Shown: piece by piece, positions 1 to 40,853 of the stretch
How positions within the stretch are numbered: position 1 is the first letter of the stretch
Layout of the letters: each line of letters begins with the position of its first letter
Source: a virus
Reading direction: 5' to 3' (one strand)
IMG/VR virus record: IMGVR_UViG_3300037587_000845
Span: 1 to 40,853 of that record
DNA length: 40,853 nt
Program-made: the position numbers and the translations under genes
Notes under the pieces: generated by a model
The model's database searches: none
What the model saw: only the letters and a program-made list of their open reading frames with translations
Told to the model about the DNA's origin: nothing

Positions 1-2
1 TC

Positions 3-593
3 TACATCTCCTCCTACCGCATCCCTATGATCAGCAAAGCTGCCAAGAAGGCCACCACGGATGTCAAAGCAAAGATGACCCTGGAAGCATCGAAGGTGGC
101 CGAGCCCATCTGGGACAAGGTGGTCAACGACTACTGCAAGGGGCTGGAGAGGTTCAGCACCCTGATCGTGGACACCGGGACCGAGATGCACGAGTTGATC
201 CGGTTGGCCAGGTTGGGCAAGTTGACCGAGGTGCTGCCGGAGCATTACGGCCCGGTGAATGCGGAGTTCCGTGACCTGGTGAGGCTGGCCTACGAGAGCG
301 AGTGCAACGTGATCTTCCTCCACAAGATGAAGGAGGAGTGGCTCAAAGGGAAGGGTGAGAAGAGAGCCAACTTCACGGGCAACTATGTGAGAGCTGGCTT
401 CAATGGCATGGGCTACCTGATGCAGACCAACCTCAGGACGCTGTGGGACAAGGACGACGGCTTCACCATAGAGGTGACCAAGTGCAGGCAGAACGCTGAC
501 CTGCGAGGGGAGATCATCGAGGATCCGTTCAACACCATCCCGATGATTGCTCAGATGATGTTCCCAGGTACGAGCTCGGAGGATTGGGAGTGA
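3..593 (+). CDS. Sak4-like RecA-fold recombination ATPase, C-terminal part (5' end cut by window edge)
   Basis: The frame is open to the left edge: codons before the first internal ATG (27) read YISSYRIP in frame, so the true start and the Walker A loop lie outside the window. What remains resembles phage Sak4-type single-strand annealing ATPases: a Walker B-like strand (STLIVDTGTE) is followed by a long helix carrying EFRDLVRLAYES and then a strand with VIFLHKMKEEW, the sensor-like 'H-x-K' segment of this family. Known members help annealing or recombination of phage DNA together with SSB. The gene heads the replication arm and its stop overlaps the next start (GTGA). The family call is inferred from the C-terminal half only; a related RecA-fold ATPase would look similar. 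Confidence 0.7.
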   Translation, partial: YISSYRIPMISKAAKKATTDVKAKMTLEASKVAEPIWDKVVNDYCKGLERFSTLIVDTGTEMHELIRLARLGKLTEVLPEHYGPVNAEFRDLVRLAYESECNVIFLHKMKEEWLKGKGEKRANFTGNYVRAGFNGMGYLMQTNLRTLWDKDDGFTIEVTKCRQNADLRGEIIEDPFNTIPMIAQMMFPGTSSEDWE

Positions 594-856
594 GCCCTGA
601 GACGACAGTGGGAGAGGCCGTCATCGATGCCATAAAGGCCGAGAACTATTCAGCTATTCGGGGGCTGCTGGTGGAGCACGCCAGGCTGGGTGGGGGCATG
701 ACTATGGTCCTCAGGCTCCTCGAAAGGATCGACAACCACACACTCTGCACGATCATCCGAGAGATGGAATCCTCTGAAGACGATGATTGCCACAGGCTCG
801 CCAGTGCTTCCATGATGTGGAAGGCGGCTTACATGAAGATGCTGGAGGACGGCTAG
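590..856 (+). CDS. Small hypothetical phage protein (88 aa)
   Basis: No family recognised. The sequence predicts a mostly helical, soluble, acidic protein with an acidic patch (ESSEDDD) in the C-terminal third and no Cys pair or membrane segment. I chose GTG 590 because it overlaps the upstream stop as GTGA and sits 7 bases after GGAGG (578-582); a TTG at 584 is the alternative. Its TAG stop shares the CTAG tetranucleotide at 853-856 with the stop of the convergent gene on the other strand. Confidence 0.65.
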   Translation: MSPETTVGEAVIDAIKAENYSAIRGLLVEHARLGGGMTMVLRLLERIDNHTLCTIIREMESSEDDDCHRLASASMMWKAAYMKMLEDG

Positions 857-1029
857 GGCCTGCCTCCTCTCTTGATGAGGTAGTCGATGAACTTGCCGAG
901 GTGGTCGAACATTCGCTTCTGTGTGCGGTCCTGGAAGTAGAGGATGATGAGGATCATGACCAGGACGAAGGCGATGACCATACCGCCCTTGCCGTAGGGG
1001 ATCTCTTTGAGGATGTTCACCCATTCCAT
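853..1029 (-). CDS. Small single-span membrane protein, antisense within the early arm (58 aa)
   Basis: This is the only - strand gene I can support in the left 8 kb. It has a charged or amphipathic N-terminus (MEWVNILKEIPYGKGG), one transmembrane helix at about residues 17-33 (VIAFVLVMILIILYF) and a basic C-terminal tail. Third codon positions are overwhelmingly C or G, as in the surrounding phage genes, which supports coding. It fills exactly the gap between two + strand genes. ATG 1029 is preferred; a GTG at 1104 would give 83 aa but overlaps the nuclease start. No clear ribosome binding site is seen for either. A holin-like or superinfection-exclusion role is possible, but nothing in the sequence proves it. 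Confidence 0.6.
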   Translation of the reverse strand: MEWVNILKEIPYGKGGMVIAFVLVMILIILYFQDRTQKRMFDHLGKFIDYLIKRGGRP

Positions 1030-1038
1030 AGGCCTATG
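1027..1038. repeat. 12-bp perfect palindrome linking two divergent start codons
   Basis: The bases CATAGGCCTATG are identical on both strands. The 3' ATG on the + strand is the start of the ERCC4 nuclease, and the 3' ATG on the - strand is the start of the small membrane protein. Only 6 bp separate the two coding regions, so any promoter for either gene must lie inside the other gene. Confidence 0.7.
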
Positions 1039-1758
1039 ATACTCGTGGACGACAGGACGGGGAGTGAAGACTTGATGAAATTCTTTGTCTATCAGGACGC
1101 ACACTTGGTGCGACAGCCCTACGGCGACGTGTCCTTTCTAGGCAACGGCCCCGACGACGAGCTCATCCCGGTAGGGATAGAGGTGAAGACAATCAGCGAT
1201 GCTCTCAACTCGCTGAGCGATGGCAGGTTTGCAGGGCACCAGCTCCCAGGTCTGATCAAGAACTACGAGTGCATCTACCTGGTGATCGAAGGTGTCGTGA
1301 AGATGGATAGGTGGGGGGTCATGTGTGTCCCTAGGAAGGGAGGGCTGAAGCCCATCGAGAAGGCGGGGAGGCCATTCATGTGGAAGGACTTCCAGCGCTG
1401 GCTGATTACCCTGGAGCTGCAGGGTGGGGTGAAGGTGAGGCTGACCAATAGCAGGCGGGAGACGGGGTACTTCATCCTGGCTCTCTACACCTGGTGGCAC
1501 AACAAGCAGTGGGACGAGCACAAAAGCCTGCTGGTCTTCGACAAGAGTCACCGCCCGGCTCTACTGATGGACCATCCCCTGGTGGTGAGGGTAGCCAAGG
1601 AGTTCTGGAAGGTGGGGTGGGAGAAGGCGAAGGCTGTAGGGAGTCACTTCCCCACGGTGCTGGAGATGTGTCTGGCTGAGCCGGACGAGTGGCTCCAGAT
1701 CGACGGCATTGGAAAGAAGATAGCAAACAAGGTAGTGGAGGAGATCAGAGGAAAATGA
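1036..1758 (+). CDS. ERCC4/XPF-family nuclease with C-terminal helix-hairpin-helix
   Basis: This is a structure-specific endonuclease of the XPF/Mus81 (ERCC4) type, expected to cut branched or flapped DNA during phage replication or recombination. The N-terminus has the family pattern: MILVDDRTGS (first acidic motif), YGDVSF at 29-34, then the catalytic strand IEVKTISD (48-55), which corresponds to the usual ERKxxxD with Val in place of Arg, followed by DGR and QL at 62-70. Residues 216-239 form a helix-hairpin-helix (IDGIGKKIANKVVEEI) for DNA binding. The start was set at ATG 1036 because the conserved domain begins at its second residue; longer in-frame extensions are non-coding in character. 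No Shine-Dalgarno precedes it. The ATGA overlap with the next gene suggests coupling. Confidence 0.88.
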   Translation: MILVDDRTGSEDLMKFFVYQDAHLVRQPYGDVSFLGNGPDDELIPVGIEVKTISDALNSLSDGRFAGHQLPGLIKNYECIYLVIEGVVKMDRWGVMCVPRKGGLKPIEKAGRPFMWKDFQRWLITLELQGGVKVRLTNSRRETGYFILALYTWWHNKQWDEHKSLLVFDKSHRPALLMDHPLVVRVAKEFWKVGWEKAKAVGSHFPTVLEMCLAEPDEWLQIDGIGKKIANKVVEEIRGK

Positions 1759-2099
1759 CCTACGACGACATCATGAAAAGGATCAACAGTATCCTGGCAG
1801 AGAGGATGAGGATCCATGAGGATGATCTGTTCGGTCAGGCTCATCAGCAGCAGCAGCAGTTTAAGGCCCACCAGGAGGAGACGCTTAGACGACTGCGAGA
1901 GAGCTACCCAGGCTGGTTGAGCCAGAGGATCATGGGGCAACGACCTCCCCAGGAACCATCCGAGAAGGCGCGGCAGGCAGCAGAGACACTGAGGCAGGCC
2001 AACAACACCATCACCTTAACCGAGGACGACTACAAAGTATTGGAGGAAGACGATGAGCAAAGCAGTTTGGAAGTATCCATTGTTCCTAGGAAAGAATGA
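1755..2099 (+). CDS. Hypothetical helical, Gln/Glu-rich protein (114 aa)
   Basis: No family recognised. The protein is hydrophilic and helical, with a run of five glutamines (about residues 33-37) inside a likely coiled coil, then a Pro-containing linker and a second helix (EKARQAAETLRQANN). ATG 1755 overlaps the nuclease stop as ATGA, which favours this start over the longer frame. The last 47 bases overlap the next gene in another frame. Confidence 0.7.
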   Translation: MTYDDIMKRINSILAERMRIHEDDLFGQAHQQQQQFKAHQEETLRRLRESYPGWLSQRIMGQRPPQEPSEKARQAAETLRQANNTITLTEDDYKVLEEDDEQSSLEVSIVPRKE

Positions 2100-2328
2100 G
2101 CTGGAGCTGCCCCGTGGCTCTCGGATCCTGCACGTCGGTGACGATAACGGGATCCCAACACTGTGGGCCCTAGTCGCCACAGCGCCCGACTACCCGAGGG
2201 AGATCAGGAACCTGGCAGTGAGAGGCACCGGCCATCCCGTAGACCCCTTGGTGGAGGAGTACATCGGGACCTGGCAGGCTCCCCCCTACGTCTGGCACTT
2301 GTTCGAGCTCCCAAGATCGGAGGGGTGA
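2053..2328 (+). CDS. Conserved phage protein of the DUF7352 type (91 aa)
   Basis: The protein follows a pattern common in small phage proteins: an N-terminal KAVWKYPL strand, LPRGSRILHVGDDNGIPTLWALV in the middle, and a GTGHPV motif near residue 58. Members are short beta-rich proteins of unknown function found across many unrelated phages. The start at ATG 2053 follows GGAGGAAGA and overlaps the preceding gene by 47 bases. Family naming is from memory of the pattern; the role is unknown. Confidence 0.75.
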   Translation: MSKAVWKYPLFLGKNELELPRGSRILHVGDDNGIPTLWALVATAPDYPREIRNLAVRGTGHPVDPLVEEYIGTWQAPPYVWHLFELPRSEG

Positions 2329-2684
2329 TGGCGAATCTGTTTGATATCGAGGAGGCCAGGAGACGCAAAGCAGAGGGGATGGCCCGAGCCAAGAAGCACG
2401 CTCACCGGGAGTGGTACTCGGCCATGATCCACTGCGGCCTGATGTGCGCCGAGGAGATGGAGTACTTCAACACGGATCAGATCTATGAGAAGAAGGAGGA
2501 GTTCTACCCTGACGTGCACACCCACGAGAAGCGAGCGATGGGGCCAGTCATGAAGGATCTCCAGAGGCACAACGTCGTCCTCCCTGCGTACATCACCAAG
2601 AGTGTGAGACCCATCGCCCACCGCAACCTGAAGTCACAGTGGAAGAGTCTGACCTGGAGAGGGAGAAACGAGGAGGAGGAATAG
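2328..2684 (+). CDS. Conserved phage protein with THEKRAMGPVM motif (118 aa)
   Basis: Residues from about 60 onward (HTHEKRAMGPVMKDLQRH, then SVRPIAHRNLKSQWKS) match a short domain that recurs in phage replication regions, usually written as HxPRAxGxVMR...S.RP..H.RP...W.S. Its function is not established; the layout suggests a small nucleic-acid-associated fold, but that is inference. A long basic helix (EEARRRKAEGMARAKKHAHREW) precedes it. ATG 2328 forms a TGATG join with the previous gene. Longer upstream reading in this frame is a shadow of that gene. Confidence 0.75.
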   Translation: MANLFDIEEARRRKAEGMARAKKHAHREWYSAMIHCGLMCAEEMEYFNTDQIYEKKEEFYPDVHTHEKRAMGPVMKDLQRHNVVLPAYITKSVRPIAHRNLKSQWKSLTWRGRNEEEE

Positions 2685-2721
2685 GGTAGCCATACTCCTA
2701 CATCTATATAAAGAGGAAACT

Positions 2722-2982
2722 ATGACAGAACACAAAGGTAAGCTGACGCTCACTCCTTTAACAGAAATAGAGAAATTCCAGGAGCTCCTAAAAGAAACCA
2801 ACCACACACTGGCTGCCAGGCTCTGCCATATCGAGCTGTCACTTCTCCCCATGCTGAAGGAGCCTTTCCCTGACATCCCAGCAGATGCAAGTGCAACTGA
2901 CCTCCGCAACGCACTGGAGGCGTGCCTTGTGGATATAAAGACGAAGCGACTGATCCTTGAAGGTATGCTGGCCAAAAAATGA
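2722..2982 (+). CDS. Hypothetical helical protein (86 aa)
   Basis: No family recognised. The sequence predicts two or three amphipathic helices and no signal or membrane segment. The ribosome binding site AAGAGGA lies about 5 bases before ATG 2722, after a 37-base AT-richer spacer that contains a TATATA box but no convincing -35. The end overlaps the polymerase start by ATGA, so it may be translationally coupled to polymerase synthesis. Confidence 0.75.
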   Translation: MTEHKGKLTLTPLTEIEKFQELLKETNHTLAARLCHIELSLLPMLKEPFPDIPADASATDLRNALEACLVDIKTKRLILEGMLAKK

Positions 2983-5561
2983 AAGTACCAGGCGACGGTC
3001 CCACGCCTTGCAAGCTCTTCTTTATGGGGGAGGGCCCCGGAGTCCAAGAGGACAGGAAGGGCGAGCCCTTCGTTCCCTGGGCTCCCGCAGGCAAGGAGTT
3101 CAAGCGGTTCCACGAGGGCATCTTCCTCTACCGTGAGGACATCTTCGTCACCAACCTGGTCAAATACCACGTCGAGAACGATGACGATCCCACCCCTGAG
3201 ATGATCGCCAGAGACGAGCCGGACCTGCTTCGGGAGCTGGAGGCCTGCCAGCCTGAGATCATTGTCCCGCTCGGGGCTCCGGCCACCCGATACTTCCTTG
3301 GGGAGGACGTGACGATGGATGCCGTGCACGGGATCCCCCACCCTTGGCAGAACTCCCTCTGGCTGAAGAACCCGGCCGTTGTGCTCCCCATCTACCACCC
3401 GGCCCTAGGGCTGCACTCGCCAGCCATGCAGGCGCTGATCCACTACGACTTCCAGCAACTCCACTCCCTGCTCGCAGGAGAGATTGAGGCCTGGCCCAAG
3501 GTCGATGAGATCGAGAAGCCTCGCTACGAAGAGGTAGGTCCCATGGATGTGTACGCCTCACTGGCCGGGCGAACCAGGTGCGCCGTAGATACCGAGGGGC
3601 TGCCGGGCAAAGCCTGGGGGCTGAGCTTCTCAGTGAATGCGGGAACAGGGTGGGTCATCAAGAAGGGTACCGAAGCACTGAAAGCATTCAAGAAGGTCTG
3701 GAGCAGGAATGAGATGGTGATGGTCCTGCACAACGCCCTCTACGATCTGGGGGTGCTCCGGGAGCTCGGCATCGTCCCCAAGAAGTTCACCGACACCATG
3801 CACAAGGCCTACTTACTGTGCCTGGAACCACAGTCACTGAAGCTGCTGGCAAAGAGGCTCTGCGGCATGGAGATGAGCTCCTACGAAGAGATCACCAGGG
3901 AGGCCTCCACCAGGCTGGCCGTGGACTACCTGACTGAAGCCACCATCCATGAGTGGCCCCCGGCGATAGAGGAGCTGGTGTTCAAGGAGAACAAGCCACC
4001 CCGGCTGTCCAAGAAGTGGAGTGTGAACAAGCGGATCGACAGGATCCTGAATGACTACCTGGAGAAGGACGCCAATGTGAGAGCGCGGTGGGCTGACCTG
4101 AAGAAGAAGACTCCCGATTTGGCTCTACCTGTGGAGCTGGCGCTGGGTGAGATGCCGGTGGCCACCCTCGACGATATCCCACAGAAGGTGGCGGTCCAAT
4201 ACTCAGGCCGTGATGCTGACGCCACCACCAGAATTGACCCCATCCTGGACCAGATGATTGTGGCCATGGGGCTCGAAGAGGTGCTGGAAATCGATCTAAA
4301 TTGCAGCCCAATGATCGAAAGAATGCAGTCGGTGGGCATCATGGCAGATAAAGAATACTTTGAACGGTTTGGGCGGGAGCTTGGTCGTGAAATGGAGAGC
4401 CTCACCCGCCAGATCTCCAAGGTGGGAGGCCTGGAGATCAACCCAGGCAGTGGGGACCAACTCGCACACCTTCTGTTTCATCACCTGGGGCTGGAGTCCC
4501 ACAAGATGACCAAGAAGAGAACGCGGGAGGCGGTGGACGTGAAGATCATGGAGGCTCTCCGACCTGCACACCCCGTGGTCCCCCTGATCCTGGACTACAC
4601 CGAGCGGAAGAAGCTGAAGAACACCTACGCCGACAAGCTGCCACTGTGGATGGGGGAGGATAGTAGGATCCGCTCCACCTTCAGACAGACCAGGATCCCT
4701 ACCGGCAGGCTGGCTCTCTCTCGGCCCAACCTCCTGGCTCAGCCTGTCCGTACCAAGCTGGGGCGCCGTATCCGGGAGGGGTTCATCGCCCCTGAAGGGA
4801 AGATGCTGGGCTCCTGGGATCTCAACCAGATAGAGATGAGGGTGATGGCTCATGAGTCCGAGGACGAGAACATGCTGGCGGTCTTCCATGACCCCACCTC
4901 GCTCGGGTTCCACTTCGCCACCTGCGCCAAGATCCACGGCATCAGACCTGAGGATGTGGACAAGGAGAGCACCGAGTACATGATGAGCAAGAATGTCAGC
5001 TTCGGTATCATCTTTCGCATCTCGGCCATGGGCCTCACTGCTCAGATGCACCAGCGCGGGCACCCAGACTGGACCGACGAGGACAGCCAGAGGATGATCG
5101 ACGAGTGGTTCGCGATCTACCCTGGGGTGAAGGCCTTCATGGAGGCGAAGATGGCCGAGGCGAGGCGCTACGGCTACGTCAGGGACATGTGGGGGAGGAT
5201 CCGCTACCTGGAGGGCATCAGGAGCAAGGTCAGGGCCATCAGGTCGGAGGCGGAGAGGCAGGCCATCAACTTCCCCATCCAGTCCGGCGCGCAGGGGGTG
5301 ATCAAGCTGGCGATGGCGGGGATCTGGTATGATGTCCTTCCTGCCTTTTGGGATGAGCGTCCGAAGGATGAGGAGACGGGGATGGAGTGTGTAGAGCCCA
5401 TCCTCCAGGTGCACGATGAGGTGATGCTGGAGTTCGATGAGGACCTGCCCACCTTGCTGGATCCGATGATCCAGGCCCAGCTCAGCGGGGCCACCACCAA
5501 GCTGAGGGTACCCATCACCGCTTCTGGTGCGTGGGGTAAGACTTGGAAGGAGTTGAAGTGA
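2979..5561 (+). CDS. Family A DNA polymerase with N-terminal uracil-DNA-glycosylase-like domain
   Basis: This is the phage replicative polymerase. Residues 1-165 form a UDG-superfamily domain (GEGPGVQED at 17-25, then YHPALG at 139-144, the two active-site motifs). Only Cys11 and Cys90 are near the positions used for a [4Fe-4S] cluster in family 4 enzymes, and the usual N-terminal CxxC is absent. Residues 195-420 form the 3'-5' exonuclease (D204-E206; HNALYD 251-256; Y408/D412). Residues 430-860 form the polymerase: motif A DLNQIEMR at 614-621, motif B around K671 and F675, motif C QVHDE at 810-814. In motif B the positions equivalent to E. coli Pol I R754, Y766 and the following Gly read Y667, F679 and R680. 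Phe is kept at the 762-equivalent. The UDG-polymerase fusion recalls SPO1-like phage polymerases. Confidence 0.95.
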   Translation: MKVPGDGPTPCKLFFMGEGPGVQEDRKGEPFVPWAPAGKEFKRFHEGIFLYREDIFVTNLVKYHVENDDDPTPEMIARDEPDLLRELEACQPEIIVPLGAPATRYFLGEDVTMDAVHGIPHPWQNSLWLKNPAVVLPIYHPALGLHSPAMQALIHYDFQQLHSLLAGEIEAWPKVDEIEKPRYEEVGPMDVYASLAGRTRCAVDTEGLPGKAWGLSFSVNAGTGWVIKKGTEALKAFKKVWSRNEMVMVLHNALYDLGVLRELGIVPKKFTDTMHKAYLLCLEPQSLKLLAKRLCGMEMSSYEEITREASTRLAVDYLTEATIHEWPPAIEELVFKENKPPRLSKKWSVNKRIDRILNDYLEKDANVRARWADLKKKTPDLALPVELALGEMPVATLDDIPQKVAVQYSGRDADATTRIDPILDQMIVAMGLEEVLEIDLNCSPMIERMQSVGIMADKEYFERFGRELGREMESLTRQISKVGGLEINPGSGDQLAHLLFHHLGLESHKMTKKRTREAVDVKIMEALRPAHPVVPLILDYTERKKLKNTYADKLPLWMGEDSRIRSTFRQTRIPTGRLALSRPNLLAQPVRTKLGRRIREGFIAPEGKMLGSWDLNQIEMRVMAHESEDENMLAVFHDPTSLGFHFATCAKIHGIRPEDVDKESTEYMMSKNVSFGIIFRISAMGLTAQMHQRGHPDWTDEDSQRMIDEWFAIYPGVKAFMEAKMAEARRYGYVRDMWGRIRYLEGIRSKVRAIRSEAERQAINFPIQSGAQGVIKLAMAGIWYDVLPAFWDERPKDEETGMECVEPILQVHDEVMLEFDEDLPTLLDPMIQAQLSGATTKLRVPITASGAWGKTWKELK

Positions 5562-5677
5562 GGCAACCTCACGTCGTTGGGATTGGACCCAACAAGGCGT
5601 GCGCCTGGTGTGGTCGTTCCGACTACTGCCTGGACCCACTCATCTGCTTTCTACACCTACAGATAAAGGAGAAAACT

Positions 5678-6043
5678 ATGAGCTGTCAGGAATGTAAAGA
5701 AGCACAGAACCAAGGCGCGATAGCCCCCTACAGGTGGGGGACCGCCAACATCGACTTCATCGGCTGTCGCACGCACCTGAGGGAGGTCTTCGACATCCTC
5801 AACGATGCCCAGCGTCCATCTAAGGAGGGCGGAGGAATGGATGTAAAGTACGGTGCCCTGACCGTGCCTGGGATCCCTCCCAAGGAGCCTGTATTCGTGC
5901 TAAGAGCCCAGGATGCCCACGCGATCTATGTCATTGAGGAGTACCAGCGGCTGGCCGGGAGCCACAACAGCACCATGGGTGAATCGATAGGCCTGACGCT
6001 GTCCAGATTCAGGGCGTGGCCGACCAGAAAGCTGCCTGATTGA
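5678..6043 (+). CDS. Small Cys-pair phage protein (121 aa, longer GTG start possible)
   Basis: The N-terminal module has CQEC at residues 3-6 and a later Cys-x-x-His (GCRTH), which together could bind one zinc ion. The second half (YGALTVPGIPPKEPVFVLRAQDAHA) is a strand-rich module seen in other small phage proteins of unknown function. ATG 5678 has an excellent AAAGGAG 7-8 bases upstream. The frame is, however, open back to a GTG at 5558 that overlaps the polymerase stop and has its own AAGGAG; that 161-residue form adds a second Cys cluster (CAWCGRSDYC). Both forms may be made. Confidence 0.75.
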   Translation: MSCQECKEAQNQGAIAPYRWGTANIDFIGCRTHLREVFDILNDAQRPSKEGGGMDVKYGALTVPGIPPKEPVFVLRAQDAHAIYVIEEYQRLAGSHNSTMGESIGLTLSRFRAWPTRKLPD

Positions 6044-6045
6044 CG

Positions 6046-6075
6046 TTGACTCAGAGGCAAAATAGATGGTACAAT
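6046..6075 (+). promoter_or_regulatory. Sigma70-type promoter
   Basis: The -35 TTGACT (6046-6051) and -10 TACAAT (6070-6075) are separated by 18 bases and followed by an AT-rich stretch. A transcript would start near 6082. It lies just after the stop of the preceding gene and is the best promoter match I can see in the window. It would drive the structured leader and possibly the 6215-8138 genes. Confidence 0.75.
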
Positions 6076-6081
6076 ATTTTT

Positions 6082-6201
6082 TGTAAGGAGGTGCTGGCAA
6101 CTCAGTCAGCGGGGCCTTCTTCACAGGTACATAGGCCGGGGGTTCCCGCTTAACGGGTGGGTTTTACTCGAACCTTCCATAAGCCCCCGGCCTGTTGTTT
6201 T
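6082..6201 (+). ncRNA. Structured leader or small RNA with three-way junction
   Basis: The 170-base gap between genes holds a compact fold. Stem P1 pairs 6133-6142 with 6184-6193 (10 bp, nearly all G-C). Inside it are hairpin P2 (CCCG 6145-6148 with CGGG 6154-6157, loop CTTAA) and hairpin P3 (GGGTT 6159-6163 with AACCT 6171-6175, loop TTACTCG). A near-perfect Shine-Dalgarno, AAGGAGGTG (6085-6093), lies upstream with no ATG in range; a GTG at 6091 would open a 20-codon leader ending at TAA inside the P2 loop. The RNA could be a free small RNA, an attenuator or a riboswitch-like leader. No known class was recognised. Confidence 0.6.
6133..6201 (+). terminator. Terminator-like stem at the end of the leader RNA
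   Basis: The GC-rich 10-bp P1 stem is followed directly by TGTTGTTTT (6193-6201), the layout of an intrinsic terminator, although the base of the stem encloses two further hairpins rather than a short loop. The ribosome binding site for the next gene (TAGGAGGAG) begins right after the T-rich tract, so termination here would gate the downstream small-gene run. Confidence 0.5.
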
Positions 6202-6214
6202 AGGAGGAGATAAA

Positions 6215-6550
6215 ATGGCACAACCTGTAGCATTCTCAGACAATTACACCTACCTATCCGACAACGACTTCGACGACAAAGTCCGGCAGCGCTTCAACAT
6301 CAGCGCCAAGATCAAAGAGCTGGACCTGACAGTGAAGCAGCTCAACGCTGAGATCGGAACCATGCTCACCGTAGCTGGTGTCGACAAGGTGATGAGCGAT
6401 GACCTGACCGTGTCCATGGTGGCAGGCAAGAGCTCCCACCTGAGCAAGACCAAGCTGCTGGAGTTGGGGGTGGGCCCCGACACCATTGCTGCCGCCACCA
6501 AGGAGACCAAGTACTCTTCGCTGAGGATCACCCAAAGAAAGGAGACGTGA
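6215..6550 (+). CDS. Conserved small phage protein with N-terminal coiled coil (111 aa)
   Basis: Residues 25-50 form a helix or coiled coil (AKIKELDLTVKQLNAEIGTM), followed by LTVAGVDKV, a strand pair, and LLELGVGPDTIAAATKET near the C-terminus. This order (helical hairpin, 'aGvdkV', strand, 'Ll..GV....I..at') recurs in small phage proteins near replication genes; their function is unknown. The ribosome binding site AGGAGGA lies 8 bases before ATG 6215, and this is the first gene after the structured leader. Confidence 0.8.
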   Translation: MAQPVAFSDNYTYLSDNDFDDKVRQRFNISAKIKELDLTVKQLNAEIGTMLTVAGVDKVMSDDLTVSMVAGKSSHLSKTKLLELGVGPDTIAAATKETKYSSLRITQRKET

Positions 6551-6894
6551 TGGCCAACTGTCCCCGCTGTCTGAACGCAGAGCTCTCGTCCATCCCAAGC
6601 TATAATCCTCTCAGCAGGAGGAACAACGAGCCCATCTGTCAGGGCTGCAGCCAGGAGGAAGCGATGGTGGACCTGCACCGGCTCAGGATCTCCAGGTCTA
6701 TCAAGGAGAGAGAGGAGCGGATGGCTGGCAGGCCCAAGGTGAAGGATGACAAGTCACGACCTTCCAAGAAGGTGGCCAAGAAGAGAAAGATGACCGAGAA
6801 GCCCCGCAACGAGGAAACCACAGTAGAAGCAATGAAGAGAAGGAGAAAGAAGGATGCCCCAAAGCAAAAGTCAAAAGCCAACTCCAAGCGGTGA
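6550..6894 (+). CDS. Zinc-ribbon protein with very basic tail (115 aa or 114 aa)
   Basis: Four cysteines in two pairs (CPRC near residue 4, CQGC near 31) separated by a loop containing PLSRRNNEP form a zinc ribbon like those in small phage proteins that carry 'alSR...IC..C...EA'. From residue 55 to the end the protein is a Lys/Arg-rich, probably disordered tail (KKVAKKRKM, KRRRKKDAPKQK) suited to nucleic-acid binding. ATG 6550 forms a TGATG join; GTG 6547 is one codon earlier. DNA or RNA binding is inference. Confidence 0.75.
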   Translation: MANCPRCLNAELSSIPSYNPLSRRNNEPICQGCSQEEAMVDLHRLRISRSIKEREERMAGRPKVKDDKSRPSKKVAKKRKMTEKPRNEETTVEAMKRRRKKDAPKQKSKANSKR

Positions 6895-7207
6895 GGAGCT
6901 GGTCAACAAACCCCAGGTTGAGACCATAGAGGAGGCGGACCCCAAGAAGAAGTCCACCTACCCAGTGCAGTGGGAGTACCACACGATGAGGATCCAGGAC
7001 ACAGCCATGCGGCTCCCTTCTGACGATCTTGATGCCCTGGGAGAGCAAGGCTGGGAGATGATCGCCATCTTCCACCTGCACGCCACCATCAACTTCATTT
7101 TCAAACGGTTCGCGCTCCCAAGCAGCCTGGGTTTCTCAGAAGCTGAGCAGATGAAGAGGCTGGACAAGCTGGAGAAAGAGAAGCTGGAAGAGATGAAGGT
7201 AGAGTGA
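6854..7207 (+). CDS. DUF4177-like small protein (117 aa)
   Basis: Residues 39-86 follow the DUF4177 pattern: WEYHTMRI strand, a helix, LGEQGWEMIAIF with the hallmark GWE, and a closing strand ending in FKR. The family is widespread in bacteria and phages and has no assigned activity. A charged C-terminal helix (MKRLDKLEKEKLEEMKVE) is a probable coiled coil. The start ATG 6854 has AAGGAG upstream and lies inside the end of the zinc-ribbon gene (41-base overlap). Confidence 0.78.
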   Translation: MPQSKSQKPTPSGEELVNKPQVETIEEADPKKKSTYPVQWEYHTMRIQDTAMRLPSDDLDALGEQGWEMIAIFHLHATINFIFKRFALPSSLGFSEAEQMKRLDKLEKEKLEEMKVE

Positions 7208-7491
7208 CCTTTGAGCAGTTCTCAGCAGTCGTCACCCCCCAGAGATGCATGACGGGGGTGAAGGTTGTCGGGGCCTTCAACCTGGGCATGGCTATCGCTA
7301 ATGGCATCAGGTTGAACGTCTCCCAGCTGGGGTTTAACATCGCTGCCACAGCCATGTGCGTTGGCTCATACTACCTGTTCAGAGAGATCCTGGTGATGAT
7401 GAAGCAGAACCAGGAGATGAAGGACATCAGGATAGGGCTGGAGGCTGACATCTGGGAGATGGAGCACCCAACTGAACCTCGGGTGCAATGA
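7204..7491 (+). CDS. Small two-span membrane protein (95 aa)
   Basis: Two hydrophobic segments are seen, at about residues 18-36 (GVKVVGAFNLGMAIANGI) and 42-62 (LGFNIAATAMCVGSYYLF), with a charged, helical C-terminal tail (MKQNQEMKDIRIGLEADIWEM). Start GTG 7204 overlaps the previous stop as GTGA. No family recognised; an inner-membrane location is inferred from the hydrophobic segments. Confidence 0.7.
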   Translation: MTFEQFSAVVTPQRCMTGVKVVGAFNLGMAIANGIRLNVSQLGFNIAATAMCVGSYYLFREILVMMKQNQEMKDIRIGLEADIWEMEHPTEPRVQ

Positions 7492-8138
7492 AGCTGCTGA
7501 TACTGACTCCTCCAGGGATCCCGTCCCCTGAGTTCTCAGAGTGCCTCAAACTGCTGCGCCTGCAGTGGACCTCTGATGAGACCTCCCTCCTACAATTACG
7601 CTACGAGCTCGGGTTCACCCATGTCCTTTACACCTCCAGCGCCTACTCCTTTCTCACCTGGGACGAGAAGTCTATCCATGCCGCCTACTCTTTTGTGGGG
7701 AGCCCTCGCTGTCTGTTCAGCACCCACCGAGACCTTGAACCACCCAAGTATGAGCCCGTCCAGCACCGCACACACCGCCGCATCTATCGTGATATCTGCA
7801 CCAGCTCTTTCATGGGAGAGATCCTCTACCTCCACAAGAACCTGGACCGCTTCAGGCGGGGGGAGGTGACTCGCTTGGACTATAAGGGAGAGCATGGGGT
7901 GAAGCTGGACAAGGGTTGCGAGGTCTTTCAGAACATGGGAGCTGAGGGCCACAAGGATGTGTCCTGGGATACCGAGGAAGGGTTCTTCTACAACAACGCC
8001 ACCAAGTCTAACCCCTGCGTGATGAGCTTCACCGAGGGGAGACGCGGGATCCGCAGGATGTTCAAGCTGTGGGAGAAGGAGCGGCGAAAGCAGATGGTCA
8101 GGAAGGCTCGGGCCTTGGGACACGAGCTGTATGCCTAG
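7488..8138 (+). CDS. PLOD/procollagen-type glycosyltransferase relative, catalytic motifs degenerate
   Basis: The C-terminal half resembles the lysyl-hydroxylase-associated glycosyltransferase fold found in viruses and in PLOD/COLGALT proteins: VKLDKGCEVFQNM (138-150), then NNATKSNPCVMSFTEG (169-184), matching the usual 'LD..c.iFQn...N..T.t.P...H.NG'. An N-terminal Rossmann-like start (MKLLILTPPG) and VLYTSSAYSF (46-55) sit where the family has V-D-x-Y-D. The DxD metal site therefore reads SSAYSF, and the HxNG reads SFTEG. A substrate cannot be stated; the protein may be inactive or repurposed. It is the last gene of the + arm, and its TAG shares CTAG (8135-8138) with the convergent stop. Confidence 0.5.
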   Translation: MKLLILTPPGIPSPEFSECLKLLRLQWTSDETSLLQLRYELGFTHVLYTSSAYSFLTWDEKSIHAAYSFVGSPRCLFSTHRDLEPPKYEPVQHRTHRRIYRDICTSSFMGEILYLHKNLDRFRRGEVTRLDYKGEHGVKLDKGCEVFQNMGAEGHKDVSWDTEEGFFYNNATKSNPCVMSFTEGRRGIRRMFKLWEKERRKQMVRKARALGHELYA

Positions 8139-8509
8139 TGAATCAGGTCCACATAGAGGTTCGGACCCGTTGCCCACACGGGGTAGGAGCAGTGCTCCTT
8201 GAATGCCACCTCAAACTCCCTCAGGAAGTCCGTGATGTGGATCTTTGCCTTCTTGTTGAGCTTCATATAGGTGAGGCGCCGGTGTCCCTTCTCGGGATCT
8301 TCAAAGAGCTCCAGCATGATCCTCTCAGTGTCCAGGTCAGTGTCCCGGATGTGGTAGAGGTTGGCGCTACGAAACTCAGTGCCTACCCCAAAGCGCTCGA
8401 TAGTCTGACAGGTGAAGTACATGATCACATGGCTCTTGATCACGCTGAAGCGAGCCTGGGGGGGCAGGATACCCTGCAGAGGTTCGTACATGCGTACCGT
8501 CTCAGCCAC
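8135..8509 (-). CDS. Hypothetical protein, last gene of the late arm (124 aa)
   Basis: No family recognised. It is a soluble mixed alpha/beta protein with a Cys in a central hydrophobic strand (HVIMYFTCQTIERF). GTG 8509 is chosen because GAGGAGG lies about 6 bases upstream, and it overlaps the previous gene by 8 bases. It closes the late transcription unit, converging with the glycosyltransferase-like gene. Confidence 0.7.
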   Translation of the reverse strand: MAETVRMYEPLQGILPPQARFSVIKSHVIMYFTCQTIERFGVGTEFRSANLYHIRDTDLDTERIMLELFEDPEKGHRRLTYMKLNKKAKIHITDFLREFEVAFKEHCSYPVWATGPNLYVDLIH

Positions 8510-9056
8510 TCGTCGCCTCCTCAGTCTGCTCGATAGGATCTACCTGGACCTGGATCTCATTCTTGCTGGCCTCTATGGCCTTCCCCGCCTCCCGAGAGAG
8601 CCTGAGCAGGTAGTGGGATCCCGCAGTGAATGTGCCAGCCACCACCACCTTGATCTTGGTGCGGTCTGGGTCTGTATTGTTGGTGACCCAGAGCTCCATA
8701 CCCTGCCGGAGTCTGGCAGCAGGCCCTGCGACATTAATGGAGGCCGTCACCTTGTCACCGGCAGCAGAGATGGTGGCCAGACCGTACAGCATGTTGAGAT
8801 CGCCAAGCTGCTTCTGGATCTGCTCGTACTGCCTCTCCCGTCCCTCCTCTGCCACCAGCGTGGCTGCCAGGTGGTCCTGGAGATCAGTCTTAGCCTTCTC
8901 TGCCGTCTTCCCGTTGGTCTCGATGGCCTTGATGGTGTTGTAGCCGTAGGTGACGGTCACCCACAACCAGCCTGGAGAGCTCACCACCATAGCCACCAAG
9001 GCCCCAGTCATGACCTTCCAGAACAGTTCCTGGATCCTCTGCCATGGTGTAAGCAT
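8502..9056 (-). CDS. Membrane-anchored coiled-coil protein; possible inner-membrane lysis partner (184 aa)
   Basis: One N-terminal membrane helix (residues about 12-38, VMTGALVAMVVSSPGWLWVTV) is followed by a charged coiled coil (residues 45-90, KTAEKAKTDLQDHL to RQYEQIQKQLGDL) and a C-terminal beta-rich domain of about 80 residues. The anchor-plus-coil layout resembles an i-spanin in overall plan, and a small lipoprotein gene lies immediately upstream, 5 bases away. The large C-terminal domain is longer than in usual i-spanins. The spanin role is inferred from context only. Confidence 0.7.
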   Translation of the reverse strand: MLTPWQRIQELFWKVMTGALVAMVVSSPGWLWVTVTYGYNTIKAIETNGKTAEKAKTDLQDHLAATLVAEEGRERQYEQIQKQLGDLNMLYGLATISAAGDKVTASINVAGPAARLRQGMELWVTNNTDPDRTKIKVVVAGTFTAGSHYLLRLSREAGKAIEASKNEIQVQVDPIEQTEEATSG

Positions 9057-9061
9057 TGTCT

Positions 9062-9283
9062 TTACTCCAGTTCACACTGTTCGAGGATCTCGTCCTCGTT
9101 GATCTCAGCGGTGCCGTTGTAGTCCCACTCTGTGGGTACGGGGTCCAGCTCTTCAGGGCAGTAGATCACAGAGCCGCCGGTTTTGTTGGTATAGACGTGA
9201 GCCGTCCCTACGGCCAACGGTGGTGCAGGATCCCCACACCCGAAAAAAGGCACTAGCAATAGCACGACTGACAGTTTCCACAT
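9062..9283 (-). CDS. Small lipoprotein; candidate o-spanin (73 aa)
   Basis: The N-terminus is a lipoprotein signal: a short positive start, a hydrophobic core (LSVVLLLVPF), then the lipobox FFGC with Cys16 as the lipidated residue. The mature part is about 58 residues, begins DPAPP and is strongly acidic at its end (EINEDEILEQCELE). Ribosome binding site AAGGAGGA lies 7 bases upstream. Lipoprotein processing implies an outer or inner membrane leaflet location. Pairing with the downstream coiled-coil membrane protein as a spanin pair is inference. Confidence 0.75.
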   Translation of the reverse strand: MWKLSVVLLLVPFFGCGDPAPPLAVGTAHVYTNKTGGSVIYCPEELDPVPTEWDYNGTAEINEDEILEQCELE

Positions 9284-9294
9284 AACGGTCCTCC

Positions 9295-9492
9295 TTACTT
9301 TAAATGCTCGTGATGTTTGATTGCGGCCTCGTCGATAGGCTTACCCTCTTGGAGCTGGTAGGCCTTCCTCGTGGCGAAATACATCTCCTCCAGCATAGAC
9401 CCCGTCTTTGAGATCTCCTTCGCGTCACCCGTCAGGTGATTGGCGAGGATCTGCATGGAGGTCTTGGCCAGTAGGATGATTAGCATGTTCAT
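9295..9492 (-). CDS. Small hypothetical protein (65 aa)
   Basis: No family recognised. The N-terminal 10 residues are hydrophobic (MNMLIILLAK) but too short for a confident membrane span; the rest is helical and charged, ending in a His-rich tail (KHHEHLK). GGGAGGTGA lies just upstream of ATG 9492, and the start overlaps the previous stop as ATGA. It sits between two lipoprotein genes in the lysis cassette. Confidence 0.65.
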   Translation of the reverse strand: MNMLIILLAKTSMQILANHLTGDAKEISKTGSMLEEMYFATRKAYQLQEGKPIDEAAIKHHEHLK

Positions 9493-9857
9493 GGTTCACC
9501 TCCCGATGAGAAGAGGCTGGTGATCTGTCTATCCAGATTCAGCATGAGCTGGGTGAGCGCCTCGGCCTCCTCCAGCTCGTTCTCTGCCCCCACTGCCTGA
9601 CGGTAGCCCAGCCATGCGACACGGGCGGAATTGTGGACGTCGATGAGGATGTTGATGACGGGTTTCATGAAGTCAGGTAGGGTGCCAGCGGCGTTACTTT
9701 TCTCAGCAGCAGCAATAATCGCTTCGCTGCCCAACAGGGTATCGTAGGTCTTGGAGTCCAGCTCGTTGAGTGCGTCAATCCGGGGGATATAGGGGCCTTG
9801 CTTCGCTGCACACGAGCAGAGCAACAGAAGCAGCAGGGCCCCTGATACCCTCTTCAA
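9489..9857 (-). CDS. Lipoprotein of the lysis cassette (122 aa)
   Basis: A textbook lipoprotein signal, KRVSGALLLLLLCSCAAK, puts the lipidated Cys at about residue 15. The mature protein is helical (residues 28-115), with no Pro-rich linker. The start is TTG 9857, which overlaps the holin stop as TTGA and has GGTG/GGAG upstream; no ATG would preserve the signal. It could be the outer-membrane half of a spanin pair or a phage-encoded surface-exclusion lipoprotein; the sequence does not decide. Confidence 0.75.
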   Translation of the reverse strand: MKRVSGALLLLLLCSCAAKQGPYIPRIDALNELDSKTYDTLLGSEAIIAAAEKSNAAGTLPDFMKPVINILIDVHNSARVAWLGYRQAVGAENELEEAEALTQLMLNLDRQITSLFSSGGEP

Positions 9858-10066
9858 GCTCCGACACCTGGTAGAGGTTTCTTCTGCAGAAACAGAGCCG
9901 CTCCGACAATGGCGCTCACGAGAGACACCATGAAGACGTTAGAAAGTCCGTCTCCAATGTTGAAGGTCTCTGGGTCTACGATCATCGTAGAGATGCTGGT
10001 GGCACCTCCCTGGATGAACGCTCCGATCAGGCCTCGTGCCCAATTTCTCCAATCAGTGATTCCCAT
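9854..10066 (-). CDS. Small two-span holin (70 aa)
   Basis: After a short Trp-rich N-terminus (MGITDWRNWARG) come two hydrophobic helices, about residues 13-30 (LIGAFIQGGATSISTMIV) and 44-62 (VFMVSLVSAIVGAALFLQK), closing with KPLP. This layout and ending are typical of small phage holins of this kind. ATG 10066 has AAAGGAG about 6 bases upstream. A longer in-frame extension to 10342 is rejected because that stretch encodes another protein in a different frame. The holin would open the inner membrane for the lysozyme two genes upstream. Confidence 0.75.
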   Translation of the reverse strand: MGITDWRNWARGLIGAFIQGGATSISTMIVDPETFNIGDGLSNVFMVSLVSAIVGAALFLQKKPLPGVGA

Positions 10067-10148
10067 TGGATACTCCTTTCTCCGAGTTGGTTTCGGTGGT
10101 TCTGATTCTATCTCCTTTACAAGGATAGGCTCAACTATTGGGAGCCCT

Positions 10149-10319
10149 TCACTCTTCTTCTTCGGCTTCTTCCTCGTCCTCGTCGAGCTCGTCGTCCTCA
10201 GGGATGTCTCTAAGGACAAGGCCTTCATTTCCTCCGTCGTCGTACCACTCTTTGCCTGCGGGGCACGAGGCTTCAGGATCTGTCTGGACCTTTTTTGCCG
10301 TTTGTTTCTTTGTTGCCAT
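10149..10319 (-). CDS. Short acidic protein (56 aa), missed by a 60-codon cutoff
   Basis: The frame reads MATKKQTAKK, then a middle with one Cys (ASCPAGKEWYDDGG), then a strongly acidic end (EDDELDEDEEEAEEEE). The start ATG 10319 lies directly after the lysozyme TAA, and its strong AGGAGGA ribosome binding site is embedded in the codons for the lysozyme's own Glu-rich tail. Function unknown; the bipolar basic/acidic charge suggests a flexible protein-binding peptide. The other - strand frame across this stretch is a shadow. Confidence 0.75.
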   Translation of the reverse strand: MATKKQTAKKVQTDPEASCPAGKEWYDDGGNEGLVLRDIPEDDELDEDEEEAEEEE

Positions 10320-10751
10320 TTACTCTTCCTCCTCTTTTTCATTTCCAGTACGCATCTGAGTGGCCAGCTCCTCGGCTCGTGACTTCACCTGGGTGTGCCA
10401 TTTGGAGTCTAGCATCTCGGCTGCAGCCAGCTCGTAGTCCTCCTCCTCCAAGGCAGCAATCATATTCTTGAAGCCTTTCAGCCTGGGCCATCCCAAATTG
10501 AACATCATGTTGGTCAGGACCTCCTGACGAATATCATTAAGGTCAGAGAAGAAGGAGAAGCGCTTCTCGCACTCCGACTCGGCAGTTGAGATGTCGTTTG
10601 TGAGCATAAGGCTGCCCTCCTCCTTCGAGAGAGGGACAGCATCGAGGTTTCGCCCCCATCCGATGGTGAGGTAGCCCTCAGAGTCCTTATAGGGATCTTC
10701 ACGCCAGCCTTCATGGCGCTGGAGTTGCTTCCGCAGCCGTTCACTACTCAT
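10320..10751 (-). CDS. Endolysin, T4-type lysozyme (GH24 muramidase)
   Basis: The enzyme cleaves the N-acetylmuramic acid to N-acetylglucosamine bond of peptidoglycan. The catalytic triad spacing matches T4 lysozyme exactly: E14, D23 and T29 in the stretch HEGWREDPYKDSEGYLTIGWG. The C-terminal half has the usual helices, with FNLGWPRLKGFKNMIAAL and a final SRAEELATQMRTG. Length is 143 aa from ATG 10751, which overlaps the upstream gene by 8 bases. There is no signal peptide, so release depends on the holin. The tail NEKEEEE is unusually acidic and doubles as the next gene's ribosome binding site. Confidence 0.93.
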   Translation of the reverse strand: MSSERLRKQLQRHEGWREDPYKDSEGYLTIGWGRNLDAVPLSKEEGSLMLTNDISTAESECEKRFSFFSDLNDIRQEVLTNMMFNLGWPRLKGFKNMIAALEEEDYELAAAEMLDSKWHTQVKSRAEELATQMRTGNEKEEEE

Positions 10752-12585
10752 TAGCTGGTCCAGGTGGAACAGAGGGCGGGGGTGGGAGGCCGGTGGCGTA
10801 GGCTGCCGGGCGGTACACTGCAGCCTCAGTAGCAATGGAGACAGGGATGGAGCCGATGTCTCTGATGGGCCGGATCACTTTCTTGGCCTGACCGATAGCC
10901 AGGAATAGCTCCCCCATCAGCCGGGGAGAGCTCATGCCTGCAAACAGCATCGTCCTCCAGTCAGTGAACATGGTGCCGACCACTGCCCCTGTCGCCAGAG
11001 AACGTCCCACCAGACCTTCAGGGGCGATCCCGGTCAGGTTGAGGCCAGCGATCTGCTGACCCAGCTCCTCCGTGACGTAGCTGTCGAGCAGGTTCAGCAT
11101 CTGCTCTCTGTACCCGGTCTTCTCAGAGAAGACAGTCATCAGCTTCCGCATGGAAGCACCGGCCGGAGTCCCTGGTTTGATCGACAATTCGTTCTGGATA
11201 TCCCTGATCATGTCCGTCATCTCAGAGTAGTCCCCTGTCATCTCGGTGTATCCGGGGACATCGTCGAGCACGTCTCGGGTCTTCTGAGCGATCTCTGAAG
11301 TCATGGCTCGGGCCTGCCCACCCTCGGAATAGAAATCATCCAGGCGCCTGCGGAGGGTGTCCACTCCCATGGGGGTCACGTCTTCGGCTCGCTGCCCCCA
11401 GTTATTGACGTCCTCGATCATCTGGCGGATCTTCGCCTGGTCAGCTTTGGAGCTGATGGTGGAGCGACTGAAGTCCAGCTTCAAGGGCTGCTGCTTGGTT
11501 ATCATCGTGCCCCTCGGACCCTTGACTTGCCTGGCAGGAGCTCTCCCCCAGCTGATGTTATAGTTCCGCATCTGGTCGGCGACAGACCGCTTGATGGATT
11601 GAATATCCAGCATCATATCCTTCGGGAGCTCAGCCAGACGAGCACGGTAAGTCATGGACCGTTGCTCCCTCATGTTAGCCAGAGCCCTTTTAAGGCTGTT
11701 CAGGGTAGTCATGGGGGTGATCCTTCCTCGCAAGGCGGCTGCCAGTTCGGGGTGAGCAGCTGGCGCTCCCATGAAGCCCATAGCTTTCTGTAGAGGACGA
11801 GCCTTGGTGCCCGTGACCACCCCGACTCCCTCTGAGAGAAATGTCTCCAGCAGCCACTGGGCGCGACGTGCTCCAGCAGTGCCCGCCTTAACTGCAAGCT
11901 GGACCGGATCCATGAGCTTGGCTGCTGAGCGAAGGACCTCTCCTGCTTTACCCGAGGCTAGGGCAGTTCTGCCTGCTATTCCAGTTTTCGAGACCCCAGC
12001 AGTGCGTGCCACCACTCCAGGAACTCTCAGGGTTGCTCCTCCTAGGGTCAAGAGCGTTGAGATATCGGCACCCAGACCGGCAGGGTCTTCATAAGCGGTG
12101 CGGGAGAAAGCATCCCAGGAACCGTAGCGGTCCTTCAGAGCCTGGACAAAGGCCTCGAAGGGCAGCTCACTCTCCGCTTTCTTTTCAGCCATGAACTCCT
12201 CAAACCCAGGCCCGACGCCCGGCCCCCCTGTAGCTGGAGGCGTCAGCTTGGAGACACCACCCACGGCGATGTTGCCTAACGCTTTGGCTGTCTGAATAGG
12301 AGAAGAAACAACATCCCACAAGGACTTACCCACCCCGGCAACGCTCCTTGGCACATTCTCAAAGGCGAACTCGCCGAGAGATGGAGGCTGGAGACCGTAG
12401 TCCCTAACCCCTCCAGGCATTACAGGATCGGGAGGTGGAGGGAGGACACCCCCAGGCACCGGCCCCGGAGGTGGAGGAGTGGGCGGAGGTGGGCCTGGAG
12501 CTGTTGGAAGCCTGCCCCTGGCACCCCCCTGGGTTCCGTAGCGCCTCTCAAATTCTTCTCTGGTGAGCTCTTCTTGCTGGGGCAT
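10744..12585 (-). CDS. Large Pro-rich virion protein, likely internal/ejected (613 aa)
   Basis: The N-terminus (residues 20-70) and C-terminus are proline-rich and disordered. Between them lie amphipathic and weakly hydrophobic helices (ADISTLLTLGGATLRVPGVV; ATGAVVGTMF) and a long helical region. I recognise no domain. It lies directly upstream of the lysis genes and downstream of the tail genes, the usual place for ejected internal core proteins of short-tailed phages. Two neighbours share the Pro/Ala-rich, Gly-hydrophobic style. The internal-virion role is inference. Confidence 0.7.
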   Translation of the reverse strand: MPQQEELTREEFERRYGTQGGARGRLPTAPGPPPPTPPPPGPVPGGVLPPPPDPVMPGGVRDYGLQPPSLGEFAFENVPRSVAGVGKSLWDVVSSPIQTAKALGNIAVGGVSKLTPPATGGPGVGPGFEEFMAEKKAESELPFEAFVQALKDRYGSWDAFSRTAYEDPAGLGADISTLLTLGGATLRVPGVVARTAGVSKTGIAGRTALASGKAGEVLRSAAKLMDPVQLAVKAGTAGARRAQWLLETFLSEGVGVVTGTKARPLQKAMGFMGAPAAHPELAAALRGRITPMTTLNSLKRALANMREQRSMTYRARLAELPKDMMLDIQSIKRSVADQMRNYNISWGRAPARQVKGPRGTMITKQQPLKLDFSRSTISSKADQAKIRQMIEDVNNWGQRAEDVTPMGVDTLRRRLDDFYSEGGQARAMTSEIAQKTRDVLDDVPGYTEMTGDYSEMTDMIRDIQNELSIKPGTPAGASMRKLMTVFSEKTGYREQMLNLLDSYVTEELGQQIAGLNLTGIAPEGLVGRSLATGAVVGTMFTDWRTMLFAGMSSPRLMGELFLAIGQAKKVIRPIRDIGSIPVSIATEAAVYRPAAYATGLPPPPSVPPGPANE

Positions 12586-14219
12586 TAGAACAGTTGGTCG
12601 ATTTGTCTCAGGCTACCAGTGGGAGTGATCTCCCAGACGGAGCCGTCCTCCTGGATCATCAGAGGTTGGTATTCAACACGGAAGCGCTTCCTGTAGAGAC
12701 GCATGGACTCCAGCTGGAACTCCTTCAGGTTGGCGAAGAACGCACTCACTGTCCCCGCAGGATTAGGCATCATCCTCTCTAAGTTGGCGCGCTCATCCTC
12801 ATTGATCTGGGCTCCAGACCTGGCCCTCAATAGAAGCTCAGAGAGGTTGTTGGCGATCCGGTACATACGATTCGCCTCCTCCCCGATGTCATAGAACTGC
12901 CGGGCGGCACCATAGTACCTTCCCCATCCAGGCCCGATCTTGTCTCTGTTCCTGTCCCCGAGCACATCAAGCCTCTGGGTATCCTGGAGCATGACCTCCA
13001 AGGCGCTCTTGTCCTTCCTGGCTTGGTCGCTGAGAGGGCTGCTTCTGAGCCTGGCTGCATCAGAGTATTCCCCTGCCATACCCAAAGGTATTGGTCTGAA
13101 AGTGTTCCGCTCGTAGTTCACAGAACCTATCTCAACACCGGTATCGATATCGAATAGCTTCTCCCACTGCCCAGCTCGCTCTCTCGGGTAGGTCTCCTGG
13201 GATTCCTCAACGATGTCGTTCTCTTCCTGGGGGGTGAGTATCCCCGGCAGGCCCTGCATTCTCTTCTGATCCCGTGCTACCTGAAGTGCTCTCCCAACAT
13301 AAGCATCAAACGTACCTGCTCCGGGAGTGGTTCCGGTAGCCTCTGGTCCATATGTCATCTCGCCAGTGGGCTGGGCTGTCACAGGATCCACATGAGCTAC
13401 GGCTCCCCCAGCTGAGACAGGTACAGGCCGAGGAAAGGTGATGCCTGGGGGCGGGATGTTGGCTCTCATGAACATCTGTGCTTCGTTAATCTCCGTGGCA
13501 GTGGCTCGTCCAGACTCTACCCTATCGAGGATCGCCCGCTCCCTGGGAGTGAACTCCATGCCGGGGGCTGGACGCTGCTCATATTCAGTAGGGGCAAAGG
13601 GATCGGGAGGTGGAGGGAGAGCAGCAGCAGCCGCCATACCTGGAAGCATAGGAACAGCCTCACCTCCGGGAGTAGGGGGCCTAGGTGCAGCAGCCGGAGG
13701 CCCAGGTGCAGGAGGTAGAGCAGCAGGGACCGGTGCTCCGGGGGCCGGTGCTTCAAGAGCTGGAGCAGGAGGGCCAATCTCTGGAGCTACAGGCGGTCTC
13801 GTCACCTCTGCAACCTCAGGAGGTGTCGGGATAGGGGGACCTGGAGGAGCTGCCGCCCCCATGAGCGTCCCAGGGTCAGGTGCCGGTGCCGGTTCAGCGG
13901 GAGGAGGTTCGTCAGGGTCACCGCTGGGCAGTGGCATCGTCGGTCCAGGGAGCTCTCGCCTCGTGTCCAGAGCCTTGCCCAGGTCAGTGTACTTGGGGGG
14001 CATCTTCTTCAGGGGATCCAGCTGGGGGATCTCCATCATGAACTCCAGGAACATCTGCCTCATCTCGGGGGGCATGTTCGGCTGGTTGTAGAGCATGGTG
14101 TAGAGAGATACCAGGTCTTTGCGCCTCTGAGTCTCCTGCTCGATGAGCTGAGTATTGCGCTCACTCATCCGCTTCCCGAAGCCTGCGATCATTCCACCGA
14201 TAATAGAGCTACTTCCCAT
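12585..14219 (-). CDS. Pro/Ala-rich virion protein (544 aa)
   Basis: The N-terminus is a short Gly-rich hydrophobic stretch (SSIIGGMIAGFGKRM) followed by a helical region. Residues 85-225 are an extreme Pro/Ala tract with blocks such as PAPAPDP and PPAAAPRPP, surely disordered. The C-terminal third is folded and helical (ERANLERMMPNPAGTVSAFFANLKEF). No domain recognised. It overlaps both neighbours by about one base and belongs with the other two candidate internal virion proteins. Confidence 0.68.
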   Translation of the reverse strand: MGSSSIIGGMIAGFGKRMSERNTQLIEQETQRRKDLVSLYTMLYNQPNMPPEMRQMFLEFMMEIPQLDPLKKMPPKYTDLGKALDTRRELPGPTMPLPSGDPDEPPPAEPAPAPDPGTLMGAAAPPGPPIPTPPEVAEVTRPPVAPEIGPPAPALEAPAPGAPVPAALPPAPGPPAAAPRPPTPGGEAVPMLPGMAAAAALPPPPDPFAPTEYEQRPAPGMEFTPRERAILDRVESGRATATEINEAQMFMRANIPPPGITFPRPVPVSAGGAVAHVDPVTAQPTGEMTYGPEATGTTPGAGTFDAYVGRALQVARDQKRMQGLPGILTPQEENDIVEESQETYPRERAGQWEKLFDIDTGVEIGSVNYERNTFRPIPLGMAGEYSDAARLRSSPLSDQARKDKSALEVMLQDTQRLDVLGDRNRDKIGPGWGRYYGAARQFYDIGEEANRMYRIANNLSELLLRARSGAQINEDERANLERMMPNPAGTVSAFFANLKEFQLESMRLYRKRFRVEYQPLMIQEDGSVWEITPTGSLRQIDQLF

Positions 14220-14974
14220 TACTCACCCCACTCTCCTCCTGGATTGGTAGTAGGCCCTCTCGGGGGAGGTGGCCCTGGTGTCGGTGTTGGTGTCGGTGTT
14301 GGTGCAGTCACAGGTGGCCACTTCTTCAGGATAATCTCCCCGATGGGTTCAAGTAGCTTCGCCAGATCCTGCCCGAATTGCCATCCCTGCTGTCTGTTCT
14401 GGGCACCATACTGGAGGAGAGCAGATCCTGCTCCAGCTCCCTGGCCAAACAACTGGCCAGTGGTCCCCAAGCCCGTGAGGCCAAGTGAAGCTAGGTTGGG
14501 CCCCAGTGTCCCCAGTTGAGCTGCAGCTTCGGGCCTGGCTGTGGCGAGGAGTCCAGAGATTTGACCGGGGACGATCTCCTCATCGATACGGCGAGTGAAC
14601 TCTGTAGCCCCAGCTCCCCTGGGGTTGAGGGTGCGTCCTGCGATCCGAGCCTGGCGATAGGAGTTGATGATCTGGTTGATCTCAGGAGCCAGCATCTCTG
14701 TGGCCCCTGTCTTCCCTGAGAGGATCCTCCTCCAGTAGTCCACAGCCCCCTGGGTGGTGCCTATCCCCCTTCTGAAGGCGCTGGTAGCCATGGGAGCGAG
14801 CTTCTTACCCAGACCAAGCCCTTCCCGCATCGCCTCGGTCTGCACCCCAGCTTGTTCAGCCAGAGCAGCCTCGGCTGCCTTCTCTTCCTTACCTTTGCGG
14901 CCTCCAAGCCATCCACCTACGGCAGACCCGACACCGCCAATGATTGATGGAATAAAAGGGATTATGGGAGCCAT
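14219..14974 (-). CDS. Gly-rich helical virion protein with Thr-Pro repeat tail (251 aa)
   Basis: It begins with a Gly-rich hydrophobic segment (IIPFIPSIIGGVGSAVGGWLGGRKGK), typical of phage proteins that insert into or cross the host membrane during DNA entry. The middle is helical, with Ala/Gly-rich parts (LGTLGPNLASLGLTGLGTTGQLFGQGAGAG), and the end has a TPTPTPTPGPPPP run encoded by a 12-base tandem repeat near 14278-14303. GAGGAGG precedes ATG 14974. An ejection-protein role is inferred from layout and position. Confidence 0.68.
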   Translation of the reverse strand: MAPIIPFIPSIIGGVGSAVGGWLGGRKGKEEKAAEAALAEQAGVQTEAMREGLGLGKKLAPMATSAFRRGIGTTQGAVDYWRRILSGKTGATEMLAPEINQIINSYRQARIAGRTLNPRGAGATEFTRRIDEEIVPGQISGLLATARPEAAAQLGTLGPNLASLGLTGLGTTGQLFGQGAGAGSALLQYGAQNRQQGWQFGQDLAKLLEPIGEIILKKWPPVTAPTPTPTPTPGPPPPRGPTTNPGGEWGE

Positions 14975-15360
14975 TACGACGCCTCCTCAACAGGTAAAGG
15001 GGCAGGCTCCTTAAACCAGACACGATAGGGCAACTGCTTCAACCCCCCCAGTTTGCACATCTTTCCAATACGAGAATCTTCACTGAAAACAAAGTACGGA
15101 ACATGGGTCAGGTCACCATCGCTCTCCAGAGTCTCCCGGAGCTTCAGGAAATTCACGACTCCTTTATGGGAAGGATCAATGACCATGGGCTCCATGTGCA
15201 GTTGAATCTGAAGAAACAGGGCCCCAACCAGGGTTCCATCCTCGTCTTCGGCCACAGCAACCACAGAGGAGTCCGGTCCTGGGATGGGGCCGTCCAAGTT
15301 ATCAGCCAAGGGATACAGTTTGCTCCATTCTTCGTCGGTGAGCAGACGGTAGTTAAGCAC
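14974..15360 (-). CDS. GNAT-like acetyltransferase-fold protein (128 aa)
   Basis: The strand and helix order fits the GNAT fold: N-terminal YRLLTDEEW, a strand pair SSVVAVAEDEDGTLVGALFLQ, then HMEPMVIDPSHKGVVNFLKL, where the acetyl-CoA loop (Q/R-x-x-G-x-G/A) would be. Here that loop reads PSHKGVV and is only partly conserved. Similar GNAT-like proteins occur among structural genes of other phages, with unknown target. GTG 15360 is chosen because GGAAGGGG lies 6-7 bases upstream; the longer frame from 15507 is a shadow. Confidence 0.55.
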   Translation of the reverse strand: MLNYRLLTDEEWSKLYPLADNLDGPIPGPDSSVVAVAEDEDGTLVGALFLQIQLHMEPMVIDPSHKGVVNFLKLRETLESDGDLTHVPYFVFSEDSRIGKMCKLGGLKQLPYRVWFKEPAPLPVEEAS

Positions 15361-15643
15361 TCTTGCGCCCCTTCCGTTTCTTTTTACCCCTGAACTGGGA
15401 GAGCTGGGCCTTCTTCGGTTCCTCTGCCAGGCTGAAGTGCAGGCCTTTGACATCTCTGCCCTCGAAGCGGACATTCGATCCCTTCTTAATCCCCAGCTCC
15501 ATGGCAAAGCTCTCCAGCAACAGCCTGAGCTGCTCCTCCTGGTAAGCCCTCATGGGCCGGAGCTCCGCCTCGTGAGTCTGCACCGCAGCGATATAGAGCT
15601 TCTTCTGGGTGATGGTGAGAGGCCACTTCTTTTTGTTCATCAT
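15353..15643 (-). CDS. Hypothetical helical basic protein (96 aa)
   Basis: No family recognised. A long helical region (residues 12-50, KKLYIAAVQTHEAELRPM and EEQLRLLLESFAMELGI) is followed by a short strand-rich part (VRFEGRDVKGLHFS) and a very basic tail (KKKRKGRKSA). It overlaps the fibre gene upstream by 4 bases and the GNAT-like gene downstream by 8. It could be a fibre chaperone or a small virion protein; nothing decides. Confidence 0.68.
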   Translation of the reverse strand: MMNKKKWPLTITQKKLYIAAVQTHEAELRPMRAYQEEQLRLLLESFAMELGIKKGSNVRFEGRDVKGLHFSLAEEPKKAQLSQFRGKKKRKGRKSA

Positions 15644-17034
15644 TGCAGTAACCCGTAACTTTGCAGGTCCGCTATCAGTGTCCCGAGGACGTCAGCCAGC
15701 TCAGCCACCGAAGTGGCGTCGGCGTCGTAGGTCCTGTCCGCGACCACGTTGGTTATAGTATACGCTGCCGTCTGCACGACAGGAGCTGCGCCGTAGAACC
15801 CAAGCAGGGTGCCGGTATGCTCGAAGTCAATCACCGAAGTGAGACCAGCGTCGACCTTGATGGCATAGTTGGCGACTCCCTCAGTGGGGGCATTCACCAC
15901 ATGGAGGGTGGCAGCGATGGTGGCTGTGCTTCCGCCTACCAGGGTGATGTTGGGTTCCACCAGGCGCAGTTGACTGATGGCGGCAATGACCTCAGCCCCG
16001 CCCTGGGTGGAGATGCTGGCGTTCAGTCCCTGGCCGGTGAGGAAGGCTGTGTCTCCAGTAAAGCCTGTGAGGGTGGAGTCCAGGAACATATTGGCTGCAA
16101 AGTTGGAGGTCCCGTCAGAGACCAGAGAGCCCGTGAAGTTGTACTGGATGTGGCCCAGAGCAGAAGATCCTATGATATTGCCCAGGACTGCAAGATTGGC
16201 GTGGACGGTGGTTTGGCCTGTAGCTCCGCTGAAAGACATCACTGTGCCTGTTGGAGAACCGCCGATGATAGAAAGAAAGGAGTTGGCTTGGTTGTTCCCA
16301 TTGAGAGTAAAGCTCCAGTTCGCCCCTGCACCATTACTCACTTTGAAGCGGGCACCACTCCCGATCCCACCCGCAGCATTGAAACAACTAACCTCAGCGA
16401 TCCCTGGGTTGCCCACGGATTGGAAGAAGACAAAGCCGATGGAGTCAGTGCCGATATGGTCAGCATTCCAGAGAGTCATGTTCTTGGTCTGGACCGCAGG
16501 GGCTCCATTCCCTCCCGACGCTGCGGAGATATAGGCATTACGCCATTTGGTGTCAAACTGGGCACTGCCAGAGTTGCCGAGAAAGTTGGCCCCTGAGCCT
16601 AGGTTAAAAGCGGCCCCGTTGGAGCGAAAGATCCCCGTGTCACCAGCAGTGTAGTCGGCGCTTATAGACGCCCCTATACCTACTGGGATGTCGATGCCCA
16701 CGAGCACCCTGTTGGTTCCGCTGGCCTCGATGGGGGAGAGCCACTGGACGCCAGAGGACAGGTTCTCCTCCCAGAGAGGGATGGTGTGAGGGGTCTGCTC
16801 TCCCCCGTCGCCACCGATCAGGTTGATGATGTTGATGGGGTGGGAGCCGGTGGACTCCAACTGATCTCTGATGTCACCGATGGTCAGAGGCCCCTCGGCC
16901 ACCTTCTTGTCCATCTTGTTGAGCTCGGTCCTGAGCTGATAGACGTCATCAAAGAGACGGTAAATGGACTGCTCGGCATCGGCAGGGATGACGCCAGTGA
17001 GGTTGGGGTAGAAGCGCCCTGTTCTCTGGGGCAT
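15640..17034 (-). CDS. Virion tail fibre or spike (464 aa)
   Basis: The N-terminal 70 residues (QSIYRLFDDVYQLRTELNKMDKKV) form a helical virion-attachment module seen on many phage fibres. Residues 90-400 are beta-rich, Gly/Ser/Asn-rich fibre sequence (NLGSGANFLGNSGSAQF and similar). The last 85 residues, with an APTEGVANYAI block and a terminal AELADVLGTLIADLQSYGLLQ helix, are shared with the exported 906-residue protein at 28167-30887. The C-terminal helix probably trimerises. Role in host recognition is inferred from the fibre pattern. Confidence 0.75.
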   Translation of the reverse strand: MPQRTGRFYPNLTGVIPADAEQSIYRLFDDVYQLRTELNKMDKKVAEGPLTIGDIRDQLESTGSHPINIINLIGGDGGEQTPHTIPLWEENLSSGVQWLSPIEASGTNRVLVGIDIPVGIGASISADYTAGDTGIFRSNGAAFNLGSGANFLGNSGSAQFDTKWRNAYISAASGGNGAPAVQTKNMTLWNADHIGTDSIGFVFFQSVGNPGIAEVSCFNAAGGIGSGARFKVSNGAGANWSFTLNGNNQANSFLSIIGGSPTGTVMSFSGATGQTTVHANLAVLGNIIGSSALGHIQYNFTGSLVSDGTSNFAANMFLDSTLTGFTGDTAFLTGQGLNASISTQGGAEVIAAISQLRLVEPNITLVGGSTATIAATLHVVNAPTEGVANYAIKVDAGLTSVIDFEHTGTLLGFYGAAPVVQTAAYTITNVVADRTYDADATSVAELADVLGTLIADLQSYGLLQ

Positions 17035-20000
17035 TAGATCAGCGCCCCCACTCTGAAGGACTCACCACCGAAGGGGTGCGCCGTCTGGTACTCATCCGCG
17101 CTGTCCCACTGCTTCACCTTGACCTCGCAGTCCTTGACGTAGAGCCTGAAGCCCTCGTCTGACTCCAGCCGGTAGGAGAAGATCTTGGCCTTCATGACAG
17201 GGAGGATAACGTAGCGCTTCTTCAGCTCTCCCTTCGTGGAATTCACAGTCACAGTCCGCTCCTCCCCGTCGAAGGTGATGGTCATCAGCACCTCTGATGT
17301 TGCCTCTATGGCAATCTGGGCTGATCTCAAATGTTGAAAACCAGTCAGGCCATGGGACGTAGGCTGTGTCTGGTAAAAGCGGACCAGCTCAGGGGAAGGC
17401 TCCCAGATCCAGTCGAAACTGAAGAGTCTCCAGTCCGCAGCGTCTATGGGGAGCAGTCTCACCTGGTGGGCATGGAAGGGAGTCTCGAAGCTGACGGGCT
17501 TACGGATCCTCCCATCATGGTTCACAGTGAGGAGAGGGCCATCCTGGTCGTTGTCAAACTGAACCCGGATCCGGCGATCCACTCCTTTGGTATCTGCTTC
17601 GAGGAGAAGCCCTTGAAAGAACTTGTCCCCAGGCTCTCTGGCATCGTAGTAATCCCCTGCCCTGAGAGTGACATCCACGGGCCGGGGGAGCACCGAGCGT
17701 TCCCATAGAAAGAGTTTGATGAGATTCTGGGAGGACCAGGAGAGATCGAGCGAAAGATTGCGCCCGAGCTCCCCCTTGCCGTCATTGATATCGATGATGC
17801 TGTCATCGCGGATGTCGAGATCGAAGGTCTTGACGCCGACAATTCTGGAGTGCTCGTCGAGAGCCACCTCAGCCTCCAAAGAGATGTTGTCGGTGTCTGC
17901 CTCCACATACACATCCCCATAGCGCTTGCGGGACCTGGCATCCCCCTCGTTGCGGGAGGCGGTGCGGACCTGGCATTCGATATCCACAGGGATTGGGGTA
18001 GGCCCCGAAAGACCGAAGTCTGCTTGGCCGGTCAGTTGGAGAAGCCGGTTCTCTGTCCCAGGGGTATCGGCTCCCATGAAGATCCCATGGACCCCTAAAC
18101 CTTCATCTCCGTAGTGGGTGGACACTCCCCTGACCTCGCCCTCCACAATGTACTCGTCGTAGAACCATCCCGCCCAGCGAGTGTCATAGACGAGAGTCCG
18201 GCTGACACCATCGGGGCCATCAGGAGTCACCCTGTAGTCGAAGTAAAGGTACTTGTCATAGTAGGCCAGGCGCAGCTTGGAGTCCTGAGAGAAGTCGGGG
18301 GTGAGGATCTCGTTGACGTCCTCTCCAGGCTGCCCTTCATGGGGGAACAGGGGATAGAGGTCGGCATCGGTGATGCTAACAGGCTCGCCCCCTACGGTCT
18401 CGTAGATGCCGTCCTTGGCTCCAAACCAGATCTTGGGCCCCACTGCCAGGAACCAGCGAGAGAACATGCCCTTGCCGTTGGGGACCTCCACCCACTTGAA
18501 GAGCGACTCCTCGTTGAAGGCCGGGTAGAGAGCGAACATGCGCTCAGTGCTCCAGACGTAGGACCGCCCGTTGTACATCACCCCGTTCATCAGAGGCTCT
18601 GAAGGGGAGGTGATCTCTATCTTGTGGGTCTCAGTGGTGGAGTCCGGCGAGTTCTGTTTGGTGAAGTAGAGGACACCTGGGTTGTTGGGATCCCCACAGG
18701 CGAAAGTGAACCCTTCAAAGGGCCCCCATAGAGCTGGGAGAGGTACTCCTTGAACGACAGGCTCGAAGATATTCCAGCCGACAGCCCCCTGGTTGCCAGC
18801 GTTCCTTACGAGCTCCACCGAATTGTAGAAGGGGTCCAGGTTGCCTGGAGGCTCGTCGATCACCCTGTAAATGGCGAAGGGGACACCGTCGATGTGAATG
18901 ACCGTACCTGGAGCCAGCCTCCTGTCAAAGGCGAGAGTGTCAGCTTCGAGTGTGGTCCCTGACACACTGACCGTAGTGCCGCTGATGGGCTGGCCTACGA
19001 TGGGCCAGAGCCTGAAGTTATCGTTGCGGACAGTAGGGTTGGCGACGATATCCTCGTCCTTGAAGTTGTCTTTGAAGGCAGGGTTTACCGCGCCTCCAAC
19101 CGTGTAGAGTCCGCTTCCAACAGACCCCACCAGTTCCAACGTGGTGGGAGTGGCGTTGGCGGTAATGAAGAAGCCGTTGGCGTCCAGGTTTCCCCCTACC
19201 CCTTCGACGTGGACGAAGGTTCCATCAGGTATCGAGTGAGAAGGAGCCAGCCCCTGGATGGTGAGGACGATGGGGATGGCGTTTGTGGCGTCGGTAATTA
19301 TGCGCTCCCTGAAGTTGTCAACCGAGCCAAGGAAGTGCCACTCCAGCAATCCCCCCCCAAAGCGGGAGACATCCAGCTTGTCCACTTGCTCTGCCGTGAA
19401 GGTGGAAATGGAAGTGATTCCAGGGAGCCGTACATTCACCTCCTGTCGGACAGGAGTAACCCCGCTTCTGAGGGGCGTGCTGTTGTTGCTGACGGTTCCA
19501 GTGATCGACACCCGAGAGCGGTATCGATAGATGTAAGGGAAGCCGAAATTCCCGAGAAAGGGATTTTTGCCTCCCCCCAGCCACCAGGAATCCACATCCA
19601 CGGTGAGAGAGGTCTCCTCCTCCGAAGAGAGCTCGACCCTGAATGCATTTGCGTCTTTGAGTGTTTTGGTGAAGTCAGTGCCAACTCGAATAGCGTCTCT
19701 TACTCTGAAGATCAGCTCCTGCCAGGAGTCATCTCCTGTGTTGATCTGGGACTGGCCGGGGGCTGTGGGATCCACTACACCTGGGCCCACAGACTGTCGT
19801 TGAAGCCGAGCAATCTCTGCAAGGATGCCCGCCCTGAACTCCTCCCCAGCTTCAAAGGTATCTGGGTTGAAGCCCTGGAGGTTTCCAAAGATCAGATCGG
19901 CATCGAAGGCCTCATTGAACGACTCGTTGTACTGCCTCAGGAGATCATCTATGGTCGGCTGGTTCGAGATGCCTCTGGTAATAACGTCGTCCCTTTGAGT

Positions 20001-21368
20001 GACAAAGGTAGTGGCTCCAGCAATGGCAGGGGTCAGATCATCTGGCCTGAAAGGGAAGACGAAATAGTTTCGCTTGAAGGTGCCGTCATCGATATCAATG
20101 AGGATCCTTCCTTCCCCAAGCAGATTGAGGGAGCTGAACCTGAGAGAGATATGGAAGACATCGTTGGACTGAGTAACAAGCCCTGTTTCAATATCGGACA
20201 GATCCAAAGCAAAGCCGCTGCGAGTAAGAGTCCCCACCTTCGAGATGTCAGTGAAAGCAAAGACGGACCTCATGGCGGTGCCGTCCAGGGCATCTGCACC
20301 GTGAGGATTGGTGAAGAATGCTCTGAAGGAGGCCTTGGCAACCACAGAACCCCCAGGCACATGGGTGATGGTTGTCTGCACCCGTACTGAGCTGGTGCCG
20401 TCAGGGCCTATGCTGGCAGAGAGGACTCTCACATGCTCCGTACCACTGAGAAACAGCAGGCTGTCTCGCCTGATCCCCTCAATGGGGGTCTCAAATACGA
20501 TGGAGCAGAAGCTGGCCTGCTGCAGGGTGTTGTCATAGAGGATGTTGGCAATAGTCGTCGGGGTGGTGGCGAAGCTGATGCTCTGGAGAGTGATATTCTC
20601 CTCGTTCCCTCCACCTGAATCGACCACGATACGCATCCCCTCTTGGATGTTGACGATAGATGCAGGCTCTACTAGGGCCCAGCCACTGGTGCGGAAGTCG
20701 TCGGTGAGGATGGTTGCGATGGTAGTACTGACCCTGACCAACGTGGTGGGAGTGCCTGCGATGGGGCCCGCAGTCCAGTTTGCCTGCAGAGCGGCATCAT
20801 TAACGTACTCGAAGGTGTCGATGTCTTTGTACTTGGGCTCTTCCAGCTCTGCCCTGGGCTGCCGGGGAGGGGTATCCAGCCCAATAAAGTGAGACAAGCC
20901 GTCCTGCCGGATCTTCCTCATCAGGGTACTGTCTCCGACGTACATCCAGGGGCGAGGGGAGTTGATGGGGCGCAGAGGAACAAAGGCCACGGGCTCCCCT
21001 GAGAAGCCAGCATCGGCTATCGCCATGGTGGTCTTGCCGAATAGCACACGACCTGCCGCCTGGACGAGTCGAGTGAAGTCGCCCACGATCTCATCATTGA
21101 GACGGCGAATGGTGTTGGTGACCCTGTTGCCCGTGGCCACCCCAAAGGCCCCAGCCACATCGACCACACCTGGGCGAGGCTGCAAGAAGTCCCGATAGGC
21201 TCGGAGGTTCTTCAAGAAGGGGTACTTCGCATCCGGCAGATTGTCCACAGGACTGGTCAGGTTCAGGCCACGGCAGATGAACCTCTCAGCAATCCGGTCA
21301 TAGGTCTGCTGATCCCGGCCTCCCAGGAGGTTAGTGAGTTCTGCTCTGACGCTGGTGCCGCTACCCAC
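17034..21368 (-). CDS. Very large tail hub / nozzle-like protein (1444 aa)
   Basis: The N-terminus (RGLNLTSPVDNLPDAKYPFLKNLRAYRDFLQPRPGVV) matches the opening of phage tail-hub proteins related to T7 gp12 and P22 gp10, which start with 'G.nl.....lp...f..l.N.R....g.l..R.G'. From about 850 to 1130 there are repeated short strands (TFACGDPNNPGVLYF; SYVWSTERMFALYP; IWFGAKDGIYETVG; LRLAYYDKYLYFDY), a beta-propeller-like pattern. The protein is roughly twice the length of T7 gp12, with extra beta domains in the middle. GTG 21368 follows AGGAGG and overlaps the previous stop. The hub assignment is inference from pattern and position. Confidence 0.65.
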   Translation of the reverse strand: MGSGTSVRAELTNLLGGRDQQTYDRIAERFICRGLNLTSPVDNLPDAKYPFLKNLRAYRDFLQPRPGVVDVAGAFGVATGNRVTNTIRRLNDEIVGDFTRLVQAAGRVLFGKTTMAIADAGFSGEPVAFVPLRPINSPRPWMYVGDSTLMRKIRQDGLSHFIGLDTPPRQPRAELEEPKYKDIDTFEYVNDAALQANWTAGPIAGTPTTLVRVSTTIATILTDDFRTSGWALVEPASIVNIQEGMRIVVDSGGGNEENITLQSISFATTPTTIANILYDNTLQQASFCSIVFETPIEGIRRDSLLFLSGTEHVRVLSASIGPDGTSSVRVQTTITHVPGGSVVAKASFRAFFTNPHGADALDGTAMRSVFAFTDISKVGTLTRSGFALDLSDIETGLVTQSNDVFHISLRFSSLNLLGEGRILIDIDDGTFKRNYFVFPFRPDDLTPAIAGATTFVTQRDDVITRGISNQPTIDDLLRQYNESFNEAFDADLIFGNLQGFNPDTFEAGEEFRAGILAEIARLQRQSVGPGVVDPTAPGQSQINTGDDSWQELIFRVRDAIRVGTDFTKTLKDANAFRVELSSEEETSLTVDVDSWWLGGGKNPFLGNFGFPYIYRYRSRVSITGTVSNNSTPLRSGVTPVRQEVNVRLPGITSISTFTAEQVDKLDVSRFGGGLLEWHFLGSVDNFRERIITDATNAIPIVLTIQGLAPSHSIPDGTFVHVEGVGGNLDANGFFITANATPTTLELVGSVGSGLYTVGGAVNPAFKDNFKDEDIVANPTVRNDNFRLWPIVGQPISGTTVSVSGTTLEADTLAFDRRLAPGTVIHIDGVPFAIYRVIDEPPGNLDPFYNSVELVRNAGNQGAVGWNIFEPVVQGVPLPALWGPFEGFTFACGDPNNPGVLYFTKQNSPDSTTETHKIEITSPSEPLMNGVMYNGRSYVWSTERMFALYPAFNEESLFKWVEVPNGKGMFSRWFLAVGPKIWFGAKDGIYETVGGEPVSITDADLYPLFPHEGQPGEDVNEILTPDFSQDSKLRLAYYDKYLYFDYRVTPDGPDGVSRTLVYDTRWAGWFYDEYIVEGEVRGVSTHYGDEGLGVHGIFMGADTPGTENRLLQLTGQADFGLSGPTPIPVDIECQVRTASRNEGDARSRKRYGDVYVEADTDNISLEAEVALDEHSRIVGVKTFDLDIRDDSIIDINDGKGELGRNLSLDLSWSSQNLIKLFLWERSVLPRPVDVTLRAGDYYDAREPGDKFFQGLLLEADTKGVDRRIRVQFDNDQDGPLLTVNHDGRIRKPVSFETPFHAHQVRLLPIDAADWRLFSFDWIWEPSPELVRFYQTQPTSHGLTGFQHLRSAQIAIEATSEVLMTITFDGEERTVTVNSTKGELKKRYVILPVMKAKIFSYRLESDEGFRLYVKDCEVKVKQWDSADEYQTAHPFGGESFRVGALI

Positions 21369-22710
21369 GGGCTGCCTCCTCTTCTGGAGCTGACGGTGTC
21401 TCCCTTGGCCTATCCATCTCTTCTCTGCGGCTGATGGCGAACATGTTGGCGATAGAGCCTGCCGTCTCCGCTGCCATGAGCTGGTTGCGTAGAACAGCCT
21501 GGGTGAGGAACTCGGTAGCTTGCCACTGAGTCAAATCGAATTCCTTCCCCCCGATTTTAAAGGTGGCCAGATGCTGAGCGTAGGAGAGTATTCCGTTGAG
21601 GGACTCTCTGCCGATCTCAATGAAGTCATCGCCGTTGACAGGAACAATAGTTTTACGAACCACGTCCAGCTCTATCGTGAAGACCCCATCTATGATCGGG
21701 GAGAGAGCAACCAGGTTGTACCCGGCCGTCACCAGAATGTCAGGGTCAGGGCCCAAGGGCCCGTCCTGCCAGTTCACCCTGAAGGCGTCCAGATTGTTAA
21801 GGGAATCCACCAGGACAGGAGTCCCGTTGATCTTAGCCTGGATGATTGCGGGGAGGGCCTTAGCTACCTGCAACCCAGCCTGATATCTCTGCTCACAGAA
21901 CTGAGCTCTCAGATCACGAGACTGTCCGCTTTTGGCCAGGAGGTCCGCCATGGCTCCCCACTTGATGATCCAAGCCAGGTCATCGGGAATCCCCAGAGGA
22001 ACCCCCACAGAGGGATCTAGGGCAGCTCCTGACTGCACTACGATGAGGTCCAGCTGAGCCGGAATACCAGTAGGGGGAGGCAAGAGCTGGATGGTGATGG
22101 GCGGAGTAGCCGTCACACTGTAGGCAATTGGAGGATTCGCTCCAGCGGGCCAGGACTGATCGAAGGCAGTCATGTTCCACTCGTCCTCCCTCCAGAGCTG
22201 GAAGTTCAGACTGTCAGAGTCCCGGTTCCAGACCAGGCGCCTGACATCGATCACATTGTCAGGAAGGTCCTCCCGGTCCCCAGTGACTGAAGCTTGCTGG
22301 AAGCGAGTAACCCGCACTCCCGTCTCAGCCAGGAACTGGTCCCGGCGCTGCTGCAGAGCGTTGGTGAGGTCGTCAATATCGAACTGTTCTGTCCCCGCCC
22401 AGGAGTCAGCTGAAGGAGGCTCCAGGAAGTGGTTCTGGATGTCCACGATCAGATCCCGGTCAGTTATGGAGTAGCCCAGCAGGGTGGTGAGGGCTGCATT
22501 GACTGAGGTGATGTCATAGAAGTTCTGGAATTGGATCGTGTCGAAGGTGGCCTGCTCTCTCCAGAAGCTGGTGAGGGAACCGTAGACCCGCAAGGACTCC
22601 CGGAGGTATCCATCCAGCTCGTCAGACGGCCAGAAGACTTGATCGGGATCGCTGAGACGAGCCGACAGCAGATCTCTGAGCTGAGTCAGGGTGGTATGCG
22701 TGTAGGGCAT
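21361..22710 (-). CDS. Tail / connector-complex protein (449 aa)
   Basis: The opening TLTQLRDLLSARLSDPDQVFWPSDELDGYLRESLRVYGSLTSFWR follows the pattern of phage head-completion or tail-connector proteins ('L..L...l.D....fW.d.El...l.eslr....l...wr'). A central part is strand-rich (PPITIQLLPPPTGIPAQLDLIVV), and the C-terminus is helical and charged. It sits between the smaller adaptor-type protein and the giant hub. Exact structural position is not determined. Confidence 0.62.
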   Translation of the reverse strand: MPYTHTTLTQLRDLLSARLSDPDQVFWPSDELDGYLRESLRVYGSLTSFWREQATFDTIQFQNFYDITSVNAALTTLLGYSITDRDLIVDIQNHFLEPPSADSWAGTEQFDIDDLTNALQQRRDQFLAETGVRVTRFQQASVTGDREDLPDNVIDVRRLVWNRDSDSLNFQLWREDEWNMTAFDQSWPAGANPPIAYSVTATPPITIQLLPPPTGIPAQLDLIVVQSGAALDPSVGVPLGIPDDLAWIIKWGAMADLLAKSGQSRDLRAQFCEQRYQAGLQVAKALPAIIQAKINGTPVLVDSLNNLDAFRVNWQDGPLGPDPDILVTAGYNLVALSPIIDGVFTIELDVVRKTIVPVNGDDFIEIGRESLNGILSYAQHLATFKIGGKEFDLTQWQATEFLTQAVLRNQLMAAETAGSIANMFAISRREEMDRPRETPSAPEEEAARG

Positions 22711-22718
22711 TCATTTCC

Positions 22719-23267
22719 TCAACCAAAGAGATAGGTCAGTCGGGCAAGCACGGGGGCGTTGTCCGCCTCAACATCCAAAGTGTCTCCATTGCCAGGGGTA
22801 GTCCAGGCCACTATTCCGTTGGGGAAGATGGCAAGCTCCGCGCCTCCAGGATTAATTTGAAGCTCAGGGTTCCCTGTTCCTTCAATCCAGCCCGACAGCG
22901 CAGCACCCCCCGTGGCGGGGTTGACCGTATAGAAATTCCCTGTGACAGGATCGTCCAGGTTCTCGAAGAGGATCGCCCGCAAGCTGCTGTTGGCAGGGTC
23001 ACTGGAGGGCGCTTCATCACCGAGAGCTCCCAACGGGTCCGTAGAAGCTAACTGGATAGGGTTGGTACTGGCGGGGATCGTGAACTCGGCAGTAAAGGCC
23101 CCAAGTGCTTGCCTCGCCCCTGAGCCATTCTGGACAGCCTGAGCCACCAGGTGGTCGTACCTATCCAGGCCGGAGAAGTCACCCCCTCCCCCTCCGTCCT
23201 GGATCCTGGATATGGTGGTGCGTATCTCAGCCCTGATGAGAGCTGAGAGAGTGTCTTGAATCGCCAT
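22719..23267 (-). CDS. Hypothetical structural protein (182 aa)
   Basis: A helical N-terminus (SALIRAEIRTTISRIQ), a Gly-rich hinge (GGGGGDFSGLDRYD) and a beta-rich remainder (GAFTAEFTIPASTNPIQLAS; AELAIFPNGIVAWTT) suggest a small virion or tail-attached protein. Its terminal strand ends at LTYLFG. Its ATG joins the preceding stop as TGATG. No family recognised. Confidence 0.65.
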   Translation of the reverse strand: MAIQDTLSALIRAEIRTTISRIQDGGGGGDFSGLDRYDHLVAQAVQNGSGARQALGAFTAEFTIPASTNPIQLASTDPLGALGDEAPSSDPANSSLRAILFENLDDPVTGNFYTVNPATGGAALSGWIEGTGNPELQINPGGAELAIFPNGIVAWTTPGNGDTLDVEADNAPVLARLTYLFG

Positions 23268-23458
23268 CAGTAGGACTGCTTAGAAGGAGGCTTAGGCCCG
23301 CCGACGTTTCCATCAATGACCTTCTCAGGAGGGCCACCGGCTCCGGGGGAGCGCGGAGGATACCCTTTGACGCCGTCATACACTCCTGCGCCACCTTTGC
23401 CACTTCCAATCGCAGACTCGTTGGGGGAGATGATCACCCCACCTTTCTTGTGAGACAT
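23267..23458 (-). CDS. Small Gly/Pro/Lys-rich protein (63 aa)
   Basis: The composition is low-complexity (SGKGGAGVYDG, PPRSPGAGGPPEK) with no predicted fold. AAAAGGAG lies about 6 bases before ATG 23458, which supports real expression. Similar tiny Gly/Lys-rich proteins lie near the scaffold (27761-27958). Function unknown. Confidence 0.65.
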   Translation of the reverse strand: MSHKKGGVIISPNESAIGSGKGGAGVYDGVKGYPPRSPGAGGPPEKVIDGNVGGPKPPSKQSY

Positions 23459-23475
23459 GTTTGCTCCTTTTCCGC

Positions 23476-24423
23476 CTACGTCGCCCAGTCGTGGGATTGC
23501 ATCCAGTTGGCGTCAACCCACGGCAGAGGCGCGTAAGGCATGTTGATTACCGTTTGGTAAGAGATATTGTCCTCGTAAACATTATCATCCTGAAGCTCCA
23601 ACTCTGCAATCTGGAGCTGAGCTTTGGCCTCATGAAAATCGGCCAGCTTCATGTTGTTGTACTTGTTGTTCTTCCCTTCAGTGCCGGGCCAGCGAGCGGC
23701 TTCAGCTAGTGCCAGCTCCAGCAGAACATCACCCCGAATATACCTGGGGAGGGTAGCTCCTGTATCTTCGAGATCAGGGGGTCTGGTCTCATAGAGGAAC
23801 GGGTAGACGTACTCCTGCTTCTGATGGGGCCAGAGCTCGTACCTGGGCAGCGGGGGGGAGATGGCTGGGTCCAGGGAGTAGGAGTAGTTGACCACCGCGT
23901 AGGAGCTGGAAGCCTGATTGGCTCGTTGGGCATCATAACGGTTGAGCTCCTCCTGAGTGACATCGAGATTGAGCTGCCAGTTGAACCTGGGATCCCACAC
24001 AGAGATGAACTGGTGGAAGTCTGAAGGGACCGTCACATAGGCCAGGAAGATCTCGTAGCGCTGAGCCAGTGAGGTGGGGCCTCCCCACACCTGGTCCAGG
24101 GTTAAAGTGACCGGGTCCGCCACAGCGATGATTGTATAGACAGGGTTCTGGAGACCGCTGGTGAGGGAACGCCCTACCATGTTGGCGTCAAACGCGGTGC
24201 CTGTCCCAGCGACTATGTCGGACCCACGGGTCAGATCGACTGTACCGTCGTTCTCCAGAGCAGGCATGAGGAACTGGCCCGCTTTCATGAGCCAGCTCCA
24301 GGCACGCTTCTCGTATACCTGCCTGAAAGCGTGGGAGATCCAGTCCCTAGCCAGGAGGGAAGAGACGGCAGGCGCACGGAGCAGCACTTTATTGTGCAAC
24401 TCGGCGTAAGTGTCCAGAGCCAT
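23476..24423 (-). CDS. Head-tail adaptor-type protein (315 aa)
   Basis: The first 50 residues (YAELHNKVLLRAPAVSSLLARDWISHAFRQVYEKRAWSWLM) follow the helical opening common to phage connector or adaptor proteins of the P22 gp4 / T7 gp11 functional group: a helix, 'w...af..v.e...WsWl', then a beta domain with a 'GTV.LT.GS..V.GTGT.F' strand repeat (about 58-80). The gene lies between the capsid and tail genes, where an adaptor joining portal to tail would be expected. Family naming is inference. Confidence 0.65.
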   Translation of the reverse strand: MALDTYAELHNKVLLRAPAVSSLLARDWISHAFRQVYEKRAWSWLMKAGQFLMPALENDGTVDLTRGSDIVAGTGTAFDANMVGRSLTSGLQNPVYTIIAVADPVTLTLDQVWGGPTSLAQRYEIFLAYVTVPSDFHQFISVWDPRFNWQLNLDVTQEELNRYDAQRANQASSSYAVVNYSYSLDPAISPPLPRYELWPHQKQEYVYPFLYETRPPDLEDTGATLPRYIRGDVLLELALAEAARWPGTEGKNNKYNNMKLADFHEAKAQLQIAELELQDDNVYEDNISYQTVINMPYAPLPWVDANWMQSHDWAT

Positions 24424-24459
24424 CTCTACTCTCCTAAATTATAGATCCCAACCGCTGGG

Positions 24460-24717
24460 CTATTGACCGATTACTTCCACCAACACACCTGCTTCGGCAC
24501 CGGCTGTCTGAAAGGTTACCTGGGCACCCTGACCTTCAGACACAGTGACTCCAATGGCATTGTTGGTAGGACTCTTCGCAGAGACTCGCTCGATCTTGTG
24601 CATGGTATTGCCTACGGTGAGGGTGTCCCCATCGGCGCCAATATCCACGTCAGCCAAGATGCTGCGTCGGTCACTAGACACACGGCTACGGATCCTGTTG
24701 ACAGTGACTTCAGGCAT
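24460..24717 (-). CDS. Small beta-rich structural protein (85 aa)
   Basis: Strand-rich sequence (ILADVDIGADGDTLTVGNTMHKIERV; AIGVTVSEGQGAQVTFQTAG) with no Cys or membrane segment. It lies directly between the decoration-like and adaptor-like genes, with GGAG about 6 bases before the start. It may decorate the capsid or stabilise the portal vertex; no family recognised. Confidence 0.65.
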   Translation of the reverse strand: MPEVTVNRIRSRVSSDRRSILADVDIGADGDTLTVGNTMHKIERVSAKSPTNNAIGVTVSEGQGAQVTFQTAGAEAGVLVEVIGQ

Positions 24718-24719
24718 TC

Positions 24720-25217
24720 CTACTCCACATCCAAGAGGTTCACATCCACAGGCACTCGGCCTGCGAAGTTGAGCCCTCTGGCTCCGAGGACATCCCCGAC
24801 CTTGGTAAAGGTGACAGGAGCTGCCACAGCCAGCCTGGTGATCTCAGCCAAGACACCACTGTTGGCGATAGCGGTCTCACCATCAACATAGGTACCAGCC
24901 AGAGCAAGGACATCAAAGAAGCCCTTGGTGAGGATGAAGCAGAAGTTCCCCAGGGTGATGGTCCCGAGATAAATCCCGGCCACCTGGTTACGGTTGGAAC
25001 TGGCCACCAGGTCGGTGACCTGGTAGTTGTCCCTGTCCTGCCAAAACGCAAGCTGTCCTACGATAGCGTCAGTGATGGACTCAACGAGCTGGTAGGAGCT
25101 CTTGTTCTTGGATAGGATGCTCCCCAACTCACCCGGCTTGTAGAGCACGGACTCGTTGAAGGTTTCGGGATTCCCCGTGGAAACGTAAGCGGTCTGGTTT
25201 CGTAAAGCATTCGGCAT
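24720..25217 (-). CDS. Capsid-associated protein, possible cement/decoration (165 aa)
   Basis: It begins MPNALRNQTAYVSTGNPETFNE and continues with short strands (NQVAGIYLGTITLGNFCFILTKG; GETAIANSGVLAEITRLAV), a layout like phage decoration proteins that coat the shell. ATG 25217 has GGGAGG about 6 bases upstream and lies just 16 bases after the major capsid stop. The longer frame to 25466 overlaps the capsid gene and is rejected. Confidence 0.62.
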   Translation of the reverse strand: MPNALRNQTAYVSTGNPETFNESVLYKPGELGSILSKNKSSYQLVESITDAIVGQLAFWQDRDNYQVTDLVASSNRNQVAGIYLGTITLGNFCFILTKGFFDVLALAGTYVDGETAIANSGVLAEITRLAVAAPVTFTKVGDVLGARGLNFAGRVPVDVNLLDVE

Positions 25218-25233
25218 AATTGACCTCCCTTTC

Positions 25234-26313
25234 CTAGCCGGTGATCCCGAAGAGTTGACGATGGTAACGAGGTCCAGGGACCGTAAAGGCGCATCCCGCA
25301 AGGACCTGACCGGCAACCTTGGTGTTGCCCTGAGCAGGCTTGAACCCGGTGAAACCGAATCCATACTCAGAATCGTTTGAAACGTAGAAGAAGATGAAGG
25401 GGGATCGGGCATTGATCCACCACAGAGTCTCAGCGGTGACTGTTGGATAAGCAGTGACGGCACCATTGCTCATCTCGGTGAGGTAGGTGACAGCGATGGG
25501 ATCGCTTGTGCCGGAGATCGCAGTCCCAGGAACATACCGACTCTTCATCAGGGTGGCGGCGTTGAACTCCATGCCGTTGAACCCGATCTTGGGATCCTGC
25601 GTGTTGATGAACCGCTGCTGTGTCTGGAATTTCTCCTTGATGAAGGAGTACCCGAGCACAGTGGTGATACCGATGTTGGGCTCGAACCGGCCGGACCCAA
25701 AACTGGCATCCCCGTAGGTCTCTTCAAGGGTGTTGTACTCAATGGTTCCCGCCACATCGGTGGGGGGTGAGTTCAACGTGGTGCCAACTGCTCCGCCTCG
25801 CGTGATCGTTCCATAGGTCGTGAACGTGGCTCCGTCCCACCCAGCGGTGACGCCATCATTCAGGGCCTCGGTCAGACCGTTGAAGTTGGGAGTGAAGTTA
25901 GCGGTTTGGCCTTCAAGGTACGACGCGATGGCAATGTGGGCCCCAATCGTCATGTACCCCGCCGTCATCCTGGTGTCGATCAAACGGTAGATCGCATTCT
26001 CACCCTTGTTCAGAACCTGGATGTCTTCCTTCGAGAGGGTTACGTTCACCTCGAAGAATTTCATCTCGAACTGGAGGTTCTGCTCAATCTGGCGCTCGGT
26101 GATGTCGAACTCCTTACCCTTCAGGTAGGAGCCACCGATCAGGCCATCATAGAGAAAGGGCTCGTCTATGCGGTTTCCACCCGTGTAATCTTCACGGACG
26201 TTCTGGCGGAGGTATGCGGTAAAGGGATCACTCTGGAAGACGTTGTCAACCAGTTCCACATTCTTGCGGACGTATCGCTTGGTAGAGGCATTTAACTGAT
26301 CTAGCTCTGCCAT
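25234..26313 (-). CDS. Major capsid protein (359 aa)
   Basis: The size, position right after the scaffold gene, and a strong start (GGAGGA 6 bases before ATG 26313) all fit the shell subunit. The sequence shows the expected order: a helical N-arm (NASTKRYVRKNVELVDNVF), a P-domain-like region with FDITERQIEQNLQFEMKFFEVNVTLSKED, a Gly/Thr-rich loop, and a C-terminal strand (VLAGCAFTVPGPRYHRQLFG). The fold is presumably HK97-like. I base the call mainly on context and pattern. Confidence 0.82.
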   Translation of the reverse strand: MAELDQLNASTKRYVRKNVELVDNVFQSDPFTAYLRQNVREDYTGGNRIDEPFLYDGLIGGSYLKGKEFDITERQIEQNLQFEMKFFEVNVTLSKEDIQVLNKGENAIYRLIDTRMTAGYMTIGAHIAIASYLEGQTANFTPNFNGLTEALNDGVTAGWDGATFTTYGTITRGGAVGTTLNSPPTDVAGTIEYNTLEETYGDASFGSGRFEPNIGITTVLGYSFIKEKFQTQQRFINTQDPKIGFNGMEFNAATLMKSRYVPGTAISGTSDPIAVTYLTEMSNGAVTAYPTVTAETLWWINARSPFIFFYVSNDSEYGFGFTGFKPAQGNTKVAGQVLAGCAFTVPGPRYHRQLFGITG

Positions 26314-26328
26314 AGCATTCCTCCATTA

Positions 26329-26364
26329 ACACCTGGAACGCCAAAACAGAGCGGACTCAGGTGT
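26329..26364 (-). promoter_or_regulatory. Inverted repeat in the scaffold-capsid gap
   Basis: In the 53-base gap between scaffold and capsid genes, ACACCTG (26329-26335) pairs perfectly with CAGGTGT (26358-26364) across a 22-base loop. On the late mRNA this 7-bp hairpin sits just upstream of the capsid gene's GGAGGA. There is no T-run, so it is not a standard terminator. It may be an RNA processing or mRNA-stabilising element that raises capsid output. Confidence 0.45.
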
Positions 26365-26366
26365 GG

Positions 26367-27203
26367 TTAATCTTTCGGAGCCGATTCGCGCCAGCTCTCC
26401 GTAAACATGGCCTGCTTCTGCTTATCCGTCAGAGGCCCAGCGGGCTGTTCGCCTTCGCCAGGGGTCTCTTTCGGGGTAAAGAACGGAGCAGGCTCTCTGG
26501 GAGCTGAGTCCACCGGTGATCCGTGTTTGCTCACATAGTCTCGAACTGCTTCAGCTTTCGCATCTTCAAGTTCTTGCTTGTGGGAGGCCACTCGACCATC
26601 CTCGACTCTGGGAGCGATGAACTTCTCGTAGGCGTCACCAGGCCTGAGATTGTTCCTTTCGGCAAACTCACGGAATTCCGTAGTGGGGAAGGCCTCAGCG
26701 GGAAAACGCCTGCGCCAGTCATCCACAATGGTGAGGCCGTCCTCCCAGAGGTTGACTGTTGCAGCATCCCTGTCCTTCAAGAGCCCATTGACGGTGTTCA
26801 GGATTGACTCCTGAAGCTGAGCCTGGGTCAAGTTACCCTCCCCATTCGCAGGGGGATTCGCAGGCCGTCTGGCAGGTGGGGTGTTGGGATTAGGAGTCCC
26901 CAACGGTCCAAACTGCGTTTCGTACTGTCGAATCTGCTCATTCAATGAATTCAACCTGGGCAGAGCTTCCTTGTGGTACCAGTCGTCGTAGCCGACTTTC
27001 GCTTCTGCCAGCGCCGTGTCTCGCGATTCCTGACCTCTTTTGTCCAGGGCACGGTCAACGTCGGGCCGGTTAACGAAGGCTCCGTTGAAGGCTTTGGCTA
27101 CTGCCTCGTCCTGCAACATGGTGTCGACTCCGGTGATCTGCTCCGCTGTAAGTCCTGCCTTTTGGGCAATCTCAGCCCAATACTCATTTACATTAAACGC
27201 CAT
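26367..27203 (-). CDS. Capsid scaffolding protein (278 aa)
   Basis: The protein is highly charged and helical, with a disordered Pro/Asn linker in the middle (PNPNTPPARRPANPPANG), helical parts (LALDKRG-like; SHKQELEDAKAEAVRDYVSKHG) and a C-terminal acidic-then-basic helix (LTDKQKQAMFTESWRESAPKD). This pattern and the place just upstream of the capsid gene are typical of scaffolds that guide procapsid assembly and are then removed. The first 45 residues (MAFNVNEYWAEIAQKAGLTA...) also fit scaffolds of this gene order. Confidence 0.78.
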   Translation of the reverse strand: MAFNVNEYWAEIAQKAGLTAEQITGVDTMLQDEAVAKAFNGAFVNRPDVDRALDKRGQESRDTALAEAKVGYDDWYHKEALPRLNSLNEQIRQYETQFGPLGTPNPNTPPARRPANPPANGEGNLTQAQLQESILNTVNGLLKDRDAATVNLWEDGLTIVDDWRRRFPAEAFPTTEFREFAERNNLRPGDAYEKFIAPRVEDGRVASHKQELEDAKAEAVRDYVSKHGSPVDSAPREPAPFFTPKETPGEGEQPAGPLTDKQKQAMFTESWRESAPKD

Positions 27204-27287
27204 AACGTACTTGCCTCCTGATATCCGTCAGCTCCCTTCTCCGCACCATGCAGAGTGTCAGGGCCTGGATGTTTTAAGCGAACAACA

Positions 27288-27755
27288 TCACGCTGCTACA
27301 GGCATACCGCCTGGAGAAGGCATGAGGCCAGGGGGGCGAATTCCAGCGTTAGCGCCTGGTCCAGTGCCGCCGCCCATGCCTGGTGCATACGGCATCATCG
27401 CGTCAGCGCCTGCTGGAAGGGAGGACCCACCCTGTGAAAGCTCAGCCAGTGCTCTGGGCACCGATTCACGGAGACCGGTCATGGTCTCAATGATCAACGG
27501 TGACATCCCAGGTAACACTGCCGTGAGCAGTTTTGAGCCCTGCTCCATCATGGCCAATCCTGTGACAGCTAGCTGCTGCGGGGAACCACCGGTCCCTGGA
27601 CCACCACCGGACAAACCTAAAAGGTTCGGCTTTGTGGGGATCCCAGGCGGGGGCCCAGGCACGCTCTCACCTACGGGTGTAGGTAGGGCTGGAGGCATCT
27701 CCAACCGAGCTGAGGAAGGATTGATCTGTCCCGGAGAGTTCTCAAAAGCTGGCAT
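27288..27755 (-). CDS. Pro/Gly/Met-rich small structural protein (155 aa)
   Basis: The protein is Pro- and Gly-rich at both ends (PGPPPGIPTKPN; PGMGGGTGPGANAG) with one central helix (LAVTGLAMMEQGSKLLTAVL). No family recognised. The gap of 84 bases to the scaffold start holds no further gene that I can see. It belongs to the small-gene cluster between the exported fibre and the scaffold. Confidence 0.62.
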   Translation of the reverse strand: MPAFENSPGQINPSSARLEMPPALPTPVGESVPGPPPGIPTKPNLLGLSGGGPGTGGSPQQLAVTGLAMMEQGSKLLTAVLPGMSPLIIETMTGLRESVPRALAELSQGGSSLPAGADAMMPYAPGMGGGTGPGANAGIRPPGLMPSPGGMPVAA

Positions 27756-27760
27756 GGCGG

Positions 27761-27958
27761 CTATCTATACCCGCCTGTCATACTGTTGTGTTTGCGGCCT
27801 TTCATGGATCCACCACCATAGGACATCTTTTTCATGCCGCCACCCATTTTCATTTTGCCGCCTCCACCCTTGGCCATTCCCCATCCGTGGTTACTGGAGT
27901 AGCCGGGATAGTTCTGCTCGGTGGGCGTGTTAACGACACCCATTTTGTAAGGACTCAT
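27761..27958 (-). CDS. Small Gly/Met/Lys-rich protein (65 aa)
   Basis: The sequence is low complexity, with repeated G-K-M blocks (MAKGGGGKMKMGGGMKKM, then YGGGSMKGRK). Such peptides recur near capsid genes of other phages with unknown role. The ATG 27958 overlaps the upstream stop as ATGA. Confidence 0.65.
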   Translation of the reverse strand: MSPYKMGVVNTPTEQNYPGYSSNHGWGMAKGGGGKMKMGGGMKKMSYGGGSMKGRKHNSMTGGYR

Positions 27959-28167
27959 GATTTCCTCCTTCGGCTTAATTGCCGACGTTGTTGTCCTCTA
28001 CGTTCTGCTTTCGATAGTAGCATGGCCACTCTCTGCTTCTCGGCCCGTTTGGGGCCGAATTTGCGGGCTGTGTGGGTCAAAATGCGGGGGCGATCATGCT
28101 TTATTTCATGCCCAGCGGCCTGGAGATCCTTGCGAGCTAGTCTGCTGGTGTTGATCAGTTTTGCCAT
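27955..28167 (-). CDS. Small basic protein (70 aa)
   Basis: The protein is strongly basic throughout (about 20 Arg/Lys), with HTARKFGPKRAEKQRVAMLLSKAER at its core. The core loosely resembles short DUF6496-like phage peptides with a 'K..QA.AIalS.A' helix. Ends in SRRRKS. Nucleic-acid binding is plausible from charge alone. Its start overlaps the exported fibre's stop. Confidence 0.62.
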   Translation of the reverse strand: MAKLINTSRLARKDLQAAGHEIKHDRPRILTHTARKFGPKRAEKQRVAMLLSKAERRGQQRRQLSRRRKS

Positions 28168-30887
28168 TACTGGATCAGCCCTAAGGATTGGAGATCTGCG
28201 ATCAGAGCAGCCAGCACATTGTTGTTGTTGAGGGCGGTGGCTGAGGCTGAGGCCAGGAGAGTGCGGGACTCTACGATAGTCGCGTTGCGGGTGTAGGCTG
28301 CAGGCTGGGTAGCCGGGGTGGTGCTGAAGAAGCCGAGGGTGGTGCCGGTGTGCTCCAAAGGCCCGCCCAGGAGAGTCGCTCCAGAATCAACCAGAATCGC
28401 AAAGTTACTGACTCCCTCTGTGGGAGCGCCAGTGATCAACAGGGTAGAGGCATTGGTGATGTCCCCTGTGAGGTTATCTGTGATGATCGGCTCGTCGAGT
28501 TTGAGTGTGGTGATGTCGTCGATAGTCTCAGTGGCCGTCTGAGTGACGATAGTGGTCATGTGGACAGAGATGGCTGCAAGGAAGTCCGTGTCGCCTGGGG
28601 CTCCAGTCATGACCCCTTCTACCCTGAATTTGGACGCTTCGTCGGTGAATCCCCCTGAGGTAAAAGTAGCCCCGGCAATCCTGACCTGGGTGTTGTTCAG
28701 CATCGAAGACACACCGAGTTGAAACTGCTGTCCTCGAATCAGCATCCCCCCTTCGCCAGTGGACCGTAGCGCAAGGTTGAGGTTGCCCTCTGTCGGAGTG
28801 CCGTTGATAAGCAAGGTCTGCGCGGTGAGGATGCTCCCCGTGAGATTGTCAGTGATGAAGGGCTCGTTAATCTGAAGTTGAGAAATAGTGGAGATGGATT
28901 CCGTTGCGGTCTGGGTGGTGATTCCAGCCGTGAGGGTGGTCCCTGTAAGCGAAGTCGTATCGCCAGGAGCCCCTACGATGGCTGGAGTATGAAATATGCC
29001 TGAAGCGATATCGCTGGACCCATCTGAGGTGAAGGTGGACCCGATGAGGAGCTGGATGGCCCCAGATGTAACTCCAGCAATCGAATGTGGCCCTGCACCT
29101 GAGACAGCTAGATTGCCCGTAATTACAACGCCAGCACTGTCGATGTTCACCGCTTCGACACTGCCCACGATAAGGGAAATCTCCCCACTAACCCCACCGA
29201 TACCTGTTGTGAAAGCGCCATTACTTGGAATGAGAGTCGGGTTGGTCGCGGATGCCGCTTCATTCAGTACCGCATAGGCAGAGGCAGCGGCACCTTGTAG
29301 GGGCAGAGTCGTTTCAATTCTAGTCTCGCTGAACTGCATTCGACTTACAGAGTTGGTGATAATATTGATTGTTTGCACACTGAGTGAACCGATACCGTTG
29401 TCCAGCTCGGAACGTCTGGGAAGCAAAGTGGGATTCGTTCCACTGGCAGTTTCGTTCAACAAGCCAAAGGCGGCGGAGTTTAGGGCCTGAATAGTTCCAC
29501 CGAATTGGGATAGGCCGCTCTCCACCAGGATCGCAAAGTTGGCCACGCCCTCCGTAGGAGCCCCGCCGATCCTCAATGTCGCCGCCTGGGTGATGAGCCC
29601 TCCGCCTGTAAGCAGATCGTTGATACCAGGCTCTTCGAGGTTAAGAGTGGCTATGTCTGCAATGCTCTCTGAAGCAGCCTGGGTGTTCACGCCGATATCC
29701 AGGTCCATCCCATAGAGCGAAGTCGTCATTCCTGCTGCACCGATGACATTGTTTTCAAGCCGGAACTTAACTCCTGTCAGGTCAGCTCCGAGCACTGGGA
29801 AATAGTCGTTGCCGAAGGTGAACTGGTGCTGGAAATCTATCGCTATCCCGAAGGAGTGTGGGCCCCGATGGGGGAGCGTAAACTGCCCAGGGTTGGAGGT
29901 GGTGTTGGTGACCTGCATCGCAGTAACGAAAGAAGGGCAACAGTTGACCCTTTCAGAGAGGACCCAGGACGAGTCCCCTGAGTCTGAGTCCATTACGACC
30001 TGCGTCTTCCACTGAGCCTCGAAGGGATTGCCGTCATCGGATCGCCCAGACATATTGAACGAATGAGAGTCCCGCTGGCCCGTACCCGGCTGGATAGAGG
30101 CGATTCTGAGGTCAATACCTATCTGGGTGGTGGTCTGGGCAAGCCCCAAATCCATGGTCCCGCCCCCACCGAAATTGTTCACATTGAGTACAGAGATGGT
30201 GTTAGCAGGGGAGAAATTGAAGGAGCCCAGGCCGAGCTGCACTGAAGCTGTGCCTGTCACGAGTCTGACCACACCACCACTGAGACCAGGCAGCGCTTCG
30301 AGACGCAGATCGATCCCTCCTGTCCCGGCATCAGTAGATTCAGCTTCAATAGCAAAAATCTTCACAGGGGGACCGCCGCCGACGTAGATGGACAGCCGAT
30401 CATAGGTCGAGAAGTCTGTGAAGGTGTCGTAGATATTCCACTGTTGGTTGTTGGTCCCGCGCCTCTGTTCGACGATGTCGGCAGCATTTCCTCGGTGGAT
30501 CTGGGCATCCGCTGAAGCCCCTAGCCTGATTGAGGCGGTATCGTTCACCAGCCCTAGAAGTCCAGTCGAGCTGTCGAAGGTGAAGGCAACGGTGCCCTCG
30601 ATCTCCGCAGGTCCAGTAAAGACAGCCACTTGGTTGTTAGCGCCAGCGCCTGACATGCTCCCCACCATGGGACTCCAGGTGTCCGTAGCAAGACACTGCT
30701 GCATCCCTAAGGGAGTGCCTGGATCGATGATGAAGAAGACCTGGCCGATGCCGGGGTTACAGGTGGCGGGGACTGTAGGGCCGAAACGGATACGAGAAGC
30801 AGAGTCCCTCCTGACCTGGCCATGAGCCAGAGAGGTCACAAGGAAAAGAAACAGCAGAAACCAGTAGACTCGTAATACTTCCTTCAT
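28167..30887 (-). CDS. Exported fibre-like protein with Sec signal peptide (906 aa)
   Basis: The N-terminus is a classic signal peptide: positive start (MKEVLR), hydrophobic core (VYWFLLFLFLVTSLA), then A-H-G/Q as a cleavage site. Two cysteines at about 43 and 65 (CNPG and QQC) lie in the first mature domain and could form a disulfide after export. The rest is beta-rich, with at least three copies of a block APTEGVxNFAI. The last 55 residues match the end of the virion fibre at 15640-17034 (same LGF-x-x-TxP...ALIADLQSLGLIQ). A phage fibre with an export signal is unusual. It follows a second signal-bearing gene and is translationally coupled to it (ATGA). Confidence 0.72.
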   Translation of the reverse strand: MKEVLRVYWFLLFLFLVTSLAHGQVRRDSASRIRFGPTVPATCNPGIGQVFFIIDPGTPLGMQQCLATDTWSPMVGSMSGAGANNQVAVFTGPAEIEGTVAFTFDSSTGLLGLVNDTASIRLGASADAQIHRGNAADIVEQRRGTNNQQWNIYDTFTDFSTYDRLSIYVGGGPPVKIFAIEAESTDAGTGGIDLRLEALPGLSGGVVRLVTGTASVQLGLGSFNFSPANTISVLNVNNFGGGGTMDLGLAQTTTQIGIDLRIASIQPGTGQRDSHSFNMSGRSDDGNPFEAQWKTQVVMDSDSGDSSWVLSERVNCCPSFVTAMQVTNTTSNPGQFTLPHRGPHSFGIAIDFQHQFTFGNDYFPVLGADLTGVKFRLENNVIGAAGMTTSLYGMDLDIGVNTQAASESIADIATLNLEEPGINDLLTGGGLITQAATLRIGGAPTEGVANFAILVESGLSQFGGTIQALNSAAFGLLNETASGTNPTLLPRRSELDNGIGSLSVQTINIITNSVSRMQFSETRIETTLPLQGAAASAYAVLNEAASATNPTLIPSNGAFTTGIGGVSGEISLIVGSVEAVNIDSAGVVITGNLAVSGAGPHSIAGVTSGAIQLLIGSTFTSDGSSDIASGIFHTPAIVGAPGDTTSLTGTTLTAGITTQTATESISTISQLQINEPFITDNLTGSILTAQTLLINGTPTEGNLNLALRSTGEGGMLIRGQQFQLGVSSMLNNTQVRIAGATFTSGGFTDEASKFRVEGVMTGAPGDTDFLAAISVHMTTIVTQTATETIDDITTLKLDEPIITDNLTGDITNASTLLITGAPTEGVSNFAILVDSGATLLGGPLEHTGTTLGFFSTTPATQPAAYTRNATIVESRTLLASASATALNNNNVLAALIADLQSLGLIQ
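28380..29580 (-). repeat. Three copies of the APTEG block in the exported fibre gene
   Basis: Copies at about 28383-28446, 28759-28815 and 29521-29580 each encode T-L-x-I-x-G-[AT]-P-T-E-G-x-x-N-x-A-[IL]. A fourth copy is in the virion fibre at about 15850-15908. Each precedes a beta strand and follows a TD-x-LTG or similar segment, so the block marks a repeated fibre module rather than a DNA-level tandem repeat. Confidence 0.7.
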
Positions 30888-31264
30888 TCTTGACCCCCTA
30901 CTTCGGCTATTTCGGTTGGCTCCTCCGTTGCGATGCGCTCGAACATCATGGCCTCCAGGTTCAAGGAGTATTCCTCCATGGACAGATCAGCATCCTTGTA
31001 GACGTCCTGCACCAGGGCGTTGGTCTCCGCCTGGAGGTCACTGATCTGCTTCACCAGGTCCACAGCACCTTCCTGTTTCAGGTACTGCTGATAGAGCCTC
31101 TCCTGCAGAAGCTGGAGCTGGGTTGAGGCGAGCTGTTGCTTGACGACGAGGAGCTCCAGGGCCTGAGCGGATTCTTTGTTCAGAGGGACCTTTTCCTCAT
31201 CTGCTGCCAGCACTGGTGCCAGAAACAGGAGAAGGATCCCCAGCCTAGCGGCGAATAAATGTAT
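30884..31264 (-). CDS. Small secreted coiled-coil protein with apparent ATA start (126 aa)
   Basis: From GTG 31213 the protein is 109 aa, but the same frame runs upstream to 31264 and there encodes a textbook signal peptide (HLFAARLGILLLFLAPVLA, cleaved before ADEE). No ATG, GTG or TTG lies in that extension before the stop at 31267. The codon ATA at 31262-31264 has AAGGAG (31271-31276) 6 bases upstream, so it is the best-placed initiator. The mature part is a coiled coil (LELLVVKQQLASTQLQLLQERLYQQYL). It overlaps the end of the upstream gene by 20 bases and the exported fibre by 4. A chaperone or partner of the fibre is plausible. Confidence 0.6.
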   Translation of the reverse strand: MHLFAARLGILLLFLAPVLAADEEKVPLNKESAQALELLVVKQQLASTQLQLLQERLYQQYLKQEGAVDLVKQISDLQAETNALVQDVYKDADLSMEEYSLNLEAMMFERIATEEPTEIAEVGGQE

Positions 31265-31544
31265 AGCTCACTCCTTGGGCATCGATGCTCGCGTCCAGGA
31301 AGATCTGGGCCAGATCGTGGATGTTCATCTCGTGCGGGGGAAAGGTCATCGTGTCGCCGGAGTTGAGAGGGGTTCCCCTCCCTACAGCGATGGTGGATCC
31401 CCCCACCCAGATCGTTCCCGCGTTGCCGATGAGGGCAGTGACCAGTACCGTCCTGCACATCTCACGGCCACCACCTTCGTCATCGTTGAGGGCTACCGGG
31501 ACACCTGATGTGACAACTTGTTGGGCTCCATCGTAAACAGACAT
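31245..31544 (-). CDS. Small beta-rich structural protein (99 aa)
   Basis: The protein has a strand-rich pattern (CRTVLVTALIGNAGTIWVGGSTIAVGRGTPLNSGDTMTF; then IFLDASIDAQGVSYTFI) with 'N.G.i.VG....G..L..g', seen in small proteins next to phage portals and heads. Ribosome binding site GGAGAG is rather far from ATG 31544. Function unknown; head-completion is a guess from context. Confidence 0.68.
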   Translation of the reverse strand: MSVYDGAQQVVTSGVPVALNDDEGGGREMCRTVLVTALIGNAGTIWVGGSTIAVGRGTPLNSGDTMTFPPHEMNIHDLAQIFLDASIDAQGVSYTFIRR

Positions 31545-31553
31545 GGTTCTATT

Positions 31554-33476
31554 CTAGCTCTCCTTCATAGTCATGCGAGGCATGGTCTGGCCTGAGGCCT
31601 TACGGCCGGTTGGTGAGATGTTCATGCCCAGCCCCATCTCAGCTTCAGCCATTAGCCTTTCAGTGATTGTTTTAGCCCCAGTGGGGGCCTCTCCGACGTT
31701 GTCTATACCCATGACTTCAAGCAGCGTCCAGTGGTCGACAAGACCGGCTCGGGAGAGGGAGAGATAGAGGAGCTTGCGCTCGATCTCACTGGAGGCCAGC
31801 AGAGACGCGGGGGCGATGTGGAAGGTGAAATAGCGTAGGAAGTGTGTGGCTCGATCCACTCGGGGCGTGGGGCCTCGTTTGAGGGCCTCCATGGTGATGT
31901 TCCCGGCAGCTCCGAAGTCCTCATCAGCCACATAGTCGGGGACCAGGGTGCCTGGATCGAAGTCGAAGTCCTCAGAGACAATGGCCTGGGGGCCCAGGAT
32001 GGCCAGCCTCATGGGCATGGTGTAGAACTGGAAGAAGTTGGAGGCTGTCATCATGGCGAATTCGCGAATAAAGGCCTCCATGTAGCGAGAGCGGAGCCGG
32101 TTGGCCGGGGTCATACTCTCGGTGATCTTTTCGATGGTGTCCGCAGCCGGGAGCTGGTTCAGCTTCATCAGATTGGAGAGGTCCCTGACGCCAGAGATGT
32201 CATCCATCTGCTCGATGAGGAAAGCGACGTGATTCTGGATGGAAGGGTCCAAGGGCGGCTCATAGAGCACCTGGGCGGGCTTGCCGGAGATGGGGTTGTA
32301 GGAGAACTTCAGCCCAGGACGCCGGGTGTTGATCTTCCTCATCCCTCGGCGGGAAAGAGCGTTCTTGTCACCCATGATCCCAGGCTCGGCCACGCGCTGG
32401 TTGTGATCGTCGATGATGCGGATAGTCGAGTTGAGAGACTTTTGGAGCGGGAGGATGTCCCACAGGGGGGCCTTGCCCAGCCAGGTCCACGGCCAGGGGT
32501 CCAGAGTGAGCTTGTTCAACGGGAAGAGGCCGTGCCAGAAGGGGTTGGGCCCGTCGTACATGATGGCCGTGCGGGTGAAGACCACCATACGGCGTCTGGG
32601 GTAGAGAGGCTTACCAGGATCCACAACATAGGCCCAGTTCTTATCTGCCTCACCCATCAGCAAGGGGACTTTCGACTCATTGATGGCCGGATCCTTGACG
32701 TAGAGGGTGAACATATCGACTGTGGGGATCCTGGCGATGCGTTGGGCAGCTCGCTCGGCCAGGAGATTGGCATGGAAGGGGGAGAGCTGAGCGTTGAGCG
32801 ATGAGAGCAGACGGTTGGCTCGGGAGGCACCAGCTGAAGCCTGGAAAGATCCGTCCCGATCTGCCTTGATCAGATGGGCGCACTCGGGGTATTTGGCGCG
32901 GACATAGCCGACTGTCCTCTCGCGCCGGACAATGACCCCCATCGCATCCTGGATAGAATAATATGATGCTGGTCTAATGGGTAGTACATCGCGTGGATCC
33001 TCGGCTAGTATATCGAGGTCTTCTGTCTCAGTATTCCAACCCGTGTGATGACACCATCCGGTGCCAGCAGCGCAGGCATATTTGATAGCGTCAGCGAATC
33101 GGAGGTCGATCATCCTCCCCTGCCACCAATGTTGGGAGAGCTTGCCCAAGATGTCAGCTGTCTCCCTAAATCGGGGATTGAAGGTTTTGTAATCCCAGAA
33201 GGGTTTAGTGTCTGTTAGCCCGGCGACTAAGTTTAGTGCGATCTTGCCAAAGCGGTTCAGATTGGTCGAGGAGAGCACCCGGCCGAAGGGCTGATCAAAG
33301 TCCCCATTGATGGCCATGATGGTGGGAGCGATGCGGTCATACTGGGGTTGAGCCTTCAGGAAGGCAGTACCCTCAGTGATGGCGTCAGTGGCCCAGCCGA
33401 TGACACGGTGCTGGTAGTCGGCAGCGGGGACCGAGCTCATCTTGTCTCTGTCCAGTCTGGGGATTATCGAAGCCAT
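31554..33476 (-). CDS. Portal protein (640 aa)
   Basis: It lies after the terminase genes and before the scaffold and capsid, the standard portal place. The sequence has the mixed helix-strand pattern of tailed-phage portals: N-terminal helices (YQHRVIGWATDAITEGTAFL), a wing or clip region with RPASYYSIQDAMGVIVRRERT, then KLTLDPWPWTWLGKAPLWDILPLQKSLNSTIRIIDDHNQRVAEPGIMGDKNA (the stem region) and a helical crown. It forms the dodecameric ring through which DNA enters and leaves. AGGAGG lies 5 bases before ATG 33476. Confidence 0.82.
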   Translation of the reverse strand: MASIIPRLDRDKMSSVPAADYQHRVIGWATDAITEGTAFLKAQPQYDRIAPTIMAINGDFDQPFGRVLSSTNLNRFGKIALNLVAGLTDTKPFWDYKTFNPRFRETADILGKLSQHWWQGRMIDLRFADAIKYACAAGTGWCHHTGWNTETEDLDILAEDPRDVLPIRPASYYSIQDAMGVIVRRERTVGYVRAKYPECAHLIKADRDGSFQASAGASRANRLLSSLNAQLSPFHANLLAERAAQRIARIPTVDMFTLYVKDPAINESKVPLLMGEADKNWAYVVDPGKPLYPRRRMVVFTRTAIMYDGPNPFWHGLFPLNKLTLDPWPWTWLGKAPLWDILPLQKSLNSTIRIIDDHNQRVAEPGIMGDKNALSRRGMRKINTRRPGLKFSYNPISGKPAQVLYEPPLDPSIQNHVAFLIEQMDDISGVRDLSNLMKLNQLPAADTIEKITESMTPANRLRSRYMEAFIREFAMMTASNFFQFYTMPMRLAILGPQAIVSEDFDFDPGTLVPDYVADEDFGAAGNITMEALKRGPTPRVDRATHFLRYFTFHIAPASLLASSEIERKLLYLSLSRAGLVDHWTLLEVMGIDNVGEAPTGAKTITERLMAEAEMGLGMNISPTGRKASGQTMPRMTMKES

Positions 33477-33908
33477 CTAGCCTCCTGCTTCCTGCTTGGT
33501 TTCTGCCACGCTGTCCTTCCACATCTGCAGCTTCGCTCGTTCTGAGAGGCGCTTGGGCGGAGTGGGCTTTTCCTGGTCAGCGGAGTTTCCTGCGTTGTAG
33601 TGCATCAGGTCGTTGCGGACCCCGTGCTCCCTCTCGAACTTCTCTACGGCGCGCAGGGTGGGGAGCTCCTTGCGGACGAACCCTTGCTTGGCATAGCGCT
33701 CGGGGACAGGGACGTCATTTCTGCCTGGGTAGCGGATCTCGCCGGTGGCGGGGTTCTCAAAAACCACAACCCGATCTTTGGCGTGGACCTGGTAAGGAGT
33801 TTTGAGGGTGGACCCGTGAGGACACCAGGGCCAGTCACCGACCTCCAGGTAGAGACCGCAGTCGGGGCAGGGAGTGTGTCCCTCATAAGTAGGCTCCGTG
33901 CCGCTCAT
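33477..33908 (-). CDS. Zinc-finger phage protein between terminase and portal (143 aa)
   Basis: The N-terminus holds CPDC (14-17) and a CPHG (29-32), a FmdB-like zinc ribbon. Then comes a conserved module GEIRYPGRNDVPVPERYAKQGF and ELPTLRAVEKFEREHGV, common in phage small proteins near portal genes. The C-terminus is a basic helix (ERAKLQMWKDSVAETK). The role is unknown; the ATG overlaps the preceding stop as ATGA. Confidence 0.75.
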   Translation of the reverse strand: MSGTEPTYEGHTPCPDCGLYLEVGDWPWCPHGSTLKTPYQVHAKDRVVVFENPATGEIRYPGRNDVPVPERYAKQGFVRKELPTLRAVEKFEREHGVRNDLMHYNAGNSADQEKPTPPKRLSERAKLQMWKDSVAETKQEAGG

Positions 33909-34063
33909 CTGGGGTTCTGTACCCGCACCCGGCGTTGGTTCATGCCTGTGCTTTTGAGCTGCTTGGGCCTCCCCAGGCGGCGAGCAGAGATCTGGTGCTT
34001 GCGAGAGACCTCGGCCTCAGTGACAAACAGATTGGATTTGAGCTTGGGTCTTGTAGTAGCCAT
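33905..34063 (-). CDS. Small basic protein (52 aa), missed by a 60-codon cutoff
   Basis: The frame reads MATTRPKLKSNLFVTEAEV, then HQISARRLGRPKQLKS and ends RVRVQNPR. It contains about 13 Arg/Lys in 52 residues. ATG 34063 begins 2 bases after the upstream stop with GGGAGA nearby, and its stop overlaps the zinc-finger gene's start as ATGA, so it fills the gap exactly. No family recognised; the helix-turn pattern around VTEAEVSRKHQI is only suggestive of DNA binding. Confidence 0.7.
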   Translation of the reverse strand: MATTRPKLKSNLFVTEAEVSRKHQISARRLGRPKQLKSTGMNQRRVRVQNPR

Positions 34064-34065
34064 AG

Positions 34066-34422
34066 TCATCTCCCGAGGGACATGCCTCCTCGTTTTGTCA
34101 TCCGTCCCCTCTTTTCAGAAGTGAGTCGCTTGGGGAGGCTACGCCGCCCAGGTTTCGCAATATTCGCCTGTGGAGGTATGAGCCTCCTGAAACTCCCTGC
34201 CTTGTTTATTGCCGACGCAGCTACTCTCGCCGCCTCAGCTGCAGTAAGCTGTCCCCCAGATCTGGCTCTCACTGCCTGCTGGAGTCTTCTGGACTCAGCC
34301 TCTCTTCGAGCCTCTCTTTCGGCTCTTCTAGCCTCCAGGGATTCCCTGCGTGCCGCAATGATCTCCCCAAGACGGCTCCTAGTTCTGGGCTCCTCAGGTA
34401 CAGCTGTTGGTCCTTGACCCAT
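34066..34422 (-). CDS. Arg/Ala-rich basic helical protein (118 aa)
   Basis: The first 60 residues are a long Arg/Glu/Ala helix (IIAARRESLEARRAEREARREAESRRLQQAV), the rest is a basic, probably disordered tail (KPGRRSLPKRLTSEKRGRMTKRGG). The ribosome binding site GAGGTGATC, nearly a full match to the 16S 3' end, precedes ATG 34422 and overlaps the previous stop. Virion-associated or DNA-condensing roles are possible; none is shown. Confidence 0.68.
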   Translation of the reverse strand: MGQGPTAVPEEPRTRSRLGEIIAARRESLEARRAEREARREAESRRLQQAVRARSGGQLTAAEAARVAASAINKAGSFRRLIPPQANIAKPGRRSLPKRLTSEKRGRMTKRGGMSLGR

Positions 34423-34425
34423 AGA

Positions 34426-34821
34426 TCACCTCATATTGGCTGTACGTTCCAGGCCCTCGATGGCCTGTTTACGCAGGTACGTCTTGAAGTCCATGGCCCT
34501 GGAGCACCGGCTCTTCAATCGAGTGAGGAGGGTGGGGGCCAAAGTGACCTGGGTGTTCCCCAGGCGGATGGACTGCTGGTTGCGGATTCGTTTGAGGGCG
34601 TCTGAAGCTTCATAGACGATACGCCCACCGGTCAGCTTCTCCAGCTCAGAGCGATCAGCGTCATTGAAGTAGACGCCCCTATTAGCATTATGCTGGCGAC
34701 ACAAGAAAAGGCGCTTGGTGATGACCTCATCCAGGGTTTTGCCCTCCTCCTTGGCCTGCGCCTCGTATAATTCAATGACATCGACTGGGAGGGTGAGAGA
34801 CAGGATCTGAGTGTTTTGCAT
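34426..34821 (-). CDS. Double ribbon-helix-helix-like DNA-binding protein (131 aa)
   Basis: Two RHH-like units are seen: residues 4-36 (ILSLTLPVDVIELYEAQAKEEGKTLDEVITKRL) and about 84-125 (strand NTQVTLAPTLLTRLKSR with a following helix TYLRKQAIEGLE). Each has a short strand followed by two helices, as in Arc/MetJ-type repressors. AAAGGAG precedes ATG 34821. It may regulate late genes or act as a small-terminase-like DNA binder; the position next to the terminase nuclease gene fits either. Confidence 0.6.
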   Translation of the reverse strand: MQNTQILSLTLPVDVIELYEAQAKEEGKTLDEVITKRLFLCRQHNANRGVYFNDADRSELEKLTGGRIVYEASDALKRIRNQQSIRLGNTQVTLAPTLLTRLKSRCSRAMDFKTYLRKQAIEGLERTANMR

Positions 34822-34931
34822 AGAACTGCTCCTTTCAGATCCAGTATAAACGGAACCCACCGTGATCTTGGATGTCCTGTCCCAAGGGGCATCTTAGAAA
34901 GGGCAGAGGTGGGCTCCAAAGACAGGATAAC

Positions 34932-35765
34932 TTAGTCTTCGATCATCGAGGCGAAACGGTCTTCCCAGCGCTCGGCCATCTGTTCCACGGAACAGTCGCT
35001 GGCTTGCCAGTTGGGGGAGTTGTCCGGCTCGGTATCCATAGTGGTGATGGTCTCCACGTCCAGGGACCAGTCGTGGGCAGCCCAAATGGCCATGAGGAGG
35101 GCTCTGACGCGATCATCGTGCTTCCCGTAGATGGCCTTTCCCATCATTTTGATGGGATCCTCCTCGCAATCGGTCATTTCCTCGACGAGGGGTTCGCTGT
35201 AGAGCTCGATACGCTCGTGGATGATGTGACGGGTGCCCCGGATCCACAGGTCGCGGACGGTCTTCTCGTTGGAATACCAGCCCAGAGAGGTGGTGAGCTT
35301 GGGGGTGAGCTTGTCCACATAGCGCCAGATGTAGATGTTGGTGTACCCGAAGCGGTTGATGAGCTCGCGCAAGAGAGGGAGACCTGGGCCTGGCCACACC
35401 TCGGGGATGCACAGGCACTGGCCGTCCTCGTTGTCGCCGCAGAACAGGCGCCCTAAGGCATTGGCCAGGACAGCCAGGTCATAAGGATCCAGGGGACCGG
35501 CGTACTCACAGACCTGCTTGTCCTTCTTGCCGTTACGCCCTTTCTTGATGATCTCGATGGCGCCGTTGTCGGTTCGCAGGTCGTCACGGGTACGGAGCTC
35601 TCGGGACCAGGCGGTGATTCCCTTGGTGGGATCGATCCCCATGAAGTAGGTGGCGCGAGGATCAGGGGGCTCGTAGATCCAGATCACACCACGGGGATCT
35701 CGATCCGCGATGTGAGCGTGCATGAGATGGCCGAAATTCCCGATAGGGAGGGTATCTGGAGCCAT
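34932..35765 (-). CDS. Terminase large subunit, separate nuclease domain (277 aa)
   Basis: This is the RNase H-fold nuclease half of a large terminase, encoded on its own. The three acidic sites are in order: D45 in YFMGIDPTKG, E122 in CIPEVWPGPG, and D217/D218 in GKHDDRVRALLMAIW. Between them GYTNIYIWRYVDKLTPKLT and LGWYSNEKTVRDLW match TerL nucleases of related phages. It cuts concatemeric DNA during packaging. It lacks any Walker motif; the ATPase is 3.1 kb upstream at 38867-40093. AAGGAAGG precedes ATG 35765, and the start joins the 981-residue gene as TAATG. Confidence 0.85.
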   Translation of the reverse strand: MAPDTLPIGNFGHLMHAHIADRDPRGVIWIYEPPDPRATYFMGIDPTKGITAWSRELRTRDDLRTDNGAIEIIKKGRNGKKDKQVCEYAGPLDPYDLAVLANALGRLFCGDNEDGQCLCIPEVWPGPGLPLLRELINRFGYTNIYIWRYVDKLTPKLTTSLGWYSNEKTVRDLWIRGTRHIIHERIELYSEPLVEEMTDCEEDPIKMMGKAIYGKHDDRVRALLMAIWAAHDWSLDVETITTMDTEPDNSPNWQASDCSVEQMAERWEDRFASMIED

Positions 35766-38710
35766 TACTGGCCTTCCTTGTGGGCAGACATAGCCTCGGC
35801 AGTAGCTGCAGTGCCAGCAGCAGCAGCGCCGGTGGTTCCCATAAGGATCTGGTAGAGAGGAAAACCGCGCTCTACAATGGCCTCACGCATCTTGGGGGTG
35901 ATACGGATAGTGTTGACCGTAGGGGCTGATGCTTCCTGGGCCTCCTCCAGAGTGTCAAACACCATTTTCCCTGTCCTTGTCCTGTTGGAGGGATCCGTTA
36001 TCCCGTACTTCATCTCCAGGTTGGGGTTCGCCTTCTTGAATGCTTCGATGATAGTCGGATCTATCTTGTCGAGCCCTGTTCCCGCGTTGACCCTAGCCTG
36101 CCCTGCTATCAGCATGGACCTCCTGTTCGACAATTCAGCTCCCTTCCTCTGCAGCACCGTCACTTGATGGTGCATCTTCGGCCTGTAACTGGATGGTGGG
36201 GACAGGGCAGTTAATTTTTTTTCCTGAGCTAGAAGCGCGTTTCGCTGCAACCTGAGGCGCGGGATTTCCTTATCGGCCCAGGAGACAAAGGTGCCAGGGT
36301 CTGCAGGGATCTCCACGATCTGGAAAGTGGGGCCCATGGACTCCTTGGTCACCTTGCCCCCGAATCTCTTAACCAGCTTGTTGGCAACATTTCTCAGTTC
36401 GCCATCGTAGAAGAATCTGAGCTTTTCTCCGCCCAGCCATAGCTCTTCATTTTCTAGCAGCCCCTCCTTTTCCCCAGCTCGCATCTTGTCCCCTATTTTC
36501 CTCCCCACCCAATCATCGAGGGTGTCTGCTGGGGCCGTCGCTTGCCTCCAGTTGGTGGTGATGTTCGCCTCCATATCCGCTTTGGTTCGGAATTCGAGGA
36601 AGTACTGTTCTTCCTGCACGCCCTTCTTGCTGGCACCGGTGCCCTTGGTCCATTTGATATCCTCGATGTGCATGGCAGCGTTGTAGCGATCCGCCTGAAC
36701 CTGGCCCCTGGACCAAGCGATGGTGTCGTAGCCGTCATCGACAGCCTTCTGAAGTATTCGCTTAAAAGCCAGCTCAGGCCAGGTTTTGCCGAAGGGGGCT
36801 GGCGGGGGTTTACCTCCTTCTTCTGGAGTTTCATCCGCCCCTTCAAAGTCATTACGGGCATCGGTCAACTGCTCGTCGGCCTCTTGGAGGGTGTCGTGTG
36901 CGCTTTCTGCATCGCTCAGCTCGTCTTCCGCCCCTCGGAGATCACCTTCCAGGTCGTCGATCTTCATCTGCAGATCGTCGAGCCGTTCCTGCATCTCTTC
37001 GGGTATTTCGACGTCTGGAGGAGGTTCGCGTTTAGGAGTTCCGGGTAGCTCCATCTGCCTCTCGGACTCAGCCAGGATGGCATCCGCTTCCTCTTGCAGC
37101 TCGTTTACTATGTCGTCTGCCTCCATATCCAGATCGTTCCAATCTGTCTGAGTTGTTTCGAGGTCGTACTCGATGTCTGCGTGCCGCGTTTTCGCCTCTT
37201 CGAGCTGGTAATAGGCATCGTCAACCGACATCCCGTAATCATCTTGCAGGACCTCGTAGTTCCCCTCCGCCTCCTCGAAAAGCTCCCTAAATTCCTCATA
37301 TTCATCGCTCCGCGCTAACACATCGCCCTCTTCGGCGTACCCCAGCTGGCGTCCCTTCTGGTGCCAGTCGCTCTGGATCTCTTCGATGAAAAGGAGGCGC
37401 CTTTCTTCTCCAGTGACAGGATCTTTGAATTTGCGCTCAACGGTGCGGAAATGGGCTAAGGTATCGTCTGAGAAGTGCTGCGAGTAGCGGGCTTCTCGTC
37501 CAGGGAGCGTTATGAGGACCTCCTGGTAATCTGACCAGTTGGCGGGATCTCCTTCAACGTAGGAGCTGTATTGCCCAGAAGCCTCGGTCCCCTGCCTGGT
37601 TACTATCTTGACCTCCAGCTCGTTGCCCCTGACGTAGTTAAGGACGTCCTCCTTGGTGAGCTTTGTGTTGGGGTAAGTGTTGTGTTTGGCCGTGAGCCAT
37701 TGATCCAACCCGTTCCACTCCAGCTCAGCCTTCTTATAGTCCCCCTTCTGCCAGAACTTGTTGACTAGCTCCCTCATCTCCTTTGGGCTGGCTCTCCCAG
37801 GGAGCTTCTGCTCTAAGGCACGTCCCATCTGGCTGTACATGCCCGACTGGCTCTTTATGAACAGGCCCTCATAGGCAGGGTGGAGGGCACCTCTCTGGTC
37901 AGCTATTGCGCCACCTGGAGCTAAGGAGCGGGTTAAGGCGCGCTGGAAATTGGGTGGGAGCCTTTTGATTCCGGCATCAAGGAGACCCTGTTGGAGCTCG
38001 ACGGCGAGCTCGTCAAGCTGCTCGGGGCGGACCCGGCTGAACATCTGAGCGACACCTGGGTCCTGCCCGGCCAGTCCAGCACTGACTACGTCGTCCAGGA
38101 GGCTACGAATCCCTCTTATCCCCGCAGCTCCGGCTTTGGCAAAACCCACCACCAGGAGGGGATCAGTGAGCATGTCGGTGACGATGTTCCCGATGAGGCG
38201 GCTCTCTTCGCCTGGGGCAGCGAGCTGGGTTTCAGGGAGGCCGGTGACGAGTTTACGAATTCCACGGCCCACCACATCGAAGATCTTCAGGGGTTCCAGC
38301 GTCTCTGCAAAGGTGGGCCCTTCTCCTCTCCTGGCGGGAGTTGTGACCCCACCGTAGTAGCCCCACAGTGACCCTTTCTTTTCTGGATCGGGGAGGATGG
38401 GATCCAGTACGCTCTCGAAGAAGCCCTTCTGGCGCTCAGCCTCTATATCCTGGGACTCTTTGACGATGCGGTCATGCTCAGCTCGCTGTTCGAGGGTCAT
38501 ATGAGCAGGAGCAGTTTGGAGCGGGGGAGGTGCGACTGGTTCCGGGGGAGGAGGTGCAGGGGGTGGCCAGGCGGAAGGAGCACGAGAGCTCAGCAGACTC
38601 CCTCTCTCTTGCCGTGCTGAAGGCTCAAAGGCTACACTTTTCCGGGGTGGTCGAGCGGAAGGGAGCGGAGGCGTTGTAGTTTTCTTCTTTTTCTTAGCCT
38701 TCTCGGCCAT
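35765..38710 (-). CDS. Large polyvalent-type phage protein with coiled-coil insertion (981 aa)
   Basis: The N-terminus is basic, then Pro-rich (residues 1-65). The middle has a Gly-Ala helix part (MLTDPLLVVGFAKAGAAGI). The core is a domain common in large multidomain phage proteins: LLFIEEIQSDWHQKGRQLGY (439-458) and, after 170 residues, TWPELAFKRILQKAVDDGYD-TIAWSRGQVQADRYN (644-676), then RFFYDGELRNVANKLVKRFGGKV. The 465-630 stretch between them is an acidic coiled coil (QEEADAILAESERQ; DDLQMKIDDLEGDLRGAEDEL) that looks like an insertion in the domain. It sits between the two halves of the terminase. Enzyme activity is unknown. Confidence 0.7.
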   Translation of the reverse strand: MAEKAKKKKKTTTPPLPSARPPRKSVAFEPSARQERGSLLSSRAPSAWPPPAPPPPEPVAPPPLQTAPAHMTLEQRAEHDRIVKESQDIEAERQKGFFESVLDPILPDPEKKGSLWGYYGGVTTPARRGEGPTFAETLEPLKIFDVVGRGIRKLVTGLPETQLAAPGEESRLIGNIVTDMLTDPLLVVGFAKAGAAGIRGIRSLLDDVVSAGLAGQDPGVAQMFSRVRPEQLDELAVELQQGLLDAGIKRLPPNFQRALTRSLAPGGAIADQRGALHPAYEGLFIKSQSGMYSQMGRALEQKLPGRASPKEMRELVNKFWQKGDYKKAELEWNGLDQWLTAKHNTYPNTKLTKEDVLNYVRGNELEVKIVTRQGTEASGQYSSYVEGDPANWSDYQEVLITLPGREARYSQHFSDDTLAHFRTVERKFKDPVTGEERRLLFIEEIQSDWHQKGRQLGYAEEGDVLARSDEYEEFRELFEEAEGNYEVLQDDYGMSVDDAYYQLEEAKTRHADIEYDLETTQTDWNDLDMEADDIVNELQEEADAILAESERQMELPGTPKREPPPDVEIPEEMQERLDDLQMKIDDLEGDLRGAEDELSDAESAHDTLQEADEQLTDARNDFEGADETPEEGGKPPPAPFGKTWPELAFKRILQKAVDDGYDTIAWSRGQVQADRYNAAMHIEDIKWTKGTGASKKGVQEEQYFLEFRTKADMEANITTNWRQATAPADTLDDWVGRKIGDKMRAGEKEGLLENEELWLGGEKLRFFYDGELRNVANKLVKRFGGKVTKESMGPTFQIVEIPADPGTFVSWADKEIPRLRLQRNALLAQEKKLTALSPPSSYRPKMHHQVTVLQRKGAELSNRRSMLIAGQARVNAGTGLDKIDPTIIEAFKKANPNLEMKYGITDPSNRTRTGKMVFDTLEEAQEASAPTVNTIRITPKMREAIVERGFPLYQILMGTTGAAAAGTAATAEAMSAHKEGQ

Positions 38711-38717
38711 GGACCCA

Positions 38718-38870
38718 TCATACCTTTAACTTAGCCGCAGTGTGAGGCATCCAGGGATCCTTCCAGTTCCTCAACCAGCACTTGACGCAGACTTTGCGGA
38801 TGGTACCGTCCACGAGCTCGATCACGGGGATCCCCTTGTTCTTGCGCTTGCCGCAGTCGAAGCAGGTCAC
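38718..38870 (-). CDS. 50-residue zinc ribbon between terminase ATPase and polyvalent protein
   Basis: The frame reads MTCFDCGKRKNK (GTG start), then PVIELVDGTIRKVCVKCWLRNW. Two CxxC pairs (3-6 and 28-31) form a treble-clef or zinc ribbon. GTG 38870 overlaps the terminase ATPase stop as GTGA, and the stop lies 7 bases before the next ATG, so it fills the gap exactly. Too short for a 60-codon search. It could be a DNA- or protein-binding partner of the split terminase; the function is inference. Confidence 0.78.
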   Translation of the reverse strand: MTCFDCGKRKNKGIPVIELVDGTIRKVCVKCWLRNWKDPWMPHTAAKLKV

Positions 38871-40093
38871 TGAATAGAGCCCACGGCGGTGGGGACGAAA
38901 TCGAAGGGTTTGCCGACAGAGGTATCCAGGCGGAGTTTTTCGAGGACCTCAGGGGGGAAGGCGGACTGGTTGGTGTGCTGGAAGGATTCCTCGGGGGTGG
39001 CGCAGTAGTTGGTCAGGAAGATGTTCAGGACGCCGGATTTGACGGCCGAGTCGCGCTCCATCTCCCACCAGTAGAGATGCTCGTCTGGAGGGGTGTAAAT
39101 CTTGCCCAGCCACTCCTCAGAGGTCTCGATGATCTTGTGGGCGTACTTGTTGGTCATCGCGGCCGGGTGCCAGCCTTCAGGGACACGGGCACGGTACTTC
39201 TTCTGCTCAGCGTAGACAGGGACGAAGATGTAGTGCCAGCCTCGCTGGTGGCCACTTCTAACGCCTTCAGTGAACTCATGCCACCAGTTGCCCCGGCCCT
39301 GGGCTGTGGATTCCAGGATGCACATGGTGTAGATGGATTGGGGCAGGGTGGGGAAGAAATCCAGCTCGATCATGCGGGGATAGGGCCAGGAGGCGCACTC
39401 GGTGAGGTGGCCGAAGTCGAACTGACGACCTTGGCCCAGGCCGGACTGCATCCGGGAGTGCTGGTAGAGGACGGCGGAGTTGAGGGCCTCGAAGGAGAGG
39501 TGCTCTGCCTTTACGTCGTAGCCCGTTTTGGGCCGCATCCACCAGGGCAGGTTGTCCCAGATCAGCTTGTCTCGGTTGTAGAGTTCGAGGATCTTGTCTT
39601 CATCGACGGACGCTCCCATTGCTCGTATATCACGGTAAAGTGTGAGCCGGTGCATTCCACAAGCGCGTGCGAACATCGTCCCTCCGAGTTGACGCGCTTT
39701 GTGATCCACCACACGGATGCCATCGACGGGGTAGCCCTGGTCTTTCGCGTCATAGTTCTCCTCCTCGATTCGGGCGAAGTGGGTGAGAATGATCTCCTGG
39801 GCCTCCCAGAAGTTGAACAGACCTACCCCCCCGCCCTCTACGCCGTCGTAAGCGATGGTGCAGTAGCGATTGGACCAATATCGGAAGTCGAGCCGGGAGA
39901 GAGCAACCTCGTTGTGAATAATCTGCTTCTCTTCGGAGTTGAGAGTGCGCTGGAGCTCACCCTCGTCATTGCGGAGTTTGTTCAGGTGCTCCACCCACTC
40001 CTTGGAAGCTTCCACGGTCATGGGCCTCAGGGTGATCTTGTGCTTGGCCATGTAGGCCTCGATGTTGCGGTCTACGATCTTCGGGGAGTACAT
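38867..40093 (-). CDS. Terminase large subunit, separate ATPase domain (408 aa)
   Basis: This is the motor half of the DNA-packaging terminase. A TerL-type Walker A (KARQLGGT, 132-139) follows the strand GIRVVD. A Walker B-like HLTECASW (229-236), with E232 as the catalytic acid, and the coupling motif ESTAQG (261-266) follow in order. Late features include EHLYWWEMERD and ATPEESFQH, after which fused terminases continue into the nuclease. Here the frame stops at residue 408 (GSIQ), and the nuclease is a separate gene at 34932-35765. The start abuts the previous stop (TAG-ATG). Confidence 0.88.
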   Translation of the reverse strand: MYSPKIVDRNIEAYMAKHKITLRPMTVEASKEWVEHLNKLRNDEGELQRTLNSEEKQIIHNEVALSRLDFRYWSNRYCTIAYDGVEGGGVGLFNFWEAQEIILTHFARIEEENYDAKDQGYPVDGIRVVDHKARQLGGTMFARACGMHRLTLYRDIRAMGASVDEDKILELYNRDKLIWDNLPWWMRPKTGYDVKAEHLSFEALNSAVLYQHSRMQSGLGQGRQFDFGHLTECASWPYPRMIELDFFPTLPQSIYTMCILESTAQGRGNWWHEFTEGVRSGHQRGWHYIFVPVYAEQKKYRARVPEGWHPAAMTNKYAHKIIETSEEWLGKIYTPPDEHLYWWEMERDSAVKSGVLNIFLTNYCATPEESFQHTNQSAFPPEVLEKLRLDTSVGKPFDFVPTAVGSIQ

Positions 40094-40510
40094 CTATCTC
40101 TTCACCGTCTCATCGATCAGCCGAAACATCCGTCTGAGACCCTTTCTGCGCTCTCTTTCCTTGACATGCTCGGTAGTCCTCCTCTCGATCATCTTCTGAC
40201 CTTCGTAGCAGGTGATGTCGAAGGTCCCTCCAGCTCTGTATGACTCCGCAGCCCCAGGCACGGAGACGTACAGGAGAGGCCTGACGTCATTGAGCTGTTC
40301 GAGGGCCATATAGTGGCCGGTGGCATCCAGAGGAGCTGCCAGCCACTGTCCAACGTAGACTGAGTTGCCCTGGGCCGGTTTCCAGCCCGTCCACTCCCAG
40401 ATCCGATAGCCCTTGTAGACGGGGCCTTCATTCTTGGCATAGTTGGCATCCATGGCCTTCCCGGTCACCACAGCTGTGGGGATGAGCCCCAGAAACATTC
40501 TTCTATCCAT
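40094..40510 (-). CDS. Hypothetical protein with Tat-like N-terminal signal (138 aa)
   Basis: The N-terminus MDRRMFLGLIPTAVVTGKAMD carries the twin-arginine pattern RRxFLG followed by a moderate hydrophobic stretch, like a bacterial Tat signal. The rest is a single small domain with Trp-rich YKGYRIWEWTGWKPAQGNSVYVGQW and a basic C-terminal helix (EHVKERERRKGLRRMFRLID). No family recognised. It starts by a 1-base overlap with the upstream gene. Real export through Tat is inference; a chance RR pair is possible. Confidence 0.68.
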   Translation of the reverse strand: MDRRMFLGLIPTAVVTGKAMDANYAKNEGPVYKGYRIWEWTGWKPAQGNSVYVGQWLAAPLDATGHYMALEQLNDVRPLLYVSVPGAAESYRAGGTFDITCYEGQKMIERRTTEHVKERERRKGLRRMFRLIDETVKR

Positions 40511-40853
40511 CAGTGGTGATCCCCTTCCTGCTCCAGGTCCTTAGCCTGCTCCAGAGCCTCATCGATGTCGAATCGGTCCTGATCGGTGTACCCGACCTCA
40601 GGCTCTTCTCCGCCCATATCGCCCGGCTGCGTGCGGAAGTCGTAGGCTTGCTCCAGCAAGTTCTCGACAGCGAGAGCGAGGCGGGTCACTTGGCCGGTGA
40701 GGGCCGAGAGCTGGGCCACGATGCCTTTGTTGCGGGAGACGTTGACTTCCAGAAAGGCGCCCTTACGCTGCTTTGCGGCATCCTCCAGCTGCTCCTGCAC
40801 TGCTTCTCGGGCGCGGTCCTCAGGAGAGACCTCAGGCTCCTCTACAGCTTCCC
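40510..40853 (-). CDS. Hypothetical helical protein, N-terminus beyond window edge
   Basis: The frame is open to the right edge: codons before GTG 40800 encode EAVEEPEVSPEDRAREA in frame, so the real start is outside the window. The visible part is helical and acidic, with a middle coil (GIVAQLSALTGQVTRLALAVENLLEQAY) and an acidic tail (DEALEQAKDLEQEGDHH). It stands where a small terminase subunit is often found, but no DNA-binding motif is visible, so that remains only a possibility. Confidence 0.65.
   Translation of the reverse strand, partial: EAVEEPEVSPEDRAREAVQEQLEDAAKQRKGAFLEVNVSRNKGIVAQLSALTGQVTRLALAVENLLEQAYDFRTQPGDMGGEEPEVGYTDQDRFDIDEALEQAKDLEQEGDHH

Follow-up and report, generated by a model that had tools for sequence, protein, structure and literature searches.

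A large terminase encoded as separate ATPase and nuclease genes in a clade of uncultivated tailed phages

The large terminase subunit (TerL) of tailed phages normally carries its ATPase and its nuclease on one protein and is regarded as a single-chain hallmark of these phages, used to find and classify them. In the stretch of DNA analysed here, a 40,853-base IMG/VR fragment of an incomplete genome (IMGVR_UViG_3300037587_000845, positions 1-40,853; hereafter the window), the two halves are encoded by different genes that lie 3,101 nt apart. This locus raises the questions of whether such a two-gene TerL is genuine, how it arose, and what the genes between its halves have to do with DNA packaging.

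The terminase genes of the window

The ATPase half is a 408-aa protein (38867-40093, minus strand) whose fold was assigned by homology to the model of a relative, L009. Against annotated TerLs, tblastn matched it to Tunturi_1 (E 4e-25), and its profile matched T4 gp17 in the PDB (E 0.001) over a region spanning Walker A to the coupling motif. The original prediction had credited this half with Walker A, Walker B and coupling motifs. The coupling motif ILESTA (39302-39319, minus) and the catalytic glutamate motif GHLTEC (39395-39412, minus) are in place, but neither Walker motif is standard: Walker A reads KARQLGGT (39677-39700, minus), with its lysine at the front and lacking a GK[ST]; in Walker B, T/S takes the place of the aspartate ahead of the catalytic glutamate.

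The nuclease half, an RNase H-type protein of 277 aa (34932-35765, minus), starts at its own ATG with AAGGAAGG upstream. The predicted acidic triad of D45 (35631-35633), E122 (35400-35402) and D218 (35112-35114), all on the minus strand, is present and is near-invariant in split members of the family. A sequence-based family search of this half returned no match; its structural model, of modest confidence (pLDDT 65), resembles the nuclease domain of RB49 gp17 (3c6a; E 1.6e-6, TMt 0.73) and, more weakly, that of herpes pUL15. Neither terminase half was matched in a Pfam search, and PHROGs gave only E 0.1, the family being too divergent for the Pfam terminase models. Of the features that define a TerL, the window encodes a P-loop ATPase with Walker A (in its deviant form), catalytic glutamate and coupling motif, as well as an RNase H-like nuclease with an acidic triad. 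Their union on one polypeptide is seen in the fused L009 and L039, whereas the window, like most of its relatives, has two genes.

Two genes on the same strand fill the interval, a 50-aa zinc-ribbon ORF with a CxxC...CxxC pattern (38718-38870, minus) and a 981-aa ORF (35765-38710, minus). An ORF check returned all four genes with exactly the coordinates and sizes first proposed, and the sequence of the junctions bears out the tight joins: the zinc-ribbon start overlaps the ATPase stop in GTGA, 7 nt separate the zinc ribbon from the 981-aa gene, and the stop of the latter and the nuclease start form TAATG. Misassembly, which would have undone the prediction, is unlikely because a second IMG/VR contig, L006, repeats the layout throughout and is 99.9% identical in nucleotide sequence across 10.9 kb. 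A sister locus, L007, has the same layout except that another large gene fills the interval. A frameshift or simple sequencing error was ruled out, as the layout recurs in other contigs and the halves are 3.1 kb apart.

Beyond the nuclease, a 144-aa protein (34426-34860, minus) that weakly matches ribbon-helix-helix proteins is conserved beside the nuclease in 49 loci and is a candidate packaging accessory or small terminase. A 143-aa protein (33477-33908, minus) keeps its place directly ahead of the portal in 44 loci. The portal protein itself (640 aa, 31554-33476, minus; phrog_156, E 1.8e-14), with homologues in 77 loci, and the major head protein (25234-26313, minus; phrog_9953, E 1.6e-16) are encoded further along on the same strand as the terminase halves. 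Synteny of the portal with these halves is conserved, and a role for them in packaging with the portal is predicted.

Elsewhere in the window, 2979-5561 (plus) encodes a DNA polymerase A that contains a 3'-5' exonuclease domain and has a uracil-DNA glycosylase domain fused to its N-terminus (UDG 2.5e-20, DNA_pol_A 3.9e-89), and 787-1758 (plus) an ERCC4-type nuclease with helix-hairpin-helix motifs. Within the window, the 906-aa protein at 28167-30887 (minus) is partly paralogous to a 464-aa protein at 15640-17034 (minus; E 9e-24).

Split and fused terminases among relatives

Relatives were gathered by scanning IMG/VR with the window ATPase and with ATPase profiles, which yielded well over a hundred, most of them metagenomic fragments, and a locus was called split or fused according to whether the ATPase and nuclease profiles matched the same ORF. 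Among 164 IMG/VR and phage loci, a set that includes redundant contigs and a small number of annotated isolates, 108 were split and 56 fused. The split phages thus counted form a large group that is uncultivated and mostly unstudied. All isolates examined among the matches have a single-gene TerL as annotated, and none is split. A search for close relatives in genome contigs returned one contig only, the split L094, in an Acidobacteria gp7 MAG; this single contig, together with the Tunturi phages as best isolate matches, provides the lead on a host.

In a first tree 61 of 68 rows are split, including 33 of the 35 rows in the window's clade. The two exceptions, L009 and L039 (54% and 42% identity to the window ATPase, respectively), are nested among the split rows of that clade. 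This tree requires three changes between split and fused and rejects a grouping of all fused rows (AU p 7e-5), while separate trees of the ATPase and the nuclease require four and three changes. A wider tree of 80 rows adds a 13-row fused clade and requires at least five changes; here, rejection of a grouping of that clade with the fused outgroups is borderline (AU p 0.054). All of these trees come from quick searches and contain some long branches.

An ancestral split followed by two re-fusions is well supported by these trees for the window clade, and the fused genes of L009 and L039 would most simply be read as re-fusions. For the superclade as a whole, a reading of one split and exactly two re-fusions was softened after the 13-row fused clade appeared. 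More than one split may possibly have occurred across it, since the test does not firmly exclude a common grouping of that clade and the fused outgroups. Conservation of the split in relatives, to which the original prediction had looked for support, holds in the window clade, and split loci are the majority among the 164. Judged by this distribution, the split appears to be old and general in the window clade, which goes beyond the earlier reading. An uninterrupted TerL homologue is present in L009, L039, the outgroups and Tunturi_1.

The break and its cargo

In split members the break always falls in the inter-domain linker, past the ATPase tail and ahead of the nuclease core, which in the window clade are marked by GKPYDV and DPRG...EPP. 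Gap sizes range from -71 to 3,739 nt. Of 61 split rows, 24 have genes that adjoin directly or overlap (-71 to 0 nt); L025, L028, L035, L037 and many others have halves that overlap by 1-4 nt, and the halves of L011 are parted by one in-frame TAA and the GTG that follows it. At least 15 changes between the abutting and separated states are required on the tree.

Gap content is unrelated between lineages, which argues that it is cargo outside the motor. Among the loci compared, the 981-aa ORF has a homologue in L006 only; in L007 its place is taken by a 703-aa gene that is mostly unrelated to it, with a weak 60-aa match. L008, the next-nearest lineage to the window, carries an HNH_3 endonuclease and a 117-aa ORF where the window has the zinc ribbon and the 981-aa gene. 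HNH_3 is also found in the gap of L048 and, antisense, in that of L071. The gap of L014 holds a Methyltransf_24-containing gene whose N-terminal half is glycosyltransferase-like by eye; in L015 such a gene is joined by a LAGLIDADG-like ORF. Further cargo includes an S8 subtilase in L078 (4671-5894; Peptidase_S8, 3.9e-34), with a similar protein in L082 (1884-3152), and a radical-SAM-like ORF in L018. The LAGLIDADG-like motifs of L015 and L017 were seen by eye and have no Pfam match. Most gaps contain no recognised endonuclease. The statement that no homing endonuclease is present, made at the outset, is correct for the window gap but does not extend to relatives, where HNH or LAGLIDADG-like ORFs occupy the same gap, L008 included.

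One small gene family is found on either side of the ATPase gene. Its window member (40094-40510, minus) lies upstream of the ATPase, its homologue in L010 (2335-2841) lies inside the ATPase-nuclease gap, and L027 has the family in both places (10206-10613 and 7737-8174). This pattern suggests a mobile cargo gene.

The zinc ribbon had been put forward as a candidate adaptor for docking the nuclease, a proposal that its distribution does not support. Among the loci compared it is confined to the window, the near-identical L006 and the 86%-identical sister L007, against which it shows purifying selection (dN 0.026, dS 0.372); other relatives lack it, many having nothing at all between the halves. 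Being restricted to the window lineage, it cannot be a general adaptor. Small CxxC..CxxC ORFs are weakly enriched in gaps (4/25 versus 19/419, Fisher p 0.033), but two of the four come from sisters, and the enrichment was set aside as evidence. By these comparisons, the 3.1 kb distance is a lineage-specific state, and the genes that fill it are later cargo with no part in the motor.

A probable packaging enzyme in two chains

We consider it probable that the large terminase of the window clade is a genes-in-pieces enzyme, produced by an old fission in the linker, acting as a two-chain motor and encoded around a junction that gains cargo. Sequence and distribution show that fission between ATPase and nuclease left two genes, each with its own start; in the ancestral state these probably abutted. 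The two polypeptides would most likely re-associate after separate translation, the ATPase forming a portal-docked ring to which the nuclease may be added, as its own subunit, for the cuts that initiate and terminate packaging. Comparison of the gaps indicates that the junction of the two cistrons has come to behave as an ordinary gene boundary, with repeated gain and loss of cargo, homing-type endonucleases among it; in the window lineage this cargo is the zinc ribbon and the 981-aa gene. The tree further suggests that the two genes became one again in a few relatives. The nuclease half would need to work as a subunit of its own. A more far-reaching proposal, to which we give an even chance, is that of an ancient and stable two-subunit tailed-phage motor across the clade, in which a separate nuclease docks on, or is exchanged from, the ATPase ring and from which TerL has been re-fused more than once.

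Several observations point to two working halves of one enzyme. The fused L009 folds as one TerL (pLDDT 89, pTM 0.82) that matches T4 gp17 (E 7e-22), and the halves are therefore equivalent to the ATPase and nuclease domains of a conventional TerL. Among split members, the catalytic E232 of the ATPase is kept in 61 of 61 and K132/R134/Q135 in 58 of 58 with data, while in the nuclease D45 is kept in 55 of 55 with data, E122 in 60 of 61 and D218 in 61 of 61. Compared with L007, both halves are under purifying selection, with dN/dS of about 0.17 and 0.15.

The main rival keeps both proteins active but places the nuclease outside the translocating motor, so that an ATPase ring packages alone and a recruited nuclease cuts at initiation and termination only. 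Phage phi29 offers a precedent, as the TerL homologue with which it packages has only a vestigial, inactive nuclease domain (PMC9410871), and separate cistrons would permit unequal amounts of the two proteins. However, the apparent re-fusion of the genes in two window-clade lineages and the position of the break in the linker suggest that the halves continue to function next to each other, and we regard this alternative as unlikely.

Rejoining of the halves by RNA splicing, with the interval as a gene-bearing large intron that yields a normal single TerL, is very improbable. TerL genes are frequent targets of introns and inteins, as in ICP1, the Jug phages and UL15, and relatives of the window carry inteins in the ATPase. 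Each half nevertheless begins and ends at codons of its own, the joins overlapping; a search of the window and eight relatives against Rfam returned no intron; and many relatives are gap-free (-4, -1 or 0 nt), leaving nothing there to splice. An intron across the split, already discounted in the original prediction, is rejected on these grounds. An intein is rejected as well, none being seen at the break. The inteins observed lie solely inside the ATPase: L038 (1496-3490) and L040 (1455-3428) have one of about 250 aa right past Walker A that ends ...SHN|T, as judged by eye, and L041 (5289-7577) has a LAGLIDADG intein at the conserved NYC motif (Pfam Intein_splicing, 1.1e-14).

That both ORFs are remnants or a decoy, with an undetected third terminase doing the packaging, is the least credible reading: it could appeal to the incompleteness of the window and the divergence of the family, but it is opposed by active-site residues kept in essentially all split members at low dN/dS, by conserved synteny with the portal and neighbouring genes, and by the presence of just one homologue of either half in each near-complete relative. 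The second full-length TerL that would have overturned the original prediction was not detected in the window, nor in the near-complete relatives of 58-68 kb, which have one ATPase, one nuclease and no further TerL by Terminase_6N or phrog_2; phrog_2 matches nothing in them but the ATPase half, and Terminase_6N has no match. Taken together, the evidence supports a genuine two-gene TerL in the window that is not the product of a frameshift, intron or intein.

A two-gene TerL is a natural separation of motor from nuclease. It makes domain communication, the number of nuclease copies per ring and the need for the nuclease in translocation accessible to experiment, and the relatives provide a natural series of one essential enzyme in fused, abutting, separated and apparently re-fused form. 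The clade that carries it is poorly seen by standard profiles.

Comparison with known systems

Some actinobacteriophage annotations label a TerL "ATPase domain" and "nuclease domain" separately. No published description of a two-gene TerL was found in the open-access literature, and a comparative study described the two-domain TerL as universal in jumbo phages (PMC7824862). The window enzyme shares with T4 gp17-type TerLs an ATPase core and an RNase H nuclease, as seen in the match of its ATPase profile to gp17 and of its nuclease model and L009 to the RB49 and T4 gp17 structures; it differs in its two genes, deviant Walker A and missing Walker B aspartate. The best isolate matches, Tunturi_1/2 of Tunturiibacter (PMC11924767), align to 96% of the ATPase at 26% identity and have a similar genome size (63 kb), but their TerL is a single 723-aa gene.

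Interrupted terminase coding regions are known from ICP1, whose terL is spliced (PMC10448857), from Jug phages, where group I introns interrupt terL (PMC12363816), and from herpesvirus UL15, where a 3.5 kb intron holds two other genes (PMC3079670); the terL of Mic1 carries an intein (PMC7156551). The intron-split genes are rejoined by RNA splicing, whereas the window clade has separate starts and stops, no detected intron and gap-free relatives.

The closest concept is that of enzymes with genes in pieces, namely NrdA of phage Aeh1 (mobE), whose pieces are fully functional, the T4 topoisomerase gene 60 (mobA) and the split gp43 of phage 25 (PMC2988022). In these, too, an essential enzyme is made as two polypeptides, and the genes lying between its parts are in some cases homing endonucleases. 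In the window clade, by contrast, the break lies between domains and not in a functionally critical region, most gaps have no recognised endonuclease, the break is conserved over a large clade, and the protein is a packaging motor.
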